Shown piece by piece: positions 1 to 64,000 of a stretch of DNA of 64,000 nucleotides; positions within the stretch are counted from its first letter, which is position 1; every line of letters begins with the position of its first letter. Made by a program: the position numbers and the translations under genes. A model generated the notes under the pieces. That model ran no database searches, was not told the DNA's origin, and saw nothing but the letters and a program-made list of their open reading frames with translations. This stretch comes from an uncultured Roseburia sp. (GTDB lineage: Bacteria > Bacillota > Clostridia > Lachnospirales > Lachnospiraceae): assembly GCA_947649645.1 (NCBI GenBank), contig CANSSP010000006.1:78121-142120 (forward strand), read 5' to 3'.

Positions 1-1
1 G

Positions 2-568
2 TTTGTAATTGTAGTGATTGGCATTTGGGCATATACTGGTTATACAATTATTTCGGGTCATAGTCTGAAAAGAGGGATAACTTTTCTGTTAGTTATTTCA
101 GTGGCTTCATCAGCATTTGTAAATCCTGTACAGCGTGGATTGGATGATTTATTCGAAAGTTCATTAATATCAAAAATATATGAAATAAGTGAACAGAGTA
201 CTGGACGGTGGTTAGTTAGTGGTAATTCTACAATTTCTAATATTGTCACAGCATGTGGGATCAAGAGGCTGACGGGAACGTACGTTTATCCTGATATTCC
301 AATGTTTGAAATCATAGATCCTGACCATGATTATGAGGATAGCTGGAATCGATATGCTCATATTGATATGGAATTGTCAAATGAAAATCGTATTGAATCG
401 TTTGGGGCTGGTCTTAATGTTGGTATAGACGTAGAGACGGCTCAAAAGCTAGATGCAGAATATTGGGTTATCAACAGAGTAGTCGATACAAATATGTTTG
501 AAGGTGTTGACATAGTTCAGATATATAATAGTGCTGAATGGTATATATATAAATTAATCTATAAATGA
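2..568 (+). CDS. C-terminal part of an unidentified membrane protein (5' truncated)
   Basis: The reading frame is open to the first base, so the gene begins before the window; the internal GTG at 14 is not a convincing start. What remains is about 188 residues: the end of one or two hydrophobic segments, then a soluble tail rich in Asp, Glu and Tyr. The position at the head of a glycan locus and the membrane-plus-tail layout resemble the large multi-pass proteins of unknown function (YfhO/glycosyltransferase-like) found in capsule clusters, but no motif proves this. AT-rich composition matches the following genes. Confidence 0.6.
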   Translation, partial: FVIVVIGIWAYTGYTIISGHSLKRGITFLLVISVASSAFVNPVQRGLDDLFESSLISKIYEISEQSTGRWLVSGNSTISNIVTACGIKRLTGTYVYPDIPMFEIIDPDHDYEDSWNRYAHIDMELSNENRIESFGAGLNVGIDVETAQKLDAEYWVINRVVDTNMFEGVDIVQIYNSAEWYIYKLIYK

Positions 569-667
569 TTGTGAAAAATTTGTTGATTATGTTTTGAGTC
601 TATTAAAGTGAGAAATGAGTTTTATGATATTTTTGTTGATGTATTTTTAGAAAGGCGGATTATGTGT

Positions 668-1372
668 ATGAAAGTACTGGCTATTATTCCTGCCTATAAT
701 GAGGAAAAAAGTATATTGGGCGTGATTCAGAAATTGAACAGTGATTGTGCAGAAATAGATTACCTTGTTGTCAATGACTGTTCGAGAGATAATACATTAT
801 ATGTTTTGGAAAATGCAAGCGTGAAATATGTATCTTTGCCATTAAATCTTGGAATTGGGGGAGGAATTCAGGCAGGGTATAAATTTGCATTGCGAAATGA
901 TTATGATATAGCGGTTCAGATAGATGGTGACGGACAGCATGATACATCCTTTTTGAGAACCGTTACAAAACCTATTGAATCCGGAGAGGCTGATATAGTA
1001 ATTGGTTCAAGGTTTATTGATAAACAGGGATTTCAGTCGTCTGGTATGAGGCGTATAGGAATTCGATTTCTGAGTTTGTTAATACAGGTTTGCTGTGGAA
1101 TTAAAGTGCATGATGTTACAAGTGGGTTTCGTGCAGTTAATCGTAAATTTATCGAGGAATATGCAAAAGAGTACCCTATAGATTATCCTGAACCGGAGGC
1201 AATTGTCAAGGCTTCGGTTCAGGGGGCCAGAATATTAGAAGTACCGGTTATAATGAAAGAGAGAGAGAATGGTACAAGTTCAATTTCAGCATGGAAATCA
1301 GTGTATTATATGATAAAAGTGTCTCTGGCAATTATATTATGCAGACTTTCAAATAGTAGAAAGGAACATTAG
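668..1372 (+). CDS. Family 2 glycosyltransferase, polyprenyl-phosphate sugar transferase type
   Basis: A GT-A fold glycosyltransferase of the DPM1/GT2 type, predicted to transfer a sugar from a nucleotide donor to a lipid carrier or a growing glycan at the cytoplasmic membrane face. The N-terminus VLAIIPAYNEEKSI is the usual first strand and loop, followed by VVNDCSRDNT and the metal-binding QIDGDGQHD (DxD-like). There is no C-terminal membrane pair, so it is the short soluble form. The ATG at 668 lies 9 bases after AAAGGCGG and matches the family N-terminus; a longer in-frame GTG start at 608 has no ribosome site. It is followed 1 base later by a DUF2304 gene, a pairing common in glycan loci. 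Confidence 0.88.
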   Translation: MKVLAIIPAYNEEKSILGVIQKLNSDCAEIDYLVVNDCSRDNTLYVLENASVKYVSLPLNLGIGGGIQAGYKFALRNDYDIAVQIDGDGQHDTSFLRTVTKPIESGEADIVIGSRFIDKQGFQSSGMRRIGIRFLSLLIQVCCGIKVHDVTSGFRAVNRKFIEEYAKEYPIDYPEPEAIVKASVQGARILEVPVIMKERENGTSSISAWKSVYYMIKVSLAIILCRLSNSRKEH

Positions 1373-1373
1373 A

Positions 1374-1733
1374 ATGACAGGTACATTGAGGGTAATTCTT
1401 ATAGTTGCGCTTTTGTTTTATTTTATAATTGTTTTTTTCCTTTTAAAAAAGAGACGGCTGGCTTTAAAGTATTCATTGCTGTGGTTGTTTATGGGAATCA
1501 CAATGACTATGCTTGTGGTTTTTCCAAGGCTTCTGGAAATATTCTGCAGATTGTTTGGAATTGCCGATACAATGAATGGCCTGTTTACTTTTGCCATTGG
1601 TTTTATTCTTATGTTGTTGATGGCATTGACCTCAATTGTTTCGAAACAAAGTGATAGAATCAAGGAACTTGTACAAGAAAGTGCATTAATGGAGAAGAGA
1701 GTGCGGGATCTGGAGAAGGAAATACAGAAGTGA
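1374..1733 (+). CDS. DUF2304-type small membrane protein
   Basis: This 119-residue protein has two or three hydrophobic segments and a charged C-terminal coiled-coil-like tail rich in Lys and Glu. The size, the RLALKYSLLWLF stretch and the position directly after a DPM1-type glycosyltransferase are typical of DUF2304 proteins, which are thought to work as the membrane partner of that transferase. The stop codon overlaps the start of the flippase gene, so the three are translationally coupled. The precise role is not known for the family. Confidence 0.75.
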   Translation: MTGTLRVILIVALLFYFIIVFFLLKKRRLALKYSLLWLFMGITMTMLVVFPRLLEIFCRLFGIADTMNGLFTFAIGFILMLLMALTSIVSKQSDRIKELVQESALMEKRVRDLEKEIQK

Positions 1734-2959
1734 AAAGAAATGTTTTGTGGAATACAGCAGGTAGTGTATTTTATTGTGTGTGTCAATGGCTCATTACAGT
1801 TATTGTTGTTCGGCTATCTTCTTACGAAAATGCAGGTTATTTATCGTTAGCGATGACAACAAGTAGTAGTTTTTCAACCATCTCCTTGTTTAGTATGCGC
1901 AATTTTCAAGTGTCTGATGTGAAAGGAGAGTATAATAATGATGTTTATGTGGGGAGTCGTATTTTAACATGTTTTTTTGCTCTGGTATGTTGTACATTGA
2001 CAATTTTAAGGGGGAACTCATGTTATCAGATCATATGTATAGAAGCATTTATGGTTGTCAGGATTGCTGAGGCGATTGTAGATGTGATGCATGGAATTGA
2101 TCAGAAGTATGATCATTATGATTTTATAGGAAAATCATACATCATTCGAGGAATTATTACGGTTTGTTCATTTACATTTACGCAGGTGGTTTTGGGAGAT
2201 CTGGCCATCACACTTTGTGTGATGGCATTGCTCAATTGTATGGCTGCTTTTTTGTTTGATTGGAAAAAAACTTATAATCTGGATTTCTTTCGACCATTAG
2301 TATTAGATAAAAAGGTATGGGAATTGCTTGGAAAATGTTTTCCGATTGTTATTTTTTCTTTTTTGCTTAGTGTGGAAAATTTATTGCCAAAAACAATTTT
2401 ACAACAGCAATATGGGGCAGAAGAGTTGGGAATTTATTCTTCTATAGCATCACCAACGTTGATTGTTCAGGTTTTTTCGGCAGTTGTTTTTAATCCGTTT
2501 TTACCGGCTCTTTCAGAACTATACTATAGGGGAGAAATAAAGCGATTTAGAAAGATGCTCCATAGAACTTTCTTATTATTGATAGGAATGTGTGTTATAG
2601 TAAATATAGGTGCTGCGATCTTAGGACGTTTTGGGCTGACTTTACTGTTTGGCAGAGGAATACTGGAGTATTATGATTTGTTTTTTCCGATTGTATGGTG
2701 TACTATTTTAATAGCGATCATCTGGATTGTTTCTGCAGTTCTTGTGGCGCTCAGACAGATTCGCTGGCTGTTAACCGGTATGATTTTTGATTTTTTGATA
2801 TGTGTGAGTCTGGCACGCAGATTGATTGAATGTTATGGAAAAAACGGGGTGAGTTTCGTGCAGATTATTGTCTATCTGGCTTACATTATCTTTATGGTAA
2901 TAATATGCGAGATGGTGCTATATAAACAGGAGAAAAAATGCAGAGAGGAGAAAAGTTAA
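1730..2959 (+). CDS. Wzx-type polysaccharide flippase (MATE/MVF superfamily)
   Basis: A 409-residue polytopic membrane protein with about 12 hydrophobic segments and very few charged residues between them, starting NVLWNTAGSVFYCVCQW, which is the usual opening of O-antigen and capsule flippases. It should move undecaprenyl-linked repeat units from the inner to the outer face of the membrane. It starts at a GTG that overlaps the previous stop codon by four bases. It sits between glycosyltransferase genes, as expected. No Wzy polymerase is recognisable in the window; it may lie upstream. Confidence 0.85.
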   Translation: MKRNVLWNTAGSVFYCVCQWLITVIVVRLSSYENAGYLSLAMTTSSSFSTISLFSMRNFQVSDVKGEYNNDVYVGSRILTCFFALVCCTLTILRGNSCYQIICIEAFMVVRIAEAIVDVMHGIDQKYDHYDFIGKSYIIRGIITVCSFTFTQVVLGDLAITLCVMALLNCMAAFLFDWKKTYNLDFFRPLVLDKKVWELLGKCFPIVIFSFLLSVENLLPKTILQQQYGAEELGIYSSIASPTLIVQVFSAVVFNPFLPALSELYYRGEIKRFRKMLHRTFLLLIGMCVIVNIGAAILGRFGLTLLFGRGILEYYDLFFPIVWCTILIAIIWIVSAVLVALRQIRWLLTGMIFDFLICVSLARRLIECYGKNGVSFVQIIVYLAYIIFMVIICEMVLYKQEKKCREEKS

Positions 2960-2963
2960 GAAA

Positions 2964-3758
2964 ATGTATAGAGGAAGAGATCATACATTTTTAATATGTG
3001 CGTATAAAGAAAGCCCATATCTGGAAGCATGTATAAAATCATTGTTGAAACAGACAGTTAAAAGTCATATCTTAATTTCTACATCGACACCATGCGCATA
3101 TATAACCACGCTTGCAAAAAAATATAAACTTAGTGTTATGGTCAACGACGGGGAAAAAGGTATTGCGCACGATTGGAATTATGGATATAAACGGACAGAA
3201 ACTCCGCTTGTTACGATTGCACACCAGGATGATATTTATTTGCCGGAATTTTTGGAAAAATCGCTTGATGTTATTAATGATTCAAAAAAACCATTAATTG
3301 CATTTACCGATTATGGTGAATTGAGAAATGGTAAAAAAGTTTATAACACTAATTTATTGAAGATAAAAAGAGTATTGCTATTTCCTTTGCGTTTTAAAAT
3401 ATTCAAAGGAAGCAGGTGGATGCGAAGGAGAAGCCTCGCATTTGGTTCTGGCATTTGTTGTCCGTCCGTGACCTATGTTAAGCCGAATTTGCCGGCGCAG
3501 GTGTTTGAGGCAGGATACAGAAGTGATGTTGACTGGCAGGCATGGGAACGTCTGTCAGGATTGAAAGGGGATTTTTTATATTACAGACATCCTTTGATGT
3601 TACATCGTATTCATGAAGACTCTGAAACGTCTCATATTATTGCGGATAACCAGAGAAGCAGGGAAGATTATGAGATGTTCTGCAGATTCTGGCCGAAATC
3701 GGTTGCAAAAATATTGGCTTTTTTTTATAGCAGAGGCGAAAAATCAAATAGTTTGTAG
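2964..3758 (+). CDS. Family 2-like glycosyltransferase
   Basis: A 264-residue GT-A transferase. The start HTFLICAYKESPYLEACIKS is the nucleotide-sugar-binding strand and helix, and HQDDIYLPEF carries the metal-binding DD pair near residue 90. The C-terminal third contains an acceptor-side region ending in HRIHEDSETS. The GAGAGGAG ribosome site lies 12 bases before the ATG. It probably adds one sugar of the surface glycan repeat. The specific donor and acceptor cannot be read from the sequence. Confidence 0.85.
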   Translation: MYRGRDHTFLICAYKESPYLEACIKSLLKQTVKSHILISTSTPCAYITTLAKKYKLSVMVNDGEKGIAHDWNYGYKRTETPLVTIAHQDDIYLPEFLEKSLDVINDSKKPLIAFTDYGELRNGKKVYNTNLLKIKRVLLFPLRFKIFKGSRWMRRRSLAFGSGICCPSVTYVKPNLPAQVFEAGYRSDVDWQAWERLSGLKGDFLYYRHPLMLHRIHEDSETSHIIADNQRSREDYEMFCRFWPKSVAKILAFFYSRGEKSNSL

Positions 3759-3780
3759 AACAGGAGAAGAGGAGAGCAGA

Positions 3781-4842
3781 ATGATTGAGTGGAAAAATTG
3801 GAAACAGTATAAAAATAATTTTGAGAAAAGTAAAGAATATAGATCTGTATTAGTATATGGAGATGAAGTAAACAGTGACATTGACATCGCTGTTATGATT
3901 CCGACATTTAAGAGAAGCAGGTTTTTGAAACAGGCAGTTGATAGTGTTCTGAGGCAAAAAGGAGATTTTAAATACACTATTTTTGTTATTGATAATTGTG
4001 ATGAAATTGATAAAGATACAGATGATCTGATGAGGGAATATTGTGAAAAAAATGATTGTATAAAATACTATAGAAATCAAAAAAATCTTGGTATGTTTGG
4101 AAATTGGAATCGATGTATAGAATTGGCACCGACTGCCTGGTTTTGTATTTTAAATGATGATGACATGCTGAAGGAATCATTTTTAGAAAAGATTATTCCT
4201 GTGACACAACATACAAGTTGTGGACTTTTTGGAACTTATAGGGAATTATTAGACGAGAGGGCAGATGAAGAAAAGCGGAACAAAATTGAATATGGATGGA
4301 TTACAAAAACAGGAATAGATTTGTTTATTCGGATGAATGCTGGAAGGATTATTCCAATGGTGTTGAAAGATGTGGTATATAACAGGCATTTTCCGTGTAA
4401 TCCACTTATTCTGAATAAAGAAAAAAGTATGAAATTGGGAGGCTTCAATGATGAATATAAGCCGTTTGCGGATATGGTATTTACGGCTAATATGTTTGCA
4501 AGGTATGGTGCCTGCATTTTGCCGGATCGATTGACCGTATGTCGATTTTCTCAGAACGAGTCCACAAAAATGGAGGTATTGTGGGCTATTATGGAAATTG
4601 CTTCTGGACTTGCGGTCTGCGCTGCAAAAGAATTGGGATATGACCGTTCTAATGTGGAGAAGGCCAGACAGGAAGCGGTTCTGATTGAGTATAATATTTT
4701 TCCGTCTGTAAAACATAAAATAGATTTTGAGGATGTGATTTTAAAGTTTAAGCTGAATTCCAGATATAGAAATGTATTATTTCGGAATTTTGTTATGTTA
4801 AAATATAAACTGGGATGGGCGTTTCTTTTTATTAGGAAATAA
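3781..4842 (+). CDS. Family 2 glycosyltransferase
   Basis: A 353-residue transferase with a GT2 core: AVMIPTFKRSRFLKQAVDSV near residue 38, then the NQKNLGMFGNWNRCIE donor loop and the metal-binding ILNDDDML. The C-terminal part is helical and may bind the acceptor. The ATG at 3781 follows GAGGAGAG by 5 bases. A longer in-frame start exists at 3613, but it would overlap the previous gene by 146 bases and has no ribosome site. It is part of the same glycan operon, and its sugar specificity is unknown. Confidence 0.87.
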   Translation: MIEWKNWKQYKNNFEKSKEYRSVLVYGDEVNSDIDIAVMIPTFKRSRFLKQAVDSVLRQKGDFKYTIFVIDNCDEIDKDTDDLMREYCEKNDCIKYYRNQKNLGMFGNWNRCIELAPTAWFCILNDDDMLKESFLEKIIPVTQHTSCGLFGTYRELLDERADEEKRNKIEYGWITKTGIDLFIRMNAGRIIPMVLKDVVYNRHFPCNPLILNKEKSMKLGGFNDEYKPFADMVFTANMFARYGACILPDRLTVCRFSQNESTKMEVLWAIMEIASGLAVCAAKELGYDRSNVEKARQEAVLIEYNIFPSVKHKIDFEDVILKFKLNSRYRNVLFRNFVMLKYKLGWAFLFIRK

Positions 4843-4879
4843 TAGTATAAATTTTACGAAAGGTAGTGTGCAGAGAGGG

Positions 4880-5662
4880 ATGAAAACAATAATATTAGCG
4901 GGTGGTTTTGGGACCAGAATATCTGAAGAAAGTCATTTAAAACCAAAGCCGATGATTGAAATCGGGGGAATGCCGATTATGTGGCATATTATGAAATTAT
5001 ATTCGCATTATGGTTTTAATGATTTTATTATTTGCGCAGGTTATAAGCAGTATATTATTAAAGAATATTTTTCTAATTATTTTATACACAAAAGTGATAT
5101 TACTTACGATTTTACAACAGGAAAACATGATATGATCATTCATAATAATTCGGCGGAGCCATGGCGGGTAACTGTAGTGGATACCGGGTTAAATACTATG
5201 ACGGGGGGACGGATAAAAAGGGTGAAGAAGTATCTTGGGGAAGAGCCGTTTATGGTGACATATGGCGATGGTGTTTCAGATGTTGATATTGAGAAATTGT
5301 TATTGTTTCATAAATCGCATGGAAAACGTATGACTCTTACGGGAATACAGCCGGAAGGGCGGTTTGGGGTCATGGGATTTGATGGAGAAGATAGTGTGCG
5401 CGCATTTCATGAGAAGCGCAAGGAGGATAGCGGATGGATAAATGGTGGTTTTTTAGTATGCAACGCAGAAGTGCTTGATTATATTGAAGATGATACGATC
5501 ACATTAGAACGGGAGCCGATGGAAAAGCTTGCAGAAGAGGGAGAACTGATGTGTTATAAGCATTATGGATTCTGGCAATGTATGGATACGCTTCGCGATA
5601 AAGAAAAATTGGATAAGCTGTGGGAAGAAAATCGTGCTCCATGGAAGGTATGGAATGAATAG
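4880..5662 (+). CDS. rfbF: Glucose-1-phosphate cytidylyltransferase
   Basis: Makes CDP-glucose from glucose-1-phosphate and CTP, the first step to CDP-6-deoxy and 3,6-dideoxy sugars. The signature MKTIILAGGFGTRISEES and the KPKPMIEIGGMPIMWHIMK motif of the sugar nucleotidyltransferase fold are present, and the length (260) matches RfbF. The start is uncertain: the ATG at 4880 fits homologues but abuts the GAGAGGG run, while an in-frame GTG at 4868 has AAAGG four bases upstream and would add four residues. Its partner dehydratase (rfbG) is found two genes downstream. Confidence 0.93.
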   Translation: MKTIILAGGFGTRISEESHLKPKPMIEIGGMPIMWHIMKLYSHYGFNDFIICAGYKQYIIKEYFSNYFIHKSDITYDFTTGKHDMIIHNNSAEPWRVTVVDTGLNTMTGGRIKRVKKYLGEEPFMVTYGDGVSDVDIEKLLLFHKSHGKRMTLTGIQPEGRFGVMGFDGEDSVRAFHEKRKEDSGWINGGFLVCNAEVLDYIEDDTITLEREPMEKLAEEGELMCYKHYGFWQCMDTLRDKEKLDKLWEENRAPWKVWNE

Positions 5663-5694
5663 TCAGGTGATTAAATTGTATAATTAGGAGAGTT

Positions 5695-6698
5695 ATGTTA
5701 CAGAAGAGCACAAACTTACATTTTTCCCGTTTTATAGCGGCGATATTGGTTATTTTTTCACATTCTTTTGTCATTACTCAAGGGAAAGTATCCGATGAGT
5801 GGCTGTTTAAATTAACAAAGGGACAATTAGATTTTGGAGCACTTGCAGTTGCCGTATTTTTTTTAGGGGGGGGTATTTGGCTGCAGGTGCAATGAATAAA
5901 TACTCCGGTCTGAGAAAATATCTGACTGCACGTCTGGTAAGAATATTGCCGGCGCTAATATTTGTGGTGATCTGTTGTGTACTTGTGGGCAGTATTATTT
6001 CGAGCTATAGTTTTTTTGAGTATTTTAAAAATGCTGAAACATATCGGTATTTGTTAAATGGATTTATGATATTACAACACAACCTTCCGGGAGTGTTTGA
6101 GGAAGCGGTATATATACCAACAGTAAATGGTTCGTTATGGACGCTTCCGGTAGAGTTTTTATGTAATATTATGTGTTACTTAGTGTTTCAATTGGGTTTT
6201 TTTGATGAAAAAAAATTTGTCTGGACAGTTCCTTTCGTTTTATCAGGTACGATATTGCTTATCAGGGTCGGGCTTAAGATTCCAATTATAAAAGAGGTTC
6301 TTGGTCCATGTCTGTTGTTTTATATAGGGATTGTTTATTGGATTTATCGTGAGCGGATAAAGTATGATATCAGATATATGGGAATAGCTGCTGTCTGTCT
6401 GGCTGCATGTTCTTTAGCCGGAGTGCTTCAAATCGGGCTGCTTATTTTTTTTCCGTATATTATGTTGAGCTGGTGGTTTAAAAGCAGACAACTGTTTTGT
6501 CGGATTTCGAAACTGGGTGATTATTCATATACGATGTATTTATGGGGATTTCCTGTACAGCAGTTTATAGCAGAAAGATTTAATTGGAATGTATCACCTT
6601 ATATGAACACGTTTATTGCTATACCTGTCTGTTTTATGTTAGCATTTTTTACGTATTATTGTATTGAGAAACCAGGTAAAAAATTATTCCAAATGTGA
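5695..6698 (+). pseudogene. Membrane acyltransferase (family 3), frameshifted at a G8 run; possibly phase variable
   Basis: The gene reads as two pieces, 5695-5895 and a second frame continuing to 6698, which together give one acyltransferase-3 protein of about 335 residues. The first piece has the family start (STNLHFSRFIAAILVIFSHS); the second carries the remaining membrane segments and RLVRILPAL. The frame breaks at T8-A-G8 (5857-5873). With G9 the protein would read straight through as FFLGGGYLAAG, which lines up with the usual FFxxSGYL motif. The enzyme would O-acylate (for example acetylate) the surface glycan. A base-calling error in the run cannot be excluded. Confidence 0.8.
5857..5873 (+). 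repeat. T8-A-G8 homopolymer tract at the acyltransferase frame break
   Basis: Eight T, one A and eight G in a row inside the coding region. The run lies exactly where the acyltransferase changes frame. One extra G, or loss of two, restores the frame. Such long poly-G runs are the classic slipped-strand switch of surface-glycan genes in other bacteria. Confidence 0.85.
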
Positions 6699-6735
6699 AA
6701 TAGCGAAGATTTGATTAAAAAGGAAAGGAAAGGCC

Positions 6736-8031
6736 ATGGAAAGAAATATTATATTGGGGGGGGGTATAGCAGGTCTGGCAGCTCACCAGCGATTAAAGGA
6801 GAACGGAATATCTTCAAAGTGTTATGAGCAGGACGGGCAGTGTGGTGGTTTGTGTGCGAGTTTTTCAATTGGTGGATTTACATTTGATAAATTTGTGCAT
6901 TTGTCTTTTACGAAAGAAGATGCGGTTAAGGATGTTTTTTCAGCAAGTACAGAATATATAACGCATCAGCCGGAAGCCATGAATTATGCGGATGGAATGT
7001 GGATCAGGCATCCTGTTCAGAATAATCTTTGCGGATTACCTGTGAAGGAAAAAGTTGAGATAATTAAAAGTTTTGTAAATAAACCGGAAGCAGATAAGAT
7101 CGGCAACTATGAAGACTGGCTGAGGGCGCAGTATGGGGATTATTTTGCAGAGAAATATCCGATGCGTTATACGAGAAAATATTGGGGTGTACATGCTGAT
7201 GAAATGGGGACGGACTGGGTAGGTGAAAGAATGTTTGTGCCAGAGCTGGAGAAGGTTTTGTATAGTTCATTTGTTACGAGTACAGACAATGTTTATTATG
7301 CAAAAGAGATGCGATATCCTGTTAAGGGAGGATTCTACGCATTTATAGCGCAATTAGCTGACACAGACGATGTTTTACTTAATAAAAAAATGATTCGTAT
7401 TGATGAAAAAGAAAAAAAGGTACACTTTTCGGATGGCGATATTGTCGCATACGATAATCTGATTTCAACGTGTCCGTTACCTGAGGTTGTAGATTGTTTA
7501 CAATATGCGGATAAAGCAGTCAGGGAAGCTGCTGGCAGGCTGAAATGTACATCCGGGTATATTATTTCGATTGGGCTGAATAAACAGAAAAGTTTTCCTG
7601 CTCTATGGTTTTATATTTATGATGAAGATATTCTTCCGGCAAGAGTACATTCCCCGAGTATGAAATCAATAAATAATGCTCCGGTGGGAAAATCATCATT
7701 ACAGGCTGAAATATATTTTACCGGGGGAAAATGGACAGAGAAACAGGAAGAGGATATTTTGAATCAGACAATTTCAAAATTGATATCAATCGGATTATTT
7801 TCAGAGGACGATGTTGAAATCAAAGATATTCGGTATATGAAATATGCAAATGTTATCTGTGATCAGGTAATTGATAAAAACAGAAAGGTTGTTACAGAAT
7901 ATTTAGATGAAAATGGTATAATAACAGCAGGGCGATTTGGAGAGTGGAGATATTTTTGGAGTGACCAAAGCTTTCTGAGTGGAAAAAGAGCGGCGGATGT
8001 TTTAAGTGAGAGGATAAGCAAACGAAATTGA
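6736..8031 (+). CDS. FAD-dependent oxidoreductase, UDP-galactopyranose mutase/protoporphyrinogen-oxidase-like
   Basis: A 431-residue flavoprotein. The dinucleotide-binding motif ILGGGIAGLAAHQRL lies at residues 6-20, followed by CGGLCASF, as in amine oxidase and UDP-galactopyranose mutase relatives. The end (GIITAGRFGEWRYFWSDQS) is the second FAD-contact region. In glycan loci such enzymes act on sugar nucleotides or related intermediates; the exact reaction here is not clear. The Gly-rich loop is encoded by a run of nine G (6756-6764), so a one-base slip would cut the protein after codon 8. Present sequence is in frame. It is adjacent to the acyltransferase with its own poly-G run. Confidence 0.82.
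   Translation: MERNIILGGGIAGLAAHQRLKENGISSKCYEQDGQCGGLCASFSIGGFTFDKFVHLSFTKEDAVKDVFSASTEYITHQPEAMNYADGMWIRHPVQNNLCGLPVKEKVEIIKSFVNKPEADKIGNYEDWLRAQYGDYFAEKYPMRYTRKYWGVHADEMGTDWVGERMFVPELEKVLYSSFVTSTDNVYYAKEMRYPVKGGFYAFIAQLADTDDVLLNKKMIRIDEKEKKVHFSDGDIVAYDNLISTCPLPEVVDCLQYADKAVREAAGRLKCTSGYIISIGLNKQKSFPALWFYIYDEDILPARVHSPSMKSINNAPVGKSSLQAEIYFTGGKWTEKQEEDILNQTISKLISIGLFSEDDVEIKDIRYMKYANVICDQVIDKNRKVVTEYLDENGIITAGRFGEWRYFWSDQSFLSGKRAADVLSERISKRN
6756..6764 (+). repeat. G9 tract within the FAD-binding loop codons
   Basis: Nine consecutive G encode the end of Leu and the three glycines of the FAD-binding loop at codons 7-10. It is in frame here. It is the second long poly-G run within 900 bp. Confidence 0.85.
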
Positions 8032-8054
8032 ACAAAGTGAGAGGAGGGAGAAAA

Positions 8055-9122
8055 TTGTTTTTTGATATGTCATTTTATAAGGGAAAGAAGGTTTTAATCA
8101 CAGGACATACTGGTTTTAAAGGTGCATGGATGTGCCAGGTTCTGCTTATGGCAGATGCGCAGGTTACAGGATATGCATTGGAAGCGCCGACCTGCCCAGG
8201 CCTTTTTGATCTCTGCCATTTTAGGGAACAAATGGATTCCATTACAGGAGATATTCGCGATCTGGCACATCTGAAAAGTGTTTTTGAGAAAGTTCAGCCG
8301 GAGATTGTTATTCATATGGCTGCGCAGCCTTTGGTACGTGAATCTTATAGAAATCCGGTTTATACCTATGAAACAAATGTAATGGGGACGGTTAATGTGT
8401 TGGAATGCGTCCGAATGTGTCCTTCTGTAAGATCATTTTTAAATGTGACGACAGATAAGGTATACTTAAACAGGGAATGGGAATGGGGATATCGCGAAAA
8501 TGAAGAATTAAACGGTTATGATCCATATTCTAATTCTAAGTCATGTTCCGAGCTTGTCACTGGCAGTTATCTGAATTCTTTTTTTATGGATGCGAGTGTT
8601 GCTATATCTACTGCGAGGGCAGGGAATGTAATTGGCGGTGGTGATTTCGCTTTAGACCGGATTATTCCCGACTGTATCAGGGCGGTTGAAAAGGATGAGG
8701 ATATTATTGTCAGAAATCCGTTTTCGGTCAGGCCGTACGAGCATGTACTGGAGCCGGTTGTAGCGTATCTGATGATTGTGAAAGCGCAGTATGAAGATAA
8801 GAGATATGCAGGGAGCTATAATGTAGGACCGGACGAGGTGGATTGCTGGACGACTGGCGATCTGGTTACTCTGTTTTGCAATAAGTGGAATACTATGACC
8901 GGGAAAAATGTTAAGTGGATTAACCGCTATGATGGTGGACCACACGAAGCCGGTTTTTTAAAGCTGGATTGTTCCAGACTAAAGAGAACCTTTGGATGGA
9001 AACCACGCTGGAATGTTGAGACTGCGATGGAGAAGATTGTTGAGTGGTCCTATATTTATCTCAGACATGGCGATGTTGATGAGTGTATGAAACGACAGAT
9101 TGAACAATTTTTGAATGGATAG
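8055..9122 (+). CDS. rfbG: CDP-glucose 4,6-dehydratase
   Basis: Converts CDP-glucose to CDP-4-dehydro-6-deoxyglucose, using bound NAD+. It is an extended short-chain dehydrogenase: the NAD motif VLITGHTGFKGAWM lies near residue 15, with AAQPLVRESYRNPVYTYETN and the catalytic YDPYSNSKS (YxxxK) further on. The TTG at 8055 follows a strong GAGGAGGGAG ribosome site and gives the usual family N-terminus; a TTG at 8028 overlapping the previous gene is a weaker alternative. It uses the product of rfbF. The next enzyme for 3,6-dideoxy sugars (RfbH) is not in the window. Confidence 0.93.
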   Translation: MFFDMSFYKGKKVLITGHTGFKGAWMCQVLLMADAQVTGYALEAPTCPGLFDLCHFREQMDSITGDIRDLAHLKSVFEKVQPEIVIHMAAQPLVRESYRNPVYTYETNVMGTVNVLECVRMCPSVRSFLNVTTDKVYLNREWEWGYRENEELNGYDPYSNSKSCSELVTGSYLNSFFMDASVAISTARAGNVIGGGDFALDRIIPDCIRAVEKDEDIIVRNPFSVRPYEHVLEPVVAYLMIVKAQYEDKRYAGSYNVGPDEVDCWTTGDLVTLFCNKWNTMTGKNVKWINRYDGGPHEAGFLKLDCSRLKRTFGWKPRWNVETAMEKIVEWSYIYLRHGDVDECMKRQIEQFLNG

Positions 9123-9215
9123 ATTGTTATGTGATTTTTTGGAAGAATTTATAGTATATTCAAACTGTAAAGGTGGGATACTGATGTATAATTTACTGAA
9201 AATAAAGGGGAAATA

Positions 9216-9244
9216 TTGATATTTAAAGACAGATGTGATAATCT
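9216..9244 (+). promoter_or_regulatory. Possible promoter for the small ORF and RADAR operon
   Basis: TTGATA at 9216-9221 is followed 17 bases later by a weak TAATCT -10, with GATAAT and an upstream TG overlapping it. It is the best match in the gap, and would start transcription about 30 bases before the 30-codon ORF. Confidence 0.35.
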
Positions 9245-9279
9245 AAAAAAAATATATTTGTAAAAAGAGGTGAGTAATC

Positions 9280-9372
9280 ATGAAAACAAAGACAGAATTG
9301 TCCCGGCGTATGGAATATCAGGAAAATTTTTCAATATGGATAAAAAACTCAAATCTGGACAAGCTCAGATAG
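9280..9372 (+). CDS. Small ORF of 30 codons, unknown
   Basis: ATG at 9280 is preceded at 6 bases by AAGAGGTGAG, a ribosome site as good as those of real genes nearby. The 30-residue product is polar and basic at both ends, with EYQENFSIWIKNSNLDKLR as the C-terminal part. No family is recognised. It could be a leader peptide, a remnant of a longer gene or a real microprotein of the defence locus. A conserved homologue next to rdrA in other genomes would settle it. Confidence 0.35.
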   Translation: MKTKTELSRRMEYQENFSIWIKNSNLDKLR

Positions 9373-9428
9373 TATCTTATAAATTCCATACACATAAAAT
9401 GATGTGTACACCATTTTGGAGATGACAG

Positions 9429-10706
9429 ATGGACTTGATCAGATTATATTACGATAGCAGGGATATCCGGCCCTATATAATTCTGCGCCATTTTCTCAGA
9501 TATCTTGGGTATTATATAGAGGAAGTGACGGAGCGTTCCAACACCGGAGGACAGGAGTCTGTTGCAGATATTTATATTATGAGCAATCTTTACATGGAAG
9601 GGCAGAGTCGTCGTCTTGATATCGAAGAGGATAAGACGATATTTGTCCTCAAAGATGGGTGGGAAGCAGACAATAGTCTGATAAGTTGCGTGCCGTATCG
9701 TCTCGAAATCACTGACGAGGATTTTTTATTTGCATTTATTGAGAAATTGCTGGAGATTATAGAAAAGCGAGAAAGCAGATGCCCGTCAATGATTCGGAGT
9801 GATCCGGACTGGAAAAAGATTGTAAGGAATATTGCTGAAGCCTATCTTAAGAGCAAACTGCTGTGGGCGGAACTATTTACACGTTGTTTTTATAAGCAGC
9901 CGACATTGTACCGCAATGCAATTGTAAAGTATAAGAAATTTATAGAGGAAATCGAGAAGCATAAAGGGAATGTGCAAAATGCAGATCTGTTAAGATATGC
10001 GTTGCTAAATGCAAAGTATGAGGCGAATCTTATCAGCAAAAAGAACTTTTTTGAATATCATTTTTCGCCAGATGAGTTACTTCAGGAATGCAGCAGTCTG
10101 CTGGAGAGCTATCCAGGGAACGAAGAGCTGTATTTGTTGAAGGCAGACATCATGTACGAATTGCAGGATCGATGGCTGGGGGCGTGTGATGAATATCTGG
10201 TGCCGTCGGTAGCACACTGTGCATATGTATATTATAAGCGGGGACGGATTTTTAGGACGAAGCTTAAAGAGCCGGATATCGCGCGAAAAATATTGGAATA
10301 TGGGATTGAGCTAAAGGGGGATTATTATTGTGCGTGGTATCAGCTTGCTTCCTGTTATGAGGATATGGGGAAATTTGCAGAGGCGATAAAGGCTTTTCGG
10401 CATATTTGTACAATTCTGATGAAGAAATACGAGAGACATCTCTTGTCACCCCAGGAGCTGGAGTATTTTTATAAAGCTGTGATGAAAATTGCAGTGATCT
10501 ATAAGACAAAGCTGGAAGATTATACCTCCGCATATGCATATGGCGATCTTGCGGACGAGATCCGTGAGGAGAATGCGATAGATGGATATATGGAACAGAT
10601 GTGGAATGAAGATAATGATAATGATGAGAATAAAGAAAAATTGAAAAAGATTATTTATGAGACGATAAAGGAACATGTAAATTTAAAGCTTAAGGAAATA
10701 TGTTAG
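9429..10706 (+). CDS. Helical-repeat (TPR-like) protein of the RADAR locus, function unknown
   Basis: A 425-residue protein with two parts. Residues 1-115 alternate short hydrophobic strands and helices (LIRLYYD, ADIYIMSNLY, KTIFVLKDGW), a pattern seen in TIR-like or receiver-like alpha/beta domains, but I see no catalytic signature. The rest is helical with TPR-like units (YCAWYQLASCYEDMGKFAEAIKAFRHI is the clearest, given here as positions near 295-322). The tail is acidic then basic. It lies 103 bases upstream of rdrA in the same direction, so it is probably an accessory or sensor subunit of that system (inference). Known RADAR accessories are small membrane proteins, and this is not one. 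Confidence 0.6.
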   Translation: MDLIRLYYDSRDIRPYIILRHFLRYLGYYIEEVTERSNTGGQESVADIYIMSNLYMEGQSRRLDIEEDKTIFVLKDGWEADNSLISCVPYRLEITDEDFLFAFIEKLLEIIEKRESRCPSMIRSDPDWKKIVRNIAEAYLKSKLLWAELFTRCFYKQPTLYRNAIVKYKKFIEEIEKHKGNVQNADLLRYALLNAKYEANLISKKNFFEYHFSPDELLQECSSLLESYPGNEELYLLKADIMYELQDRWLGACDEYLVPSVAHCAYVYYKRGRIFRTKLKEPDIARKILEYGIELKGDYYCAWYQLASCYEDMGKFAEAIKAFRHICTILMKKYERHLLSPQELEYFYKAVMKIAVIYKTKLEDYTSAYAYGDLADEIREENAIDGYMEQMWNEDNDNDENKEKLKKIIYETIKEHVNLKLKEIC

Positions 10707-10726
10707 AGCAGATGTGGAAATTACTT

Positions 10727-10763
10727 TTTAAGGAGAATCAAGGTGAAAATGATTCTCCTTAAA
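10727..10763 (+). promoter_or_regulatory. 13-bp intercistronic hairpin before rdrA
   Basis: Two perfect 13-base arms (10727-10739 and 10751-10763) around an 11-base loop. No T run follows, so it is not a normal terminator. It lies between the accessory gene and rdrA and could stabilise or cut the mRNA, or set the ratio of the two products. Confidence 0.65.
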
Positions 10764-10809
10764 TAAAGAAGAAGAGGAAAAGAACTTTGAAATACAGGGG
10801 AGAAGATAA

Positions 10810-13272
10810 ATGGAAGAGCAGAGTATAAAGTATTGTATCTGGAATAATGCGAACAAGATTGTCAGTGAAGATCTTGACAATATTGATGATTTGATTTTTA
10901 AAAGAGTTTATCTGGAAGCCGATAAAATGCTTTTTGATATCGTGCAGGAGGGGCAGGCACGGCAAGGCAGGAAGAAATATGCCTGGGGTTCCGGGGATGG
11001 ACAGATTGCAAATATAATTTCATTTTTGGGAAGGCGCGGAAGAGGAAAGTCATCAGCGATGCTTTCTTTTTATGCATACCTTGAGAAACTACAACTACAA
11101 TCGAAATGTGGCTGGAGTGAGTTTAAAAAATGTGAAAATGGAGGAATGAATGCGATAAAATTTATTCAGATGACATGTATTGATGCGGCGATGCTCACGG
11201 AGCGGGAATCCTTGATTGATGTGATTCTGGCAAAAATGTGGGATACTTTTTCCGAGAATAAAAGAGAGTTTTCTTCCCATATGGATCAGGGTGATTATGA
11301 ATATCGGGTTAGGCGGGTAAGAGAGCAGTTTGAGCGGGTGCGGGAGGCATATCTTGTAATAAACAGGTCCAGACAGAAGACGGAGGATGACATCCCGGCG
11401 GCAAGCGCGCTTCATGAACTTGCCGGCAGCATAAATCTGAAGGAAAAGCTGAGTGAACTGATCGGGGATTACATAAAGCTTCTGAATTACGATGTGAATA
11501 CGGGGCATACGGTACCGGGATATCTGGTACTGGCAATTGACGATGTGGATATGGCGGATGGAAATGCATGGGAAGCGCTGGAGCAGATGCGGCGCTTTCT
11601 GAGTCTTTCAAAGGTGATTATATTTATGACGGCGGATATTGATCGCTTGAAATGTGTCTGTGAAAAGTGCTGCGAAAAAACGTATCTGAGTAAGGATAAG
11701 GAGGGACTCTCATGTTTTGTGAGTGATTATCTGGAGAAGGTACTTCCGCTGAACCGGCGGATTCTTATGCCGGAAATGAGTGAGGATCAAAAACCAATTA
11801 GGATTGAAGAGAGAAAAAATGAAAATTCGGGGTGGAAATGGGAATGTAAATGTGAAAAGGAAATAATTCTTGAATTGCTCGCTAAGAAGTGCGGCATTTA
11901 TTTTGATGGAGAAAAACGCAGACGGCATTTTTTGCAGAACGATTCTCTGAGGAGTCTTGTTAACTATTTTAATGAGGTTGTAAATATAAGGGAAGAGGCT
12001 TATGTTGTGTGGCTGAAAAAAGATCTGCAGGAGCGTCTGATTGAAAAAATTAAGAAAGAAGAGCAGAAGTTGTTTTTAAAAGATCTAATCCATCGGGACT
12101 ATGAGGAGGTGGGTGATCTTGTGATCAATTTTATACGAAAAGAATTGCGTAATATTGAAAATAATAAGGAGTTGCATCTTTGGGATGGGAGTCTGGGTCA
12201 GGTTTTATATGCGTGCAGTCTGCTGGAAGCGGAAAATGCTGAGAGTGCACCGTTTGTAAATTGTATATTGTTGTTTTATTCAATTATTATGAGGCAGCTT
12301 AAAAATAATCAGGAACTTCAAGAGAGGGTAATCGGTAACAGTGTATTTGGGGTATGGGAATACAGTGTGCTGACGCCGACAACGCAGGTGACAGACTATA
12401 TCAGTGGGTTTGAGAATAAGGCAGCTCTTGTATTCATGCTTACTGAAGAGATAGGGGAAATGATACGAGGACATAAAGCGGAGGAGGCTGTAAAGAAATT
12501 GACCAAAGAGCATAAAGCGGAGATACTGGCATGGCTGTATACGATGCTGTTTGTCAACATCGAAATGCCGGTGAGCGGGAGCTTTGACTTTGAGGCGAAG
12601 GCGAAGGGGGGGTTTTTTGATCAAAAGGGTAAGAATGGAGAGGATGCGCAGGAATCAAAAAGCGATGAGGGTGCAGAGAAGGCAGCAGTGAGCACTATTA
12701 CTGTATGTCCACTCGTGCGGGCAGAAAAGGGTCTGTTTGGCTTTTTATACAAGAGTCTGAACCAGTACCGGGAAATCCTGCAACAGTTGTTAAAGGATTG
12801 TGTATTTACATTGTGTGACAAGGTTTTTGATGAGGCGGAAGAGATGTGTACACATGAGATAAAGATGAAAATATTTGATGAGATGACATATATTAAAGAT
12901 ATGGGACTGGAAGAGAGCGAATCTGCACATTTGGACTTACTTCAGAGTACGGAAATTCTTTATGATTTGGGAAAAGAGATAGAGCGAGAGAGAGCAAACA
13001 ATCTAGGATTGGCAAAAAAAGAGAAAGTGTATGAGAAACTGTCGCCTTTGTATCGTTTGATTCGGGATAAGCTTTGCAGAATAGATAGGAATTATAAGAA
13101 TAAAGTGAATGTGGAGACGAATTTTGAGAAATCTTTCTTAAATCGTATGCAGACAAAGATTTTTCTGGGGGAGTCACCGATACCAGAGGATGTGAAGGAG
13201 AAGTTCCAGGAGACATTTTCTAGTGTGTATTGGGATAGTGACACAACAGTCAGAGTGTATTTAAATAAATAG
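10810..13272 (+). CDS. rdrA: RADAR system ATPase RdrA
   Basis: An 820-residue P-loop NTPase of the KAP/AAA-like type. The Walker A loop GRRGRGKSS lies at residues 74-82 and the Walker B strand LVLAIDDVD at 239-247, followed by a sensor-like VIIFMTADIDRLK. The long C-terminal part is helical. In described RADAR systems RdrA forms a ring that works with the deaminase RdrB to halt phage infection. The identity rests on this architecture plus the rdrB gene 10 bases downstream. A G7-T6 run (12606-12618) is present but the frame is intact. Start: ATG at 10810 after a GGGGAGAAG site. Confidence 0.88.
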   Translation: MEEQSIKYCIWNNANKIVSEDLDNIDDLIFKRVYLEADKMLFDIVQEGQARQGRKKYAWGSGDGQIANIISFLGRRGRGKSSAMLSFYAYLEKLQLQSKCGWSEFKKCENGGMNAIKFIQMTCIDAAMLTERESLIDVILAKMWDTFSENKREFSSHMDQGDYEYRVRRVREQFERVREAYLVINRSRQKTEDDIPAASALHELAGSINLKEKLSELIGDYIKLLNYDVNTGHTVPGYLVLAIDDVDMADGNAWEALEQMRRFLSLSKVIIFMTADIDRLKCVCEKCCEKTYLSKDKEGLSCFVSDYLEKVLPLNRRILMPEMSEDQKPIRIEERKNENSGWKWECKCEKEIILELLAKKCGIYFDGEKRRRHFLQNDSLRSLVNYFNEVVNIREEAYVVWLKKDLQERLIEKIKKEEQKLFLKDLIHRDYEEVGDLVINFIRKELRNIENNKELHLWDGSLGQVLYACSLLEAENAESAPFVNCILLFYSIIMRQLKNNQELQERVIGNSVFGVWEYSVLTPTTQVTDYISGFENKAALVFMLTEEIGEMIRGHKAEEAVKKLTKEHKAEILAWLYTMLFVNIEMPVSGSFDFEAKAKGGFFDQKGKNGEDAQESKSDEGAEKAAVSTITVCPLVRAEKGLFGFLYKSLNQYREILQQLLKDCVFTLCDKVFDEAEEMCTHEIKMKIFDEMTYIKDMGLEESESAHLDLLQSTEILYDLGKEIERERANNLGLAKKEKVYEKLSPLYRLIRDKLCRIDRNYKNKVNVETNFEKSFLNRMQTKIFLGESPIPEDVKEKFQETFSSVYWDSDTTVRVYLNK

Positions 13273-13282
13273 AGGGGATGGG

Positions 13283-16108
13283 ATGGATAACTTAAGAAAA
13301 GTGATAAAGATCTTGTTCCGATATGCATCACCGGAGGAAGTACTCGACGGAAATCTGGGCTATGAAAACGTATATAACACCAGTTTCATTACACTGGCAA
13401 ATAGATATATGTCGCAGTATTCTAATAATGAAATAGAGAATATGCTGCAATTTCTGAGTAACGAGTTCGAGTGGCATAATAATAAAATACGTGGTCGTGA
13501 GACGAGCGGGGAGATGCGGAGTGTAAATGCTTTCGACGCAGTTCTGTTGTTTGCCGACAGTGTGCTTGTGGAAGAAAACGGTATGCCCTTGTGCAGATAT
13601 GAGCATATATTGCGGTGGCGGGATATGATTGTGGATCTGGATGAGGATTTATTTGTGACGGGATTTCTGGCACAGAAGGATATCCTGAGTGGGACAGGCA
13701 GGAAGCGATTTTTCTGGCCACCGGTGATTGGACACAACAATAAAGAGCTCAATCGCCTTATGGAACAGGGAGTGGCGGAAAATCATTTTCATCTGAAAGG
13801 GTCTTCACCCACGTTTCACCTCTCCTGGATCAGTATGATGAACGATGTGTTGAATCCGAAATTTCGAAAGGTTTTTGAGAAGTATGAGAAGCAGAGACTC
13901 AGCACAAAAGTGCTTTATAGTGCGGGAACTGTGGAAGACACGTTATACCATTCTTATCTGAAAGCGGCGCTGATCCGGCTGTACCTGTTTTCCTGTCTGC
14001 AGGATGATTATGTTACCTTAAAGGAGAGCTGCGTGCAGTGGGAGCGGGTAAGGCCTTATATCTGCCAGGACAAAATTTCCGAAAATGAATGGGAGGAATA
14101 TAAATGGGAGGACGGAATTAAGAGAGGGTATGTGGATATCGATAAGCTGATTCCGTTGCTTCCGCCAGAAGCATATCGGCGTTTTAAGAGAGAACTTTTT
14201 TTTAGGGATGTGGATGAGTTGTTGCAGGACTCTAGAGAACTGATGTTTTATCTTCCTGAAATTCAGCGGGGCATTGTGACCATGCGGGAGCGGCATGCGT
14301 GTGGACAGCTGGATTATATGATCTGCAGGGTTTATTTGGAAAAAAATCCCGATAGAAATTTAAATGAGGTAATCAGCGGAGAACGATGGTTTCTGTATGA
14401 AGTGTTTTGCCGCATTTACAAATCAGACAGAGGTTTTCAAGGAAAGCTGAACTGGTTTTATGCGTATCTTTTATTTAAAGAAAATATTAGGGCGGAGTTG
14501 ATTCAGGCAAACGGAAATGTGGGATTTCACAATTTTATGCTGTATCAGGATCGAAAAGAAGCTTTTATTGAGAGTACGCCGTTTGAAGAAACCTATTTAA
14601 AAATGGCGGTACGGGATACCATTTTAAATCAGCATATTCTAAAACTGGAGGCCAGGATTACGCCCAAAAACACGGCGCTTGAAGTGAAGCGGGCGATTGA
14701 AAAGAATGACCGCTTTGTTTTGAGGGCCGAGAGGGAGGAGAGAAATCGGGAAAAACTGAAAAAACAATTTTTTTACGTGTGCCATTTTATCAAGGTGCCA
14801 GATGATGGCCTGGAAAGTAAGAATGGCCTGGAAGGGGAGTGTAGACATTACCGGAAGCGCAGGGAGGTGGAACGGCAGGCACAGGCTTTGTATCAGTGTC
14901 GGGCGAAGTATCCGGAAGCTGCTGTCAGAATCAAGGGGATAGACGCAGCCTCTGAGGAGATTGTCTGCAGGCCGGAGGTGTTTGCGCAGGCGTTTCGTTT
15001 CCTAAAGAGTCAGTCGGCGGACTGTGTGGATGCATTGCCCGGCGATGTAAGAAGGCTTCCGGATCTGGCCGTCACTTATCATGTCGGTGAGGATTTTCTG
15101 GATATTACAGACGGGCTACGTGCAATCGACGAGGCGATCTCTTTTCTGAATATGCGGTGTGGAGACAGACTTGGACATGCTCTGGCACTTGGTGTTGATG
15201 TGGGGGAATGGTATGCGTGCAAGTCTGGCAGGATTCTGATTTCACAGATGGATTATCTGGATAATCTGGTCTGGCTTTATGCGAAAATCAGAAAATACCG
15301 GATTGAAGGGTGTGAGGATACGGTCCGTTATATTGAGAAGAGATATGATGAGTATTTTCGGACTGTTTATCTGAACAATATGAATGGGGAACATTTGAAT
15401 TCCGTGATCCGTACGGCAATGAAGTATTATGAAGAACGGAAGATTCAAAGCAATTATGGAAACAGACAGTGTTATTTTACGATTAATACTTATTATGATG
15501 CATGGAAGCTGCGAGGCGATAACCCGGAATATTTCAGGAAAGGTTTTTTTAAATTAAATTATTGTATAAAAGCAGAGTGGGATGAGTATGGCATAAATAA
15601 GATTTTCCCGGAAAATTATCGGATTCGCTACAATCCGGAAGCGGCATATTTATTTCATACTTATCACTATAATGAAAAAGTGAAACGAGAGGGAAATAAA
15701 AAGAAGGAGATTCGGATAAATCCGAGTATTGTTAAAGCGGTCAGAATGGTACAGATGAAAATGCAGTGGGAAATTGCGCAGAAAGGAATCTGTATCGAGA
15801 CAAATCCGTCTTCAAATGCGTTGATTGGTACTTTTAAGCGGTACGATAAGCATCCGATTCTGAATTGGTACAACAAAGGACTGGCGACAAGCACGGCGGA
15901 GATACAAAGTGTACCTCAGATACAGGTTTCGATCAATACGGATGACCAGGGAGTTTTTGCCACTTATATTGAGAATGAATATGCATATCTCGCGCTTGCA
16001 TTGGAGAAGATGCGGGACGAAAATGGGAATCTTAGGTTTAGCAGGACGTTGATTTATCAGTGGCTGGATAATGTGCGGAAGATGGGACTGGCGCAGAGTT
16101 TTGAATGA
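13283..16108 (+). CDS. rdrB: RADAR system adenosine deaminase RdrB
   Basis: A 941-residue metal-dependent adenosine deaminase-like protein. The zinc-binding ENHFHLKGS (His168, His170) is in the N-terminal part. After a long insert come HVGEDF (His600), GDRLGHALALG (His632), ETNPSSN and INTDDQGVF (Asp887, Asp888). Together these are the metal ligands and catalytic residues of the deaminase barrel, with the large insert typical of RdrB. RdrB deaminates adenosine-containing substrates (adenosine/ATP or RNA, depending on the report) during phage infection. AGAGGGG precedes the ATG. It ends the defence operon. Confidence 0.92.
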   Translation: MDNLRKVIKILFRYASPEEVLDGNLGYENVYNTSFITLANRYMSQYSNNEIENMLQFLSNEFEWHNNKIRGRETSGEMRSVNAFDAVLLFADSVLVEENGMPLCRYEHILRWRDMIVDLDEDLFVTGFLAQKDILSGTGRKRFFWPPVIGHNNKELNRLMEQGVAENHFHLKGSSPTFHLSWISMMNDVLNPKFRKVFEKYEKQRLSTKVLYSAGTVEDTLYHSYLKAALIRLYLFSCLQDDYVTLKESCVQWERVRPYICQDKISENEWEEYKWEDGIKRGYVDIDKLIPLLPPEAYRRFKRELFFRDVDELLQDSRELMFYLPEIQRGIVTMRERHACGQLDYMICRVYLEKNPDRNLNEVISGERWFLYEVFCRIYKSDRGFQGKLNWFYAYLLFKENIRAELIQANGNVGFHNFMLYQDRKEAFIESTPFEETYLKMAVRDTILNQHILKLEARITPKNTALEVKRAIEKNDRFVLRAEREERNREKLKKQFFYVCHFIKVPDDGLESKNGLEGECRHYRKRREVERQAQALYQCRAKYPEAAVRIKGIDAASEEIVCRPEVFAQAFRFLKSQSADCVDALPGDVRRLPDLAVTYHVGEDFLDITDGLRAIDEAISFLNMRCGDRLGHALALGVDVGEWYACKSGRILISQMDYLDNLVWLYAKIRKYRIEGCEDTVRYIEKRYDEYFRTVYLNNMNGEHLNSVIRTAMKYYEERKIQSNYGNRQCYFTINTYYDAWKLRGDNPEYFRKGFFKLNYCIKAEWDEYGINKIFPENYRIRYNPEAAYLFHTYHYNEKVKREGNKKKEIRINPSIVKAVRMVQMKMQWEIAQKGICIETNPSSNALIGTFKRYDKHPILNWYNKGLATSTAEIQSVPQIQVSINTDDQGVFATYIENEYAYLALALEKMRDENGNLRFSRTLIYQWLDNVRKMGLAQSFE

Positions 16109-16256
16109 GGATTATAAAAAAGTGCGGGGTCAGTAAAGATAGAGGATATGCAAAATCTTGTAGTTTATAAAATGATCAGAGCTGCGGGATTTTTTATTTG
16201 GCCAGACATATTTATCTTTAAAGAATATAGGTAAAAGTGTAGTATAAAGGAGGCCG

Positions 16257-16286
16257 ATGGAACACTTACAACATAAAACCAGTTAA
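16257..16286 (+). CDS. Possible leader peptide (9 residues)
   Basis: AAAGGAGG at 16246-16253 is followed at 3 bases by an ATG and nine codons (MEHLQHKTS) ending in TAA. The terminator hairpin begins 18 bases later. This layout resembles a leader peptide with attenuator for the recombinase gene, but the spacing is tight and no codon bias toward one amino acid is evident. Confidence 0.25.
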   Translation: MEHLQHKTS

Positions 16287-16303
16287 AGAAGCAGAGGAGA
16301 AAG

Positions 16304-16340
16304 GGATACCGTCTGGCGCAGACAGGGTATCCTTTTTTTT
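16304..16340 (+). terminator. Intrinsic terminator upstream of the recombinase
   Basis: GGATACC and GGTATCC arms with an inner GTCTG/CAGAC pair form one long stem (16304-16332), followed by eight T (16333-16340). It can end transcription from rdrB, or act as an attenuator ahead of the recombinase gene, which starts 98 bases later. Confidence 0.8.
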
Positions 16341-16438
16341 GTGTGCAGAGGCGCAAAGAAGGGGATACCCGGCCTGTGCCCTGCGCAGCGGGCTGAGGAA
16401 GATTTCTTCTGCCGGATCTGGATGAAAGGGGAAAAAGG

Positions 16439-17278
16439 ATGAAAATTTGCGTCACAAAAAAGTACGCGGAAGAAAGGCTTACGGAGTACGAGAAGGAAAT
16501 GTTCATGCAGGAACTGTCCAGGAGAACCATTGCGAAATATATGGCCGATATCAGTCAGTGGCTTGGCGATATGGGCGATGTCATCACCAAGGAAAACGTG
16601 ATGCAGTACAAGACATTTCTGTGTGAGAGATTTAAAGCTGCCAGCGTAAATTCAAAGATCATATCCATCAACCGCTATCTCAAGTGGCTTGGGTATTGTG
16701 AATTGTGCGTTCAGACAAAGCGGGCGCAGACTGTGAATGTCATGGACAAAATCATTACAAAGGAAGATTATTATTCCATGCTCAGGGTTGCGGAGGAGGC
16801 GGGGAAGCAGAAAATCTTCTATATCATGAAAACAATTGCAGGGACCGGAATCCGTATCGGCGAGCTGAAATATGTGACGGTGGCGGCAGTAAAAAACGGA
16901 TACACGCAGATCTGGAATAAAGGGAAATACAGAAATATTTATTTTTCGGACCAGTTGTGCCGGGAGCTGACGGAATACTGCCGTGAGATGGCAATCGAGG
17001 AAGGCGTTATTTTTGAAGGGCGGTATAAAGGCAGGGCGATTACGTCCGCAAGCGTGTGGAAAAGTCTGAAAAATATAGCAAAGCAGGCCGAAATTCCGGT
17101 AGAGACGGTATATCCGCATTCGCTTCGTCATTTATTTGCAAAAAGCTATATGGAAAAAATAGGTGATATTACGGAGCTGGCAGATCTTTTGGGACACAGC
17201 AGACTGGAGACAACCTGGATTTACACGAAAACGACGCTGTCGGAGAAGAGAAAGAGGCTCAATATGCTGGATCTCTGA
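16439..17278 (+). CDS. Tyrosine site-specific recombinase (likely invertase of the adjacent switch)
   Basis: A 279-residue tyrosine recombinase with a SAM-like N-terminal core-binding domain (about 15-90) and a C-terminal catalytic domain. The active site is complete: Arg139 (TGIRIGEL), a Lys near 161-163, His227-x-x-Arg230 (HSLRHLF), His253 (LGHSRLETT) and the nucleophile Tyr262. Its stop codon directly abuts the left inverted repeat of a 109-bp segment, so its likely job is to invert that segment, as in other clostridial promoter switches. It lacks the long N-terminus of phage integrases, and there is no phage or conjugation gene nearby. AAAAAGG precedes the ATG. Confidence 0.9.
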   Translation: MKICVTKKYAEERLTEYEKEMFMQELSRRTIAKYMADISQWLGDMGDVITKENVMQYKTFLCERFKAASVNSKIISINRYLKWLGYCELCVQTKRAQTVNVMDKIITKEDYYSMLRVAEEAGKQKIFYIMKTIAGTGIRIGELKYVTVAAVKNGYTQIWNKGKYRNIYFSDQLCRELTEYCREMAIEEGVIFEGRYKGRAITSASVWKSLKNIAKQAEIPVETVYPHSLRHLFAKSYMEKIGDITELADLLGHSRLETTWIYTKTTLSEKRKRLNMLDL

Positions 17279-17305
17279 GTTGATATAATACGACATTATA
17301 TCAAA
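17279..17305 (+). repeat. Left inverted repeat of the promoter switch (IRL)
   Basis: A 27-bp sequence beginning one base after the recombinase stop codon. Its reverse complement matches 17415-17441 at 26 of 27 positions. The core (17281-17303) is itself nearly palindromic, as expected for a recombinase target. It contains the -10 box used by the minus-strand promoter. Confidence 0.9.
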
Positions 17306-17313
17306 ATTGTCAA
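17285..17313 (-). promoter_or_regulatory. Promoter carried by the invertible segment, now facing left
   Basis: On the minus strand TTGACA (17313-17308) is separated by exactly 17 bases from TATTAT (17290-17285). The -35 lies inside the invertible segment and the -10 lies inside IRL. In this orientation it fires into the 3' end of the recombinase gene on the antisense strand. After inversion the same -35 would sit 17 bases before the TATTAT of the right repeat (17430-17435) and read into accDA. Confidence 0.75.
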
Positions 17314-17414
17314 GAGTAGTATGGAGGAAACAGTTTTTTTTTCGCGTATGCCGGGACATTTTAAAGTGTCATTGCGTTGCAGAAAAGGGACTGGGACGGG
17401 AAGAGGGAAAATTA
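17306..17414. other. 109-bp invertible segment (predicted OFF for the downstream operon)
   Basis: The stretch between the two 27-bp inverted repeats. It encodes no plausible protein. In the present orientation the -35 position for the right repeat's TATTAT is GAAAAT (17407-17412), a poor match, whereas flipping puts TTGACA there. Hence the operon from accDA onwards is predicted off in this sequence and on in the flipped form. Confidence 0.75.
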
Positions 17415-17441
17415 TTTGATATAATGTCGTATTATGTCAAC
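17415..17441 (+). repeat. Right inverted repeat of the promoter switch (IRR)
   Basis: Reverse complement of 17279-17305 with one mismatch. It carries TATTAT at 17430-17435. It ends 51 bases before the accDA start codon, a sensible 5' leader length. Confidence 0.9.
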
Positions 17442-17492
17442 AGATGTAGTGCCGGGACAACATCGAGAAAAGGACGCAGAAGGGAAAGAACG

Positions 17493-19112
17493 ATGAGATC
17501 GGAATACAGAGAGTGCGGCAGATGTAAGGCAAAAGTGCCGGGAAATATATTGGATCAGAATCTTTCGGTCTGCCCAGAGTGTGGCAATTATATGCGTTTT
17601 CACGCAAAGAAAAGAATAAAGTCCATTGCGGACAGCGGTACGTTTAAAGAGTGGGAGAACAGGGAACCGATTTCCAACCCGCTGAATGATGCATATTATC
17701 AGAAAGCATTTGAAGGTGCGAAGATCAGACTCAATTTAAATGACGCTATCGTTGACGGCGAGATAGAGATGGATGGAATACGGGTGGCCATAGGGATTAT
17801 GGATACCAGGTTTATGATGGCCAGCATGGGGCATATCGTAGGAGAACGCATTACGAGACTTTTTGAAACTGCAACGAGGCGAAAGCTGCCGGTTATTGTT
17901 TTTTGCTGCTCCGGCGGAGCCAGGATGCAGGAAGGAATGATCTCCCTGATGCAGATGGAGAAAACAGCGGCGGCTGTAAAACGTCATGGCGATGCGGGAG
18001 GATTGTATATTTCGGTGCTGACAAATCCGACAATGGGAGGAGTGACGGCGAGCTTTGCGACGCTGGCGGATATTATCCTTGCGGAAAAAGGCGCGATGAT
18101 CGGTTTTGCAGGCGCCAGGGTAATCGAGCAGAATACGGGGGTGAAACTTCCGGAGGGTTTTCAGACTGCCGAATTTCAGCGGGAACATGGTTTTGTCGAT
18201 GCGATTGTGACAAGGGAGAATACAAAGGCATGTCTGTCATATCTGTTAAGGATGCATGCCGGAAATAAAAAGAGAGCCGGGAAAATACGGGAGACAAAAG
18301 CGCAGTATCGCAGAGGGGAAGCGGGGAGGAAATCGGCCTGGGAGAAAGTAATGATTGCACGCTCTTTGGGCAGGCCGACAAGTATGGATTATATCGGAAA
18401 GCTCTTCGACGGTTTTTTCGAATTGTGCGGCGACCGGCTCGGAGGAGACGATCACGCAGTTGTCGCCGGGCTGGCAGAATTTCATGCCTGTCCCGTGACG
18501 GTGATCGGACATCAGAAAGGAAAGGGTTCCATGGAGGATGCGATCTATCGCAACTGGGGAATGCCTTTGCCGCAGGGATACCGGAAAGTGTTCCGCTTGA
18601 TGAAACAGGCGGAGAAGTTCTGCCGTCCGGTGATCTGTTTTGTGGACACGACGGGAGCGGCGTGCGGGAAAGAAGCGGAGGAAAACGGGCAGGGACCGGC
18701 GATTGCAAGCCTTTTACAGGAAATGTGTTTTTTAAAAACGCCGGTACTTTCCATTGTGATCGGGGAGGGCGGAAGCGGAGGGGCCCTTGCGCTGGGAATC
18801 GGAAACGAAGTGTGGATGCTGGAAAACGCGGTGTATTCGATCCTGACGCCGGAAAGCTATGCGAGTATTCTGTGGAGGGACAATTCAAAGGCGCCCGAGG
18901 CCGCGCAGCAGATGAAGCTGGAGGCGGATGATCTGTATGCGTTAGGGATTATAGACAGGGTCATCAGGGAAGACGAGCCGGTAACCGTGGAAAACATGGA
19001 CTGCGTCTGCGCGAGGCTCAATGCGGATATTGCGGATTTCTTATACCGGTATCAGAGGAAAAGGCCGGGAGACATTGCAAAAGAGAGATACCGGAGATTC
19101 CGAAAGTTTTAG
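17493..19112 (+). CDS. Fused acetyl-CoA carboxylase carboxyltransferase, beta plus alpha subunits (AccD-AccA)
   Basis: Transfers CO2 from carboxybiotin to acetyl-CoA, giving malonyl-CoA for chain extension. The N-terminal half is AccD: a four-Cys zinc ribbon (CGRC near residue 9 and CPEC near 28), [10 protein letters not shown] and a crotonase-like fold. The C-terminal half is Acc[26 protein letters not shown] and [12 protein letters not shown]. In most bacteria these are two genes, so a single chain of 539 residues is unusual. Biotin carboxylase and BCCP are absent here and must come from elsewhere in the genome. The ATG at 17493 follows AGAAGGGAAAG; the open frame runs on upstream through the switch but without a good start. 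Confidence 0.93.
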
Positions 19113-19126
19113 GCAATGAACAAAAG

Positions 19127-19159
19127 CTTTTAATAAGCGCATTTTTGTGCTTTTAAAAG
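19127..19159 (+). promoter_or_regulatory. Intercistronic hairpin between accDA and the carrier protein gene
   Basis: CTTTTAAT-AAGC pairs with GCTTTTAAAAG with a single-base bulge. No T run follows. It may allow separate processing or stabilisation of the acyl carrier protein message, which is usually needed in excess. Confidence 0.5.
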
Positions 19160-19204
19160 GAAATAGAACAGACACGCTCACAGACAGAATATCAGGAGGT
19201 AAAT

Positions 19205-19489
19205 ATGGAGCATTTAGAGGCTGAAGTATTGCAGATGATTATTGATAAGTTAGGACTGGATGATATCAATCCAGAGGAAGTCGATTATGACGCGCCTATT
19301 TTTGCATCGTACGCAGATGAGGACGAGGGGCTGGGCCTGGATTCCGTAGATGCACTGGAACTTGTTGTAGGACTCAAGGAAAAATTTGATGTCAAAATGA
19401 ACGATGAAGATATGGCTGTCTTCAGAAGCGTGTCGTCGATTGCGGATTACATCCGGGAGGTAAAGGGCACGGATTGCACGAACGGCTGA
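19205..19489 (+). CDS. Acyl carrier protein
   Basis: A 94-residue acidic carrier protein. Ser47 in GLGLDSVDALELV is the site for the 4'-phosphopantetheine arm, and the flanking helices match the family. The N-terminal part is somewhat longer than AcpP (insertion of ASYADEDEG before the Ser motif), a feature of pathway-specific carriers. It should hold the growing chain for the ketosynthase, reductases and dehydratase of this operon, and be activated by the phosphopantetheinyl transferase at 37608. The AGGAGG site precedes the ATG. Confidence 0.95.
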   Translation: MEHLEAEVLQMIIDKLGLDDINPEEVDYDAPIFASYADEDEGLGLDSVDALELVVGLKEKFDVKMNDEDMAVFRSVSSIADYIREVKGTDCTNG

Positions 19490-19641
19490 TGAAATCTGCC
19501 GTATGCATCCTTTTTTTACAAAACGGCAGATGTATCTCCTGTTTTGTATGACACAGGCCGGGGGCCATCCAGTCGGACAAAATGAGCGTGCTGCCGCTGT
19601 CGATGGCTGCCCGGATATGAGGCTGATCTGCGGAGGATAGC

Positions 19642-19764
19642 GTGAGAAGAACTTCTAAAGCTCACAGTAAGGGCTGTTTCGCTAAGAAGTTCTAAGTCTC
19701 ACGATGGAGAATGCCTAAAAAGCGGCATTCTCCCAACGGATTTGAGATTCCGCAGAGCGGAATC
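19642..19764 (+). repeat. Three consecutive hairpins between the carrier protein and ketosynthase genes
   Basis: Hairpin 1: GTGAGA-AGAACTTCT (19642-19656) with AGAAGTTCT-aag-TCTCAC (19685-19702). Hairpin 2: GGAGAATGCC (19706-19715) with GGCATTCTCC (19724-19733). Hairpin 3: GATTCCGC (19746-19753) with GCGGAATC (19757-19764). All arms are perfect apart from one 3-base bulge. The ketosynthase start lies 18 bases after the last. A similar triple set occurs before the first fabG (27597). Confidence 0.75.
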
Positions 19765-19782
19765 ATGGAGGATAAGGGTGAG

Positions 19783-20985
19783 ATGGAAGAAAAGAGAATC
19801 GTGATTACGGGAATCGGTGTGATCACAAGTAACGGAACGGGAAAAACGGAATTTTTAAATAATTCGCTTGAGGGAAAAACAGGACTGAAGAAATGCACGT
19901 TGTTTGACGCAGAAAAACTGCGGACAGAATATGTGGGGCAGATTGATGACGAAAAGTATCCGTATCTGACCGGGCGGCCGGCCGACAAAGAGCGCATTCA
20001 TTTTATGATGGAGAAAGCCATTGACGAGGCGTTTTCGGACGCAGGACTTACTGCGGAGGACGTGGCGGGATACCATGAAAAGGGGTATCTGGCTTTTGCG
20101 ACGTCGCTTGCGGCAAACGGCAGGATTTTAAAATACATCAGCGACAGGAGAAACGGAAAGGATGAGCCGGAATGGCTGGTTCAGATTCCGTCTTTTATAC
20201 CGTGGCTGAAAAGAAAATGCGGGGTAAAAGGGGGATGCTATACGACGATGTCGGCGTGTGCGGCAGGTACGACGGCCGCCGGGATCGCTTTTGATCTGAT
20301 CAGGACGCAAAAGGCAGACCTGGTGATCTGCGGGGGCGCCGATCCGCTCACGGAATTTTCCTGCATGGGATTTCACGTTTTAAAGTCGCTCAGCGAAAAA
20401 ACGTGCAGACCTTTTAACCAGAAGAGAGACGGGATCAATATCGGGGAGGGGGCGGCGTTTTTTGTCGTCGAAACGCTGGAATCTGCCCGTAAGAGGAATG
20501 CATCCGTCTATGGTGAGATTCTGGGTTATGGCATCAACAATGACGCTTTTCATATGACAAGTCCCAGCCCGACCGGGGAAGGGGCGATCGCATCCATGAA
20601 CATGGCGATGGCGCATGTGGAGGTAAGGCCACAGGATATCACCTATATCAACGCGCATGGAACGGGAACCCGTCTGAATGACGATATGGAAGTGTATGCG
20701 ATCAATCGGTTTTTTGACGACGAAGATCAATTGTATGTTTCAACCAATAAATCGATGATCGGTCACTGCCTGGCGGCGGCGGGAGCCGTTGAAATGGCGG
20801 CGACGCTCCTTAGCCTTAAAAATGGAAAGATTATGCCGAATGTCGGAATGACAGAGCCGATGGAGGGATGTGAAAAACATTTCTTTCCTGTGGAGGCGAC
20901 GGAACTGCGCTATTCTTATGCGATGTCAAATTCCTATGCGTTTGCGGGAAATACGGCCAGTATTTTGCTGGGAGGCATAGATTGA
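19783..20985 (+). CDS. Beta-ketoacyl-ACP synthase (KSalpha / FabF-like)
   Basis: Condenses malonyl-ACP with the growing acyl chain. The thiolase-fold triad is complete: Cys159 (TMSACAAGTTA), His292 (NAHGTGT) and His328 (IGHCLAAAGAVE). Length 400 is slightly short for FabF. The ATG at 19783 follows AAGGGTGAG; ATG 19765 is possible but abuts a hairpin. It is followed in the operon by a ketosynthase that lacks all three residues, so the two may form a KS/chain-length-factor pair, as in type II polyketide synthases (inference). Confidence 0.92.
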   Translation: MEEKRIVITGIGVITSNGTGKTEFLNNSLEGKTGLKKCTLFDAEKLRTEYVGQIDDEKYPYLTGRPADKERIHFMMEKAIDEAFSDAGLTAEDVAGYHEKGYLAFATSLAANGRILKYISDRRNGKDEPEWLVQIPSFIPWLKRKCGVKGGCYTTMSACAAGTTAAGIAFDLIRTQKADLVICGGADPLTEFSCMGFHVLKSLSEKTCRPFNQKRDGINIGEGAAFFVVETLESARKRNASVYGEILGYGINNDAFHMTSPSPTGEGAIASMNMAMAHVEVRPQDITYINAHGTGTRLNDDMEVYAINRFFDDEDQLYVSTNKSMIGHCLAAAGAVEMAATLLSLKNGKIMPNVGMTEPMEGCEKHFFPVEATELRYSYAMSNSYAFAGNTASILLGGID

Positions 20986-21004
20986 AAAAATCATGAGGAT
21001 CAGT

Positions 21005-22255
21005 ATGAAAAAGATTGCGGTAATCGGAAATGGTCCGACAGGACAGATTCTGGCACTTCTGCTGAAGGATTTCTGCAAATGTGTCAGGGTTGTGGATCGC
21101 ACAGATGAAAAAAATTGCGTTCCGTTTTATGCGAATGACATCGAGAGAGGGATCCTGAAGCAGTTTTGCGACGTCGCGGGCATTTCCCTGCAGACGTGTG
21201 AATGCGGGATGCGAAAAATACATATCGTGCCAGGGGACGGAAAACCGTTTTGCTGTGATTCTTCCATGGATTCTTTCCGGAGGGGGCTGGAAGAACGTTT
21301 TCCGGAACAGAAAGAAGCGATAGGGAGGCTGTTTGCGGATATAGAGGATGTCGGAGAAGAATGGGCCACACTGATACGGAATCATTTTGACGCGTCGCGC
21401 GGTTCTATGAAAAAATCTGCGGCATATGCGAATATGACGCTTGCCAGGTATCTGGAGCGGGCGGGGATTTCAGGGCCGGATGTCAAAGAGATTCTGTTTA
21501 CGGTACTGCCGGTTGGCGATGTGACTTTTTCTGTTTTTGCCGGATATTTTTACACACAGTTTTTTGACATTCATATTCTTTGCCAGGATCTGTGGAAAGA
21601 GATTGCCGGGAAAGCGGCCGGGCTGGAAACGGTTGTCACGGCGGGGCATCTGGAAAACATCGTCATAGAGAAGGAGACAGAAGGACAGGCAGAAGAAGGA
21701 ATCCTTAAAAACATGGACGGAGTCATTGATCTGAGGTGCAGCCGGCTGACCGGGCGGCCGGCGGAAAATACCAGAAAGAGGATCTGGGCAGGCACATTTT
21801 CGACATGTCAGCTGGATGAAAGCAGGATTTATCATCTGGCGATGTGCGACGGCGGTTTTCTGCGTCTCTGGAAAAATCTGTATCTGCCCTGGAGGAAAGA
21901 AGATCAGTGGCAGTTTGAAGCGCTGATGGAAGAAAGCAGCCGTATGGATGACAAAAAGGTGTCTGATCTTGTAAAAAGGCAGGTCCGGGACTGCCTTGGT
22001 GCAGATATCCATGTAAAATCGGTCTGTGGTCCCGATTATTTTGCGGCACATTATGATACGCCGTATGGATATATGTGGGCGTTTAATCCGGGACAGTCAA
22101 GGATGGACCCGTCTGATCTTTATAAAAAGCAGAAGATGCCCTGTATCAGAATGGGGTACTGGGGGTTCGCCTGGTTTTCGGCGGCATTCTGTCTGTACCA
22201 TATTCTTCTGACACAGACGGAATGGGGAGAGCAATACATACTCAAAGAGCGATAA
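21005..22255 (+). CDS. FAD/NAD(P)-binding oxidoreductase-like protein, divergent
   Basis: A 416-residue protein opening with the dinucleotide-binding motif KKIAVIGNGPTGQILALLL. The rest lacks the usual C-terminal FAD motif and matches no family I know well; the general shape recalls flavin-dependent desaturases or monooxygenases. It may oxidise an acyl-ACP intermediate of the pathway, or be a structural relative without catalysis. The ATG at 21005 has GAGGA six bases upstream. It lies between the ketosynthase and the thioesterase, 10 bases from the next gene. Confidence 0.6.
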   Translation: MKKIAVIGNGPTGQILALLLKDFCKCVRVVDRTDEKNCVPFYANDIERGILKQFCDVAGISLQTCECGMRKIHIVPGDGKPFCCDSSMDSFRRGLEERFPEQKEAIGRLFADIEDVGEEWATLIRNHFDASRGSMKKSAAYANMTLARYLERAGISGPDVKEILFTVLPVGDVTFSVFAGYFYTQFFDIHILCQDLWKEIAGKAAGLETVVTAGHLENIVIEKETEGQAEEGILKNMDGVIDLRCSRLTGRPAENTRKRIWAGTFSTCQLDESRIYHLAMCDGGFLRLWKNLYLPWRKEDQWQFEALMEESSRMDDKKVSDLVKRQVRDCLGADIHVKSVCGPDYFAAHYDTPYGYMWAFNPGQSRMDPSDLYKKQKMPCIRMGYWGFAWFSAAFCLYHILLTQTEWGEQYILKER

Positions 22256-22265
22256 GGACAAGAAG

Positions 22266-22691
22266 ATGGAATGGATAAAGTACGATTATAGATTTCGAGG
22301 AAGATTTCGTGACACAGACGCGTATGGAATGGTTCATCACAGTAATTATTTCTGCTATTTCGAAGAGGCAAGATATGAATTTTCTGACCGGGTGCTGAGA
22401 CTGTATGAAAATCAGATTATGGAGAAGTTAAAATTTCCGGTGATTTCAGCGGAATGTATCTATAAAAATGCGCTTTACTATGATCTGGAAGAGTATCTGG
22501 TGAGACTGAAGTTCCGGATTCTGGAGGCGGCCAGAGTGGAGTTTGTTTATGAGATTCGCGGAGAAGGCACAAAGAAAATCTATGCAAAAGGCAGAACGGT
22601 CCATGCGATTATAAATGAGGAGAACAGGCTTTGCCTCACGCTGCCGCAGTGTCTTCGGAGACTGACAGAAGGAATGGGTGACCATGTGTAA
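22266..22691 (+). CDS. Acyl-CoA/acyl-ACP thioesterase, 4HBT hot-dog family
   Basis: A 141-residue single hot-dog domain with the family motif RFRDTDAYGMVHHSNYFCYFEEARYEF, where Asp18 is in the place of the catalytic Asp. It should release a chain from carrier protein or CoA by hydrolysis, or act as a dehydratase/cyclase-like accessory. It overlaps the next gene by a few bases. Confidence 0.85.
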   Translation: MEWIKYDYRFRGRFRDTDAYGMVHHSNYFCYFEEARYEFSDRVLRLYENQIMEKLKFPVISAECIYKNALYYDLEEYLVRLKFRILEAARVEFVYEIRGEGTKKIYAKGRTVHAIINEENRLCLTLPQCLRRLTEGMGDHV

Positions 22692-23454
22692 GAGAACAAT
22701 TTACTTTCAACGCGCAGAGAAAGCCTGGGCGCCAACGACGGATATGAAACTGAATGCATATCTGAACGTTCTGCGTTATGTAAAAATGCCGGTGCAGGAA
22801 AAGCTGCTCAATATTGCATCGGGCGGCGAACTTCCGTGCTATAAGGGAGGCGGATTTGAGGGGAACCGGGTTGGGCAGGAGGAAAATCTGGCATATACCC
22901 TGGGATTGTATTATGAAAAATATGAACACGACTGTCCGAAAGCTTTTTACAGGAATGTACTGAAAAATCTGAAAATGAGAATTTCTCTGGTGCTCATCTA
23001 CACCGACCTGCCGATGATATGCTGCGGGGTGGGAGGAGACGGCTGTTCTCTGATTGTGATCAGCCCGTCCGACGGGGAATACCGCAGGATTGACGCAGAG
23101 GCGTGCCGCGGCGCATGCGGACGGTGGAAGCTTGCGGTCTTAAATGTCCCCGGGATGGTAAAAATGAAAGGTCTGGGGATACGGGAGACGATCGCCTCAG
23201 CCGCGGCACTGTATCAGAAGAGATTTTATTTTTTCAGAGACCGGCACTATATGGACATGACCGGGGCCGCGTTTTTTGAGCACTGCAGAAGTACGGGATT
23301 AAATCCAAAAGAACTGCCGGGATTTCTCTCGCACAGGGAGAGGCAGTTAAAGTGGCTGTATGACATGTCTGCCCTGGCGCAGAAATGGATGCCGGAACAG
23401 GACATGTCTTACCTTGGAGAAATCATGAAAATGTATGAGGCATCGACAGACTGA
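22684..23454 (+). CDS. Unknown protein of the acyl biosynthetic operon
   Basis: A protein of 256 residues, not recognised. It is cysteine-containing (PMICCGVGGDGCSLIVIS) and otherwise a mix of alpha and beta, with no signal peptide and no membrane segment. Its overlap with the thioesterase gene and the 14-base gap to the BtrH-like gene show that it belongs to the pathway. A role in acyl transfer or substrate binding is possible but not shown. Confidence 0.55.
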   Translation: MCKRTIYFQRAEKAWAPTTDMKLNAYLNVLRYVKMPVQEKLLNIASGGELPCYKGGGFEGNRVGQEENLAYTLGLYYEKYEHDCPKAFYRNVLKNLKMRISLVLIYTDLPMICCGVGGDGCSLIVISPSDGEYRRIDAEACRGACGRWKLAVLNVPGMVKMKGLGIRETIASAAALYQKRFYFFRDRHYMDMTGAAFFEHCRSTGLNPKELPGFLSHRERQLKWLYDMSALAQKWMPEQDMSYLGEIMKMYEASTD

Positions 23455-23468
23455 GACGGGGAAGAAAA

Positions 23469-24524
23469 ATGAAACTGGATCCAACACTTGGAAATTACTG
23501 CCGGTCGGTGGCTCTGTCGTCGGTTGTAAATTATTACGGATATTCATTGTCGGAAGCGATGTGTTTTGGGATCGGAGAAGCGTTTGATTTCTGCGGTTCG
23601 GATATACGTTTTGGGCGAAAACGGGTTTACAAATGTTTTGCCGGAAACAATGAGAATGATATTTTTCGCTTTTCGGAGCAGATGAAGATGAAAGTGGAGA
23701 TGTACCAGCCCAAAAACAGAAAAGAAACCAGAAGACAGATCTGTGATCTGATTGAGCAGGAAAAACCGGTCATAGCCAGGGTTTCAATTGACAAATACAT
23801 GCGTTTTCTGCCCGGAATGGCGACGGATAATCTCGAGACAATGAAAGCGGTATTTCGCATTATAAGAGGGTCGGTTGGGAATCATGTGACCGTTATTTCA
23901 AATGCGGGCAGAGAGAAAGTGATGATCCATGAGCCCAATCTGATGTCGCCTGTTTTACTGCCATGGGAGAATCTGTTCCGGGCGATGAATCCCGGAAACG
24001 GGCTTGTAAGACATCCATCCAATACATTGTATGTCATTACGCCCTTAGTCCCTGCAGAGGAAATGGAAACGGAAGAGAAAATGCGTCCGGTAATCTGGAA
24101 TGCAATCCGGAATAATATGAAGAATTACCTTTACAATCAGAGTACGTGGGCGGGAGTCAGACAGGTTCAGGTCTGCGGGAGAACGCTTCTGAATATGGAA
24201 AATAAAGACAAGTTCGCAAAAAACGCAGTTCTGTTTCGCTTTTTTTGTGATATAGCGACAGGAGGAGGCTTTTACAGAAGGCTGTACGCAAGATTTTTAA
24301 GAGAGGCAAACGACCGGTATCTGAAGGATGATGTGATAGAAGGCGTGTCGAAGAAATATTTTGCCTTAGCGCGCAGATGGAGCCGCCTGTCAGGAAACGT
24401 GATGGCATACGCGCAGGAACCGGATTGGAGCCGTTCTGGTGAGCTGTGGCAGGACTGGGAGGAAATCAGCCGGCTGGAGGAAGAACTTGCGGGTCTGTTA
24501 TATAAAAGGAGTGCGGACAGGTAG
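23469..24524 (+). CDS. BtrH-like cysteine acyltransferase (first copy)
   Basis: A 351-residue protein with the BtrH N-terminal layout: a Cys in TLGNYCRSVALSSVVNYYGYSLSE near residue 13, a His in GNHVTVIS and an acidic residue after it, forming a papain-like triad. BtrH of the butirosin pathway moves an acyl group from a carrier protein to an amine. Here the acyl donor would be the operon's carrier protein. The C-terminal region is helical. A second copy lies at 25064. The two differ enough to suggest separate substrates. Confidence 0.72.
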   Translation: MKLDPTLGNYCRSVALSSVVNYYGYSLSEAMCFGIGEAFDFCGSDIRFGRKRVYKCFAGNNENDIFRFSEQMKMKVEMYQPKNRKETRRQICDLIEQEKPVIARVSIDKYMRFLPGMATDNLETMKAVFRIIRGSVGNHVTVISNAGREKVMIHEPNLMSPVLLPWENLFRAMNPGNGLVRHPSNTLYVITPLVPAEEMETEEKMRPVIWNAIRNNMKNYLYNQSTWAGVRQVQVCGRTLLNMENKDKFAKNAVLFRFFCDIATGGGFYRRLYARFLREANDRYLKDDVIEGVSKKYFALARRWSRLSGNVMAYAQEPDWSRSGELWQDWEEISRLEEELAGLLYKRSADR

Positions 24525-25061
24525 ATGAAGCAGGAAGCGGAAAATATGATGGCGGTGGCAACCTTTTTATTCAGACTGCTGCAGGTGAACGATAACCGGA
24601 AAGAGGTACAGGAAGAATTCTGCCAGTGCATGTGCAGACTGAAACGGCTGATGGAAAAGGAGGCCAGTGACGAACTGTTTTTTATAGAGTCTGTTCTGCG
24701 CAGAAGTAATATTGCCTGGCTTGTGATGGACGGCATGAAAAACAGGAGTAATTATGTCACGTTTCGAAACATTGTAAAGGAGCGTCCGGTTCTGATGCTT
24801 GTCAGGAACTCCACGCTGCGGATGTTCAGGAGGAGCGGTGCAAAGCCTGAGGAAGAGCTGGAATATGCGTTTATATGGGTGGAGTACGTGACGGGCGGAG
24901 CTTATTTTCTGCATATCGGCGGAGAAAAGCAGACAATTCGTCAGCCGGGACTGTTCTGGATTTATCGCAGGGAAAAGCACAATTTTCACAGCAGATATTA
25001 TGTGTGCGCGGCAATACAGGCTCCGGAAGAAAAAGGCTGTGAAGCGGATGGGGAACGTTAG
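24525..25061 (+). CDS. Unknown protein between the two BtrH-like genes
   Basis: A 178-residue protein with no family I recognise. The N-terminal half is helical and the C-terminal half is beta-rich (EYAFIWVEYVTGGAYFLHI). It starts on the base after the stop of the previous gene and ends 2 bases before the next, so it is tightly coupled to both BtrH-like genes. Confidence 0.55.
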   Translation: MKQEAENMMAVATFLFRLLQVNDNRKEVQEEFCQCMCRLKRLMEKEASDELFFIESVLRRSNIAWLVMDGMKNRSNYVTFRNIVKERPVLMLVRNSTLRMFRRSGAKPEEELEYAFIWVEYVTGGAYFLHIGGEKQTIRQPGLFWIYRREKHNFHSRYYVCAAIQAPEEKGCEADGER

Positions 25062-25063
25062 AG

Positions 25064-26083
25064 ATGAAAATGATCAGAAAGATATTGCAGGAGAGCGTGA
25101 TGGGCTCTAACTGTGCGACGACGGCTTCGAGGATTGTACTGAAATATTACGGATACGATTTTTCGGAAGATATGGTTTTTGGCCTGGGAGCCGGTCTGGG
25201 CTTTATTTATCAGTATTATGCGGATACAGAGGAGTATTTTCTGTCCGGAAAAAACGAGAGTATGGAGCTGAATCTTGCTCATGCACTGGGGGGAACGCTT
25301 CTGACAGGAAGTTTTGACGACGGGGAACGTGCATGGCAGTGTGTCAAAGAACTGATTGACGATGACGTGCCGGTAATTTTAGATTTGTCGATTCTGCATC
25401 TGCCTTATTTCAGACCGTATGCAGGCGAGATCGCCAATATCGGTTTTGGTCTGCACAATGCGGTTCTGATCGGATATGATGATGCGAAGCGTGAGGTTCT
25501 GCTGCTTGATCATCGCTGGAGTGAACCACAGGTGGTGAGCTATGAGGATCTGGGAAAGGCGAGAAACCGGGGGGAAGGGAATGTGAGCGCGCGAAATGCG
25601 TATAAGGCATATGCGCTGTGTTCTCCGGCGGCGCAGATTCATCCGGATTTGTTTTTTGCGCTGCGGCTGACAATTAACAGGATGAAACATCCCTTTGCGT
25701 ATAAGATGGGACTGGCGGGGATAAAAACGTTTCACAGCGAGATAAAATTACTCTTTGAGAAGGGACTATACGCACAGAAGCGTGAGGAGATTCTGGCATA
25801 TTCATACCTTATGGAAAAACTGGGCACCGGCGGAGGGAATTTCAGGAGAATGTACGGTCGTTTTCTGAAGGAGGTGGCCGGCCGGATCCGGATGCCGGAG
25901 CTGGAGAGCGCGGCCGGAATATATGTAAGGCTGGCAAAAAGGTGGAAAGAACTGTCGGTTACGCTGGGCCGGATGCCGGACCAGCCGCAGCTTCTCACAG
26001 CGTTTGACGCGCTCATGTCTGAAATAGAAACGGATGAGGCGGAAGGAATTGAATCATTGGAAAGGGTAGTGGAAAAGGGATAA
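25064..26083 (+). CDS. BtrH-like cysteine acyltransferase (second copy)
   Basis: A 339-residue homologue of the protein at 23469. It keeps the family pattern better: SNCATTASRIVLKYYGYDFSEDMVFGLGAGLGF at the N-terminus (positions about 14-46, Cys16) and FGLHNAVLIGYD with His near 130. The C-terminal DUF4872-like helices are also shared (LGTGGGNFRRMYGRFLKE here, GGGFYRRLYARFLRE in the other). The likely role is transfer of an acyl group from the carrier protein to an acceptor, or release by amide or ester formation. Confidence 0.78.
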   Translation: MKMIRKILQESVMGSNCATTASRIVLKYYGYDFSEDMVFGLGAGLGFIYQYYADTEEYFLSGKNESMELNLAHALGGTLLTGSFDDGERAWQCVKELIDDDVPVILDLSILHLPYFRPYAGEIANIGFGLHNAVLIGYDDAKREVLLLDHRWSEPQVVSYEDLGKARNRGEGNVSARNAYKAYALCSPAAQIHPDLFFALRLTINRMKHPFAYKMGLAGIKTFHSEIKLLFEKGLYAQKREEILAYSYLMEKLGTGGGNFRRMYGRFLKEVAGRIRMPELESAAGIYVRLAKRWKELSVTLGRMPDQPQLLTAFDALMSEIETDEAEGIESLERVVEKG

Positions 26084-26088
26084 GAGGA

Positions 26089-26517
26089 ATGGATAAACGT
26101 ATTATTTATGATACATTGCCGCACCGATACCCGATGCTGTTTGTGGATGATATTTACGAAACAGAGTTCGGACGGTACGTGCGCGGGGTGAAAAATGTAA
26201 GCTGTAATGAACCGTGGGTGACGGGACATTTTCCGGACAGTCCGGTATTTCCGGGAGTTCTGATCATAGAAACCATGGCGCAGATCGGTGGTTTTCTGTT
26301 TTACAGCAGGGAACGGGAGGCATCGTTAAAAGCGTACCTTTCCAGAGTAGACGAGGTAAAGTTTCTTCAGAAGGTGTTCCCGGGAGATCAGATAATCGTG
26401 GAGGCGGTGCTGGTTGAAAAGTTTTCACGGTATGTAAAGGCAAAATGTACGGCGGGCGTAAACGGGAAAACGGTGGCAAAGGCTGTCATTACCTATTTTT
26501 TTGACGACGATATTTAA
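26089..26517 (+). CDS. 3-hydroxyacyl-ACP dehydratase, FabZ-like
   Basis: Removes water from 3-hydroxyacyl-ACP to give a trans-2-enoyl chain. The hot-dog motif LPHRYPMLFVD carries the catalytic His12, and FPGVLIIETMAQIGG carries the catalytic Glu61. Length 142 matches FabZ. There is no enoyl reductase in the operon, so double bonds made here might be kept, giving an unsaturated or polyene chain (inference). Confidence 0.92.
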   Translation: MDKRIIYDTLPHRYPMLFVDDIYETEFGRYVRGVKNVSCNEPWVTGHFPDSPVFPGVLIIETMAQIGGFLFYSREREASLKAYLSRVDEVKFLQKVFPGDQIIVEAVLVEKFSRYVKAKCTAGVNGKTVAKAVITYFFDDDI

Positions 26518-26529
26518 GGAAAGAATGGT

Positions 26530-27588
26530 ATGCATATGAAAGAAATCCAGATTATAGGAATCGGTATGATAAACAGGACCGGAAACACGATAGATGACGT
26601 GTGGAATTGTCTGACAAGCGGGACAACTGTGGAAAATACGACGGGAAAGGCGGAATATGTCTCTGTACTTCCGCTGAGAAGGCAGAGGAGAATGAACCGG
26701 TATTCGGATATGGCCGTATACGTTTCATACAAAGCGCTGGATGACGCTGATATCGCAGTGGACAGCCTGGATCCGTATCGGATCGGCACGATTTTTTCCA
26801 CCGGGTACGGGCCGATGGAATCCAATCTGTCTTTCGCGGGGATGGTATTGGACGGGGATCCGGATCTGTGCAGCCCTACGGTATTTGCCAATACCGTATC
26901 CAATGCGTGTATCGGACATGTCTGTATGAATTTAGGCTGCAAGGGCGTCAGCACGATTGTAATGGGAAGCAACAGTGTCGGATATGCGCAGATGCTGCTG
27001 GATAAAGATGACGCCGATTATATTCTTTCCGGCTCCGTTGAGGAATACAATGAAGCACTGTATCAATGTCTGAAACACAATCCATATTCGGCGGATATCG
27101 ACATCGCGGAGGCGGCAGTCGGTTTTCTGCTGACGAAGGAAGAAAAGAAAGATGCATATTGCCGGCTGATTGACTTTATGGAATGTGATCTGGGGGCTTA
27201 TCCGCTCATCAACAGGGCGGAAGCGTCTGACATAAAAGCGGTGGAAACAGCCCTGGGACATTTTCTGGACAAATGTGATTTTCCGGTCGACGCTGTGTTT
27301 TCTGCCGGCAATAATTCCTGGTTTGATAAGTACGAATCCGGGATGCTCCGGCGTGTGCTGGGCAAAGAAGTCATTTATGTCGACGGGTTAAAAAAATATG
27401 TGGGAGAGACGTTGGGATCATCGTTGTCGGTATCGATTGCGGTTGCGGCTGTGTGCCTGAAGAAACAGACGATACCGGAAAGTCTTGCCGGGATAAAGAC
27501 GGAAGGCGCGGCTGTGAGAACGATTCTGGTGACGGGATATGACGTGACGGGAAATTATGTGGCATATCTGCTGTCCGGCCGGGAATAG
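26530..27588 (+). CDS. Ketosynthase-like protein without active-site residues (chain-length-factor-like)
   Basis: A 352-residue thiolase-fold protein. Its [19 protein letters not shown] lines up with the active-site segment of the operon's KS (TMSACAAGTTAAG), placing Asn148 where the nucleophilic Cys should be. The two catalytic His are also missing (SAGNNSW for [16 protein letters not shown] for IGHCLAAAG). It therefore cannot condense by itself. By analogy with type II polyketide synthases it would pair with the KS at 19783 and set chain length. It is short because one loop region is reduced. Confidence 0.82.
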
Positions 27589-27596
27589 AGGAGGAA

Positions 27597-27680
27597 GATT
27601 GAAAATTGAAAATTTTCAATCCCAGGTTTGTGTCTGTGCGGCATCCACAAACTTGATATGCGCAAAAAGCCGCGCAGAAA
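27597..27680 (+). repeat. Three consecutive hairpins before the first FabG-like gene
   Basis: Hairpin 1: GATTGAAAATT (27597-27607) with AATTTTCAATC (27611-27621). Hairpin 2: GTTTGTG (about 27627) with CACAAAC (about 27646). Hairpin 3: TGCGC with GCGCA around an AAAAAGCC loop (about 27659-27676). The layout, and the A-rich loop beside GCC/GGC, resemble the set at 19642. This could be a repeat family or an mRNA-processing site. Confidence 0.6.
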
Positions 27681-27691
27681 TGGGGTTAAAT

Positions 27692-28444
27692 ATGGAAGAT
27701 TCTGGTTTCAGGGATAAAAAGATCATTGTGACAGGAGGCTGTGCGGGCATCGGCAGGAGTATCACTTTAAGGCTCTTAAAGGCGGGCGCCAATGTGGCCG
27801 CGACCTACCATTCCTCAGCGCAGGGGGCGTCGGAGCTGGAAGCGGAGGCGAGAGCGTATGAAGGGGTTTTGCACACCTGCCGGATGAATGTCTGTGATGC
27901 GGATGAAGTGCGTATAAAAATGGATGAAATGATCGCAGGTTTTGGAGATACCGTAGACGGCCTGGTGAACAATGCAGGTATTACAAGGGACAGGATGTTT
28001 TTTATGATGCAGGAGGAGGACTGGAACAGCGTTCTTGACACCAATCTCAACGGTACATATCACGTGATCCGAAGGGTGCTTCTGCCGATGCTTCAGGAAA
28101 AAAAAGGCTCTGTTGTAAACATCAGTTCCGTGAGCGGACTGACGGGAGTGGCGGGACAGGCAAATTATTGTGCATCCAAGGCGGCGATGATCTCTCTGAC
28201 AAAAACGCTTTCCAAAGAGTTTGCCGGTAAAAATATCCGGTTCAATGCCGTGGCCCCGGGGTATATCAACACGAAGATGATACGCCGGATGCCTGCGAAG
28301 GCGCTGGAGCAGGTCGTGAAAAAAATCCCCATGGGACGTGTCGGAGAACCGGAGGAAATCGCGGAGGTCGTTCTGTTTCTGCTCAGCGATGCTTCCGGTT
28401 ATATCACGGGACAGACGATTGTGGCCGACGGCGGTCTGACCTGA
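27692..28444 (+). CDS. 3-oxoacyl-ACP reductase, FabG-like SDR
   Basis: Reduces 3-oxoacyl-ACP with NADPH. It has the cofactor loop [11 protein letters not shown], the NNAG motif ([12 protein letters not shown]) and the catalytic Ser and YCASK (Tyr-x-x-x-Lys). The end [14 protein letters not shown] is typical of FabG. The ATG at 27692 gives a 250-residue protein; in-frame ATGs upstream lie in the hairpin region. Confidence 0.92.
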
Positions 28445-28475
28445 TTTTGCCACAGAGCAGAAAAAGAGGCTGATT

Positions 28476-29198
28476 ATGGAGGAGAAAAAGACGGTTATCG
28501 TTACAGGCGCCAATGGCGGTATCGGCAGAGTGGTTGTCGATAAATTGCGGCGTGACGGGTATGAATGCATCGCGGTTGATAAAGAGGAGCAGGTATCCGC
28601 ACTGGAGGGAGACGGCACAGAGGTGATCTGTGGGGATCTCACCTCCGACGACATCTTTGAGCGGCTTGAGGTGGTGCTGGGGCGCAAACGCCGGATTTAT
28701 GGCGTTGTTTTCGCGTCAGGCATTATGCTTCCCGGAATGGTGACGGAGTCGGGGCAGGAAGACTGGGAGAGGACACTGGATGTCAATCTTACGTCTGTAT
28801 TTCGATTTACAAAGCTGCTGCTGCCGTATCTGATGCAGAATAAGCCGAGCCATGTGATTGCGATTGCGTCGCATCTGGGCGTGGTGGGTTCTTACGGCCT
28901 GACGGCGTACAGTGTGAGCAAGGCCGCCCTGATCGAATTTGTAAAATGTGTGGCGCTGGATTATGGAGACGCCGGGGTGATGGCCAATTGTATCAGCCCT
29001 GGATTTATAAAAACAAAAATGCTGGATCGGGCGGTGGGCCGGTTTGCGGGCAATAAAAAGTGGATGTTTGCAACCGGGGGAATGCCAAAACAGCATATTG
29101 ATGTGGAGGATGTGGCAAATCTGATTTCTTTTCTGCTGACACAGAACAGTATGAACGGAGAAAACGTTGTGATGGACGCAGGCTACAGTGTCAGGTAG
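28476..29198 (+). CDS. Second FabG-like short-chain reductase
   Basis: A 240-residue SDR with TGANGGIGRVV at the cofactor site, a Ser in IASHLGVVG and the catalytic YSVSK. It lacks the NNAG motif (FASGIM instead), so it is more divergent than the reductase before it. It may reduce a different chain length or a tailoring ketone of the product. It follows the first FabG-like gene by 31 bases. Confidence 0.88.
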   Translation: MEEKKTVIVTGANGGIGRVVVDKLRRDGYECIAVDKEEQVSALEGDGTEVICGDLTSDDIFERLEVVLGRKRRIYGVVFASGIMLPGMVTESGQEDWERTLDVNLTSVFRFTKLLLPYLMQNKPSHVIAIASHLGVVGSYGLTAYSVSKAALIEFVKCVALDYGDAGVMANCISPGFIKTKMLDRAVGRFAGNKKWMFATGGMPKQHIDVEDVANLISFLLTQNSMNGENVVMDAGYSVR

Positions 29199-29237
29199 CG
29201 TATGCCTTTACAGGAAGTTGCGGCGTGGAGGATTACA

Positions 29238-30587
29238 ATGAAAAAAAGAGACGGGGAAAAAGTATGGAATGCTTTTAAGCAGATGAAGGATTATCTGGAT
29301 AAAAGCATCCGGATTATCGGGAAAGTGGATTCCGATAATTATTTTACGGATATAAACGGAAACAGGATGTATGACGGCGTTTCTACCTTGCTCAATACCA
29401 ATATCGGGCATCAGAACGCGGAACTGATTGAGGTGATAAAGGAACAGCTCGAACTTCTGGATAACGCGACTTTATTTACCTGTACGGGCGGAGTTGCAAT
29501 CCGGTGTTCGGAAAAACTGTGTTCACTGAGTGACGGGCATTATTTTTCCACATTTTTTACAAACAGTGGTTCGGAAGCCTGCGATACGGCGATCAAAATT
29601 GTTCTGAAATACTGGAAGAACAAAGGAGAGGACAGAAATATCATCGTATCTTTAAAGGGCGCTTATCATGGATCTGGTATCGGGGCGATGATGCTGGCGC
29701 ACGGTGGATATCACATGGAAGACTATTCTCTGCAGTATGATCACATGCACCAGGTTACAGTGCCGGATCCGCTGGAAAAACCGACAGGGATGGAGGAGGA
29801 GGCGTGGATTGATTTCTGCGTCGACGAATTTATCAGTTATTGCGACGAAAACACCGGAAATGTGGCCGCGTTTTTTTTCGAACCGGTTCAGCTCTCAAAC
29901 GCCGTAAACGTTCTCCCCGGGAGTTATGTGCAGAAAATGTGTGATGTCTGCCGTCAGCGCGGCATATTGATTGTTGTAGATGAGGTTGCCACGGGGTTCG
30001 GGCGGACAGGGGACTGGTTTGCCTCGCAGTATTATGGTGTGTGGGGGGATCTGATGATGCTGGCCAAGGGAATTACTTCCGGGTATATCCCCATGGGAGC
30101 GGTGATGGTGACAAAAGAGATTTACTGTCAGTTTTACGGTAAGACTGCTGAGGGCAGGCAGTTAGAACATGGATATACGACAGGCGGTCATCCTGTAGCC
30201 TGCGCCGCGGCTATAAAGAATATGGAGCTGCTGGCAAAGAACGGCTGTCTGGAAAATGCGCGCGCGTGTGGCCTTTATCTGCTCGCCCGGCTGAAGGAAA
30301 GTATCGGACAATCGGATTTTGTCACGGCCGTCCGTGGAAAAGGGCTGATGATCGCTGTCGTTTTTGAAGATATTGTGATAAAATCAATGGAAGACTGGGG
30401 GATTGCAGAAATACTGACCAGCTTTCTGATGAGAAAAGGCGTTCTGCTGTATCCGGACGATCGGAATATCCTGATTATCGCGCCTTGTCTGAATGTCACG
30501 CGTGAGGAGTGCGACAGAATTGCAGACGCGGCGGGGACTGCGGTTGCCAGGCTGGAGTTTCTTCTCGGAAAAGCGCAGAGCAGATAA
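29238..30587 (+). CDS. Class III PLP-dependent aminotransferase
   Basis: A 449-residue fold-type I enzyme that should place an amino group on an aldehyde or ketone of the acyl product. The PLP Lys277 is in LAKGITSGYIPMG, Asp249 in VVDEVATGFGRTG holds the pyridine nitrogen, and NSGSEACDTAIKI binds the phosphate. The GGAGG at 29226-29230 puts the start at ATG 29238. An aminotransferase in a fatty-acid-like pathway suggests an amine-bearing product, and the BtrH-like enzymes could then form an amide with it (inference). Confidence 0.9.
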   Translation: MKKRDGEKVWNAFKQMKDYLDKSIRIIGKVDSDNYFTDINGNRMYDGVSTLLNTNIGHQNAELIEVIKEQLELLDNATLFTCTGGVAIRCSEKLCSLSDGHYFSTFFTNSGSEACDTAIKIVLKYWKNKGEDRNIIVSLKGAYHGSGIGAMMLAHGGYHMEDYSLQYDHMHQVTVPDPLEKPTGMEEEAWIDFCVDEFISYCDENTGNVAAFFFEPVQLSNAVNVLPGSYVQKMCDVCRQRGILIVVDEVATGFGRTGDWFASQYYGVWGDLMMLAKGITSGYIPMGAVMVTKEIYCQFYGKTAEGRQLEHGYTTGGHPVACAAAIKNMELLAKNGCLENARACGLYLLARLKESIGQSDFVTAVRGKGLMIAVVFEDIVIKSMEDWGIAEILTSFLMRKGVLLYPDDRNILIIAPCLNVTREECDRIADAAGTAVARLEFLLGKAQSR

Positions 30588-30597
30588 GGGAGCCGGA

Positions 30598-32010
30598 ATG
30601 AGAAAAGAGACAGGAAAGAAGTATGATGTAATCATTGTGGGAGGCGGAATTACAGGGCTATTGAGCGCGGCGATTCTCTCCGGAGCGGGAAGACGGGTAC
30701 TGGTTGTGGAACGTACCGGTGAGTTTGGCGGTATGTTGAAAATGATAAAATACAAAGGGGAGGAGTACTATTTCGGGGCGCATCATATTGCGGGAACGGA
30801 CGCGGACAGTGTGACGGGCGGCGTATGGAAAGCGCTTGGGATGGACGTGCGGGAGGATTTTGAAGAGGTGACGCACATGAGGCTTCTGACCGCCGGTAAA
30901 AGCCTTATGATTCCTTTAAAGCTCGGAGAACTTGAAACGTATATAAAAGAGCGTTATCCCGGCGAGACAGGAACAGAAGATTTTTTTTCGCGCTTAAGAC
31001 GATACCAGACCTTTTTTCGCGAGGGCGATCAGAAAGGGCTTCTTAAAATGTTTCTGGAGCATTCGCAGACGACGTATTATGAGCTGTTAAGGAGTTATTT
31101 TAAGCAGGATGAAGCAGTCAGGATTCTGGCGATGCTGGGGCCGGGCTACGGCGGTATCGGCATACAGGGGCCTGCTTTTAACAATCTTAGCCTTCTGCTC
31201 TCCTATAGTCTGGGATCCGGGCGTTTTAAGGAAGGCAATACGGGGGCGGTGAAACGCCTTATCGCGCTGGCCAGGCAGCATGGCTGTGTTTTTCTCAGTC
31301 ACACCGACTGCGTTGATATTAGGGTGCGGGACGGCAGAATACGGGGAATTGTATGTAAAACGCCGGATGGAACGGAAGAATATGAAGGAGAAAATCTGTT
31401 ATTCGCGTCATATCCGTTTGCGGTCCTTAAGCCATATCTCAGCGGGACGAGGCTGGAGAAAAAACTGGAAGGTTTTCACCCGGGACCGTCGGTGATCCGG
31501 GTCTGCGGACGGCTTGCCCGGATTCCGGATTCTTTTGCCGCAGATACGGTGTATATGGGCGGTTATGGGGCGGAGGAACTGGATAAAAATATTTTTCTGG
31601 AAGATCGTCTCACAAAGCTTCCTGTCTGTATGATCTGCGTCTACAGGGAAGCCGGTACCCCCCGGTTTCTGCTTACGTTCCAGGTGCAGGCGGACAAAAA
31701 AGTCCGCATTGCACAGGATAAACTATTGCAGTTGATCAAAAATGAGCTGCCGGAACTGGCGGAGCAGATCACAGACTGCTTTGTTTTGTATGATGATGTG
31801 TACCGGTCTGTGACAAATACTGCGTGGGGATCGGTTTTCGGGTGGCAGAGGACGCCGTATGTCTATCTGAATGCAAACGTATATACACCGTGCATGCCGG
31901 GAATAAAGGGATTGTATATAGCGGGAAACTGGTCGACGGATTATGGTGTCTATGGGGCCTTAAGAACGGCCCGAAAAGCGTGTGAAGCGATGATGAAGAA
32001 AAAAAGCTGA
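30598..32010 (+). CDS. Phytoene-desaturase-like (CrtI-type) FAD oxidoreductase
   Basis: A 470-residue flavoprotein. The FAD motif DVIIVGGGITGLLSAAIL lies near residue 10, followed by GEFGGMLKMI, and the C-terminal FAD contact is GLYIAGNWSTDYGVYGALRTARKA. CrtI-type enzymes add or shift double bonds in long hydrophobic chains. Here the likely substrate is the acyl chain. AAGGGAG precedes ATG 30598. A related gene lies at 35004. Confidence 0.8.
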   Translation: MRKETGKKYDVIIVGGGITGLLSAAILSGAGRRVLVVERTGEFGGMLKMIKYKGEEYYFGAHHIAGTDADSVTGGVWKALGMDVREDFEEVTHMRLLTAGKSLMIPLKLGELETYIKERYPGETGTEDFFSRLRRYQTFFREGDQKGLLKMFLEHSQTTYYELLRSYFKQDEAVRILAMLGPGYGGIGIQGPAFNNLSLLLSYSLGSGRFKEGNTGAVKRLIALARQHGCVFLSHTDCVDIRVRDGRIRGIVCKTPDGTEEYEGENLLFASYPFAVLKPYLSGTRLEKKLEGFHPGPSVIRVCGRLARIPDSFAADTVYMGGYGAEELDKNIFLEDRLTKLPVCMICVYREAGTPRFLLTFQVQADKKVRIAQDKLLQLIKNELPELAEQITDCFVLYDDVYRSVTNTAWGSVFGWQRTPYVYLNANVYTPCMPGIKGLYIAGNWSTDYGVYGALRTARKACEAMMKKKS

Positions 32011-32023
32011 GATGGGAGAAAAA

Positions 32024-32719
32024 ATGATTCGGGTTAAAAATGTGGTGAAGACGTATGCGGACGGAGAAGGAAAGGTTTATGCGTTAAACGATGTGAGCCT
32101 GGAGGTGGAGGAAAAGGATTTTATGGTGATTCTGGGACCATCCGGTTCTGGAAAATCGACGCTGATCAATATTATGTCGGCCCTGGACCGCTGTGACCTG
32201 GGCAGGGTGCTGTATGACGATCTGGATATCACACAGTTAAATGAAAAGAGGCTGACTGCGTTCAGGAGGGAAAAGGTCGGATTTATATTTCAGTCGTACT
32301 ATCTGCTGCCGGATTTAAATATTGAAAATAATATCCGCATGGGGGCCAGTCTGGTACATAATGACGATTATGGTGAGATCATTGAAATGCTCAATCTTAA
32401 GGACTTTTTAAAGAGGATGCCGTATCAGTTATCCGGCGGCCAGCAGCAGAGGGTTTCGATCGCGAGGGCGCTGGCGAAAAAACCAAAGGTTCTTTTCTGC
32501 GATGAGCCGACAGGGGCACTGGACGAAGAGCACGGCAAACAGGTGCTCGCCCTTTTACAGAAATATCAGGAAAATAATACCGTCAGCATGATTGTTGTCA
32601 CACACAACCAGGGAATCGCGGCGATGGCGAACAAAATCGTCAGGGTAAACAGTGGAAAGATCGTGGAGGTTCAGGAAAACGATCACGTGGTTCCTGCCGC
32701 AGAAGTGAGGTGGGCCTGA
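32024..32719 (+). CDS. ABC transporter ATP-binding protein, MacB/LolD-like
   Basis: A 231-residue ATPase with Walker A GPSGSGKST, Q-loop FIFQSYYLLPDLN, signature LSGGQQQRVSIARAL and Walker B VLFCDEPTGALD. This is the type that works with FtsX-like permeases, one of which follows with a TGATG overlap. GGGAG lies five bases before ATG 32024. Placed inside the biosynthetic operon, it probably exports the product or protects the cell from it. Confidence 0.93.
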   Translation: MIRVKNVVKTYADGEGKVYALNDVSLEVEEKDFMVILGPSGSGKSTLINIMSALDRCDLGRVLYDDLDITQLNEKRLTAFRREKVGFIFQSYYLLPDLNIENNIRMGASLVHNDDYGEIIEMLNLKDFLKRMPYQLSGGQQQRVSIARALAKKPKVLFCDEPTGALDEEHGKQVLALLQKYQENNTVSMIVVTHNQGIAAMANKIVRVNSGKIVEVQENDHVVPAAEVRWA

Positions 32720-34992
32720 TGAGGGGAATGTTCTTAAGCCTGGTAAAGCGCAATAAACGAAATATCGGTGGTATATTCGTTATCGTGTTTCTGACCGTTG
32801 CGCTTGGCGCCTGCTTTCTGGAATCCAATCAGCATATGGAAGAAGGCCTCGGGCTTCTGGAGGAATGCAATCCGCAGGATTTTACATTTTTTCCCGATGT
32901 GAAGAAGGATGAGCTGATGGAGGCGGAAGGGGATTACCAGAAGGCGGCCGATCAGAAGGCGGAAAAACTGGCGGAAACGTACCAGTTTACATGGGAAAAG
33001 CGCGAGTATGTCGTGCTCTGGGACAGGGAAAAAACGATCAGAATGTATCCTGAGGACCGGAAGATCGATCGGTATCAGCTGGTCGAGGGAAAGTATCCCA
33101 AAGACGCCGAGGTTATGATCGATTACAATTATGCGATGGAAAACGGGCAGAGGGTGGGGGATGTCTTTCCGATCGGGAAAGATATTTATACCATATCCGC
33201 CATCGCGGTGCTGCCGGATCAGATTTCTCCCGTTGTGGACAACACGGGGAAGATGTATGACGAAAAAACACAGTGTATCGTGGTTGTGAAAGAGGATGCG
33301 TTTGAGCAGTATACAAAGTCAAAGACGGTGAATGTCACGTATGCAGGCCTTTTCCCGCAGGACGCGGAGAGAGACATACAGAAAATGAAGCAGGACGAGA
33401 ATTTTCATCTGTTCCTGGAGAGCACAGAAAACCCGCAGATTCTGTCGGCCGTAAATTCGCAGAAAACGATGAACCAGATTATTATGGGATTTTCCATGGG
33501 CATACTGGGCTCTGTTACGGTCCTGCTGCTTCTGATTACCATCAGTGGACAGATCAGGGAAGAGTATAAAAACCTCGGTGTGCTCAAGGCGCTGGGATAT
33601 ACCAGTTTTGAAGTGTCGAGGAAGTATCTGTTCTATTTTTTTATTGTCGGCATTCCGGCAGTGGCAGGGTATGCTGCCGGACACCGGCTTGCAGATCTCT
33701 TTTATGAACTGGTATTCGGAACGTTTTCTGTCCCGTATGTCCGCAGGGGAATTGTGCCGGAGAATCTGCTGGTCCTGGCAGTTATTCCGACGCTTATATT
33801 TACGGCGACTGCATTTTTGTGGGCGATGATAAAAGTAAGAAGACCGGCTCTTGTGATGATATATAATGAAACAAGTGCCGCGGCAAACAGGATCGTCGTC
33901 TGGCTTAATAAAAAAATACAGTTTTCGGATTACCTGAAAGGAGTCAGGACTACGCTGCTTTTTTCCAAAACTGCGGTTCTGGCGTTTGTCTTATTCGGCG
34001 GGTTTGCGCTGGGAGTCCAGATTCAGTTTGCATACACCACGTATCATATGACGGCAGGTATCAAAGATCTGGTGCTGAGTGAATATCACTATGAGAACGA
34101 TGTCCGGTTCATTGAAACGCAGGATGACGAGACAGCGTATCAGGACAGTCTGAAATATCTGTGCGAGCCGGTCCGTTTAAAGACAGAAGCGGAGGATGTG
34201 TTTTATAATCTCAATCTCTGCGTGATTGACGATAAAAATACGCGTATGCTTCATCTGAATGATACGGAAGGAGTCGAGATAGAGATCGGGCGGCTGGACG
34301 GGGTTGTTATCAACCGGTGGATGCATATCAGGTATGGTCTGCAGAAAGGAGACGCAGTCTCGATCGTATTAAAGGATAAGGAGTATCAGACGAAGATCGG
34401 CGCAGTCTCGCAGAGCGTATATGGGAGCAATATTTATGTGGGAAAAGCGCTGGCGGTGAATCAGTTTGAACTGGAGGCAGACGCCTATAACGGAATCTAT
34501 ACGGATAACGATATTGTTTTTGACGAGGATCTTTATCTGAGCGTGACTTCCAGAAAAGAAATGGGAGAGACGATTGAGCGGTCGACCGGTATTTATGTGA
34601 TTTTATCTGTGATGCTTTTTATCTGCGGACTTGTGGTCGGTTTTATAACGCTGTCCCTGTCGCTGGCCGGGGTGGTAAACGGAAACCGCAGATATATTGC
34701 GCTTATGAAGATGTCCGGATATACGTTAAAGGAGTGTAATCTGGCCGTGATCGACGGATACAGAATAGTGGCTGTGGCCGGTTTTGTTATTTCCGTTCCG
34801 TATACGATCGTGCTGTGTACGGTCATGTTCCGCATTATTTCTGCAAATTCGGATATCGCTTATCCTGTCAGTATCAGTCCGGTTTCCATTGGATGCTGTC
34901 TGCTGCTTACCGTCGGGATTGTGGAGCTGATTTTATGGTATTTTAAGAGGAAACTGCAAAAGATATCATTCCGCGAAATAATGGAAGGGTAA
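32719..34992 (+). CDS. ABC transporter permease, FtsX-like (two FtsX units)
   Basis: A 757-residue membrane protein with an N-terminal membrane anchor, a large extracytoplasmic part, one FtsX unit (about residues 255-390) and another at the C-terminus (about 620-750). The EYKNLGVLKALGYTSFEVSRKYL and RYIALMKMSGYTLKECNL (positions near 275 and 655) coupling helices contact the ATPase. MacB-type machines move substrates outward by mechanotransmission. ATG 32719 overlaps the ATPase stop; a GTG at 32710 is less likely. Confidence 0.9.
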   Translation: MRGMFLSLVKRNKRNIGGIFVIVFLTVALGACFLESNQHMEEGLGLLEECNPQDFTFFPDVKKDELMEAEGDYQKAADQKAEKLAETYQFTWEKREYVVLWDREKTIRMYPEDRKIDRYQLVEGKYPKDAEVMIDYNYAMENGQRVGDVFPIGKDIYTISAIAVLPDQISPVVDNTGKMYDEKTQCIVVVKEDAFEQYTKSKTVNVTYAGLFPQDAERDIQKMKQDENFHLFLESTENPQILSAVNSQKTMNQIIMGFSMGILGSVTVLLLLITISGQIREEYKNLGVLKALGYTSFEVSRKYLFYFFIVGIPAVAGYAAGHRLADLFYELVFGTFSVPYVRRGIVPENLLVLAVIPTLIFTATAFLWAMIKVRRPALVMIYNETSAAANRIVVWLNKKIQFSDYLKGVRTTLLFSKTAVLAFVLFGGFALGVQIQFAYTTYHMTAGIKDLVLSEYHYENDVRFIETQDDETAYQDSLKYLCEPVRLKTEAEDVFYNLNLCVIDDKNTRMLHLNDTEGVEIEIGRLDGVVINRWMHIRYGLQKGDAVSIVLKDKEYQTKIGAVSQSVYGSNIYVGKALAVNQFELEADAYNGIYTDNDIVFDEDLYLSVTSRKEMGETIERSTGIYVILSVMLFICGLVVGFITLSLSLAGVVNGNRRYIALMKMSGYTLKECNLAVIDGYRIVAVAGFVISVPYTIVLCTVMFRIISANSDIAYPVSISPVSIGCCLLLTVGIVELILWYFKRKLQKISFREIMEG

Positions 34993-35003
34993 AAGGTTTT
35001 GTT

Positions 35004-36536
35004 ATGACGATGAGAAAAAGAAAAGTCGGGATTGTGGGCGGCGGCATCGGCGGTATCTTTACGGGGGCGCTGTTATCGAACAGAGGGTATGATGTTGAAA
35101 TTTTTGATAAGAATCCGATTCCGGGGGGATACTGCCAGGCTTTCGGGCGGAAGGGATATCGCATTCACCCCGCTGTTCTGCGCATCGGGTCGAAAAGCTG
35201 CGCCGACATGGTGGACGGGTACTGTGAGCAGGCCGGTATCGGCCGTCTCAGGTGGACGCGCTACAGGGAATATTATCAGTTTGGCGATGACATCCGGATT
35301 GATCAGTGTACAGACCGGATGGATCTGGAGCTGATCCGGTATTTTCCGGAAGATGCAGAACAGATCAGGGCTTTTTTTGCGGAAATAACGGAGCTGTATC
35401 AGATTATGAATAAGGTATTTGCAGCTCATATGACATTCCGGGGGCTCTGCGCGTCGGAAATCAAAAAATATATTCCCAATATATCCAGAACGGCAAAGCA
35501 GTTTGTGGAACAATATTTTGACAACGTTCTGTTAAAAGAGATCATTCTTGCGATGCTGGAGCTGGACGAGGAAAGTGTGGCGCTTGCCATTCCGATGACT
35601 TATTTTGAAATCAAGGGGCAGGGGGAGTACTATGTTCCGGAGGGAGGCGCATACCGTATCATCTCAGAATGTGTGGAGCTGATTGAGAAGAACGGGGGCG
35701 TGATACATAAAAATACTGCCGTCACAAAGATCTGCACAGAGAATAACCGGGTTACCGGAATCGTGGCGGATGGGAGAGAATACGTCTTTGACGTGCTTGT
35801 CTCCGGCATTGATATCAACAAAACATACCGGAATCTGATCGGAGAAAAATTTGTTGAAAATAAAAAAATGCTGCATGATCTGCAGTGTAAATGGAAAATA
35901 TCGAAATCCTGCTTCAGCATCTGGCTTGGATTTGACCGCACGCTGGAGGAACTGGGTGTGGATTCCGGCTCCGTGATCTGCTATCCGGACAAGGAGAACA
36001 TCGGAAAAGTGCGGAAAATCATGCAGACACAAGGGGAAAGACTGCCGGACGGTTACTGGTATCAATGTTTTACCGCATTCAGCCGGGATGCGTCGTCCAC
36101 TCCGGCAGGAGGGGCACAGATGTGCATCGGCATATTGGTGCCTTATGATTTTGAAAATCACTGGTGGGCGGACGGGGTGTACGCAGAAGAAAAACAGCGG
36201 CTGGTGGGACATGTGCTGGCGGATGTAGAGAAGCGTTATCCCGCAATCCGGGGACATTATGTTTTTGTTGAGGCGGCGACGCCTGTCACCTATGAGCGGG
36301 AATGCGGAAATACAAAAGGAGCTTATTTAGGGTTTGAGAAATACCAGGATTATGTATACGACCGCTCCAGACATCAGAATAAAGGTATGTCGGAAGGGCT
36401 CTTTTTTGCAGGCCACTGGGTATCTGTGATTGGCGGAGTCAACGGTGTGATGCAGGAGTGTGTAAAGACCGGCAATCTGATTATGCAGGAGTATCCCCTG
36501 TGCGATCATATGCAGGAATATATTCTGTTCGAATGA
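35004..36536 (+). CDS. Phytoene-desaturase-like (CrtI-type) FAD oxidoreductase, second copy
   Basis: A 510-residue flavoprotein with RKVGIVGGGIGGIFTGALL near residue 4, FDKNPIPGGYCQAF and a C-terminal FAD contact (GLFFAGHWVSVIGGVNGVMQECVKTG, positions near 465-490). CrtI and carotenoid isomerase (CrtISO) relatives have this layout. With the enzyme at 30598 it could carry out successive desaturations or isomerisations of the acyl chain. It follows the exporter genes by 11 bases, so it belongs to the same operon. Confidence 0.82.
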   Translation: MTMRKRKVGIVGGGIGGIFTGALLSNRGYDVEIFDKNPIPGGYCQAFGRKGYRIHPAVLRIGSKSCADMVDGYCEQAGIGRLRWTRYREYYQFGDDIRIDQCTDRMDLELIRYFPEDAEQIRAFFAEITELYQIMNKVFAAHMTFRGLCASEIKKYIPNISRTAKQFVEQYFDNVLLKEIILAMLELDEESVALAIPMTYFEIKGQGEYYVPEGGAYRIISECVELIEKNGGVIHKNTAVTKICTENNRVTGIVADGREYVFDVLVSGIDINKTYRNLIGEKFVENKKMLHDLQCKWKISKSCFSIWLGFDRTLEELGVDSGSVICYPDKENIGKVRKIMQTQGERLPDGYWYQCFTAFSRDASSTPAGGAQMCIGILVPYDFENHWWADGVYAEEKQRLVGHVLADVEKRYPAIRGHYVFVEAATPVTYERECGNTKGAYLGFEKYQDYVYDRSRHQNKGMSEGLFFAGHWVSVIGGVNGVMQECVKTGNLIMQEYPLCDHMQEYILFE

Positions 36537-36565
36537 TTGCTGGCCAAAAAAGGAGATGAAGAACA

Positions 36566-37618
36566 ATGAAAGCCTGTATACAGTTGTGGAAACAGATTTA
36601 TGTCCATAATAACGGCCGGGTCTGGTTCTGCTGTATGAAACCGTCGCGCACGCAGAAAATCGATCTGCAGCATTGTGTTCCCGAAATGGCGGCGGACATC
36701 ATAAATTGTGACGAAGTGTATCGGATCCGCCGTGAGATGATGGAGGAGAAGCTGCCCAATTTCTGCAAGGGCTGTATGATGCTTAAGGAATATGAAAATG
36801 TGCGTGATTTTGCAGAAGAACTGTACGAGGAAGGCTGTATTTCACAGATTACGGATAATATCGGGCAGATCTGCCGGATCGATCATGTGGACGAGCTTTT
36901 TTTTGAGATAACGACCAGGTGTAATCTCAGATGTGTCTACTGTCTGCACAGCACATCCGCTTTTAAGGACTGGATTGCCGATCTGGGTGTCGGGAAATTT
37001 TTTGATCTGCTGGATGTCCTTATCAAAGTGTGGGGTGTCAGAGAAATATCGACCACCGGTATCGGAGAGTTTACGCTGGTTGACGGCTGGACGCGGATCA
37101 TACAGACAATCAGGTCGGCGTATCCCGGTTTAAGGATTTCTCTTTTTTCCAATTTTGCAAAAAGGTTATCTGACGAAGAAATTGACACACTGGCGGAGGC
37201 AGATAAAATTTATGTGAGCTGTGATACCGTGAACGCGGAGCTGTTCCGCTTTTTAAGAAGCGGGGATCTGGATATTCTTCTGGACAATCTGGCGCGGCTG
37301 AACCGGTGCAGGGAGAAAAGGCACAGCGGGCTTAAGATTGCAATTGCCGCGGTGGTAAATTCTAAAAATCTGGATTATTTAAAGGAGCTTCTGGAATATA
37401 TCATCGGGACAGGGTGCGCGGACGAGCTGAATCTGACGCCGATGACGCTTCCGATGCCGGCGGCAAAGACGCTGGACGTATACCCTGTAAATATATTTTT
37501 TCATACGGAAAAGGAGACGCAGGTCGCGGCTTTGCTCAGGGAGCTGTACGACAGGGGGAAAAAAGAAGGAATCGACGTAAACTGGTCGGGCGATCTGCAG
37601 AATTTTTATGCGCAGTAG
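36566..37618 (+). CDS. Radical SAM enzyme with N-terminal cysteine-rich region
   Basis: A 350-residue enzyme. The iron-sulfur site for SAM cleavage is TTRCNLRCVYC (Cys119, Cys123, Cys126), followed by a TIM-barrel-like region. Before this core lie Cys22, Cys23, Cys37, Cys48 and FCKGC (Cys67, Cys70), which look like ligands of an extra iron-sulfur cluster, placed N-terminally rather than in the usual C-terminal SPASM position. It probably makes a difficult C-H modification of the product. It overlaps the next gene by 11 bases. Confidence 0.85.
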   Translation: MKACIQLWKQIYVHNNGRVWFCCMKPSRTQKIDLQHCVPEMAADIINCDEVYRIRREMMEEKLPNFCKGCMMLKEYENVRDFAEELYEEGCISQITDNIGQICRIDHVDELFFEITTRCNLRCVYCLHSTSAFKDWIADLGVGKFFDLLDVLIKVWGVREISTTGIGEFTLVDGWTRIIQTIRSAYPGLRISLFSNFAKRLSDEEIDTLAEADKIYVSCDTVNAELFRFLRSGDLDILLDNLARLNRCREKRHSGLKIAIAAVVNSKNLDYLKELLEYIIGTGCADELNLTPMTLPMPAAKTLDVYPVNIFFHTEKETQVAALLRELYDRGKKEGIDVNWSGDLQNFYAQ

Positions 37619-38246
37619 TGTTCTGGCCGCCTCGATAAAAAGGGGGTGTTTCCGCCGGGAGAAGCATGTGATTGTGCTGCGCGGGGAGACGGTGCCGTAT
37701 TTGGACCGCTGCCTGCTGCACACAAAAGAACTTCCGCATTATCTGTGGAGAAACAGGAAAAGAACGGAATATCTGAGCGGCAGATATGCATTGAAATCTC
37801 TGTTGTCGAGAGAGCTGGGAGTGGAATATGCAGATCTGTGTATTCTGAATGAAAGATACGGGGAGCAGTCCGGAAAACCGCGGCTTTATATCAATGACGC
37901 GCCGGCAGATTATTCCGTTTCCATTTCACACGACGCCGGAATTATTTTCGCCTGCTTTGCAGATCACGATATCGGGGCCGACGTGGCGGCAGAGAGGGGG
38001 AACGCCGGTGCGGGCAGGGCATGCCTTGACTGGGCGATCGGGGAGGCATTTACGAAAGCGCTGGGGATCGGCCTTAAGTATGGGATTCCTTCAGTAAAGA
38101 CGGATTCCATGGATCGGGAAAAAGGTATGGTAGAACTGGAGGTATCGGAAAAAGTGCTTTCCTGTGCGGGGAGGTATTCCGATATCTCTTTTACGTATGA
38201 GATGCGGGAACAGGCAGTGTTTGTGATATGTGAGCTGATCGGGTAA
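37608..38246 (+). CDS. 4'-phosphopantetheinyl transferase, Sfp-like
   Basis: Loads the phosphopantetheine arm from CoA onto the carrier protein. The motifs are GKPRLYINDAPADYSVSISHD (positions about 85-105), IGADVAAE and WAIGEAFTKALGIGL. The usual WxxKEAxxK is present as WAIGEAFTK, where Gly replaces the first Lys. The first ATG overlaps the radical SAM gene; a GTG at 37668 would give a shorter form that begins closer to the conserved region. It closes the biosynthetic operon and fits activation of the ACP at 19205. Confidence 0.88.
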   Translation: MRSSVLAASIKRGCFRREKHVIVLRGETVPYLDRCLLHTKELPHYLWRNRKRTEYLSGRYALKSLLSRELGVEYADLCILNERYGEQSGKPRLYINDAPADYSVSISHDAGIIFACFADHDIGADVAAERGNAGAGRACLDWAIGEAFTKALGIGLKYGIPSVKTDSMDREKGMVELEVSEKVLSCAGRYSDISFTYEMREQAVFVICELIG

Positions 38247-38435
38247 TCAGATCACACGGCTGTCTGTCCCGCATGATCTTTCTGGGAGTCTGGTCTGAAT
38301 GTGTCACACACTCTTGTGCACCGCCTTACTTTGTGATAAACTGATTGTGGAAAAATAAGGAAGTTCCCGTACACACGGACAGGATGCAGACGGCGCGGCG
38401 TCAACGGTATCATCGCGCCGGCATAGGAGGATACG

Positions 38436-39131
38436 ATGGCGAACAGAGACGGTATTATAACAAGGGAAGAGTTAAACCTGATTCTTCTTCTGGACAATTC
38501 ATACTCGATGGTGAATGGGCGCATTGCACAGCTCAATCATGCGATCCCGACGCTTAAAAATACGTTGATGAAAATGGCGGAAGACGAATGTGTCGATATA
38601 AAATTGCGTATCATAGCGTTCAGCGACGAGGCTGTGTGGAAAGTGGGCACGGTTGAGAAGGGCGAAGAGATCGGCGCTGTGGTCTGGCAGGATCTGGACG
38701 TCGTCGGCGGGACGAGCACGCCAAAGGCGATCAGGGAGGCAAACAAGGCGCTCAGAAAGCAGTATCTCGGCGCGCATGCGCTTCATCCGGTTGTGATCCT
38801 GATCACGGACGGGTACTGCAACCCGGGAGAGCATGGGGATTATCTGGACGCGATCGGAGAGATGAAGCAGAAGCTTTCCGGAAATACGGGAAAGGAAAAG
38901 GTCACGAGAGTGGCGATCGGCGTTGAGGATTATAACAGGGACGAGCTTGTGGAGTTTGCGTCTGTCGGACTGATTGCAGACCAGCAGCAGCCGCTGATTT
39001 TTGAGGTGGATAAAGCGATGGACCTGGGCAGCGTGATCAACTGGGTCGCAGTGAGCAGCATGTATTCCAGTATTACCGATGACGAGGATGTGATTGACCT
39101 GGGGGACCCCGACTGGGGAGAGGACGAATGA
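38436..39131 (+). CDS. von Willebrand factor A domain protein, TerY-like
   Basis: A 231-residue vWA protein. The metal-ion-dependent adhesion site is complete: DNSYS near residue 21, Thr in GGTSTPKA and ITDGYCNPG. The C-terminus is acidic. TerY-like proteins occur with a PP2C phosphatase and a Ser/Thr kinase, exactly the two genes that follow. They are thought to assemble or present phosphorylated partners in stress response. AGGAGG lies six bases before the ATG. The 190 bases upstream show no clear promoter. Confidence 0.87.
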   Translation: MANRDGIITREELNLILLLDNSYSMVNGRIAQLNHAIPTLKNTLMKMAEDECVDIKLRIIAFSDEAVWKVGTVEKGEEIGAVVWQDLDVVGGTSTPKAIREANKALRKQYLGAHALHPVVILITDGYCNPGEHGDYLDAIGEMKQKLSGNTGKEKVTRVAIGVEDYNRDELVEFASVGLIADQQQPLIFEVDKAMDLGSVINWVAVSSMYSSITDDEDVIDLGDPDWGEDE

Positions 39132-39140
39132 TAAAAATGG

Positions 39141-39173
39141 GAAAGAGGCATCAGAGATATCGGTGTCTCTTTC
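39141..39173 (+). terminator. Hairpin between vWA and PP2C genes, possible partial terminator
   Basis: GAAAGAGGCA pairs with TGTCTCTTTC (nine of ten positions). Only a short T-containing stretch follows, so it may be an attenuator that gives more vWA protein than phosphatase. Confidence 0.45.
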
Positions 39174-39217
39174 TTTCATTATAAAAAATACCATATAGGC
39201 GGGAGGCATAAGGTGGG

Positions 39218-40972
39218 ATGGAGGATCCGGTTTTAAATCTGGAGGATTGCGGAAACGTTGACATGCCGGGCTTAGAGTGCGGCGCTTTTTACGCGAGAAA
39301 ACGCGGGAGCGGTCACGTTGCGGGAAACAGGCCCTGCCAGGACTTTTGCATTGCAGGAGAGATCGCACCGGAGCTGTTTTTTGCCGCTGTGGCTGACGGG
39401 CACGGAGGGGAAGCATATACCAGAAGTGACATCGGCGCGCGTCTGGCCTGTGAGGAGACGGCGCGGCTGGCGGAGGAAATCTGCGCGGAAATGAAAAAGA
39501 GAGGAGCAGACGAGGACGAGCTTGTCGCGGCGTTTTCAGGCCGTGCGCTGAAGGCGAAGCTGGTTGAACGCTGGCGGCAGGCGGTACTGGAAGATTATGA
39601 AGCGCACCCGGACGAGGAATGTGGCAGAAGACAGATTATACGGAAATACGGGACGACGATTTTATTTGTGGCTGTCACCAGGAATTATTATGTGCTGGGA
39701 CAGCTTGGCGACGGCGCGATCCTCCTTTTTGACGGACGGGGGCACGCGCAGCTTTTCAGGCGGCATGCCGCGAAGGTGGGTTCGAAGACGAGCTCCCTGG
39801 CCTCAGAGCGGGGAATGTATGCCCTCTTTACGGATGTCTATGAAAGAAGACTTTTTGATCACGTCCTGCTTTCGACCGACGGAATCTATGACAAACTGGA
39901 TCGGGAGGATTCGTTTCTGCGGTACGCCAGAACGCTCGCGGTGCAGATACAGGAGCGGCCAAAGCATCCTTTTACGGTGGAAGGCATCGACGTGTCGACA
40001 AAGACGGGGGACGACTGTACGGTCGTGCTTGTGCACCCGCAGCCGGAGGGAGCGCAGAAGGTACATTCGCAGCAGGAAGCGGCGGAAGCGCTTTTCGGAC
40101 TAAAAGAGTTGAAAAGAAGAGGGTATGAAAAAATCGTCTTTGAGCGCGTCTGCGGCGGAACGATTGTTTTATCCGCCGAAAAAGACAGTCAGATTTATGA
40201 AATTCATATCGGGGGAGGAGAACCGTCCCGGGGGGCTGAAAAGAGGGATGTGGATGTTGCGGGATGCAGACTTCTTGCGCATGTGGATGAATGTCTGCTG
40301 CCGGACGGAAGGTGTGTATCCTTTTATCGCGTGCCCGAAGGCGCCAGGAGTTTTTATGAGCTGTATGAGAACGGGGAAATGCTGGAGAAGCGCTATCTGT
40401 CCCGTCTTATGGATGCGGAAACGGACAGCCGTTATTCGAACGAATACTGGCTGAAAGTATTTGAAAATCTAAGAAGCCTGGAACAGTACCTGTGCGCGCG
40501 AAAAGCCGGGTGTACAAAGGATTTTGTGCGGACGCTGCGGTTGAAAGACGACGGAACGCTGTACTGCTTTGACGACGGTATCCGGTGGGAGGGAGGAGGT
40601 CCGGACAGAGGGGATTCTGGCCGGGTAAAGGAGATGTCGGCTTTTCTGGGAAAGCTCCGGTGCGGAAAGCTGCAGTGCCCCCTGTATGAATGTATGGATC
40701 AGGGGCAGACTGTAAAATTCCTCCATCTGGGCGGGGAGAGCGCCCCGATGCTCCGCGTCACCCGCAATCCCGAAAAACAGATTTATGGCCTTTGGAATAT
40801 ATCGGACCGGCCCTGGGAGATAAAATACCCGAAGGAAAGAGTGATTGAGCCCGGCGAGGTATTGCGGTTAAAGGGAAATCAGACTTTTTATGTCGCCTGT
40901 GGGGAAGAGGACGTGCTCACGGAAGCGGATCCGTCCGGTGGTTTCGTGCGCTATGAGACAGAATTGTTTTAA
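39218..40972 (+). CDS. PP2C-type Ser/Thr phosphatase with C-terminal extension
   Basis: A 584-residue protein. Residues about 30-280 form a PP2C domain: RPCQDFC, the metal-binding VADGHGGEAY, LGDGAILL and TGDDCTVVLVHPQ. The last 300 residues are unfamiliar and partly beta-rich. PP2C removes phosphate from Ser or Thr, here most likely countering the kinase encoded next. GGGAGG lies 11 bases before the ATG, slightly far. Confidence 0.88.
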   Translation: MEDPVLNLEDCGNVDMPGLECGAFYARKRGSGHVAGNRPCQDFCIAGEIAPELFFAAVADGHGGEAYTRSDIGARLACEETARLAEEICAEMKKRGADEDELVAAFSGRALKAKLVERWRQAVLEDYEAHPDEECGRRQIIRKYGTTILFVAVTRNYYVLGQLGDGAILLFDGRGHAQLFRRHAAKVGSKTSSLASERGMYALFTDVYERRLFDHVLLSTDGIYDKLDREDSFLRYARTLAVQIQERPKHPFTVEGIDVSTKTGDDCTVVLVHPQPEGAQKVHSQQEAAEALFGLKELKRRGYEKIVFERVCGGTIVLSAEKDSQIYEIHIGGGEPSRGAEKRDVDVAGCRLLAHVDECLLPDGRCVSFYRVPEGARSFYELYENGEMLEKRYLSRLMDAETDSRYSNEYWLKVFENLRSLEQYLCARKAGCTKDFVRTLRLKDDGTLYCFDDGIRWEGGGPDRGDSGRVKEMSAFLGKLRCGKLQCPLYECMDQGQTVKFLHLGGESAPMLRVTRNPEKQIYGLWNISDRPWEIKYPKERVIEPGEVLRLKGNQTFYVACGEEDVLTEADPSGGFVRYETELF

Positions 40973-40998
40973 TTCCGGACAGAAAGGAAACGATACGT

Positions 40999-42342
40999 AT
41001 GAAAAAAGGCGATATCATCACGGGAGAAAACGGTGAACAGTATGTGATTGTAAAATCTCTGGGGAAGGGCGGACAGGCGAAAGTCTGGAAGGTGCAGAAT
41101 GTCGGCACAAAGCAGTATTACGCGTATAAATTTTATAAACGTAACCCGTACGATATCAGAGAGAATATCGAAACGCTGATCGGAAAAGGGCAGCTTCGGG
41201 ATAAAAATGGAAATGTGCTGAACACGGCGATATTCCCGCTTTCCATTGTGGAAGGGGAAGGGGATTCTTTCGGCTATATTATGGAACTGGTGGATCTTAA
41301 GGATTACACGACGTTAAAAAAGGCATGGGCGAGACCGGAGCTTTATCCTTCCTGCGCCGCGCTCTGCCGTATCGTTAAAAATATGTCTTCTTTTTTTGAG
41401 GCGCTCCATTCTACGCACGGCATGTGTTATAAGGATATTAACGAGGGAAATATTTTTTTTAACCCCGTGACCGGCGACGTGAAAATTATTGACAACGACA
41501 ATATCGCATATCCGGGAAAAGTCACAATCAGCGGCACCTACGGATACCGTGCTCCGGAAATCGTCCTTGGAAAAAAGCCGGACGAGAGGTCGGACAGTTT
41601 TTCGTTTGCCGTTTATATTTTCCGGCTGCTGGTCGGAGGGTATCCTTTCGAGGGGAGTTATACCAGGGAATATTGCAGAAAACATGACGTATGCGAGATC
41701 GACGTGCAGAAAGTGATCTATGGGACGGATGCGGTGTTTATCTGGAACCCGTATGACCGGCGCAATTCCATCGAAAACAGTGCCGATGAAAAATGGGAGG
41801 CGCAGGCCAGGATCTGGAAAAGGCTTCCGGCACGGATTCAGAATCTTTTTATCGATACGTTTGTCACCTATCTGCCGGAAGAAAAACGGGCGGAACGGCC
41901 ATCGGACGAGGCCTGGGGGGACGCTTTCGCCGATCTTAAGACCGGGCTTTTAAAGTGCCGGGCATGCGGATGCGTCACGTTTGGCGGGAGCGGCCATTGT
42001 TTTGAGTGCGGTGCGGCTGTGCCGGTGCGGCGGCACAGCATTGTATTTAAGGTTCTGAGTGCCGGTGAACCAAAGCGGGAGACAAAGCTTTATGTGGCGG
42101 ATGTTTTACAGGGCACAGAGATTTCGAAACACCTGCCCGGCGGAGATTTTTTAAAAATCCTTTACAATAAGCCGGCTGCAAAAGTCGGTATCCGGAATGT
42201 AAGCGGGCTGACGTGGTGTGTGATCGGGCGGGACAAAAGCATGACAGACTGTCCGCCGGGCAGCGTGTTTGCGGTGGAAGAAGGAATGATGATACGCATT
42301 ATTCCGAAAACGGCGCAGTTAAATGTTTTGCGGGTGGAATGA
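40999..42342 (+). CDS. Ser/Thr protein kinase with C-terminal zinc ribbon
   Basis: A 447-residue kinase. The Gly loop GKGGQAKVWK is near residue 22, YKFYK holds the ATP-binding Lys, YKDINEGNIFF is the catalytic loop (Asp and Asn kept), and IDNDN takes the place of DFG, keeping the metal-binding Asp. GTYGYRAPE is the activation-segment end. After the kinase domain a zinc ribbon (CRAC and CFEC) precedes a beta-rich tail. This kinase-plus-ribbon form is typical of TerY-P groups. It forms a balanced pair with the PP2C upstream. Confidence 0.88.
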   Translation: MKKGDIITGENGEQYVIVKSLGKGGQAKVWKVQNVGTKQYYAYKFYKRNPYDIRENIETLIGKGQLRDKNGNVLNTAIFPLSIVEGEGDSFGYIMELVDLKDYTTLKKAWARPELYPSCAALCRIVKNMSSFFEALHSTHGMCYKDINEGNIFFNPVTGDVKIIDNDNIAYPGKVTISGTYGYRAPEIVLGKKPDERSDSFSFAVYIFRLLVGGYPFEGSYTREYCRKHDVCEIDVQKVIYGTDAVFIWNPYDRRNSIENSADEKWEAQARIWKRLPARIQNLFIDTFVTYLPEEKRAERPSDEAWGDAFADLKTGLLKCRACGCVTFGGSGHCFECGAAVPVRRHSIVFKVLSAGEPKRETKLYVADVLQGTEISKHLPGGDFLKILYNKPAAKVGIRNVSGLTWCVIGRDKSMTDCPPGSVFAVEEGMMIRIIPKTAQLNVLRVE

Positions 42343-42356
42343 AAGCGAGGAAACGT

Positions 42357-43382
42357 ATGGATAGTCTGATGCATTATGAGGGGGTCTGCATCCGGTATGC
42401 CGCGGGAAAAAACGGGACGGCCAGAGAGAGGCGGATCGATTTTGAGAAACTGGTGGAGCTGATTTTAGAGGAGCTCGGGCAGGGAGACGGCGATATCAGG
42501 GCGTCGTCATTTCTCGCCGAGACCGACAGGGTATACGGGGCGATCCGAAAGACAGGGAAGGGAGCCGCCGTACAACTGCGCCGGAGACGGCCGAATCTGA
42601 TGGATGCCTGTGAGGTGGCGGCATGTGTTTTCGGGCGTCTGCGCGGGGGAGACGACCCGGCGCCGGAGGAAGGCAGGGCGGGGGATATAAGGATGCCTCT
42701 GTTTGCCGGAAGCTGGACGGATGCCGGTTTTGAGCGTCGCCTTGCCGGTCTTCAAAAAAATATGGAGGGTATAAAAAGCTGTCTGAAAGCGAAAAACATA
42801 GGTAAGAAGGATGTAAAGGAAGATTTCGGTGTGGAAAAGGAAGATGCTCCTGCATGCGCGCGCCTTCGCGCCGAGCAGGAATGCACGGAGCGGACGAAAC
42901 TGCGCCTGGAGGCAAACCGCAGAGAGGCCGGGGAGTGGCGTAACAGTCACAGACAGCTTATCGGAACCATGTCTGCGCTGCAGGCGGATATCAGCCGGGA
43001 GTTAAAGCAGCTGATGTGCTATTCGGACAATCTGACAGAAAATTATGTCCTGCGGTTTGCGCGCTCGATGACGGAAATTTATAATCTGATTGCGGACGGA
43101 TATGCGTATCACAGACAGCGGGCAGAGCGGGCCGGAAATGGAGATTATTATAATGCGGTTCTCAATTATGAAGAGTTTATGAGTTCGATAGCGGACGCTC
43201 TGGCGGCTTTTGGCGTGGAGGAGATTGTAAGCGCGGAGGGAATGGCTTTTGACGGGAAATTTCACGAGGTCTGCGACGGCTCCGGCGATTTTTCAGCGCA
43301 TTCTGCGGTTGTAAAAAGGAGCGTACGCGCGGGTTTCCGATATAATGATATAGTACTACAAAAAGAACGTATTCAGCTATGA
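42357..43382 (+). CDS. GrpE-like protein with N-terminal extension
   Basis: A protein of 341 residues. The C-terminal third looks like GrpE: a long charged helix (RAEQECTERTKLRLEANRRE), then NYEEFMSSIADALAAFGVEEIV and a beta-wing-like end with FDGKFHEVCDG and GFRYNDIVLQKERIQL. GrpE exchanges ADP for ATP on Hsp70, and an Hsp70 gene follows 16 bases later, so a private exchange factor is the best reading. The first 190 residues are unfamiliar. ATG 42357 has GAGG six bases upstream; ATG 42339 overlaps the kinase stop. Confidence 0.68.
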   Translation: MDSLMHYEGVCIRYAAGKNGTARERRIDFEKLVELILEELGQGDGDIRASSFLAETDRVYGAIRKTGKGAAVQLRRRRPNLMDACEVAACVFGRLRGGDDPAPEEGRAGDIRMPLFAGSWTDAGFERRLAGLQKNMEGIKSCLKAKNIGKKDVKEDFGVEKEDAPACARLRAEQECTERTKLRLEANRREAGEWRNSHRQLIGTMSALQADISRELKQLMCYSDNLTENYVLRFARSMTEIYNLIADGYAYHRQRAERAGNGDYYNAVLNYEEFMSSIADALAAFGVEEIVSAEGMAFDGKFHEVCDGSGDFSAHSAVVKRSVRAGFRYNDIVLQKERIQL

Positions 43383-43398
43383 CGCGGAGGTAATTTGC

Positions 43399-44871
43399 AT
43401 GAAACTGGGCATTGATTTTGGAACAAGTTTTTCACTGCCGGCGGCAGTATATATGGATTCGCAGGTTGTGCTGCTGCCGGGCGGGAAATATGGTATTCCG
43501 TCGGTATTTTATTATAATGACTGGGAGGGCGTCCTGGTCGGGGAGGAAGCGGAGGATGCCGGACAGGGAGACGAGGCAAAAAATTTAAAGCGGGAAGTGA
43601 AGCTGGAACTTGGCTCTTCGTTTACGGCCGACGGCAGAACCTTTTCGGCGCGTGAGATAGTGGGCTATATTCTGGCAAAGGTCGTCGATACTGCGCTTAC
43701 CATCGCGAAAACAAAGCTGATCGAGGAGCCCCTGGAGGGCGTCGTTATATCGGTTCCGGCGGCGTTTGAGCACAATGAAAAAGAATTTATCCGCGCCGCC
43801 GCGGAGATTCCAAGAGAAGAAGGCGGACCGGGGCTTACCGTTTTAGGATTTATCAAGGAGCCGGTCGCGGCCGCGCTGGCATATTTTCAGACTTCGCTGA
43901 AAGACAACACGAAGGTGCTGGTCTATGATCTCGGCGGCGGTACCTGTGACGTGGCCGTAGTGGAGGCGCGCAGTGATGTAAAAGAAAAATATGTAGTACT
44001 GGAATCCGATATGCTGCGCATCGGGGGAAAAGACTGGGACAGCAGGCTGGAGACGTATATCTTAAGAGAGCTTGAAAAACAGACGGGATCGGTTCTCTCC
44101 ACAAATAAGGCGTATAAGGAGAAAGCAAAGCGGGCGGCCATATCGGCAAAACATGCTTTCAGTGAAAAGACGGGAGATCACTACCGCGACAAGGTGGCGG
44201 CCAAGGTTGAAGTGAACGGACGGCTGTACCGGATCCAGATCACAAAGACGCTGTTCGATGAGCTGACGGGGGAACTGCTGAGTGAGACGATACGGATGAC
44301 GAAACGCCTTGTGGAAAAGGAGAGCTGCGCCGGCGTAAAGCGGCTGGTGTGCGTGGGCGGAAGTTCCAATATGCCGCAGGTTCTCGCAGGACTTGCGGAG
44401 GCATTTCCAGAGATGGAGATACAGATTTTTGAGCCGGAAAAATCGATTGCCTGCGGGGCTGCAATTTATGCGCAGAGCTGCGACATTGTGTCCGATATCG
44501 CAGCGTACTCTTATGGGATTCGTTGTTATCAGGATTATGACAAGGATCCGGTCAAAAAAATTATTGTGAATCTGATCAAAAAAGGAGACCGTCTGCCAAA
44601 GACCGGAGAGTATCATTTTTCCACGATCGAGGATGACATGGGAACGTCTTCCTTTAAAGTGTTTGAATCAGCCGTGACAGAGGACGAGTGTGAGCCGGAG
44701 GCAGTTCCGGCGGAACATATCCTGGAGGTAGTGCTCGATCTGCCCGAAGGGACGCCCAAGGGAACGTCGGTGACGGCGAAGATGACGCTGACGACCGACG
44801 GGCTGATCGAGGTGATCGCGGATGATAAAAACGGCCACATCAGCAAAGGGCGGAAAAAACTTAATTTTTAA
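43399..44871 (+). CDS. Hsp70 (DnaK-like) chaperone
   Basis: A 490-residue Hsp70. The nucleotide-binding domain begins KLGIDFGTSFSLPAAVY, with VPAAFEHNEKEFI, VLVYDLGGGTCDVAVVEA and VCVGGSSNMPQV. The substrate-binding part is short and the C-terminal helical lid is missing, so it is much smaller than DnaK (about 610). It is probably a dedicated chaperone of this locus, perhaps regulated by the kinase and phosphatase. GGAGG precedes the ATG. Confidence 0.9.
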   Translation: MKLGIDFGTSFSLPAAVYMDSQVVLLPGGKYGIPSVFYYNDWEGVLVGEEAEDAGQGDEAKNLKREVKLELGSSFTADGRTFSAREIVGYILAKVVDTALTIAKTKLIEEPLEGVVISVPAAFEHNEKEFIRAAAEIPREEGGPGLTVLGFIKEPVAAALAYFQTSLKDNTKVLVYDLGGGTCDVAVVEARSDVKEKYVVLESDMLRIGGKDWDSRLETYILRELEKQTGSVLSTNKAYKEKAKRAAISAKHAFSEKTGDHYRDKVAAKVEVNGRLYRIQITKTLFDELTGELLSETIRMTKRLVEKESCAGVKRLVCVGGSSNMPQVLAGLAEAFPEMEIQIFEPEKSIACGAAIYAQSCDIVSDIAAYSYGIRCYQDYDKDPVKKIIVNLIKKGDRLPKTGEYHFSTIEDDMGTSSFKVFESAVTEDECEPEAVPAEHILEVVLDLPEGTPKGTSVTAKMTLTTDGLIEVIADDKNGHISKGRKKLNF

Positions 44872-44890
44872 AGTTCTGGCCGCTGAAAAA

Positions 44891-44919
44891 TTGTAAAAAA
44901 TCACGGTTTGTGTTATAAT
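44891..44919 (+). promoter_or_regulatory. Sigma-A promoter for the polyphosphate phosphotransferase gene
   Basis: TTGTAA (44891-44896), a 17-base spacer, and a perfect TATAAT (44914-44919), 40 bases before the ribosome-site region. Confidence 0.7.
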
Positions 44920-44965
44920 ATTTTCAGAAATGTTGGCGGAAATGTGAAGGGAGAAGGAATGACAC

Positions 44966-46435
44966 ATGCTGAGAGAATGGAGCGGAACAGAAAGACCACA
45001 GGAAGATGAGATCGCCGCACGTCTTACGGCGGCAAGAGAGAAGCTGATGCGCCAGCAGATGCAGGTAAAGGAGCAGAAGCTGCCGGTGCTGGTTCTCGTG
45101 GAAGGATGGGGAACTGCGGGCAAAGGGTTTGTCATCGGACAGACGATAAAAAATATTGATCCACGCTTTTTTAAAGTGGCGTCGATGGAGGAGCCGACGG
45201 AGGAGGAAAAGAGAAAACCTTTCCTCTGCCGCCATTTTGCCAGGATACCGGAGGCCGGAAAATTTCAGTTTCTTGATTCCGGCTGGATGGATGAGATTAT
45301 CAAGGAGAGGCTGTCCGGAGGGATGGAGGAGGATGCCTACGCGATGCGTATTGAGAGTGTGAAGCGTTTTGAGCGCCAGCTTACCGACAACGGATATCTG
45401 GTGATGAAGTTTTTCCTCCATATTTCCAAAAAGGAGCAGAAAAAGCGCATTGAGAATCTTGCGGGGGCGAAAGACACCAGATGGCGTGTCGGAAAAAACG
45501 ACCAGTGGCAGAATGCGCACTATGAAAAATGCCTGGATGCGTTTGACCGCTATCTCAAAGACACGAATATGCCGTCCGCGCCCTGGTATATTATTGATGC
45601 AAAATCCAGAAAATGGGCCGAGACGCAGGTGCTTGAGATGCTGACGCAGGGAATAGAGATTGCGCTGGGGAACAGCGCGATGGCGGTTCCGCTTCTGCAG
45701 AATGTATTTCCGCTCGCGCAGATGCCGCGTCTTTCGCAGGTCGATTTAGAGGGCACGATTGAGAGCGAGGAGTATAAGGCACAGTTAAAGCAGCTTCAGC
45801 AGCGCCTGGGCGGGCTGCACAACCGCCTTTACCGGAAAAAGGTGCCTGTGATTATCGCTTACGAAGGCTGGGACGCTGCAGGAAAGGGAGGAAATATCAA
45901 GCGGATTACGGGGGCACTTGACCCGCGCGGTTATGAAGTGCATCCGATTGCAAGCCCGGAACCGCATGAGAAGTCGCGCCATTATCTGTGGCGCTTCTGG
46001 ACGCGTCTGCCAAAAACAGGGCATATCGCGATATTTGACCGGACCTGGTACGGCAGGGTGATGGTGGAGCGCCTGGAAGGTTTCTGCAGTGAGAACGACT
46101 GGATGCGCGCCTACAATGAGATCAACGAATTTGAAAAAGAGCTCCATGACTGGGGAGCCGTTATCATCAAGTTCTGGGTGCAGATTGACAAGGATACCCA
46201 GCTTGCGCGCTTTAACGACAGGCAGAATACGCCGGAGAAGCAGTGGAAGATTACGGACGAGGACTGGCGTAACCGTGAGAAATGGGATCAGTATGAGGAA
46301 GCAGTGGACGAGATGATCGCAAAGACAAGTACCACATATGCGCCATGGCATATCCTGGAATCTGTGGACAAAAAATATGCGCGGATTAAAGCGCTTACGA
46401 TTGTGATCGAGGAGCTGGAAAAAGTGCTGGGGTAG
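44966..46435 (+). CDS. Two-domain PPK2-type polyphosphate:AMP phosphotransferase
   Basis: A 489-residue fusion of two PPK2 domains. The first has VEGWGTAGKGFVIG near residue 45, the second YEGWDAAGKGGNIKRI near 300 with the full KSRHYLWRFWTRLP and FDRTWYGRVMVER motifs. In the known two-domain enzymes the C-terminal domain is the active one and uses polyphosphate to turn AMP into ADP. The N-terminal domain has Gly where the second has the catalytic Asp (EGWG for EGWD), so it is probably structural. It is transcribed from its own promoter. Confidence 0.9.
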   Translation: MLREWSGTERPQEDEIAARLTAAREKLMRQQMQVKEQKLPVLVLVEGWGTAGKGFVIGQTIKNIDPRFFKVASMEEPTEEEKRKPFLCRHFARIPEAGKFQFLDSGWMDEIIKERLSGGMEEDAYAMRIESVKRFERQLTDNGYLVMKFFLHISKKEQKKRIENLAGAKDTRWRVGKNDQWQNAHYEKCLDAFDRYLKDTNMPSAPWYIIDAKSRKWAETQVLEMLTQGIEIALGNSAMAVPLLQNVFPLAQMPRLSQVDLEGTIESEEYKAQLKQLQQRLGGLHNRLYRKKVPVIIAYEGWDAAGKGGNIKRITGALDPRGYEVHPIASPEPHEKSRHYLWRFWTRLPKTGHIAIFDRTWYGRVMVERLEGFCSENDWMRAYNEINEFEKELHDWGAVIIKFWVQIDKDTQLARFNDRQNTPEKQWKITDEDWRNREKWDQYEEAVDEMIAKTSTTYAPWHILESVDKKYARIKALTIVIEELEKVLG

Positions 46436-46445
46436 AGGCAGGAAA

Positions 46446-48491
46446 ATGGTTTATATACCTTGTATTTATATTGTTTTGCAAATGGCAGTTTTAGTTTTAC
46501 TGAGAAGCGTGTTTTTGATGACTGTATATCAGACGGTTGCCATATATGGAGCAATCTGTCTGACTGGTCTGGGGCTGATGATATTGTCCGATAAAAGTCA
46601 CAGAATGGAATATGGACTTGCAGTTTTCAGGGATTGTTATCTTATATTGTGGAGCGGTGTTCACGGCGTGATCGTGCTGGGACTGCTTACGGCGGGGGGA
46701 TACTATCTGAGCGTGACACAGCTTACTCTTGTCCAGGTTGTAAATATTTTTCTTGGGATTTCCGTATACTGGTGTCTGTACTTTTTCCTTGGGCGAACAG
46801 AGCAGGCCATTGGCTGGGGGAATCTTCTGATCGGCCTGATGGGGATCTTAAATTATTATCTGGTGCGGTTTCGCGGGGCCCCGTTTCAGTTATCTGATAT
46901 CAGAGCGGCGAAAACGGCAGGGAATGTGTTCTGGAATTATGATTATACTCCTGGGTTTCTGCTGATAGCCGCGCTTGTGGATATGCTGTTGTGGTATGTG
47001 ATTTTCAGGCAGTATCTGCAGTGCAGGGAATGGAAAAAGATTTTTGGAAAAAGAAAGGTGATGGCAGGTGAAAAGTCTGGCAGAGCCTGGATGCGGATCG
47101 GGGGCGTCCGGAAACAGGCTCTGCACCGGAATGTGTTTTCTGTGACGGTAACATTTATTATCATCTGTGGGTATATGGGGCTTTTTGCTGTCCGGTTTCA
47201 GGATATATATTCGGGTACTGCTTTATTTGCACAGGATACATATCTGGCAAAGCTGCTGGCAGAAGCGATGGGAAATACAAGGCCTTTGCCGGAAGAGTAT
47301 TCGGTGGAGGATGTGCAGGCTGTTGTCACCCGGTTCAGGGAGGAGAGAGGAGAACTTTCTGAGAATAAAGAGGAAGATATGGCATCTCCCAATATAATCG
47401 TGATTATGAATGAGGCATTTGCGGATTTGCGAATCCTGGGGGAATTTCAGACTACTGTTCCGGTACTATCTTTTTGGGATTCTGTTTATGAAAACTGTAC
47501 ACGTGGCTGGGCCAATGTGTCGGTTCTGGGAGGCACAACGGCAAATTCAGAATACGAATTTCTGACGTCAGATGCAGTGGGTGTATATTCTGGTTTGATT
47601 CCTTATAATAGGTATTTTGATTCTGGAGAGTCATATCCTGGTCTGGTATCTGTGTTAAAGGAGCAGGGATATGAAACAACTGCATTTCATCCATATTGGT
47701 CCAGCGGCTGGAATCGTCCACAGGTATATCGTGCAATGGGTTTTGACCGTATTGCTTTTTTGGAGGATGTGGATGAGGAAATGGACACATTGCGTCTGTA
47801 TGTCAGCGACAGAGCAGATTATTCTTACATCATAAAGTACTTTGATGAAAAGGAAGCCGGAGTTCCACAGTTCTTTTTCAATGTCACAATGCAGAATCAT
47901 GGCGGATATACATATTCTGGAAATGATTTTAAGACTACGGTACAACTTTCCGGAGCCATGCAGGGAAAGTTTCCACAGACGGAACAGTATCTTAGCTGTT
48001 TAAAAGAGAGTGATGCGGCTCTTGAGGAGTTGTTCTCATATTTTGAGAATTATGAGGAACCAGTTATTGTGGTGCTTTATGGTGACCATCAGCCAAGGCT
48101 GGAGGATGGATTTTATGAATATGTGACAGGGCAGGATCCGGCGACATGGAGTCTGGAGCAGAGGATGAATCAGTATAAGACACCCTTTGTAATCTGGCAC
48201 AATTATCCTGTGGATAGCAGAGATCTGGGAGACGTCAGTGTAAACTATCTGGCGGCGATTATGCTGGAACAGACAGGGTTAAAGATGAGTGATTATCAAA
48301 AATATACATTGTCACAATTTCAGAATGCTCCCGTCATTACCACACTTGGAGTAAAAGATGCAGATGGATATGTCTATCCTGCGGACAGTGATCAGTACAG
48401 AGCATTTATAGAGGATTATCAGATGCTGATTTATAACCATACAGTGGACAAAGAGGGGCGCAGGGAAGATTTTTTTCGTATGAAAGAATAA
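46446..48491 (+). CDS. LTA-synthase-family phosphoglycerol transferase
   Basis: A 681-residue membrane enzyme. Several membrane segments fill residues 1-250, and an extracellular sulfatase-fold domain follows. Key sites are NIIVIMNEAFADL, the nucleophile-region GGTTANSEYEFLTSD, and VVLYGDHQPRL. It should move glycerol phosphate from phosphatidylglycerol onto a cell-surface polymer. It follows the polyphosphate enzyme by 10 bases, but the two have no obvious link. Confidence 0.9.
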   Translation: MVYIPCIYIVLQMAVLVLLRSVFLMTVYQTVAIYGAICLTGLGLMILSDKSHRMEYGLAVFRDCYLILWSGVHGVIVLGLLTAGGYYLSVTQLTLVQVVNIFLGISVYWCLYFFLGRTEQAIGWGNLLIGLMGILNYYLVRFRGAPFQLSDIRAAKTAGNVFWNYDYTPGFLLIAALVDMLLWYVIFRQYLQCREWKKIFGKRKVMAGEKSGRAWMRIGGVRKQALHRNVFSVTVTFIIICGYMGLFAVRFQDIYSGTALFAQDTYLAKLLAEAMGNTRPLPEEYSVEDVQAVVTRFREERGELSENKEEDMASPNIIVIMNEAFADLRILGEFQTTVPVLSFWDSVYENCTRGWANVSVLGGTTANSEYEFLTSDAVGVYSGLIPYNRYFDSGESYPGLVSVLKEQGYETTAFHPYWSSGWNRPQVYRAMGFDRIAFLEDVDEEMDTLRLYVSDRADYSYIIKYFDEKEAGVPQFFFNVTMQNHGGYTYSGNDFKTTVQLSGAMQGKFPQTEQYLSCLKESDAALEELFSYFENYEEPVIVVLYGDHQPRLEDGFYEYVTGQDPATWSLEQRMNQYKTPFVIWHNYPVDSRDLGDVSVNYLAAIMLEQTGLKMSDYQKYTLSQFQNAPVITTLGVKDADGYVYPADSDQYRAFIEDYQMLIYNHTVDKEGRREDFFRMKE

Positions 48492-48643
48492 TGCGATATG
48501 AGCGATTTATCAAATGATATTCAAGGCAGCCGGAGAGCAGGAATTATTCTGCCGGACAGGCTGGCGTGAGAGCGTTTTTTGTATCCGAAAAGGTGTGTTT
48601 TACATATTGTCTGTAATAAGAATATAAAATAAGGAGCATATGC

Positions 48644-49564
48644 ATGGAAAAAATACTAATTATCGATGACAGCGTTGTGCAGGCTATGTATCTGAAGAAA
48701 ACTCTGAACGAGGATTATGAGATCACCCTCGCCCATACGGCCAGCGATGGGCTTATGCGTGCAAAAACCGGAGCGTATTCTCTGATTCTTCTGGATATAA
48801 TCATGCCGGATATGGACGGCTTTATGTTATTAAAGAAGCTGCAGGAAGAGCTGGTGACGCAGCATATTCCGGTAATTCTGATTACCGGACTTTCGGATAC
48901 ACGCAGCGAAGAGCAGGGGCTGATTCTCGGAGCGGTGGATTATATTGTCAAACCGTTCCGTCCTCTGATTGTCAAGGCGCGTGTGGACACCCACATCAAG
49001 CTTTACCGTTACCGTGTCCAGATTGAACAGCAGGCAATGGAAGATGAACTGACCAGGGTGGCAAACCGGAGGCATTACGAAAAATACAGTGAAAAAAAGT
49101 GGCAGGAGGCCATCCGGTCAGAGTCCTTGTTTTCTGTCTGTATGTTCGACATTGATAAATTTAAAGTATACAATGATACCTACGGACACCCTGCAGGAGA
49201 CCGTGTGATTGCGGCCGTGGCCAGGACGGCGGATTCGCATCTGCAGCGGAGCACGGATTTTTTTGCGCGCTACGGCGGAGAAGAATTTGTCGCTGTCGTG
49301 ACGGGCAGCGGTTCAGAAGAGGTTTTTGCACATTTTAAGAAAATCCGCCAGGCAGTGGAAGATCTTAAGATTGAGCACAGTGGTTCGGTTTCTCCGTGGG
49401 TCACGGTCAGTATGGGCGGGGTTACAATCCTTCCCAAAGAGGGAGATCAATATGCGGACTGCCTTAAGATTGCCGACAGCATGCTCTATGACGCAAAGCG
49501 TCTGGGCCGCAATCAGGTTGTCTGGATGAATGAAAACAAAGAACAGTGGAGAGAACGGGAATAA
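48644..49564 (+). CDS. Response regulator with diguanylate cyclase (REC-GGDEF)
   Basis: A 306-residue protein. The receiver domain (1-120) has IIDDS, the phosphorylated Asp in ILLDIIMPDMDGF, and the conserved Lys in YIVKPFRP. The GGDEF domain (about 140-300) has FDIDKFKVYNDTYGHPAGD and RYGGEEF, an active-type site that makes cyclic di-GMP. No RxxD inhibitory site is apparent. No histidine kinase lies next to it. AAGGAG precedes the start. Confidence 0.93.
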   Translation: MEKILIIDDSVVQAMYLKKTLNEDYEITLAHTASDGLMRAKTGAYSLILLDIIMPDMDGFMLLKKLQEELVTQHIPVILITGLSDTRSEEQGLILGAVDYIVKPFRPLIVKARVDTHIKLYRYRVQIEQQAMEDELTRVANRRHYEKYSEKKWQEAIRSESLFSVCMFDIDKFKVYNDTYGHPAGDRVIAAVARTADSHLQRSTDFFARYGGEEFVAVVTGSGSEEVFAHFKKIRQAVEDLKIEHSGSVSPWVTVSMGGVTILPKEGDQYADCLKIADSMLYDAKRLGRNQVVWMNENKEQWRERE

Positions 49565-49572
49565 AAACGATA

Positions 49573-49616
49573 AGTGCTTTATCCGACAAAAGGGTAAAGC
49601 ACTTTTGTCGGATAAA
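49573..49616. terminator. Bidirectional terminator made of two competing hairpins
   Basis: Two perfect inverted repeats share bases: AGTGCTTTA (49573-49581) with TAAAGCACT (49595-49603), and a 15-base arm (49578-49592) with its complement at 49602-49616. They cannot form together. The first is followed by TTTT. The site lies between the convergent GGDEF and ABC permease genes. Confidence 0.8.
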
Positions 49617-49628
49617 ATGATTCCGTAT

Positions 49629-50429
49629 CTAAATGTACAGGTCTTTTCTTTTAAAAATCATAATACCCGATGCATACAACACAACGGCGCCTGCCAGAAG
49701 TATGAATATACCAGCGATGGCATTGTTTTCACTGGCTATAATGCCATCCGGATCAAACAAGGTGAAAAATGTAAAATATTTTGCCTTTTCCGCATTTCCG
49801 CCGACATTTGCAAGCATCTGCAGTACATACATGAATGCCGGAATCCCCGCTCCGGAAGCGAGGCTGTATCTTGTATCGGAAAAGAAACAGGAAGAAAGAA
49901 AACAGATGCCTCCGATAAATAAATGAAGGCACAGTAGTCCGAAGTTTAAGACAAATAATGCCGTTATATCTGCTTCTCCGGGAAAGCTGCTTCCGGTACA
50001 AATAAGTTCTATGAGTGTAATATAAAAAATGAGCACCACAATTCCGCTTACGAGCACGCTCATCTGCGTAAATGCAATGGTATGCCGCTTCACAGGCGCG
50101 GCGGCCAGGGAAACCATAGAGCCTTTATCCACATACTTTGCAATCAGGGCATTGCCGCGCAGTATGCAGAACAACATCGGAAAAATCAGCAGTATGAATC
50201 CATAAAGGTAAGATACCATAAATCCCAGAAGCGTTGCAGAATCTGCTTTCATACCGACGGATGCCATCAATTCCGGCATGATTTCCGCAAAACTGTCTAA
50301 CGTTTTCATCATCTGAGGGTCGTACATATGGATGATAATGGAAACATACAGGGTAATAATTGCACCGAAAATGATAAGCAGCTTTATACTTCCTTTCATT
50401 TCGCGCCGATACAATGCTTTATTCATCAT
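49629..50429 (-). CDS. ABC-2 type transporter permease
   Basis: A 266-residue protein with six membrane segments, starting MMNKALYRREMKGS, as in bacitracin/antibiotic-type ABC-2 permeases. It works with the ATPase gene just upstream on the same strand, whose end it overlaps by 11 bases. GGAGG lies eight bases before the ATG at 50429; an upstream GTG (50438) is possible. Confidence 0.85.
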   Translation of the reverse strand: MMNKALYRREMKGSIKLLIIFGAIITLYVSIIIHMYDPQMMKTLDSFAEIMPELMASVGMKADSATLLGFMVSYLYGFILLIFPMLFCILRGNALIAKYVDKGSMVSLAAAPVKRHTIAFTQMSVLVSGIVVLIFYITLIELICTGSSFPGEADITALFVLNFGLLCLHLFIGGICFLSSCFFSDTRYSLASGAGIPAFMYVLQMLANVGGNAEKAKYFTFFTLFDPDGIIASENNAIAGIFILLAGAVVLYASGIMIFKRKDLYI

Positions 50430-51240
50430 TTTTCTCACCTCCGTAATAATTCATGAAAATTTCTTCCAGACTTTGCTTCGTTGTAACAGTGACGTTTGTC
50501 CCATTGCAGATACCACCAAAATCTGTGGCAAATGCTTTCGCGTCAGTTTCGTTTTCAAGGGTTACCGTGTAACGCCGGGTATGACGTTCACGCAGTGTGG
50601 CGGCAGAATCAACGGCTGTCATCCGGCCTTTCCGTATAATACCGATACGGTCGCAGGTCCGTTCGACTTCCTCAAACATGTGGCTTGACATGAGAATCGT
50701 TTTTCCGTGTTTTTTTTCCTCCGCAACTAAATTTACAAATCTGTTTTGCATCAGCGGGTCAAGTCCGCTGGTAGGTTCGTCAAGAATCAGAATATCGGGG
50801 TCGTGCATAAATGCGGCAATGATTCCAAGCTTCTGCTTCATTCCTTTGCTCATTTTTTTAATTTTGCTTCCCGGGTCTAATTCGAACCGTTCCAGCAATT
50901 CTTCCTTACGGCTCTGCGTGCCGACTTTACGGTATTCTGTGATGAATCTGAGAAACTCTGTGCCCGACATATCATCAAAAAAGCTGATTTCGCCGGGAAT
51001 ATAGCCGAGTCTTGCCTGTACTTTATCCCTTTCGCTCCAGCAATCCAGACCATTGATGGTACATGTTCCGGATTCTGGTTTTAAAAATCCCATCAGATGA
51101 CGTATGGTTGTTGTTTTTCCTGCTCCGTTCGGCCCCAGGAAGCCAAAAGCTTCCCCTTGATTCACGTGGAAAGAAACATCAAATACGCCTTTGCCGTTTC
51201 CATAGTCACGCACAAGGCTTTCAATTTTAATGACGCTCAT
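50419..51240 (-). CDS. ABC transporter ATP-binding protein, CcmA/BcrA type
   Basis: A 273-residue ATPase with GPNGAGKTT (Walker A), MSKGMKQKLGIIAA (signature region) and ILILDEPTSGLDP (Walker B). The C-terminal extension is typical of drug- and peptide-export ATPases. AAGGAGGGG precedes the ATG. The substrate is unknown. No regulator gene of the GntR or two-component type is adjacent. Confidence 0.92.
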   Translation of the reverse strand: MSVIKIESLVRDYGNGKGVFDVSFHVNQGEAFGFLGPNGAGKTTTIRHLMGFLKPESGTCTINGLDCWSERDKVQARLGYIPGEISFFDDMSGTEFLRFITEYRKVGTQSRKEELLERFELDPGSKIKKMSKGMKQKLGIIAAFMHDPDILILDEPTSGLDPLMQNRFVNLVAEEKKHGKTILMSSHMFEEVERTCDRIGIIRKGRMTAVDSAATLRERHTRRYTVTLENETDAKAFATDFGGICNGTNVTVTTKQSLEEIFMNYYGGEKNDE

Positions 51241-51412
51241 AAATACCCCTCCTTTTATACAATTTTTTCCGATAATTTAAATATACATTTCTGATTCAGA
51301 TTTACAAGCCCTGTTTCGGGGAAAAATATATGGAGGAGTAAATTTCGTAATCAGAGGTGTCGTATGGTGCCGGCGACAAATTTTAGAAAATAAAAAGAAA
51401 GTACAGAGAATT

Positions 51413-51439
51413 TTAGCACTCGCCTATTGACAGTGCTAA
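51413..51439 (+). promoter_or_regulatory. CIRCE operator (HrcA binding site) of clpB
   Basis: TTAGCACTC, nine bases, then CAGTGCTAA: one mismatch from the CIRCE consensus (G to C at the first base of the right arm). It overlaps the clpB promoter, so HrcA should repress clpB except under heat or misfolding stress. Confidence 0.9.
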
Positions 51440-51455
51440 CAAAAGGTGCTATAAC
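51427..51455 (+). promoter_or_regulatory. Sigma-A promoter of clpB
   Basis: TTGACA (51427-51432), a 17-base spacer and TATAAC (51450-51455). The -35 lies inside the CIRCE right half. Confidence 0.85.
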
Positions 51456-51509
51456 ACAGATGGAAACAGAAAAATGCATTGCGATACAGATAGAAAGAGA
51501 GGTACGCTT

Positions 51510-54101
51510 ATGAACATTCAGAAATTTACCCAGAAGTCGGTGGAAGCCATCAACGATTGTGAAAAGCTTGCCTATGAATATGGCAATCAGGAGATCGGGC
51601 AGGAGCATCTTATGATGGCGCTGCTTGCAAAAGAGGATGGACTGATTCCGAAACTGATAGAAAAAATGGATATCCAGAAACAGCATTTTACCGATAATGT
51701 GAAACGTCGCCTGGCGGCGCGGGTCAAAGTGTCGGGTGGCCAGGTGTTTGTGGGAAAGGATTTAAATCAGGTACTCATCCATGCGGAGGACGAGGCGAAG
51801 CAGATGGGAGATGAGTATGTCTCCGTGGAGCATTTGTTCCTGGCGCTGTTAAAATACCCGGGCCAGGCGATCAAAGAGCTGTTCAGGGAGTACGGCGTTA
51901 CGAGGGAGCGGTTTCTGCAGGCACTTTCCACTGTGCGTGGCAATCAGCGGGTCACCTCCGACAATCCGGAGGCGACATACGATACGCTGGAAAAGTATGG
52001 ATATGATATGGTAGAGCGTGCGCGCAGTCAGAAGATGGACCCGGTGATCGGGCGTGACGACGAGATCCGCAATGTGGTCCGGATTCTGTCAAGAAAGACA
52101 AAAAACAATCCGGTACTGATCGGGGAACCCGGGGTGGGCAAGACTGCCGTCGTGGAAGGCCTTGCCCAGCGGATTGTAAAGGGAGATGTGCCGGAAGGAT
52201 TAAAAGACAAGAAGCTGTTTGCACTGGATATGGGTGCGCTGATTGCCGGGGCGAAATACCGCGGTGAGTTTGAAGAGCGGCTGAAAGCAGTTCTCGACGA
52301 GGTAAAGAGCTCGGACGGACAGATTATTCTGTTTATCGACGAGCTTCACACCATTGTGGGAGCCGGGAAAACCGACGGCGCGATGGATGCGGGACAGCTT
52401 TTAAAGCCAATGCTGGCGCGCGGAGAACTGCACTGTATCGGAGCGACGACGCTCGATGAATACCGCGAATACATTGAAAAGGATGCGGCTCTGGAGCGCC
52501 GCTTCCAGCCGGTTCTGGTCGATGAACCGACGGTGGAGGATACGATCTCCATTCTGCGCGGTTTAAAAGAGCGCTATGAGGTTTTTCACGGCGTCAGAAT
52601 CACGGACGCAGCGCTTGTCTCTGCGGCGGTGCTCTCAAACCGTTATATTTCAGATCGTTTTCTGCCGGACAAGGCGATTGATCTGGTGGACGAGGCGTGC
52701 GCGCTGATTAAAACGGAGCTGGATTCCATGCCCACAGAGCTCGACGAGCTCAACCGCCGCGTGATGCAGATGGAGATTGAAGAGACGGCGCTGAAAAAAG
52801 AGACGGACCGTCTGAGCCAGGACCGCCTTGCCAGTCTGCAGAGGGAGCTTGCGGAGCTTCGGGATGAATTCAGCAATAAGAAGGCACAGTGGGAAAATGA
52901 AAAAACTTCGGTGGAGCGTGTGCAGAAGCTGCGGGAGGAGATCGAGAGCGTCAAAAATGAGATTAAGATGGCGCAGCAGAAGTATGATCTGGAAAAAGCC
53001 GCGGAGCTGCAGTACGGCAGACTGCCGTCTCTTCAGAAACAGCTTGAATCGGAGGAGGATGCGGTACGGCAGAAAGATCTGTCGCTCGTCCACGAAAATG
53101 TCAGTGAAGAAGAGATTGCGCGCATTATTTCGCGGTGGACGGGGATTCCGGTGGCGAGACTCACAGAGAGCGAGCGGAATAAGACGCTGCATCTGGATGA
53201 GGAGCTGCACCGGCGTGTTGTCGGGCAGGACGAGGGCGTGACAAAAGTGACGGAGGCCATCATCCGCTCTAAGGCAGGGATCAAAGATCCGGGCAAACCG
53301 ATCGGATCGTTTCTGTTTTTAGGGCCGACCGGCGTGGGAAAGACAGAGCTTGCGAAAGCGCTTGCGGCCAGCCTGTTTGACGATGAGGCAAATATGGTGC
53401 GTCTCGATATGAGCGAATATATGGAGAAGTATTCTGTGTCCCGGCTGATCGGAGCGCCTCCGGGATATGTGGGGTATGACGAGGGCGGACAGCTCACCGA
53501 GGCCGTGCGGAGAAAACCGTACTCCGTCGTGCTCTTCGACGAAGTGGAGAAAGCCCATCCGGACGTTTTTAACGTGCTGCTCCAGGTGCTCGACGACGGA
53601 CGGATCACCGATTCCCAGGGGCGCACGGTCGATTTTAAAAATACGATTATTATAATGACATCGAATCTCGGCTCTTCTTACCTGCTGGACGGGATCGACA
53701 ACAAAGGGGAGATTCGTCCGGACTGTGAGAAAGCGGTGATGAACGAGCTGCGGGGCAGTTTCCGCCCCGAATTTTTAAACCGGCTGGATGAGACGATTTT
53801 GTTTAAGCCACTGACGAAGGATAACATCGGAAATATCATTACCCTTCTGATGAAAGATTTGAACCGACGCCTTGTGGAGCGGGAGATTTCGGTGGAACTG
53901 ACGGAAGAAGCGGAGCGTTATATCGTGGAACATGGATATGACCCTGTCTATGGGGCACGGCCGCTGAAACGGTTTCTGCAGAAACATGTCGAGACACTCT
54001 CCGCAAAACTGATTCTGGCGGATAAGGTGCGGGCGAAGGATGTGATATTGATTGACAGGAACGGTGAGGTTCTGACTGCGGCAGTGAAAGAGCGGCAGTG
54101 A
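51510..54101 (+). CDS. clpB: ClpB disaggregase
   Basis: An 863-residue Hsp100 ATPase that rescues aggregated proteins with Hsp70. It has the N-terminal repeat domain, the first ATPase (GEPGVGKT, Walker B region [13 protein letters not shown]), a middle coiled coil (about 410-525) and the second ATPase ([14 protein letters not shown]). The ATG at 51510 follows AGAGAGG and gives the usual [10 protein letters not shown]. It is controlled by CIRCE. Confidence 0.97.
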
Positions 54102-54111
54102 TTGTGTATAT

Positions 54112-54157
54112 AAAAGAGCGCAGAGACGGTAAAGTGAGCATGTCTTTGCGCTCTTTT
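54112..54157 (+). terminator. Terminator after clpB
   Basis: AAAAGAGCGCA-GAGAC and GTCTTTGCGCTCTTTT form a long stem (one G-T pair) with a T run. Confidence 0.85.
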
Positions 54158-54195
54158 GCATGCGGCCATATCTGTATTTATTTTATCAGAAAAGG

Positions 54196-54225
54196 TTGTT
54201 TTTTGCCGTGTGGATTGTTTATAAT
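54196..54225 (+). promoter_or_regulatory. Promoter of dnaE
   Basis: TTGTTT, an 18-base spacer and a perfect TATAAT (54220-54225), ending 27 bases before the start codon. Confidence 0.6.
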
Positions 54226-54251
54226 GGAAAAAACAGGAGGAGATCACAGAT

Positions 54252-57200
54252 ATGGCTTTTGCGCATTTGCATGTACACACGGAATACAGCCTTCTCGACG
54301 GTTCGAATAAAATAAAAGAATATGTAGCCAGGGTGAAAGAACTGGGCATGGACAGCGCGGCGATCACGGATCACGGTGTGATGTACGGTGTCATTGATTT
54401 TTATAAGGAGGCAAAGGCAGCCGGAATCAATCCGATTCTGGGCTGCGAAGTCTATGTGGCGCCAAATTCCAGGTTTGACAGGGAAGTGACGCACGGGGAG
54501 GACCGGTATTATCATCTGGTTCTGCTGGCGGAAAATAACCAGGGATACCAGAATCTGATGAAAATTGTCTCAAAGGGATTTGTGGACGGCTATTACTACC
54601 GGCCCCGGGTGGATATGGAAGTGCTCAATGCGTACCATGAAGGAATCATTGCGCTGAGCGCCTGCCTGGCAGGCGAGGTGCAGCGATATCTGGTGCGCGG
54701 GCTGTATGAGGAAGCGAAAAAGGTGGCTGTCCGGTATGAGGCGTGCTTTGGCAAAGGTAATTTTTTTCTCGAGCTGCAGGATCACGGGATCGCAGAACAA
54801 AAAACGGTGAACGCCGGTCTGCTGCGTATGAGCCAGGAGACCGGGATCGACCTGGTGGCCACGAACGACGTGCACTACACATATGCGCAGGACTGGGAGG
54901 CGCACGACATTCTTCTTTGTATCCAGACGGGAAAAAAGCTTTCCGACGAGAACCGGATGCGCTATGAGGGCGGACAGTATTATGTAAAATCCGAGGAAGA
55001 GATGCGGGAGCTGTTCCCGTATGCCCTTAAGGCTCTGGAGAATACGCAGAAAATCGCGGACCGCTGCCGGGTGGAAATCCGGTTTGGCGAACCGAAGCTG
55101 CCTCATTTTGACGTCCCGCAGGGGTATGACGCCTGGACGTATCTGAATAAAATCTGCCATGACGGGCTGATTGTCAGATATCCCGATACGTATGAGACGC
55201 TGCAGCCCCGGCTTGACTATGAGCTTGGCGTGATCCGGAATATGGGCTATGTCGATTATTTTCTGATCGTCTGGGATTTTATCAATTTTGCGCGCACGCA
55301 CGGGATTCCGGTCGGACCGGGGCGCGGGAGTGCGGCGGGAAGCCTTGTCGCCTATACGACGGGGATTACGAATATTGACCCGATCCGCTATGGCCTGCTG
55401 TTTGAACGTTTTTTAAACCCGGAGCGTGTCACCATGCCGGATATCGATATCGACTTCTGCTTTGAGCGGCGCGGGGAAGTGATCGATTATGTGGTGGACA
55501 AGTATGGGAAGGATTGTGTGACACAGATAGTGACGTTTGGAACGCTGGCTGCCCGCGGCGTGATCCGGGATGTGGGCCGCGTGATGGATTTGCCATACAA
55601 TTTTTGCGACTCCATTGCGAAAAATGTTCCGAACGAGCTGGGGATCACGATTGATAAGGCGCTGAAGATGAATCCGGAGCTGCGCACAATGTATGAGTCG
55701 GACGAGACCGTGAAAAATCTGATCGATATGGCCAGGCGGCTGGAGGGGCTGCCGCGCCATACTTCGATGCACGCGGCCGGCGTGGTGATTTCCCAGAAGT
55801 CGATGGACGAGTATGTGCCGCTCTCCCGGGCTTCGGACGGCACGATCACGACACAGTTTGTCATGACCACGATCGAGGAGCTCGGGCTTTTGAAGATGGA
55901 TTTTCTGGGACTCCGCACGCTGACGGTGATCCGGGATACGGTCGATCTGATCCGGGAAAATCACGGGACTGTGATCGATATTGACGCGGTCGATTACAAT
56001 GACAGGAAAGTACTCGATTCTATCGGGACGGGAAAGTGCGACGGGATATTCCAGCTTGAAAGCGCCGGTATGAAAAACTTTATGAAAGAATTAAAGCCGC
56101 ACAGCCTGGAGGATGTGATTGCCGGAATTTCACTTTACCGTCCCGGTCCCATGGATTTTATCCCCAAATATATCAGGGGGAAGAATGAGCAGGGGAGCAT
56201 TACGTATGTCTGCAGGGAACTGGAACCGATTTTAGAGCCCACATACGGCTGCATCGTATATCAGGAGCAGGTCATGCAGATCGTGCAGAATCTGGCCGGT
56301 TATACGATGGGACAGGCGGACAATATCCGCCGCGCGATGAGTAAAAAAAAGCAGTATGTGATCGACGCGGAGCGGCATAATTTTGTCTACGGAGACGAGG
56401 AGCAGGGGATCAAGGGCTGTATAAAGGCAGGAATCGGGGAAAAAGCGGCAAACGAGATTTACGATTCGATGGTCGATTTTGCCAAGTACGCGTTTAACAA
56501 GTCGCATGCGGCTGCTTATGCCGTGGTTGCATATCAGACGGCATATCTGAAATACTATTATCCGGTAGAGTTTATGGCGGCGCTGATGACGTCTGTCATA
56601 GATAATTCGCGTAAGGTTTCAGAATATATTTATTCCTGCCGGCAGATGGACATAAAAGTGCTGCCGCCGGACATCAACGAGGGCAGCGGCCGTTTTACTT
56701 CGACAGGAGGCGATATCCGCTATGGAATGTATGCGATCAAGAGCATCGGCCGTCCGGTGGTGGATGCGATTGCAGACGAGCGGAGCGTGAACGGCAGATA
56801 CCATACGCTGCAGAGTTTTATCGAGCGCGTGGCGAATCATGAGGTGAACAGGCGCGCCGTGGAAAATCTGATTAAGGCGGGGGCATGCGACGGGCTTGAC
56901 GGAAACCGCCAGCAGATGCTCCTGCTCTGCGGGCCGCTGATTGACGGGCTCAATCAGGAGCGGAAAAAAACGATGGCCGGGCAGATGAGCCTGTTTGACT
57001 TTGTCTCTGCGGAGGAAAAGCGGGCGTACGAGCTTCGATATCCGGATGTGCCTGAGTTTGATAAGGAGATAAAGCTGGGATTTGAAAAGGAGGTTCTTGG
57101 CATTTATTTAAGCGGTCACCCGCTGGAGGAATATGAGGCGCGCTGGAGAAAAAACATCACCGCTGTCACCACAGATTTTCTGGTCGACGAGGAGACGGGG

Positions 57201-57725
57201 CAGGCGAAGCTTGAGGATAACCAGACAGCCACGATCGGTGGGATGATCACGGGAAAGACGATCAAATATACGAAGAAAAATCAGACGATGGCATTTATAA
57301 CGATCGAGGATCTGTTCGGAACGGTAGAAGTGATCGTATTCCCGCGGGATTATGAAAAATATCACACGCTGCTTGGGGATGATGAAAAGATTTTTATCAG
57401 AGGGCATGCTGCGATCGAAGAGGACAAAGACGGCAGGCTGATCTGTGAACGCATTTATTCTTTTTCCGAGGCTAAGCAGGAGCTGTGGCTTCAGTTTGAG
57501 ACGAAAGAAGCGTTTGAAGAGCGGGAGCAGGAACTGTACCGGAGGCTGTGCGACTCGGACGGGTCAGATCCGGTTGTCATCTATATTTCGTCGATCAAGG
57601 CCATGAAGCGGCTGGGCGAAAATCACAGCATCCGGATTGACCGGGAACTCGTGAACAATTTAACGAACTTTTTAGGCAAAAACAATGTAAAAGTTGTAGA
57701 AAAGAGCATTGAAAAGCGGGCATAA
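54252..57725 (+). CDS. dnaE: DNA polymerase III alpha subunit, DnaE
   Basis: A 1157-residue replicative polymerase. The N-terminal PHP domain begins AHLHVHTEYSLLDGS, the catalytic palm carries GPGRGSAAGSLVAY and MPDIDIDFCFERR (metal-binding Asp), then a helix-hairpin-helix region and an OB-fold (TIGGMITGKTIKYTKKNQTMA near 990). Its size is normal. In Clostridia DnaE usually works alongside PolC. Confidence 0.97.
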   Translation: MAFAHLHVHTEYSLLDGSNKIKEYVARVKELGMDSAAITDHGVMYGVIDFYKEAKAAGINPILGCEVYVAPNSRFDREVTHGEDRYYHLVLLAENNQGYQNLMKIVSKGFVDGYYYRPRVDMEVLNAYHEGIIALSACLAGEVQRYLVRGLYEEAKKVAVRYEACFGKGNFFLELQDHGIAEQKTVNAGLLRMSQETGIDLVATNDVHYTYAQDWEAHDILLCIQTGKKLSDENRMRYEGGQYYVKSEEEMRELFPYALKALENTQKIADRCRVEIRFGEPKLPHFDVPQGYDAWTYLNKICHDGLIVRYPDTYETLQPRLDYELGVIRNMGYVDYFLIVWDFINFARTHGIPVGPGRGSAAGSLVAYTTGITNIDPIRYGLLFERFLNPERVTMPDIDIDFCFERRGEVIDYVVDKYGKDCVTQIVTFGTLAARGVIRDVGRVMDLPYNFCDSIAKNVPNELGITIDKALKMNPELRTMYESDETVKNLIDMARRLEGLPRHTSMHAAGVVISQKSMDEYVPLSRASDGTITTQFVMTTIEELGLLKMDFLGLRTLTVIRDTVDLIRENHGTVIDIDAVDYNDRKVLDSIGTGKCDGIFQLESAGMKNFMKELKPHSLEDVIAGISLYRPGPMDFIPKYIRGKNEQGSITYVCRELEPILEPTYGCIVYQEQVMQIVQNLAGYTMGQADNIRRAMSKKKQYVIDAERHNFVYGDEEQGIKGCIKAGIGEKAANEIYDSMVDFAKYAFNKSHAAAYAVVAYQTAYLKYYYPVEFMAALMTSVIDNSRKVSEYIYSCRQMDIKVLPPDINEGSGRFTSTGGDIRYGMYAIKSIGRPVVDAIADERSVNGRYHTLQSFIERVANHEVNRRAVENLIKAGACDGLDGNRQQMLLLCGPLIDGLNQERKKTMAGQMSLFDFVSAEEKRAYELRYPDVPEFDKEIKLGFEKEVLGIYLSGHPLEEYEARWRKNITAVTTDFLVDEETGQAKLEDNQTATIGGMITGKTIKYTKKNQTMAFITIEDLFGTVEVIVFPRDYEKYHTLLGDDEKIFIRGHAAIEEDKDGRLICERIYSFSEAKQELWLQFETKEAFEEREQELYRRLCDSDGSDPVVIYISSIKAMKRLGENHSIRIDRELVNNLTNFLGKNNVKVVEKSIEKRA

Positions 57726-57783
57726 AGAGATTAAAATGGAAAAGAAATCTAACGGGCATACTTTTTGAGGAGGGAATTTATAT

Positions 57784-58758
57784 ATGGCAAAAGAAATCAA
57801 TACGATTGGCGTGCTGACCAGCGGCGGCGACGCTCCGGGTATGAATGCCGCAATCCGTGCAGTTGTTCGTGAGGCCATTGCAAAGGGAAGAAAAGTAAAG
57901 GGAATCAAGCGCGGGTACGCGGGTCTGCTGCAGGAGGAGATCGTCGATATGGACGCCAAGTCCGTGTCGGATATCATTCAGAGGGGCGGGACGATTCTGC
58001 AGACGGCGCGCTGTTCGGAGTTCAGGACGGAAGAAGGCCAGAGGAAGGGGGCCGAGATCTGTCATAAACATGGCATCGACGGCGTGATTGTGATCGGCGG
58101 CGACGGCTCTTTTAAGGGGGCGCAGAAGCTGGCGAACTACGGTGTCAACACAATCGGACTTCCGGGAACGATTGACCTTGATATCGCCTGTACGGAGTAT
58201 ACGATCGGGTTTGACACGGCGGTGAATACGGCGATGGAGGCCATCGACAAGGTGCGCGACACGTCCACCTCCCATGAGCGCTGCAGCATTATCGAGGTGA
58301 TGGGCCGCGGTGCGGGGTATATTGCGCTCTGGTGTGGTATCGCAAACGGCGCCGAGGATATTCTTTTGCCAGAACGGTATGATTATGACGAGCAGAAGAT
58401 TGCGAATCATATCATTGAGAATCGAAAACGTGGAAAGCAGCATCACATTATTGTGAATGCGGAGGGGATCGGGCATTCTGCGAGCATGGCGAAGCGCATT
58501 GAGGCTGCGACCGGCGTTGAAACGCGCGCGACAATTTTAGGTCATATGCAGCGTGGCGGAAGCCCGACCTGCAAGGACCGTGTTTACGCGTCCACAATGG
58601 GCGCCATTGCGGTGGATCTGCTCTGTGAGGGCAAGACGAACCGGATCGTCGGATACCTGAACGGACATTTCTCGGATTACGATATCGACGAGGCGCTCGC
58701 GATGGAGAAACATATCTGGGATTATCAGTATGAGATCAGCCGGAATCTTTCTTTATAA
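57784..58758 (+). CDS. pfkA: ATP-dependent 6-phosphofructokinase
   Basis: A 324-residue glycolytic enzyme that phosphorylates fructose-6-phosphate. It has LTSGGDAPGMNAAIRA, GGDGSFKGA (Gly of the ATP type, not the PPi type) and PGTIDLDIACTEYTIGF. The usual TIDND is TIDLD; the two Asp are kept while the Asn is Leu. GGAGGGAA precedes the ATG. The gap of 58 bases after dnaE leaves room for a common transcript. Confidence 0.95.
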   Translation: MAKEINTIGVLTSGGDAPGMNAAIRAVVREAIAKGRKVKGIKRGYAGLLQEEIVDMDAKSVSDIIQRGGTILQTARCSEFRTEEGQRKGAEICHKHGIDGVIVIGGDGSFKGAQKLANYGVNTIGLPGTIDLDIACTEYTIGFDTAVNTAMEAIDKVRDTSTSHERCSIIEVMGRGAGYIALWCGIANGAEDILLPERYDYDEQKIANHIIENRKRGKQHHIIVNAEGIGHSASMAKRIEAATGVETRATILGHMQRGGSPTCKDRVYASTMGAIAVDLLCEGKTNRIVGYLNGHFSDYDIDEALAMEKHIWDYQYEISRNLSL

Positions 58759-58781
58759 TTATTTCTGATCTGTCTGACAGG

Positions 58782-58812
58782 AACTCCACGGATTCTGGTT
58801 CGTGGAGTTTTC
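58782..58812 (+). terminator. Terminator after pfkA
   Basis: AACTCCACG and CGTGGAGTT form a perfect nine-base stem around a ten-base loop, followed by TTT. Confidence 0.8.
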
Positions 58813-58843
58813 TGATAATGGAAGTATTTTTTGGAGGAAGCAT

Positions 58844-59644
58844 ATGATTACGAGCAGGCAGAACCAGCAGATGAAGCGGATTATGCTTCTGGAGAAGAAG
58901 GCGGGAGCCAGAAGGGAGCAGGGGCTTTTTGTCGCAGAGGGAAAAAAGATGTTTTCCGAGGCGCCGCGGGACTGGCTGCGCGGCGTATATGTCTCAGAGC
59001 GTTTTTTGAGGGATCCCGGCGCCGGAAAAATGCTTTCCGGTGTGGAATATGAGGTTGTCGCGGATACGGTGTTTGAACAGATTTCGGATACCGTCACCCC
59101 GCAGGGGATTATAAGCCTTGTACAGATGCCCCGATATCAGCTCTCCGGGCTGTTAAGAGGCGAACGGACGCATCTTCTGATTCTTGAAGGGATTCAGGAT
59201 CCGGGAAATCTGGGTACGATGCTGCGCACGGCGGAAGGGGCAGGTGTCACAGGTGTTATCGTAAACCGCACGACGGCGGATTTATTTGCGCCGAAGACGA
59301 TCCGCTCTACGATGGGAAGCATCTATCGTATGCCTTATTTTATCGCGGAGAACCTTGCGGAGACTGTCCGGAAGATCAAGGAACAGGGGGTGCGCATATT
59401 TGCGGCACACCTTTCGGGGGAAAGGCAGTATGACAGGGCGGATTACACGAAAGCGACGGCTTTTCTGATCGGCAGCGAGGGGAGCGGACTTTCGGAAGAG
59501 ATTTCGGCACTCTCCGACGAGCGGCTGCGGATTCCGATGGAGGGCGCTGTGGAATCATTGAACGCGGCCGTGTCGGCGGCACTTCTGATGTATGAGGCAA
59601 AGCGGCAGAGGGACAGGAGCAGCAGTCCGGAGAGGAGCTTATGA
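58844..59644 (+). CDS. TrmH-family (SpoU) RNA methyltransferase
   Basis: A 266-residue 2'-O-ribose methyltransferase. Its N-terminal substrate-binding domain precedes a knotted SPOUT domain: LEGIQDPGNLGTMLRTAEGAG (motif 1), IGSEGSGLSEE (motif 2) and IPMEGAVESLNAAVSAALLMYE (motif 3). The target RNA is unclear. TGGAGGAAG precedes ATG 58844. Confidence 0.92.
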   Translation: MITSRQNQQMKRIMLLEKKAGARREQGLFVAEGKKMFSEAPRDWLRGVYVSERFLRDPGAGKMLSGVEYEVVADTVFEQISDTVTPQGIISLVQMPRYQLSGLLRGERTHLLILEGIQDPGNLGTMLRTAEGAGVTGVIVNRTTADLFAPKTIRSTMGSIYRMPYFIAENLAETVRKIKEQGVRIFAAHLSGERQYDRADYTKATAFLIGSEGSGLSEEISALSDERLRIPMEGAVESLNAAVSAALLMYEAKRQRDRSSSPERSL

Positions 59645-59904
59645 GAATCTGGTTTAAAATGATGAAAGAAAACCGTCTTGTGCGGGATCAGATGATTGTC
59701 GATGCGTCGGATGAGACGCGGACACACAAGATTTTCGGAGCGCTGGAGAAGGTGTGCTACGAGTTTGATCTTGAGCAGCCGATCTGGCTGGATTCGAATG
59801 TAAATGAGTTTAAGCGCCACGCAAAAACCCGTTTTTTGCAGGATAATTTTATTGAGCATCTTTCCTTTGACTATCTGGAGATGCAGGTGATTGAGGAAGA
59901 TTAA
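59641..59904 (+). CDS. Small conserved-type protein, unknown function
   Basis: An 87-residue acidic and basic mixed protein with no membrane segment. It overlaps the methyltransferase stop by four bases (ATGA), so the two are coupled. It has QPIWLDSNVNEFKRHAKTRF in its centre. No function can be assigned from the sequence. Confidence 0.75.
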   Translation: MRIWFKMMKENRLVRDQMIVDASDETRTHKIFGALEKVCYEFDLEQPIWLDSNVNEFKRHAKTRFLQDNFIEHLSFDYLEMQVIEED

Positions 59905-59971
59905 AAAAGGATAAAAATAGGAAAAAAGTGCGAAACTTTTTCAAATAGCTGTCCCATAGATCCTGAAAGTA

Positions 59972-59980
59972 TGTTATACT
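59972..59980 (+). promoter_or_regulatory. Extended -10 promoter of the alarmone synthetase gene
   Basis: TGTTATACT gives a TG-n extended -10 with TATACT (59975-59980). No clear -35 is seen. Confidence 0.4.
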
Positions 59981-60016
59981 ATCCATATACGGGGATTTTT
60001 GTTTGGAGGGATCGCG

Positions 60017-60679
60017 ATGGACAGGCCGCTTACATTTAGTGATGGCGTAGACAGCTGGAATACGATTATTTTTTTATACAGGTCAGCGTTGAAAGAGGTT
60101 GGGACAAAGGTTGAGATATTAAACGATGAATTTCAGCAGGTTCATCGGTATAATCCGATTGAATATATCAAATCCAGAATAAAAACGCCGGAAAGTATTG
60201 TGAAGAAATTAAAAAGGCACGGTTATGAGTCTTCGATTGACAATATGGTCAGTTATGTAAATGATATCGCGGGGATCCGTATTGTCTGCTCTTTTACCTC
60301 CGATATCTACAGGCTTGCAGAGATGATCGGCAGACAGAATGATCTGACGGTCATCTCGGTAAAGGATTATATCAGGCATCCGAAAGAGAGTGGATACAAG
60401 AGCTACCATATGCTTGTGACGGTTCCGATTTTTCTGACGGACCGGATTATCGACACGAAGGTGGAGATTCAGATACGGACGATGGCGATGGACTTCTGGG
60501 CGAGTCTGGAGCACAAGATTTATTACAAATTCGAGGGGAACGCACCGGAGTACATCAGCCGGGATTTAAGAGAATGTTCCGGTATTGTCTCAATGCTGGA
60601 CGCCAAGATGCTGCAGCTGAACGAGGCGATCCTTGAGGCCAGGGCGGCGCAGAATGGTGCGGCGGAGACAAGAAAATAG
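60017..60679 (+). CDS. Small alarmone synthetase (RelQ/RelP-like)
   Basis: A 220-residue RelA/SpoT-type synthetase without hydrolase or regulatory domains; it makes (p)ppGpp from ATP and GDP/GTP. Motifs are SRIKTPESIVKKLKRHGY (positions about 52-70), DIAGIRIVCSFTSDIYRLAE, PKESGYKSYHMLV and VEIQIRTMAMDFWASLEHKIYY (positions about 147-168). TTGGAGGGA precedes ATG 60017. Confidence 0.93.
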   Translation: MDRPLTFSDGVDSWNTIIFLYRSALKEVGTKVEILNDEFQQVHRYNPIEYIKSRIKTPESIVKKLKRHGYESSIDNMVSYVNDIAGIRIVCSFTSDIYRLAEMIGRQNDLTVISVKDYIRHPKESGYKSYHMLVTVPIFLTDRIIDTKVEIQIRTMAMDFWASLEHKIYYKFEGNAPEYISRDLRECSGIVSMLDAKMLQLNEAILEARAAQNGAAETRK

Positions 60680-60702
60680 CAGACATGCGTCTGCTATTTT
60701 TT
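60673..60702. terminator. Terminator overlapping the end of the alarmone synthetase gene
   Basis: AAAATAGCAGAC and GTCTGCTATTTT form a perfect 12-base stem with a 4-base loop and T run. Its left arm overlaps the last codons. It can serve both convergent operons. Confidence 0.9.
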
Positions 60703-60751
60703 GTGTATACAGGAATCGGGAGGAAAAGGCCTGCAGGTGTTGTATCTGTTT

Positions 60752-61192
60752 TTACCGCCGTATGGGCCGTGAGAGCGCGTTAAACCATGTCTGCGGCAGG
60801 GAAAATCCGAAGATAATGCCGAGCACAATGGCGCCGGCAACCTTGATCGTTTCCATGCCGGAGGCGGAGCAGAGATCCATTTTGTTCATTATAAAGTAGT
60901 AAGACATATAATAAATCCCGGCGCCGGGAACCAGGGGAAAGATGCCGGCGATCAGATAGACCGTGACCGGATTTTTTCGCAGGGAGGCGATGATGCGGGA
61001 AAGGACGGTCAGCGCAAACGAGGCTGCGAGATTGGCGACCGGTTTTCCGGCACCCCCGTTCAGGCAGGATAAGTAGACAAACCAGCCGACGGCGCCCGTC
61101 AGCCCGCAGAAAATCAGTTCCTTCCTGGGGGCGGTAAAGAGGATGGCGAAGGAAACCGTCGCCGCCATACAGATCAGAAGCTGCTGAATCAT
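60752..61192 (-). CDS. Threonine/serine exporter family protein, small subunit (ThrE C-terminal half, DUF3815)
   Basis: A 146-residue protein with four or five membrane segments, matching the C-terminal half of ThrE. It begins MIQQLLICMAATVSFAILFTAP and contains AGIFPLVPGAGIYY, the GxxPLVPG motif shared with the other half. It starts directly at the stop of the larger subunit gene (TAATG overlap). The two should form one amino-acid exporter. Confidence 0.9.
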   Translation of the reverse strand: MIQQLLICMAATVSFAILFTAPRKELIFCGLTGAVGWFVYLSCLNGGAGKPVANLAASFALTVLSRIIASLRKNPVTVYLIAGIFPLVPGAGIYYMSYYFIMNKMDLCSASGMETIKVAGAIVLGIIFGFSLPQTWFNALSRPIRR

Positions 61193-61974
61193 TACAGGAA
61201 AACACCTCCTATGTCAAGAGTGGAGCGGTAAATCGTAATCACGGCGCCCACGCCCACGGCGATACAGAATGCGGTGAGGACCGCATCGATCATGTGGATA
61301 GCGCCGGAGAGATAATCGCCGTTGAAGAAATCACGGATAGAGGTTGTAAGAGCGATTCCCGGGACCAGCGGCATAATGGAACCGATGATAATTTTATCGT
61401 ACTGGAGCGTTTTCCACAGAGAGTAGAAAAACAGCGCCAGCAGTGTCACGCCTGCACTGCCGAAAATGTTGGTGATAAACTTGGACGCTTTGCGCCGCGC
61501 GAGAAAAAGGAGTAAGATCTGTAACAGCATTCCGATCAGAAATGCACATAAGGTGTCAGAGACGTTTCCTCCGTACAGATAACCAAAGCCGGCGCTTCCG
61601 ATCCCGCAGAAAAGGCACTGGATGAGATTGTGGTTGTATGGGATTGTCCTGCAGTCATCCAGGTGGACCCATGCGTCCTGCAGGGAACAGTCGTGGGCGC
61701 AGATTTCACGGGACAGTTCGTTGAGCGCGGCGATGCGCCCGAGATGTGTCCTGCCGAGGGGCACATGGCGCACCATGCTGCAGGCGTCGTCGCGGTCTTC
61801 GTTTGCGCTGGCAAAAATGCCGTTTGAGAGGACGTAGACGTCATAATTTTCAATTTCGTATGCATCCAGAATGTGCATCACGGTGTCTTCGACGCGGTAA
61901 ACTTCCGCGCCGTTTCGGAGCAGCGCATCGCCCATCTCGACGGCGAGCGCCAGTATTTCTTTTGTCACAGCCAT
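61192..61974 (-). CDS. Threonine/serine exporter family protein, large subunit (ThrE N-terminal half, DUF1212)
   Basis: A 260-residue protein with a soluble start (AVEMGDALLRNGAEVYRVEDTV, the family signature) and five membrane segments, including IIIGSIMPLVPGIALT. It pairs with the next gene to export threonine and serine, or other small substrates. The ATG at 61974 with GGTGA upstream is chosen; an open frame continues to 62130 without a ribosome site. Confidence 0.9.
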   Translation of the reverse strand: MAVTKEILALAVEMGDALLRNGAEVYRVEDTVMHILDAYEIENYDVYVLSNGIFASANEDRDDACSMVRHVPLGRTHLGRIAALNELSREICAHDCSLQDAWVHLDDCRTIPYNHNLIQCLFCGIGSAGFGYLYGGNVSDTLCAFLIGMLLQILLLFLARRKASKFITNIFGSAGVTLLALFFYSLWKTLQYDKIIIGSIMPLVPGIALTTSIRDFFNGDYLSGAIHMIDAVLTAFCIAVGVGAVITIYRSTLDIGGVFL

Positions 61975-62074
61975 CTGGTTGTCACCGGCCTTTCTACAGA
62001 TTCTGTTTTGAACACAGCTGCCATTTCCGGAGCTCTGTGTCCGTATGAATGCAGATGCCGCAACGCGGCCGCTT

Positions 62075-62104
62075 CTGAATATATATATCAAAAAATAACA
62101 TGTT
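62075..62104 (+). promoter_or_regulatory. Possible forespore (SigG/SigF-type) promoter of the spoVA genes
   Basis: TGAATA, 17 bases, then CATGTTT, which resembles the forespore consensus (GHATR and CATnnTA). It lies about 98 bases before the small gene that precedes spoVAA. Confidence 0.35.
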
Positions 62105-62201
62105 TTCCTGCAAATTGCAATCTGATACATAATATTTGTAAAAACAGAAATAATAATGCATGAAACGAAGCTGTAAACAGGGCAAAAGAAAGGAGAAAGC
62201 G

Positions 62202-62378
62202 ATGAACTGCAGGAAATACAGGGCCTGTCTGGCGGGGGTAATTGTAATTGCGCTTGTGGCCGGACTGCTTATTTTTGTAAAAAATATGAGACAGGCTGAG
62301 ATCCCGGAGGACGGGACGCTGGTGGAGCATGTCGAGGATGAGAAAACGGATGGAGACGGTACTGTGGCATGGGCGTGA
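62202..62378 (+). CDS. Small membrane protein before spoVAA
   Basis: 58 residues: a short basic start, one membrane segment (LAGVIVIALVAGLLIFV) and an acidic tail. AAAGGAG precedes the ATG at 62202. It overlaps the start of spoVAA by 10 bases, so it should be made in the forespore with the SpoVA proteins. No family is recognised. Confidence 0.65.
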   Translation: MNCRKYRACLAGVIVIALVAGLLIFVKNMRQAEIPEDGTLVEHVEDEKTDGDGTVAWA

Positions 62379-63022
62379 AAAGCGAAACGTTATATTTGAA
62401 GATTGACCAGAATACGATCGTGACGGACCGCCATGTGACACTTTCCGACATCGCGAAAATGGAGTGCGCCGATCCGGCCATCGTGCGCCGGTTAAGGCAG
62501 AAAAAAATCTATACGTTTCAGGATGCGATGGACACAAAGAAACAGAAAAATGTGATGAAGGTTTTTTCCGTGCTGAAAATGATTGAGCTGATTCACGAGG
62601 AATATCCGGATGTGAATGTGTCTAACGAGGGCGAGAGTGACTTTATTATAGAGTATGTTCCGGATCCGAAAAAGCCCAGATGGCTCAATGTCATAAAGTC
62701 AATTGTGCTCTGTGTGATTACTTTTTTCGGAGCGGCGTTTACGATTATGACGTTTAACAATGATGTCGGTGTTCCGGATGTGTTTTCCAAGCTGTATCTG
62801 CAGGTTATCGGCACGCCCTCCGATGGGGTGACGGAGCTGGAATTCTGTTACAGCATCGGGCTCGCTCTCGGTATCACGGTGTTTTTTAATCATGTGGGGC
62901 ATAAAAAGATTACGCCGGACCCGACGCCGATTCAGGTGGAGATGCGCAAGTATGAGCAGGACATCGACACAACATTTATCGAGAACGCGGAGAGAAAGGG
63001 ACACAGCATTGATGTTAATTAA
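62369..63022 (+). CDS. spoVAA: Stage V sporulation protein AA
   Basis: A 217-residue protein with a soluble N-terminal part (about 1-105) and two membrane segments (IVLCVITFFGAAFTI and the SIGLALGITVFF region). It is part of the spore inner-membrane channel that loads and releases dipicolinic acid. The order spoVAA-AB-AC with short overlaps confirms the identity. Confidence 0.9.
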   Translation: MGVKSETLYLKIDQNTIVTDRHVTLSDIAKMECADPAIVRRLRQKKIYTFQDAMDTKKQKNVMKVFSVLKMIELIHEEYPDVNVSNEGESDFIIEYVPDPKKPRWLNVIKSIVLCVITFFGAAFTIMTFNNDVGVPDVFSKLYLQVIGTPSDGVTELEFCYSIGLALGITVFFNHVGHKKITPDPTPIQVEMRKYEQDIDTTFIENAERKGHSIDVN

Positions 63023-63434
63023 GCATATTTTTTTGGGATTTCTGGGAATTGCGTCCGGATTTGTGGTGTCGGCGGGTACATTTGCATTTCTGATTGTGAT
63101 CGGTGTGGTGCCGCGGATGATCGGAAAGTGCAACCGTGCCGCAGAGACAATGCACTTTGAAAACGCGATTATTCTCGGAGGAATCCTGGGCAATATCGCA
63201 TCTGTTTTTTTGCAGCTAAGGTTTCCGTTCGGACCGTTGTTTCTCTGCGCGTACGGGCTGTCTGCAGGGATTTTTGTCGGGTGTATCGCGGTTGCGCTGG
63301 CGGAGATACTCAATACGTTTCCGATCGTGTTTCGCAGGATCGGGCTTAAGGAAGGGCTTACGTTTATGATGTTTGCCATGGCGTTTGGAAAGATGGCAGG
63401 GTCATTCTATTATTTTCTGTATCACATCGGCTGA
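63012..63434 (+). CDS. spoVAB: Stage V sporulation protein AB
   Basis: A 140-residue membrane protein with about four segments, containing AFLIVIGVVPRMIGK, typical of SpoVAB. ATG 63012 overlaps the spoVAA end. It belongs to the dipicolinic-acid channel operon. Confidence 0.9.
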   Translation: MLIKHIFLGFLGIASGFVVSAGTFAFLIVIGVVPRMIGKCNRAAETMHFENAIILGGILGNIASVFLQLRFPFGPLFLCAYGLSAGIFVGCIAVALAEILNTFPIVFRRIGLKEGLTFMMFAMAFGKMAGSFYYFLYHIG

Positions 63435-63450
63435 TGGAACGGAGGGGAAA

Positions 63451-63915
63451 ATGGACGAAAAGAAAGAGCGTCTGAATAAAAAGTATAATGAGTACGTAAA
63501 GCAGGTGACGCCGACACATAATCTGTGGCTGAATATGGCAAAGGCATTTGTGACGGGGGGAATAATCTGCTGTATCGGGCAGTTTATCTTAAACACCTGT
63601 CTGGGCTATGGCATGGACAAGGATACGGCGGGGAGCTGGTGCAGTCTTCTTCTGGTACTGCTGTCCGTGATTCTGACCGGGTTTAATATTTATCCGTCGA
63701 TTGCAAACTGGGGAGGCGCGGGGGCGCTGGTGCCAATCACCGGATTTGCCAACGGGGTCGCAGCTCCTGCGATCGAATTTCAGAAAGAAGGTCAGGTGTT
63801 TGGAATCGGGTGCAAGATCTTTACGATTGCCGGGCCTGTAATATTGTATGGGATATTTTCCAGCTGGGTGCTGGGGCTGGGGTACTGGGCCGGGAAGATG
63901 CTGGGTATCTTCTGA
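63451..63915 (+). CDS. spoVAC: Stage V sporulation protein AC
   Basis: A 154-residue membrane protein, the channel-forming member of the SpoVA set. It has the family start (VKQVTPTHNLWLNMAKAFVTGG, positions about 14-35) and GFANGVAAPAIEFQKEG. GGAGGGG precedes the ATG. spoVAD and later genes would be expected next, but the window ends. Confidence 0.94.
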   Translation: MDEKKERLNKKYNEYVKQVTPTHNLWLNMAKAFVTGGIICCIGQFILNTCLGYGMDKDTAGSWCSLLLVLLSVILTGFNIYPSIANWGGAGALVPITGFANGVAAPAIEFQKEGQVFGIGCKIFTIAGPVILYGIFSSWVLGLGYWAGKMLGIF

Positions 63916-63958
63916 AACGAATTGAAAAAAGCGGGCTGACGGATGAGTGATATGATAC

Positions 63959-64000
63959 CTCCTAAGTAGACAAGGTAAATAACCAAAATCTACTTAGGAG
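63959..64000. repeat. 12-bp inverted repeat at the window end
   Basis: CTCCTAAGTAGA (63959-63970) and TCTACTTAGGAG (63989-64000) are perfect complements around an 18-base loop. The repeat may extend past the window. There is no T run. It could be a mobile-element end, a terminator stem or a hairpin repeat interrupting the spoVA operon after spoVAC. Confidence 0.65.

What the first reader, a model, noticed from the sequence alone, without database searches (positions are those of the whole stretch)
17279..17441. Invertible promoter next to a tyrosine recombinase, controlling a biosynthetic operon
Two 27-bp inverted repeats (26 of 27 matching) flank 109 bp and directly abut the recombinase stop codon. 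A TTGACA in the segment lies exactly 17 bases from a TATTAT placed inside the left repeat, facing left. Inversion would put the same TTGACA 17 bases before the TATTAT of the right repeat and drive the operon from accDA. At present that -35 position reads GAAAAT. So the sequence shows both states of a switch by design, and this genome is in the OFF form. Promoter inversion by tyrosine recombinases is established in Clostridioides difficile and Bacteroides; its use on an acyl/polyketide-like operon would be new as far as I know.
Basis: partly seen in the sequence, partly recalled or inferred. Interest (0 to 1): 0.95.

Follow-up and report, generated by a model that had tools for sequence, protein, structure and literature searches.

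The report
Flippable promoter for a metabolite operon
In a close relative of the gut bacterium Roseburia, a 163-base stretch bounded by near-identical inverted repeats sits directly after a DNA-recombinase gene and points a promoter-like sequence away from a 20-gene fatty-acid/polyketide-like cluster; flipping it would likely switch the cluster on, and related segments next to related recombinases are found in opposite orientations.

Summary
Two 27-bp inverted repeats (26/27) flank 109 bp and start at the base after the recombinase stop codon. TTGACA lies 17 bp from TATTAT, facing left; after inversion it would sit 17 bp before the right repeat's TATTAT, whose end is 57 bp upstream of accDA. 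The genome is in the predicted OFF form. The site occurs only twice in this genome assembly.

No reversed copy of this locus was found, so inversion here is inferred. Family evidence is strong. Of 112 recombinase loci examined (window included), 73 have such repeats just after the stop codon; by promoter score 8 face ON, 38 OFF, 27 are unclear. Homologous segments with collinear flanks occur in opposite orientation in two independent sets of loci. A second species keeps the left repeat and -35 box identical and 26 of 27 bases of the right repeat while the interior drifts, and also carries part of the operon.

Promoter inversion by Clostridia tyrosine recombinases is known. What differs is the cargo and the split promoter, whose -10 lies inside the recombination site. 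All seven loci scored as split are OFF. Best reading: a dedicated, mostly-OFF phase switch for a specialised-metabolite operon.

The parts
16439..17278 (+). tyrosine recombinase gene (279 aa), XerC/XerD/XerA-like
   Evidence: Pfam PF00589 E 2.9e-20; phmmer to XerC-like 4a8e E 9.9e-19; R139, K161/K163, H227, R230, H253, Y262 invariant in an alignment of 12 (window and 11 relatives; catalytic role recalled)
17279..17305 (+). left inverted repeat / predicted recombination core site; holds the -10 TATTAT of the leftward promoter
17306..17414 (.). predicted invertible segment (109 bp), predicted OFF orientation
17308..17313 (-). -35 box TTGACA, facing left as sequenced
   Evidence: the same hexamer in L034, L035, L146, L152 and L137, TTGACT in L007
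17285..17290 (-). -10 box TATTAT inside the left repeat, 17 bp from the -35
17415..17441 (-). right inverted repeat / predicted recombination core site
17430..17435 (+). -10 box TATTAT in the right repeat, used in the predicted ON state
17493..19112 (+). accDA: fused acetyl-CoA carboxylase carboxyltransferase, first operon gene
   Evidence: PF03255 E 1.2e-101, PF01039 E 1.6e-29
19205..19489 (+). acyl carrier protein
   Evidence: PF00550
19768..20985 (+). ketosynthase, FabF-like
   Evidence: PF00109/PF02801; TIGR03150 E 7.6e-94, below its cut-off
20993..22255 (+). possible FAD/NAD oxidoreductase (by reading its N-terminus), marker of the cluster
   Evidence: no Pfam or NCBIfam hit; 6 proteins found, the window's own included, in 5.8 billion
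22266..22691 (+). hot-dog thioesterase
   Evidence: PF13279
22678..26083 (+). unknown 258 aa, BtrH-like acyltransferase, unknown 178 aa, second BtrH-like acyltransferase
   Evidence: PF14399/PF16169 in two of the four; DarH-like, below cut-off
26089..30587 (+). FabZ-like dehydratase, partial KS-like (CLF-like) protein, FabG-like, SDR, class-III aminotransferase
30598..38246 (+). FAD oxidoreductase, ABC ATPase, FtsX-type permease, CrtI-like oxidoreductase, radical SAM, phosphopantetheinyl-transferase-like (weak); operon end inferred

Best explanation
This is a predicted recombinase-driven phase switch: the tyrosine recombinase encoded at 16439-17278 would invert the 109-bp segment between its two flanking sites and so likely turn a split promoter towards or away from the 20-gene fatty-acid/polyketide-like operon that starts with accDA. 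In the sequenced form the -35 box lies by the left site and, with that site's TATTAT, points back into the recombinase gene. Inversion (inferred) would carry the -35 to the right site, complete a TTGACA-17-TATTAT promoter and start transcription about 50 nt before accDA. Because the -10 lies in the outer half of the recombination site, recombinase bound there would also be expected to block the promoter. The excess of OFF calls in relatives suggests a switch that rests OFF and turns ON in a minority of cells. Shown directly: the anatomy, its conservation, and reversed homologous segments in the family. Inferred: inversion at this locus, promoter activity, regulation of the whole operon, the product.
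For: (1) Exact anatomy, unique in the assembly. (2) In a second species (L034, recombinase 86% aa) the left repeat plus the -35 box are identical over 42 bp and the right repeat in 26 of 27 bases, while the segment as a whole is 80% identical. That genome also carries the operon's accDA end, ACP, KS and part of the 20993 gene at 82-83% nt. (3) 73 of 112 recombinase loci have repeats of 16 bp or more starting within 100 bp of the stop codon; in the first 73 loci it was 48, against 20 of 1460 shuffles. (4) Of 19 homologous segment pairs, 3 are reversed: L131/L188 and L121 against L148 and L157. The recombinase and the adjoining downstream flank are collinear at 77-81% while the segment matches in reverse at 76-80%. 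L131 and L121 had been called ON by promoter score and L188 OFF, without use of the alignments; L148 and L157 were unclear. (5) A -35 in the segment with a -10 in the repeat recurs in 7 loci whose recombinases are 38-100% identical, with TTGACA in six and TTGACT in one. (6) Weaker: contigs end within 500 bp of the recombinase 3' end in 16 of 140 cases against 3 of 134 at the 5' end, Fisher p 0.003, as mixed orientations would cause; in the part that needs no fetched contig length it is 7 of 87 against 3 of 79. L034 ends 2 bp past its own 25-bp repeat. (7) Between recombinase and accDA the only rightward promoter-like match is 9 of 12, and no + strand terminator was found there.
Against: No reversed copy of this locus or of any of the 7 split-promoter loci was seen; all 7 are OFF. 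A close paralogue (L117, 62%) keeps the left site and the TTGTCAA but has no detectable right repeat, so some copies may be locked. 31 of 112 loci have no such repeats and 27 of 73 no clear promoter direction. A second 11-of-12 promoter-like match crosses the right repeat facing left. Contig ends may reflect multi-copy repeats. In L034 the operon piece is on another contig, so linkage to the switch there is inferred. Read-through from the recombinase promoter could express accDA in OFF. Inside the cluster + strand promoter-like matches of 10 of 12 (34180, 35518) and 11 of 12 (37182) exist, near the shuffle average over 17700-36500 (26 found, 21.5 expected) but above it over 36400-46500 (18 found, 8.1 expected), so the late genes may have their own starts.
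Confidence: 0.8

Rival explanations
1. The element is real but locked or decaying here: the clade once switched, and now the leftward promoter is fixed in OFF.
For: All 7 loci scored as split are OFF. L117 has no detectable right repeat, and L072 and L073 show a single recognisable site (by eye).
Against: Both sites, the central spacer and the -35 are conserved between two species while the interior changes. The recombinase is intact and conserved. OFF is also the commoner call across the whole family, 38 to 8 (binomial p 9e-6), so 7 of 7 OFF is not far from expectation.
Confidence: 0.1
2. The leftward promoter itself is the function: it makes antisense RNA against the recombinase as self-control, and inversion has little to do with the operon.
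For: As sequenced the promoter points into the recombinase 3' end in all 7 split-promoter loci, and by eye a TTGTCAA- or GTCAA-like -35 also lies by the left site in L117, L138 and L139.
Against: It does not explain a second, matched site carrying a correctly placed -10 in front of a different gene. In the internal-promoter relatives eight such promoters face the cargo, and reversed homologues exist. It could be true in addition.
Confidence: 0.06
3. The two palindromes are operators or terminators that bind a regulator; the repeat arrangement is incidental.
For: The left repeat can fold as a hairpin.
Against: The repeats are in inverted register with an asymmetric central spacer, abut a recombinase gene, and differ between loci along with the recombinase; reversed homologues exist.
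Confidence: 0.03

Closest known systems
Clostridia inverton group 139 with tyrosine recombinase group 35 (hCom2 study, PMC11892184; section 8 and passages read)
   Same: A group of 33 invertons, 32 from class Clostridia, significantly linked to nearby tyrosine recombinases; probably the same broad family (inferred, no sequences compared).
   Different: The passages seen stress surface-related genes; 'polyketide' and 'natural product' have no occurrence in its main text. I saw no description of a -10 inside the repeat, but figures and supplements were not seen.
C. difficile cmr and pdcB switches (PMC8844915, PMC9286219; abstracts and passages read)
   Same: Promoter in a short invertible element flanked by imperfect repeats (19 bp for pdcB), OFF in the reference genome; cmr is also linked to a c-di-GMP riboswitch, which relatives L035 and L202 have downstream of the repeats.
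   Different: cmr and flg are inverted by RecV, which acts on several sites; here the recombinase gene abuts the only site pair found. Cargo there is signalling genes. Where the -10 lies relative to the repeats is in figures that are not held.
PsrA and other hsdS invertases (search listing; psrA hit at 30% identity)
   Same: Distant tyrosine recombinase relatives that invert DNA.
   Different: They invert coding segments of restriction genes. In the tree a deep 9-row branch without the downstream repeat holds L086, which lies next to a type I specificity gene.
E. coli fimS with FimB/FimE (abstracts seen in a listing)
   Same: Invertible element with site-specific recombinases; FimE gives ON-to-OFF bias.
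   Different: Fimbrial cargo and two recombinases; promoter wholly inside the element (recalled).

Membership tests
tyrosine recombinase family | Phage_integrase domain and catalytic R-K-H-R-H-Y set | tested here: met
   PF00589 above cut-off; alignment to XerC-like 4a8e and XerA 5hxy; residues invariant in 12 aligned proteins
inverton (invertible promoter) | inverted repeats flanking a short intergenic segment | tested here: met
   26/27 bp, gap 109
inverton (invertible promoter) | promoter that faces the downstream gene in one orientation only | tested here: met
   score 13.8 flipped against 8.2 as is; by sequence only, activity not tested
inverton (invertible promoter) | both orientations observed | tested here: inconclusive
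   not seen at this locus; seen between homologous loci of the family; no reads available
inverton (invertible promoter) | dependence on a named recombinase | not testable with these tools
   needs deletion or in vitro assay
C. difficile-type switch with c-di-GMP riboswitch | c-di-GMP riboswitch between switch and gene | tested here: not met
   no such Rfam hit in window 16050-20000, though met in L035 and L202, 2 of 11 relatives scanned
type II fatty-acid/polyketide-like biosynthetic cluster | KS, KS-like partner, ACP, KR, DH and a phosphopantetheinyl transferase together | tested here: met
   the PPTase is weak and the KS-like partner partial

The most novel reading that the evidence does not exclude
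A branch of Lachnospiraceae recombinases has turned its own recombination site into the -10 half of a promoter, and moves as a self-contained, mostly-OFF switch cassette placed in front of specialised-metabolite and antagonism genes (the window's polyketide-like operon, bacteriocin-like peptides with exporter in L137, lysozyme/amidase in L152, ABC and C39-exporter genes in L035), so that gut bacteria phase-vary chemical warfare, in some relatives gated further by a c-di-GMP riboswitch.
Probability: 0.35. Interest if true: 0.8.

Novelty: new variant of a known kind. Interest (0 to 1): 0.62.

Why it matters
If true, a gut commensal makes a small molecule only in a flipped minority of cells, so cultured strains would look silent while a subpopulation produces it. 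That could explain some silent biosynthetic clusters and gives a direct handle: isolate or fix the ON orientation and look for the product. The split promoter ties recombination and transcription to the same DNA site, a testable form of self-control.

Tried and rejected
Reversed copies in viral contigs: recombinase, site pattern and recombinase alignment found none. Plasmid and phage records: 20 plasmid records below 60% identity, 3 phage records, one a partial 67% relative in MT835751.1 (L202). Sites acting in trans elsewhere in the assembly: none at up to 3 mismatches. A riboswitch or other Rfam RNA between switch and accDA: none; the single weak mir-3173 hit (E 0.21) was discarded as chance. 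A terminator inside the segment that would make this a read-through switch: not found by scan; folding of the segment is z -2.29 on the plus and -1.27 on the minus strand. Operon homologues with other regulation: the 20993 marker protein gave one other hit among 397 family genomes, a 40-residue stretch at E 2e-4 (G057, which holds part of the gene, was not among the hits, so presumably was not drawn), and two marginal hits among 391 class genomes. My worry that 7 of 7 OFF speaks against switching was weakened by the family-wide 38:8 OFF:ON ratio but stays as a rival. Two further reversed pairs of the first comparison (L076/L144, L017/L126) were dropped because parts of L076 and L017 are self-palindromic and the pairs missed the stricter cut-off; L188 also has a self-palindrome of 59 bp, far shorter than its 173-bp reversed match. 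A 60%-identity recombinase subfamily among metagenome proteins (best 120 of 196 listed) could not be read as DNA here; a search of 391 class genomes found, besides the window's genome, only a 40% member. PMC7016997 holds 'invertible promoter' only in a reference title. Jiang et al. 2019 is not held and is recalled only.

Full report
What is there. The site occurs at these two places only, in the window (expected 0.00 in shuffles) and in the roughly 91% complete assembly at up to three mismatches. The left repeat is a hairpin-forming near-palindrome of two 10-bp arms round a 5-bp asymmetric centre (ACGAC; GTCGT in the right repeat). That is the shape of a tyrosine-recombinase core site (general knowledge), in the inverted register that gives inversion. 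The promoter scan of 17000-17700 gave five matches against 1.3 expected. The only rightward match before accDA is 9 of 12.

The recombinase. The 279-aa ORF is a Phage_integrase-domain protein, nearest among solved structures to XerC-like 4a8e and XerA 5hxy, with the catalytic residues invariant in an alignment of the window protein and 11 relatives of 56-86% identity (their catalytic role is recalled).

The cargo. From 17493 to 38246, 20 genes on one strand with mostly small gaps encode a fused AccDA, ACP, FabF-like ketosynthase, a second partial ketosynthase, FabZ, FabG, another SDR, a thioesterase, two BtrH-type acyltransferases, a class-III aminotransferase, FAD/CrtI-like oxidoreductases, an ABC transporter, a radical SAM protein and a weak PPTase. 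Among NCBIfam models the AccA subfamily, one FabZ and one FabG model pass their cut-offs; the hits of the other genes scanned do not, so the product is not assignable; an amine-bearing polyketide-like lipid is a guess. The cluster looks rare: six relatives of the 20993-22255 protein, its own copy included, among 5.8 billion proteins at that search's sensitivity, and no convincing relative in the other 396 family genomes drawn. No promoter-like match lies in 19080-19820, which includes the 278-bp ACP-KS gap. Over 17700-36500 matches are near the shuffle average (26 against 21.5), with two 10-of-12 + strand matches at 34180 and 35518; one of 11 of 12 lies at 37182 in a stretch with more matches than shuffles (18 against 8.1). 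The late genes may thus have starts of their own. Where transcription ends is unknown; vWA, PP2C, kinase and DnaK-like genes (named by reading) follow on the same strand after a 189-bp gap.

A second species. L034 (uncultured Roseburia sp. MAG contig; a contig of the same length, L005, belongs to G057, same genus as the window) holds the recombinase at 86% identity, the left repeat and -35 box identical over 42 bp and 26 of 27 bases of the right repeat, while the segment as a whole is 80% identical. The contig stops 2 bp beyond its own 25-bp repeat. Another contig of G057 has the end of accDA, ACP, KS and part of the 20993 gene at 82-83% nucleotide identity, so switch and operon occur together in both species, though their linkage in the second is not assembled. 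Upstream of the recombinase only one more 87-bp stretch aligns, so the module probably sits in different surroundings.

Does this family invert? I examined 112 distinct recombinase loci, the window included, taken from the best matches plus further copies in genomes with many; not all matches were fetched, and related copies count separately. Eight had too little sequence after the gene, 31 had no repeats of 16 bp or more, and 73 had them starting within 100 bp of the stop codon. In the first 73 loci, 48 had them, against 20 of 1460 shuffles (base order shuffled within 50-base blocks). A simple -35/-10 score called 8 ON, 38 OFF and 27 unclear. Comparing all 73 segments gave 19 similar pairs at E 1e-4: 16 in the same orientation (one of them an 18-bp match) and 3 reversed, L131/L188 (two loci of one genome) and L121 against L148 and L157. 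In all three the recombinase and the adjoining downstream sequence align in the same direction at 77-81% (two shorter pieces further down at 70-72% in L131/L188), and the segment aligns in reverse at 76-80%, with the change at the repeats. The score had called L131 and L121 ON and L188 OFF without seeing the alignments; L148 and L157 were unclear. This is direct comparative evidence that such segments invert in nature. Contigs also end close to the recombinase 3' end more often than the 5' end (16 of 140 against 3 of 134 within 500 bp, p 0.003; 166 places, the second side known only for fetched contigs). In the part that needed no fetched contig length it is 7 of 87 against 3 of 79, so this is supporting evidence only, and repeats in several copies could do the same.

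The split promoter. Of the 73, 48 score a promoter inside the segment, 18 are weak, and in seven (window, L034, L035, L137, L007, L146, L152) the -35 is in the segment and the -10 in the repeat. The seven fall in one 15-row group of the tree that is only weakly supported (80/64), and the label needs four changes. All seven are OFF. Given the family's OFF excess this is not very surprising, but it means no ON example of this design has been seen. L202, not among the 112, also scores higher flipped (11.0 against 9.2), with a TTAACA -35. L117, a 62% relative, keeps the left half and has no detectable right repeat, which fits occasional locking.

Cargo of the near relatives. L137: class II bacteriocin-like peptide (E 6e-4, below the Pfam cut-off) and a C39-ABC exporter; L072 (no 16-bp repeats) and, as second gene, L152: amidase-lysozyme; L139: HNH-like, weak; L138's second gene: adenosine-deaminase-like. 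The first genes of L035, L152 and L138 and the L146 gene scanned have no Pfam hit. L035 has ABC genes (by reading) and, about 4 kb on, a C39-ABC exporter. L202, a partial 67% relative in an unannotated 'phage' record, precedes an ABC transporter, a nucleotidyltransferase-like and a weakly tRNA-synthetase-like gene. More distant relatives carry polysaccharide, choline-binding and other surface genes, a NusG-like and an Rrf2 regulator. I scanned 20 chosen proteins from 17 loci, so the lean towards antagonism genes near the window is a lead, not a count.

Known or new. Invertible promoters and tyrosine-recombinase switches are well known in Bacteroides and C. difficile, and PMC11892184 (section 8 and passages read) links a Clostridia inverton group to a tyrosine-recombinase group. 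The searches (listings seen; one search listed 20 of 1,630 and 20 of 33) showed no paper on an invertible promoter driving a polyketide or fatty-acid-type cluster. The library holds open papers only, and most listed papers were not opened. Photorhabdus phase variation that alters secondary metabolites through a fimbrial switch is recalled, not looked up. I therefore rate it a new variant of a known kind.

Verdict. The switch reading is well supported by anatomy, constraint and family behaviour; inversion and regulation at this locus remain to be shown.

Noticed in passing
L035 11079-11163 and L202 1153-1246: A c-di-GMP-I riboswitch (67.7 and 65.1 bits, gathering 35) lies just downstream of the repeats in two close relatives, 2 of 11 scanned, which would make a two-input gate of DNA orientation and c-di-GMP.
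   Followed up: partly
L117 (G247:C5), downstream of the recombinase stop: A 62% paralogue in what appears to be the same genome as L035 keeps the left site and the TTGTCAA but has no detectable right repeat: a possibly locked switch.
   Followed up: partly
L131 and L188 (G423:C34): Two paralogous recombinase-inverton units about 12 kb apart in one genome carry the segment in opposite orientations, L131 before an Rrf2-type regulator.
   Followed up: yes
L137 (G451:C6): Split-promoter repeats in front of double-glycine-leader bacteriocin-like peptides and a C39-ABC exporter.
   Followed up: partly
L086 11577-13070, also L023 and L024: Recombinases of a deep branch without the downstream repeat lie next to type I restriction specificity genes on the other strand (L086: Methylase_S E 4e-25; L023 and L024 by reading), as hsdS invertases do.
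   Followed up: partly
window 16296-16341: A strong hairpin followed by eight T (z -4.5; missed by the pattern scan) lies between the upstream gene and the recombinase; it is not aligned in L034, so it may be the upstream gene's terminator or an attenuator for the recombinase.
   Followed up: partly
L202 990-1040: The inner flank of the left site is an inverted copy of about 20 bp of the recombinase 3' end, extending the palindrome; it may be a trace of an aberrant exchange or an assembly artefact.
   Followed up: no
L072 and L073 downstream of the recombinase: By eye only one recombination-site-like palindrome remains before the cargo gene, as if the segment had been deleted.
   Followed up: no
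window 38436-44871: Same-strand vWA, PP2C-phosphatase, kinase and DnaK-like genes follow the biosynthetic operon after 189 bp; whether they share its transcript is unknown (names by reading the ORFs).
   Followed up: no
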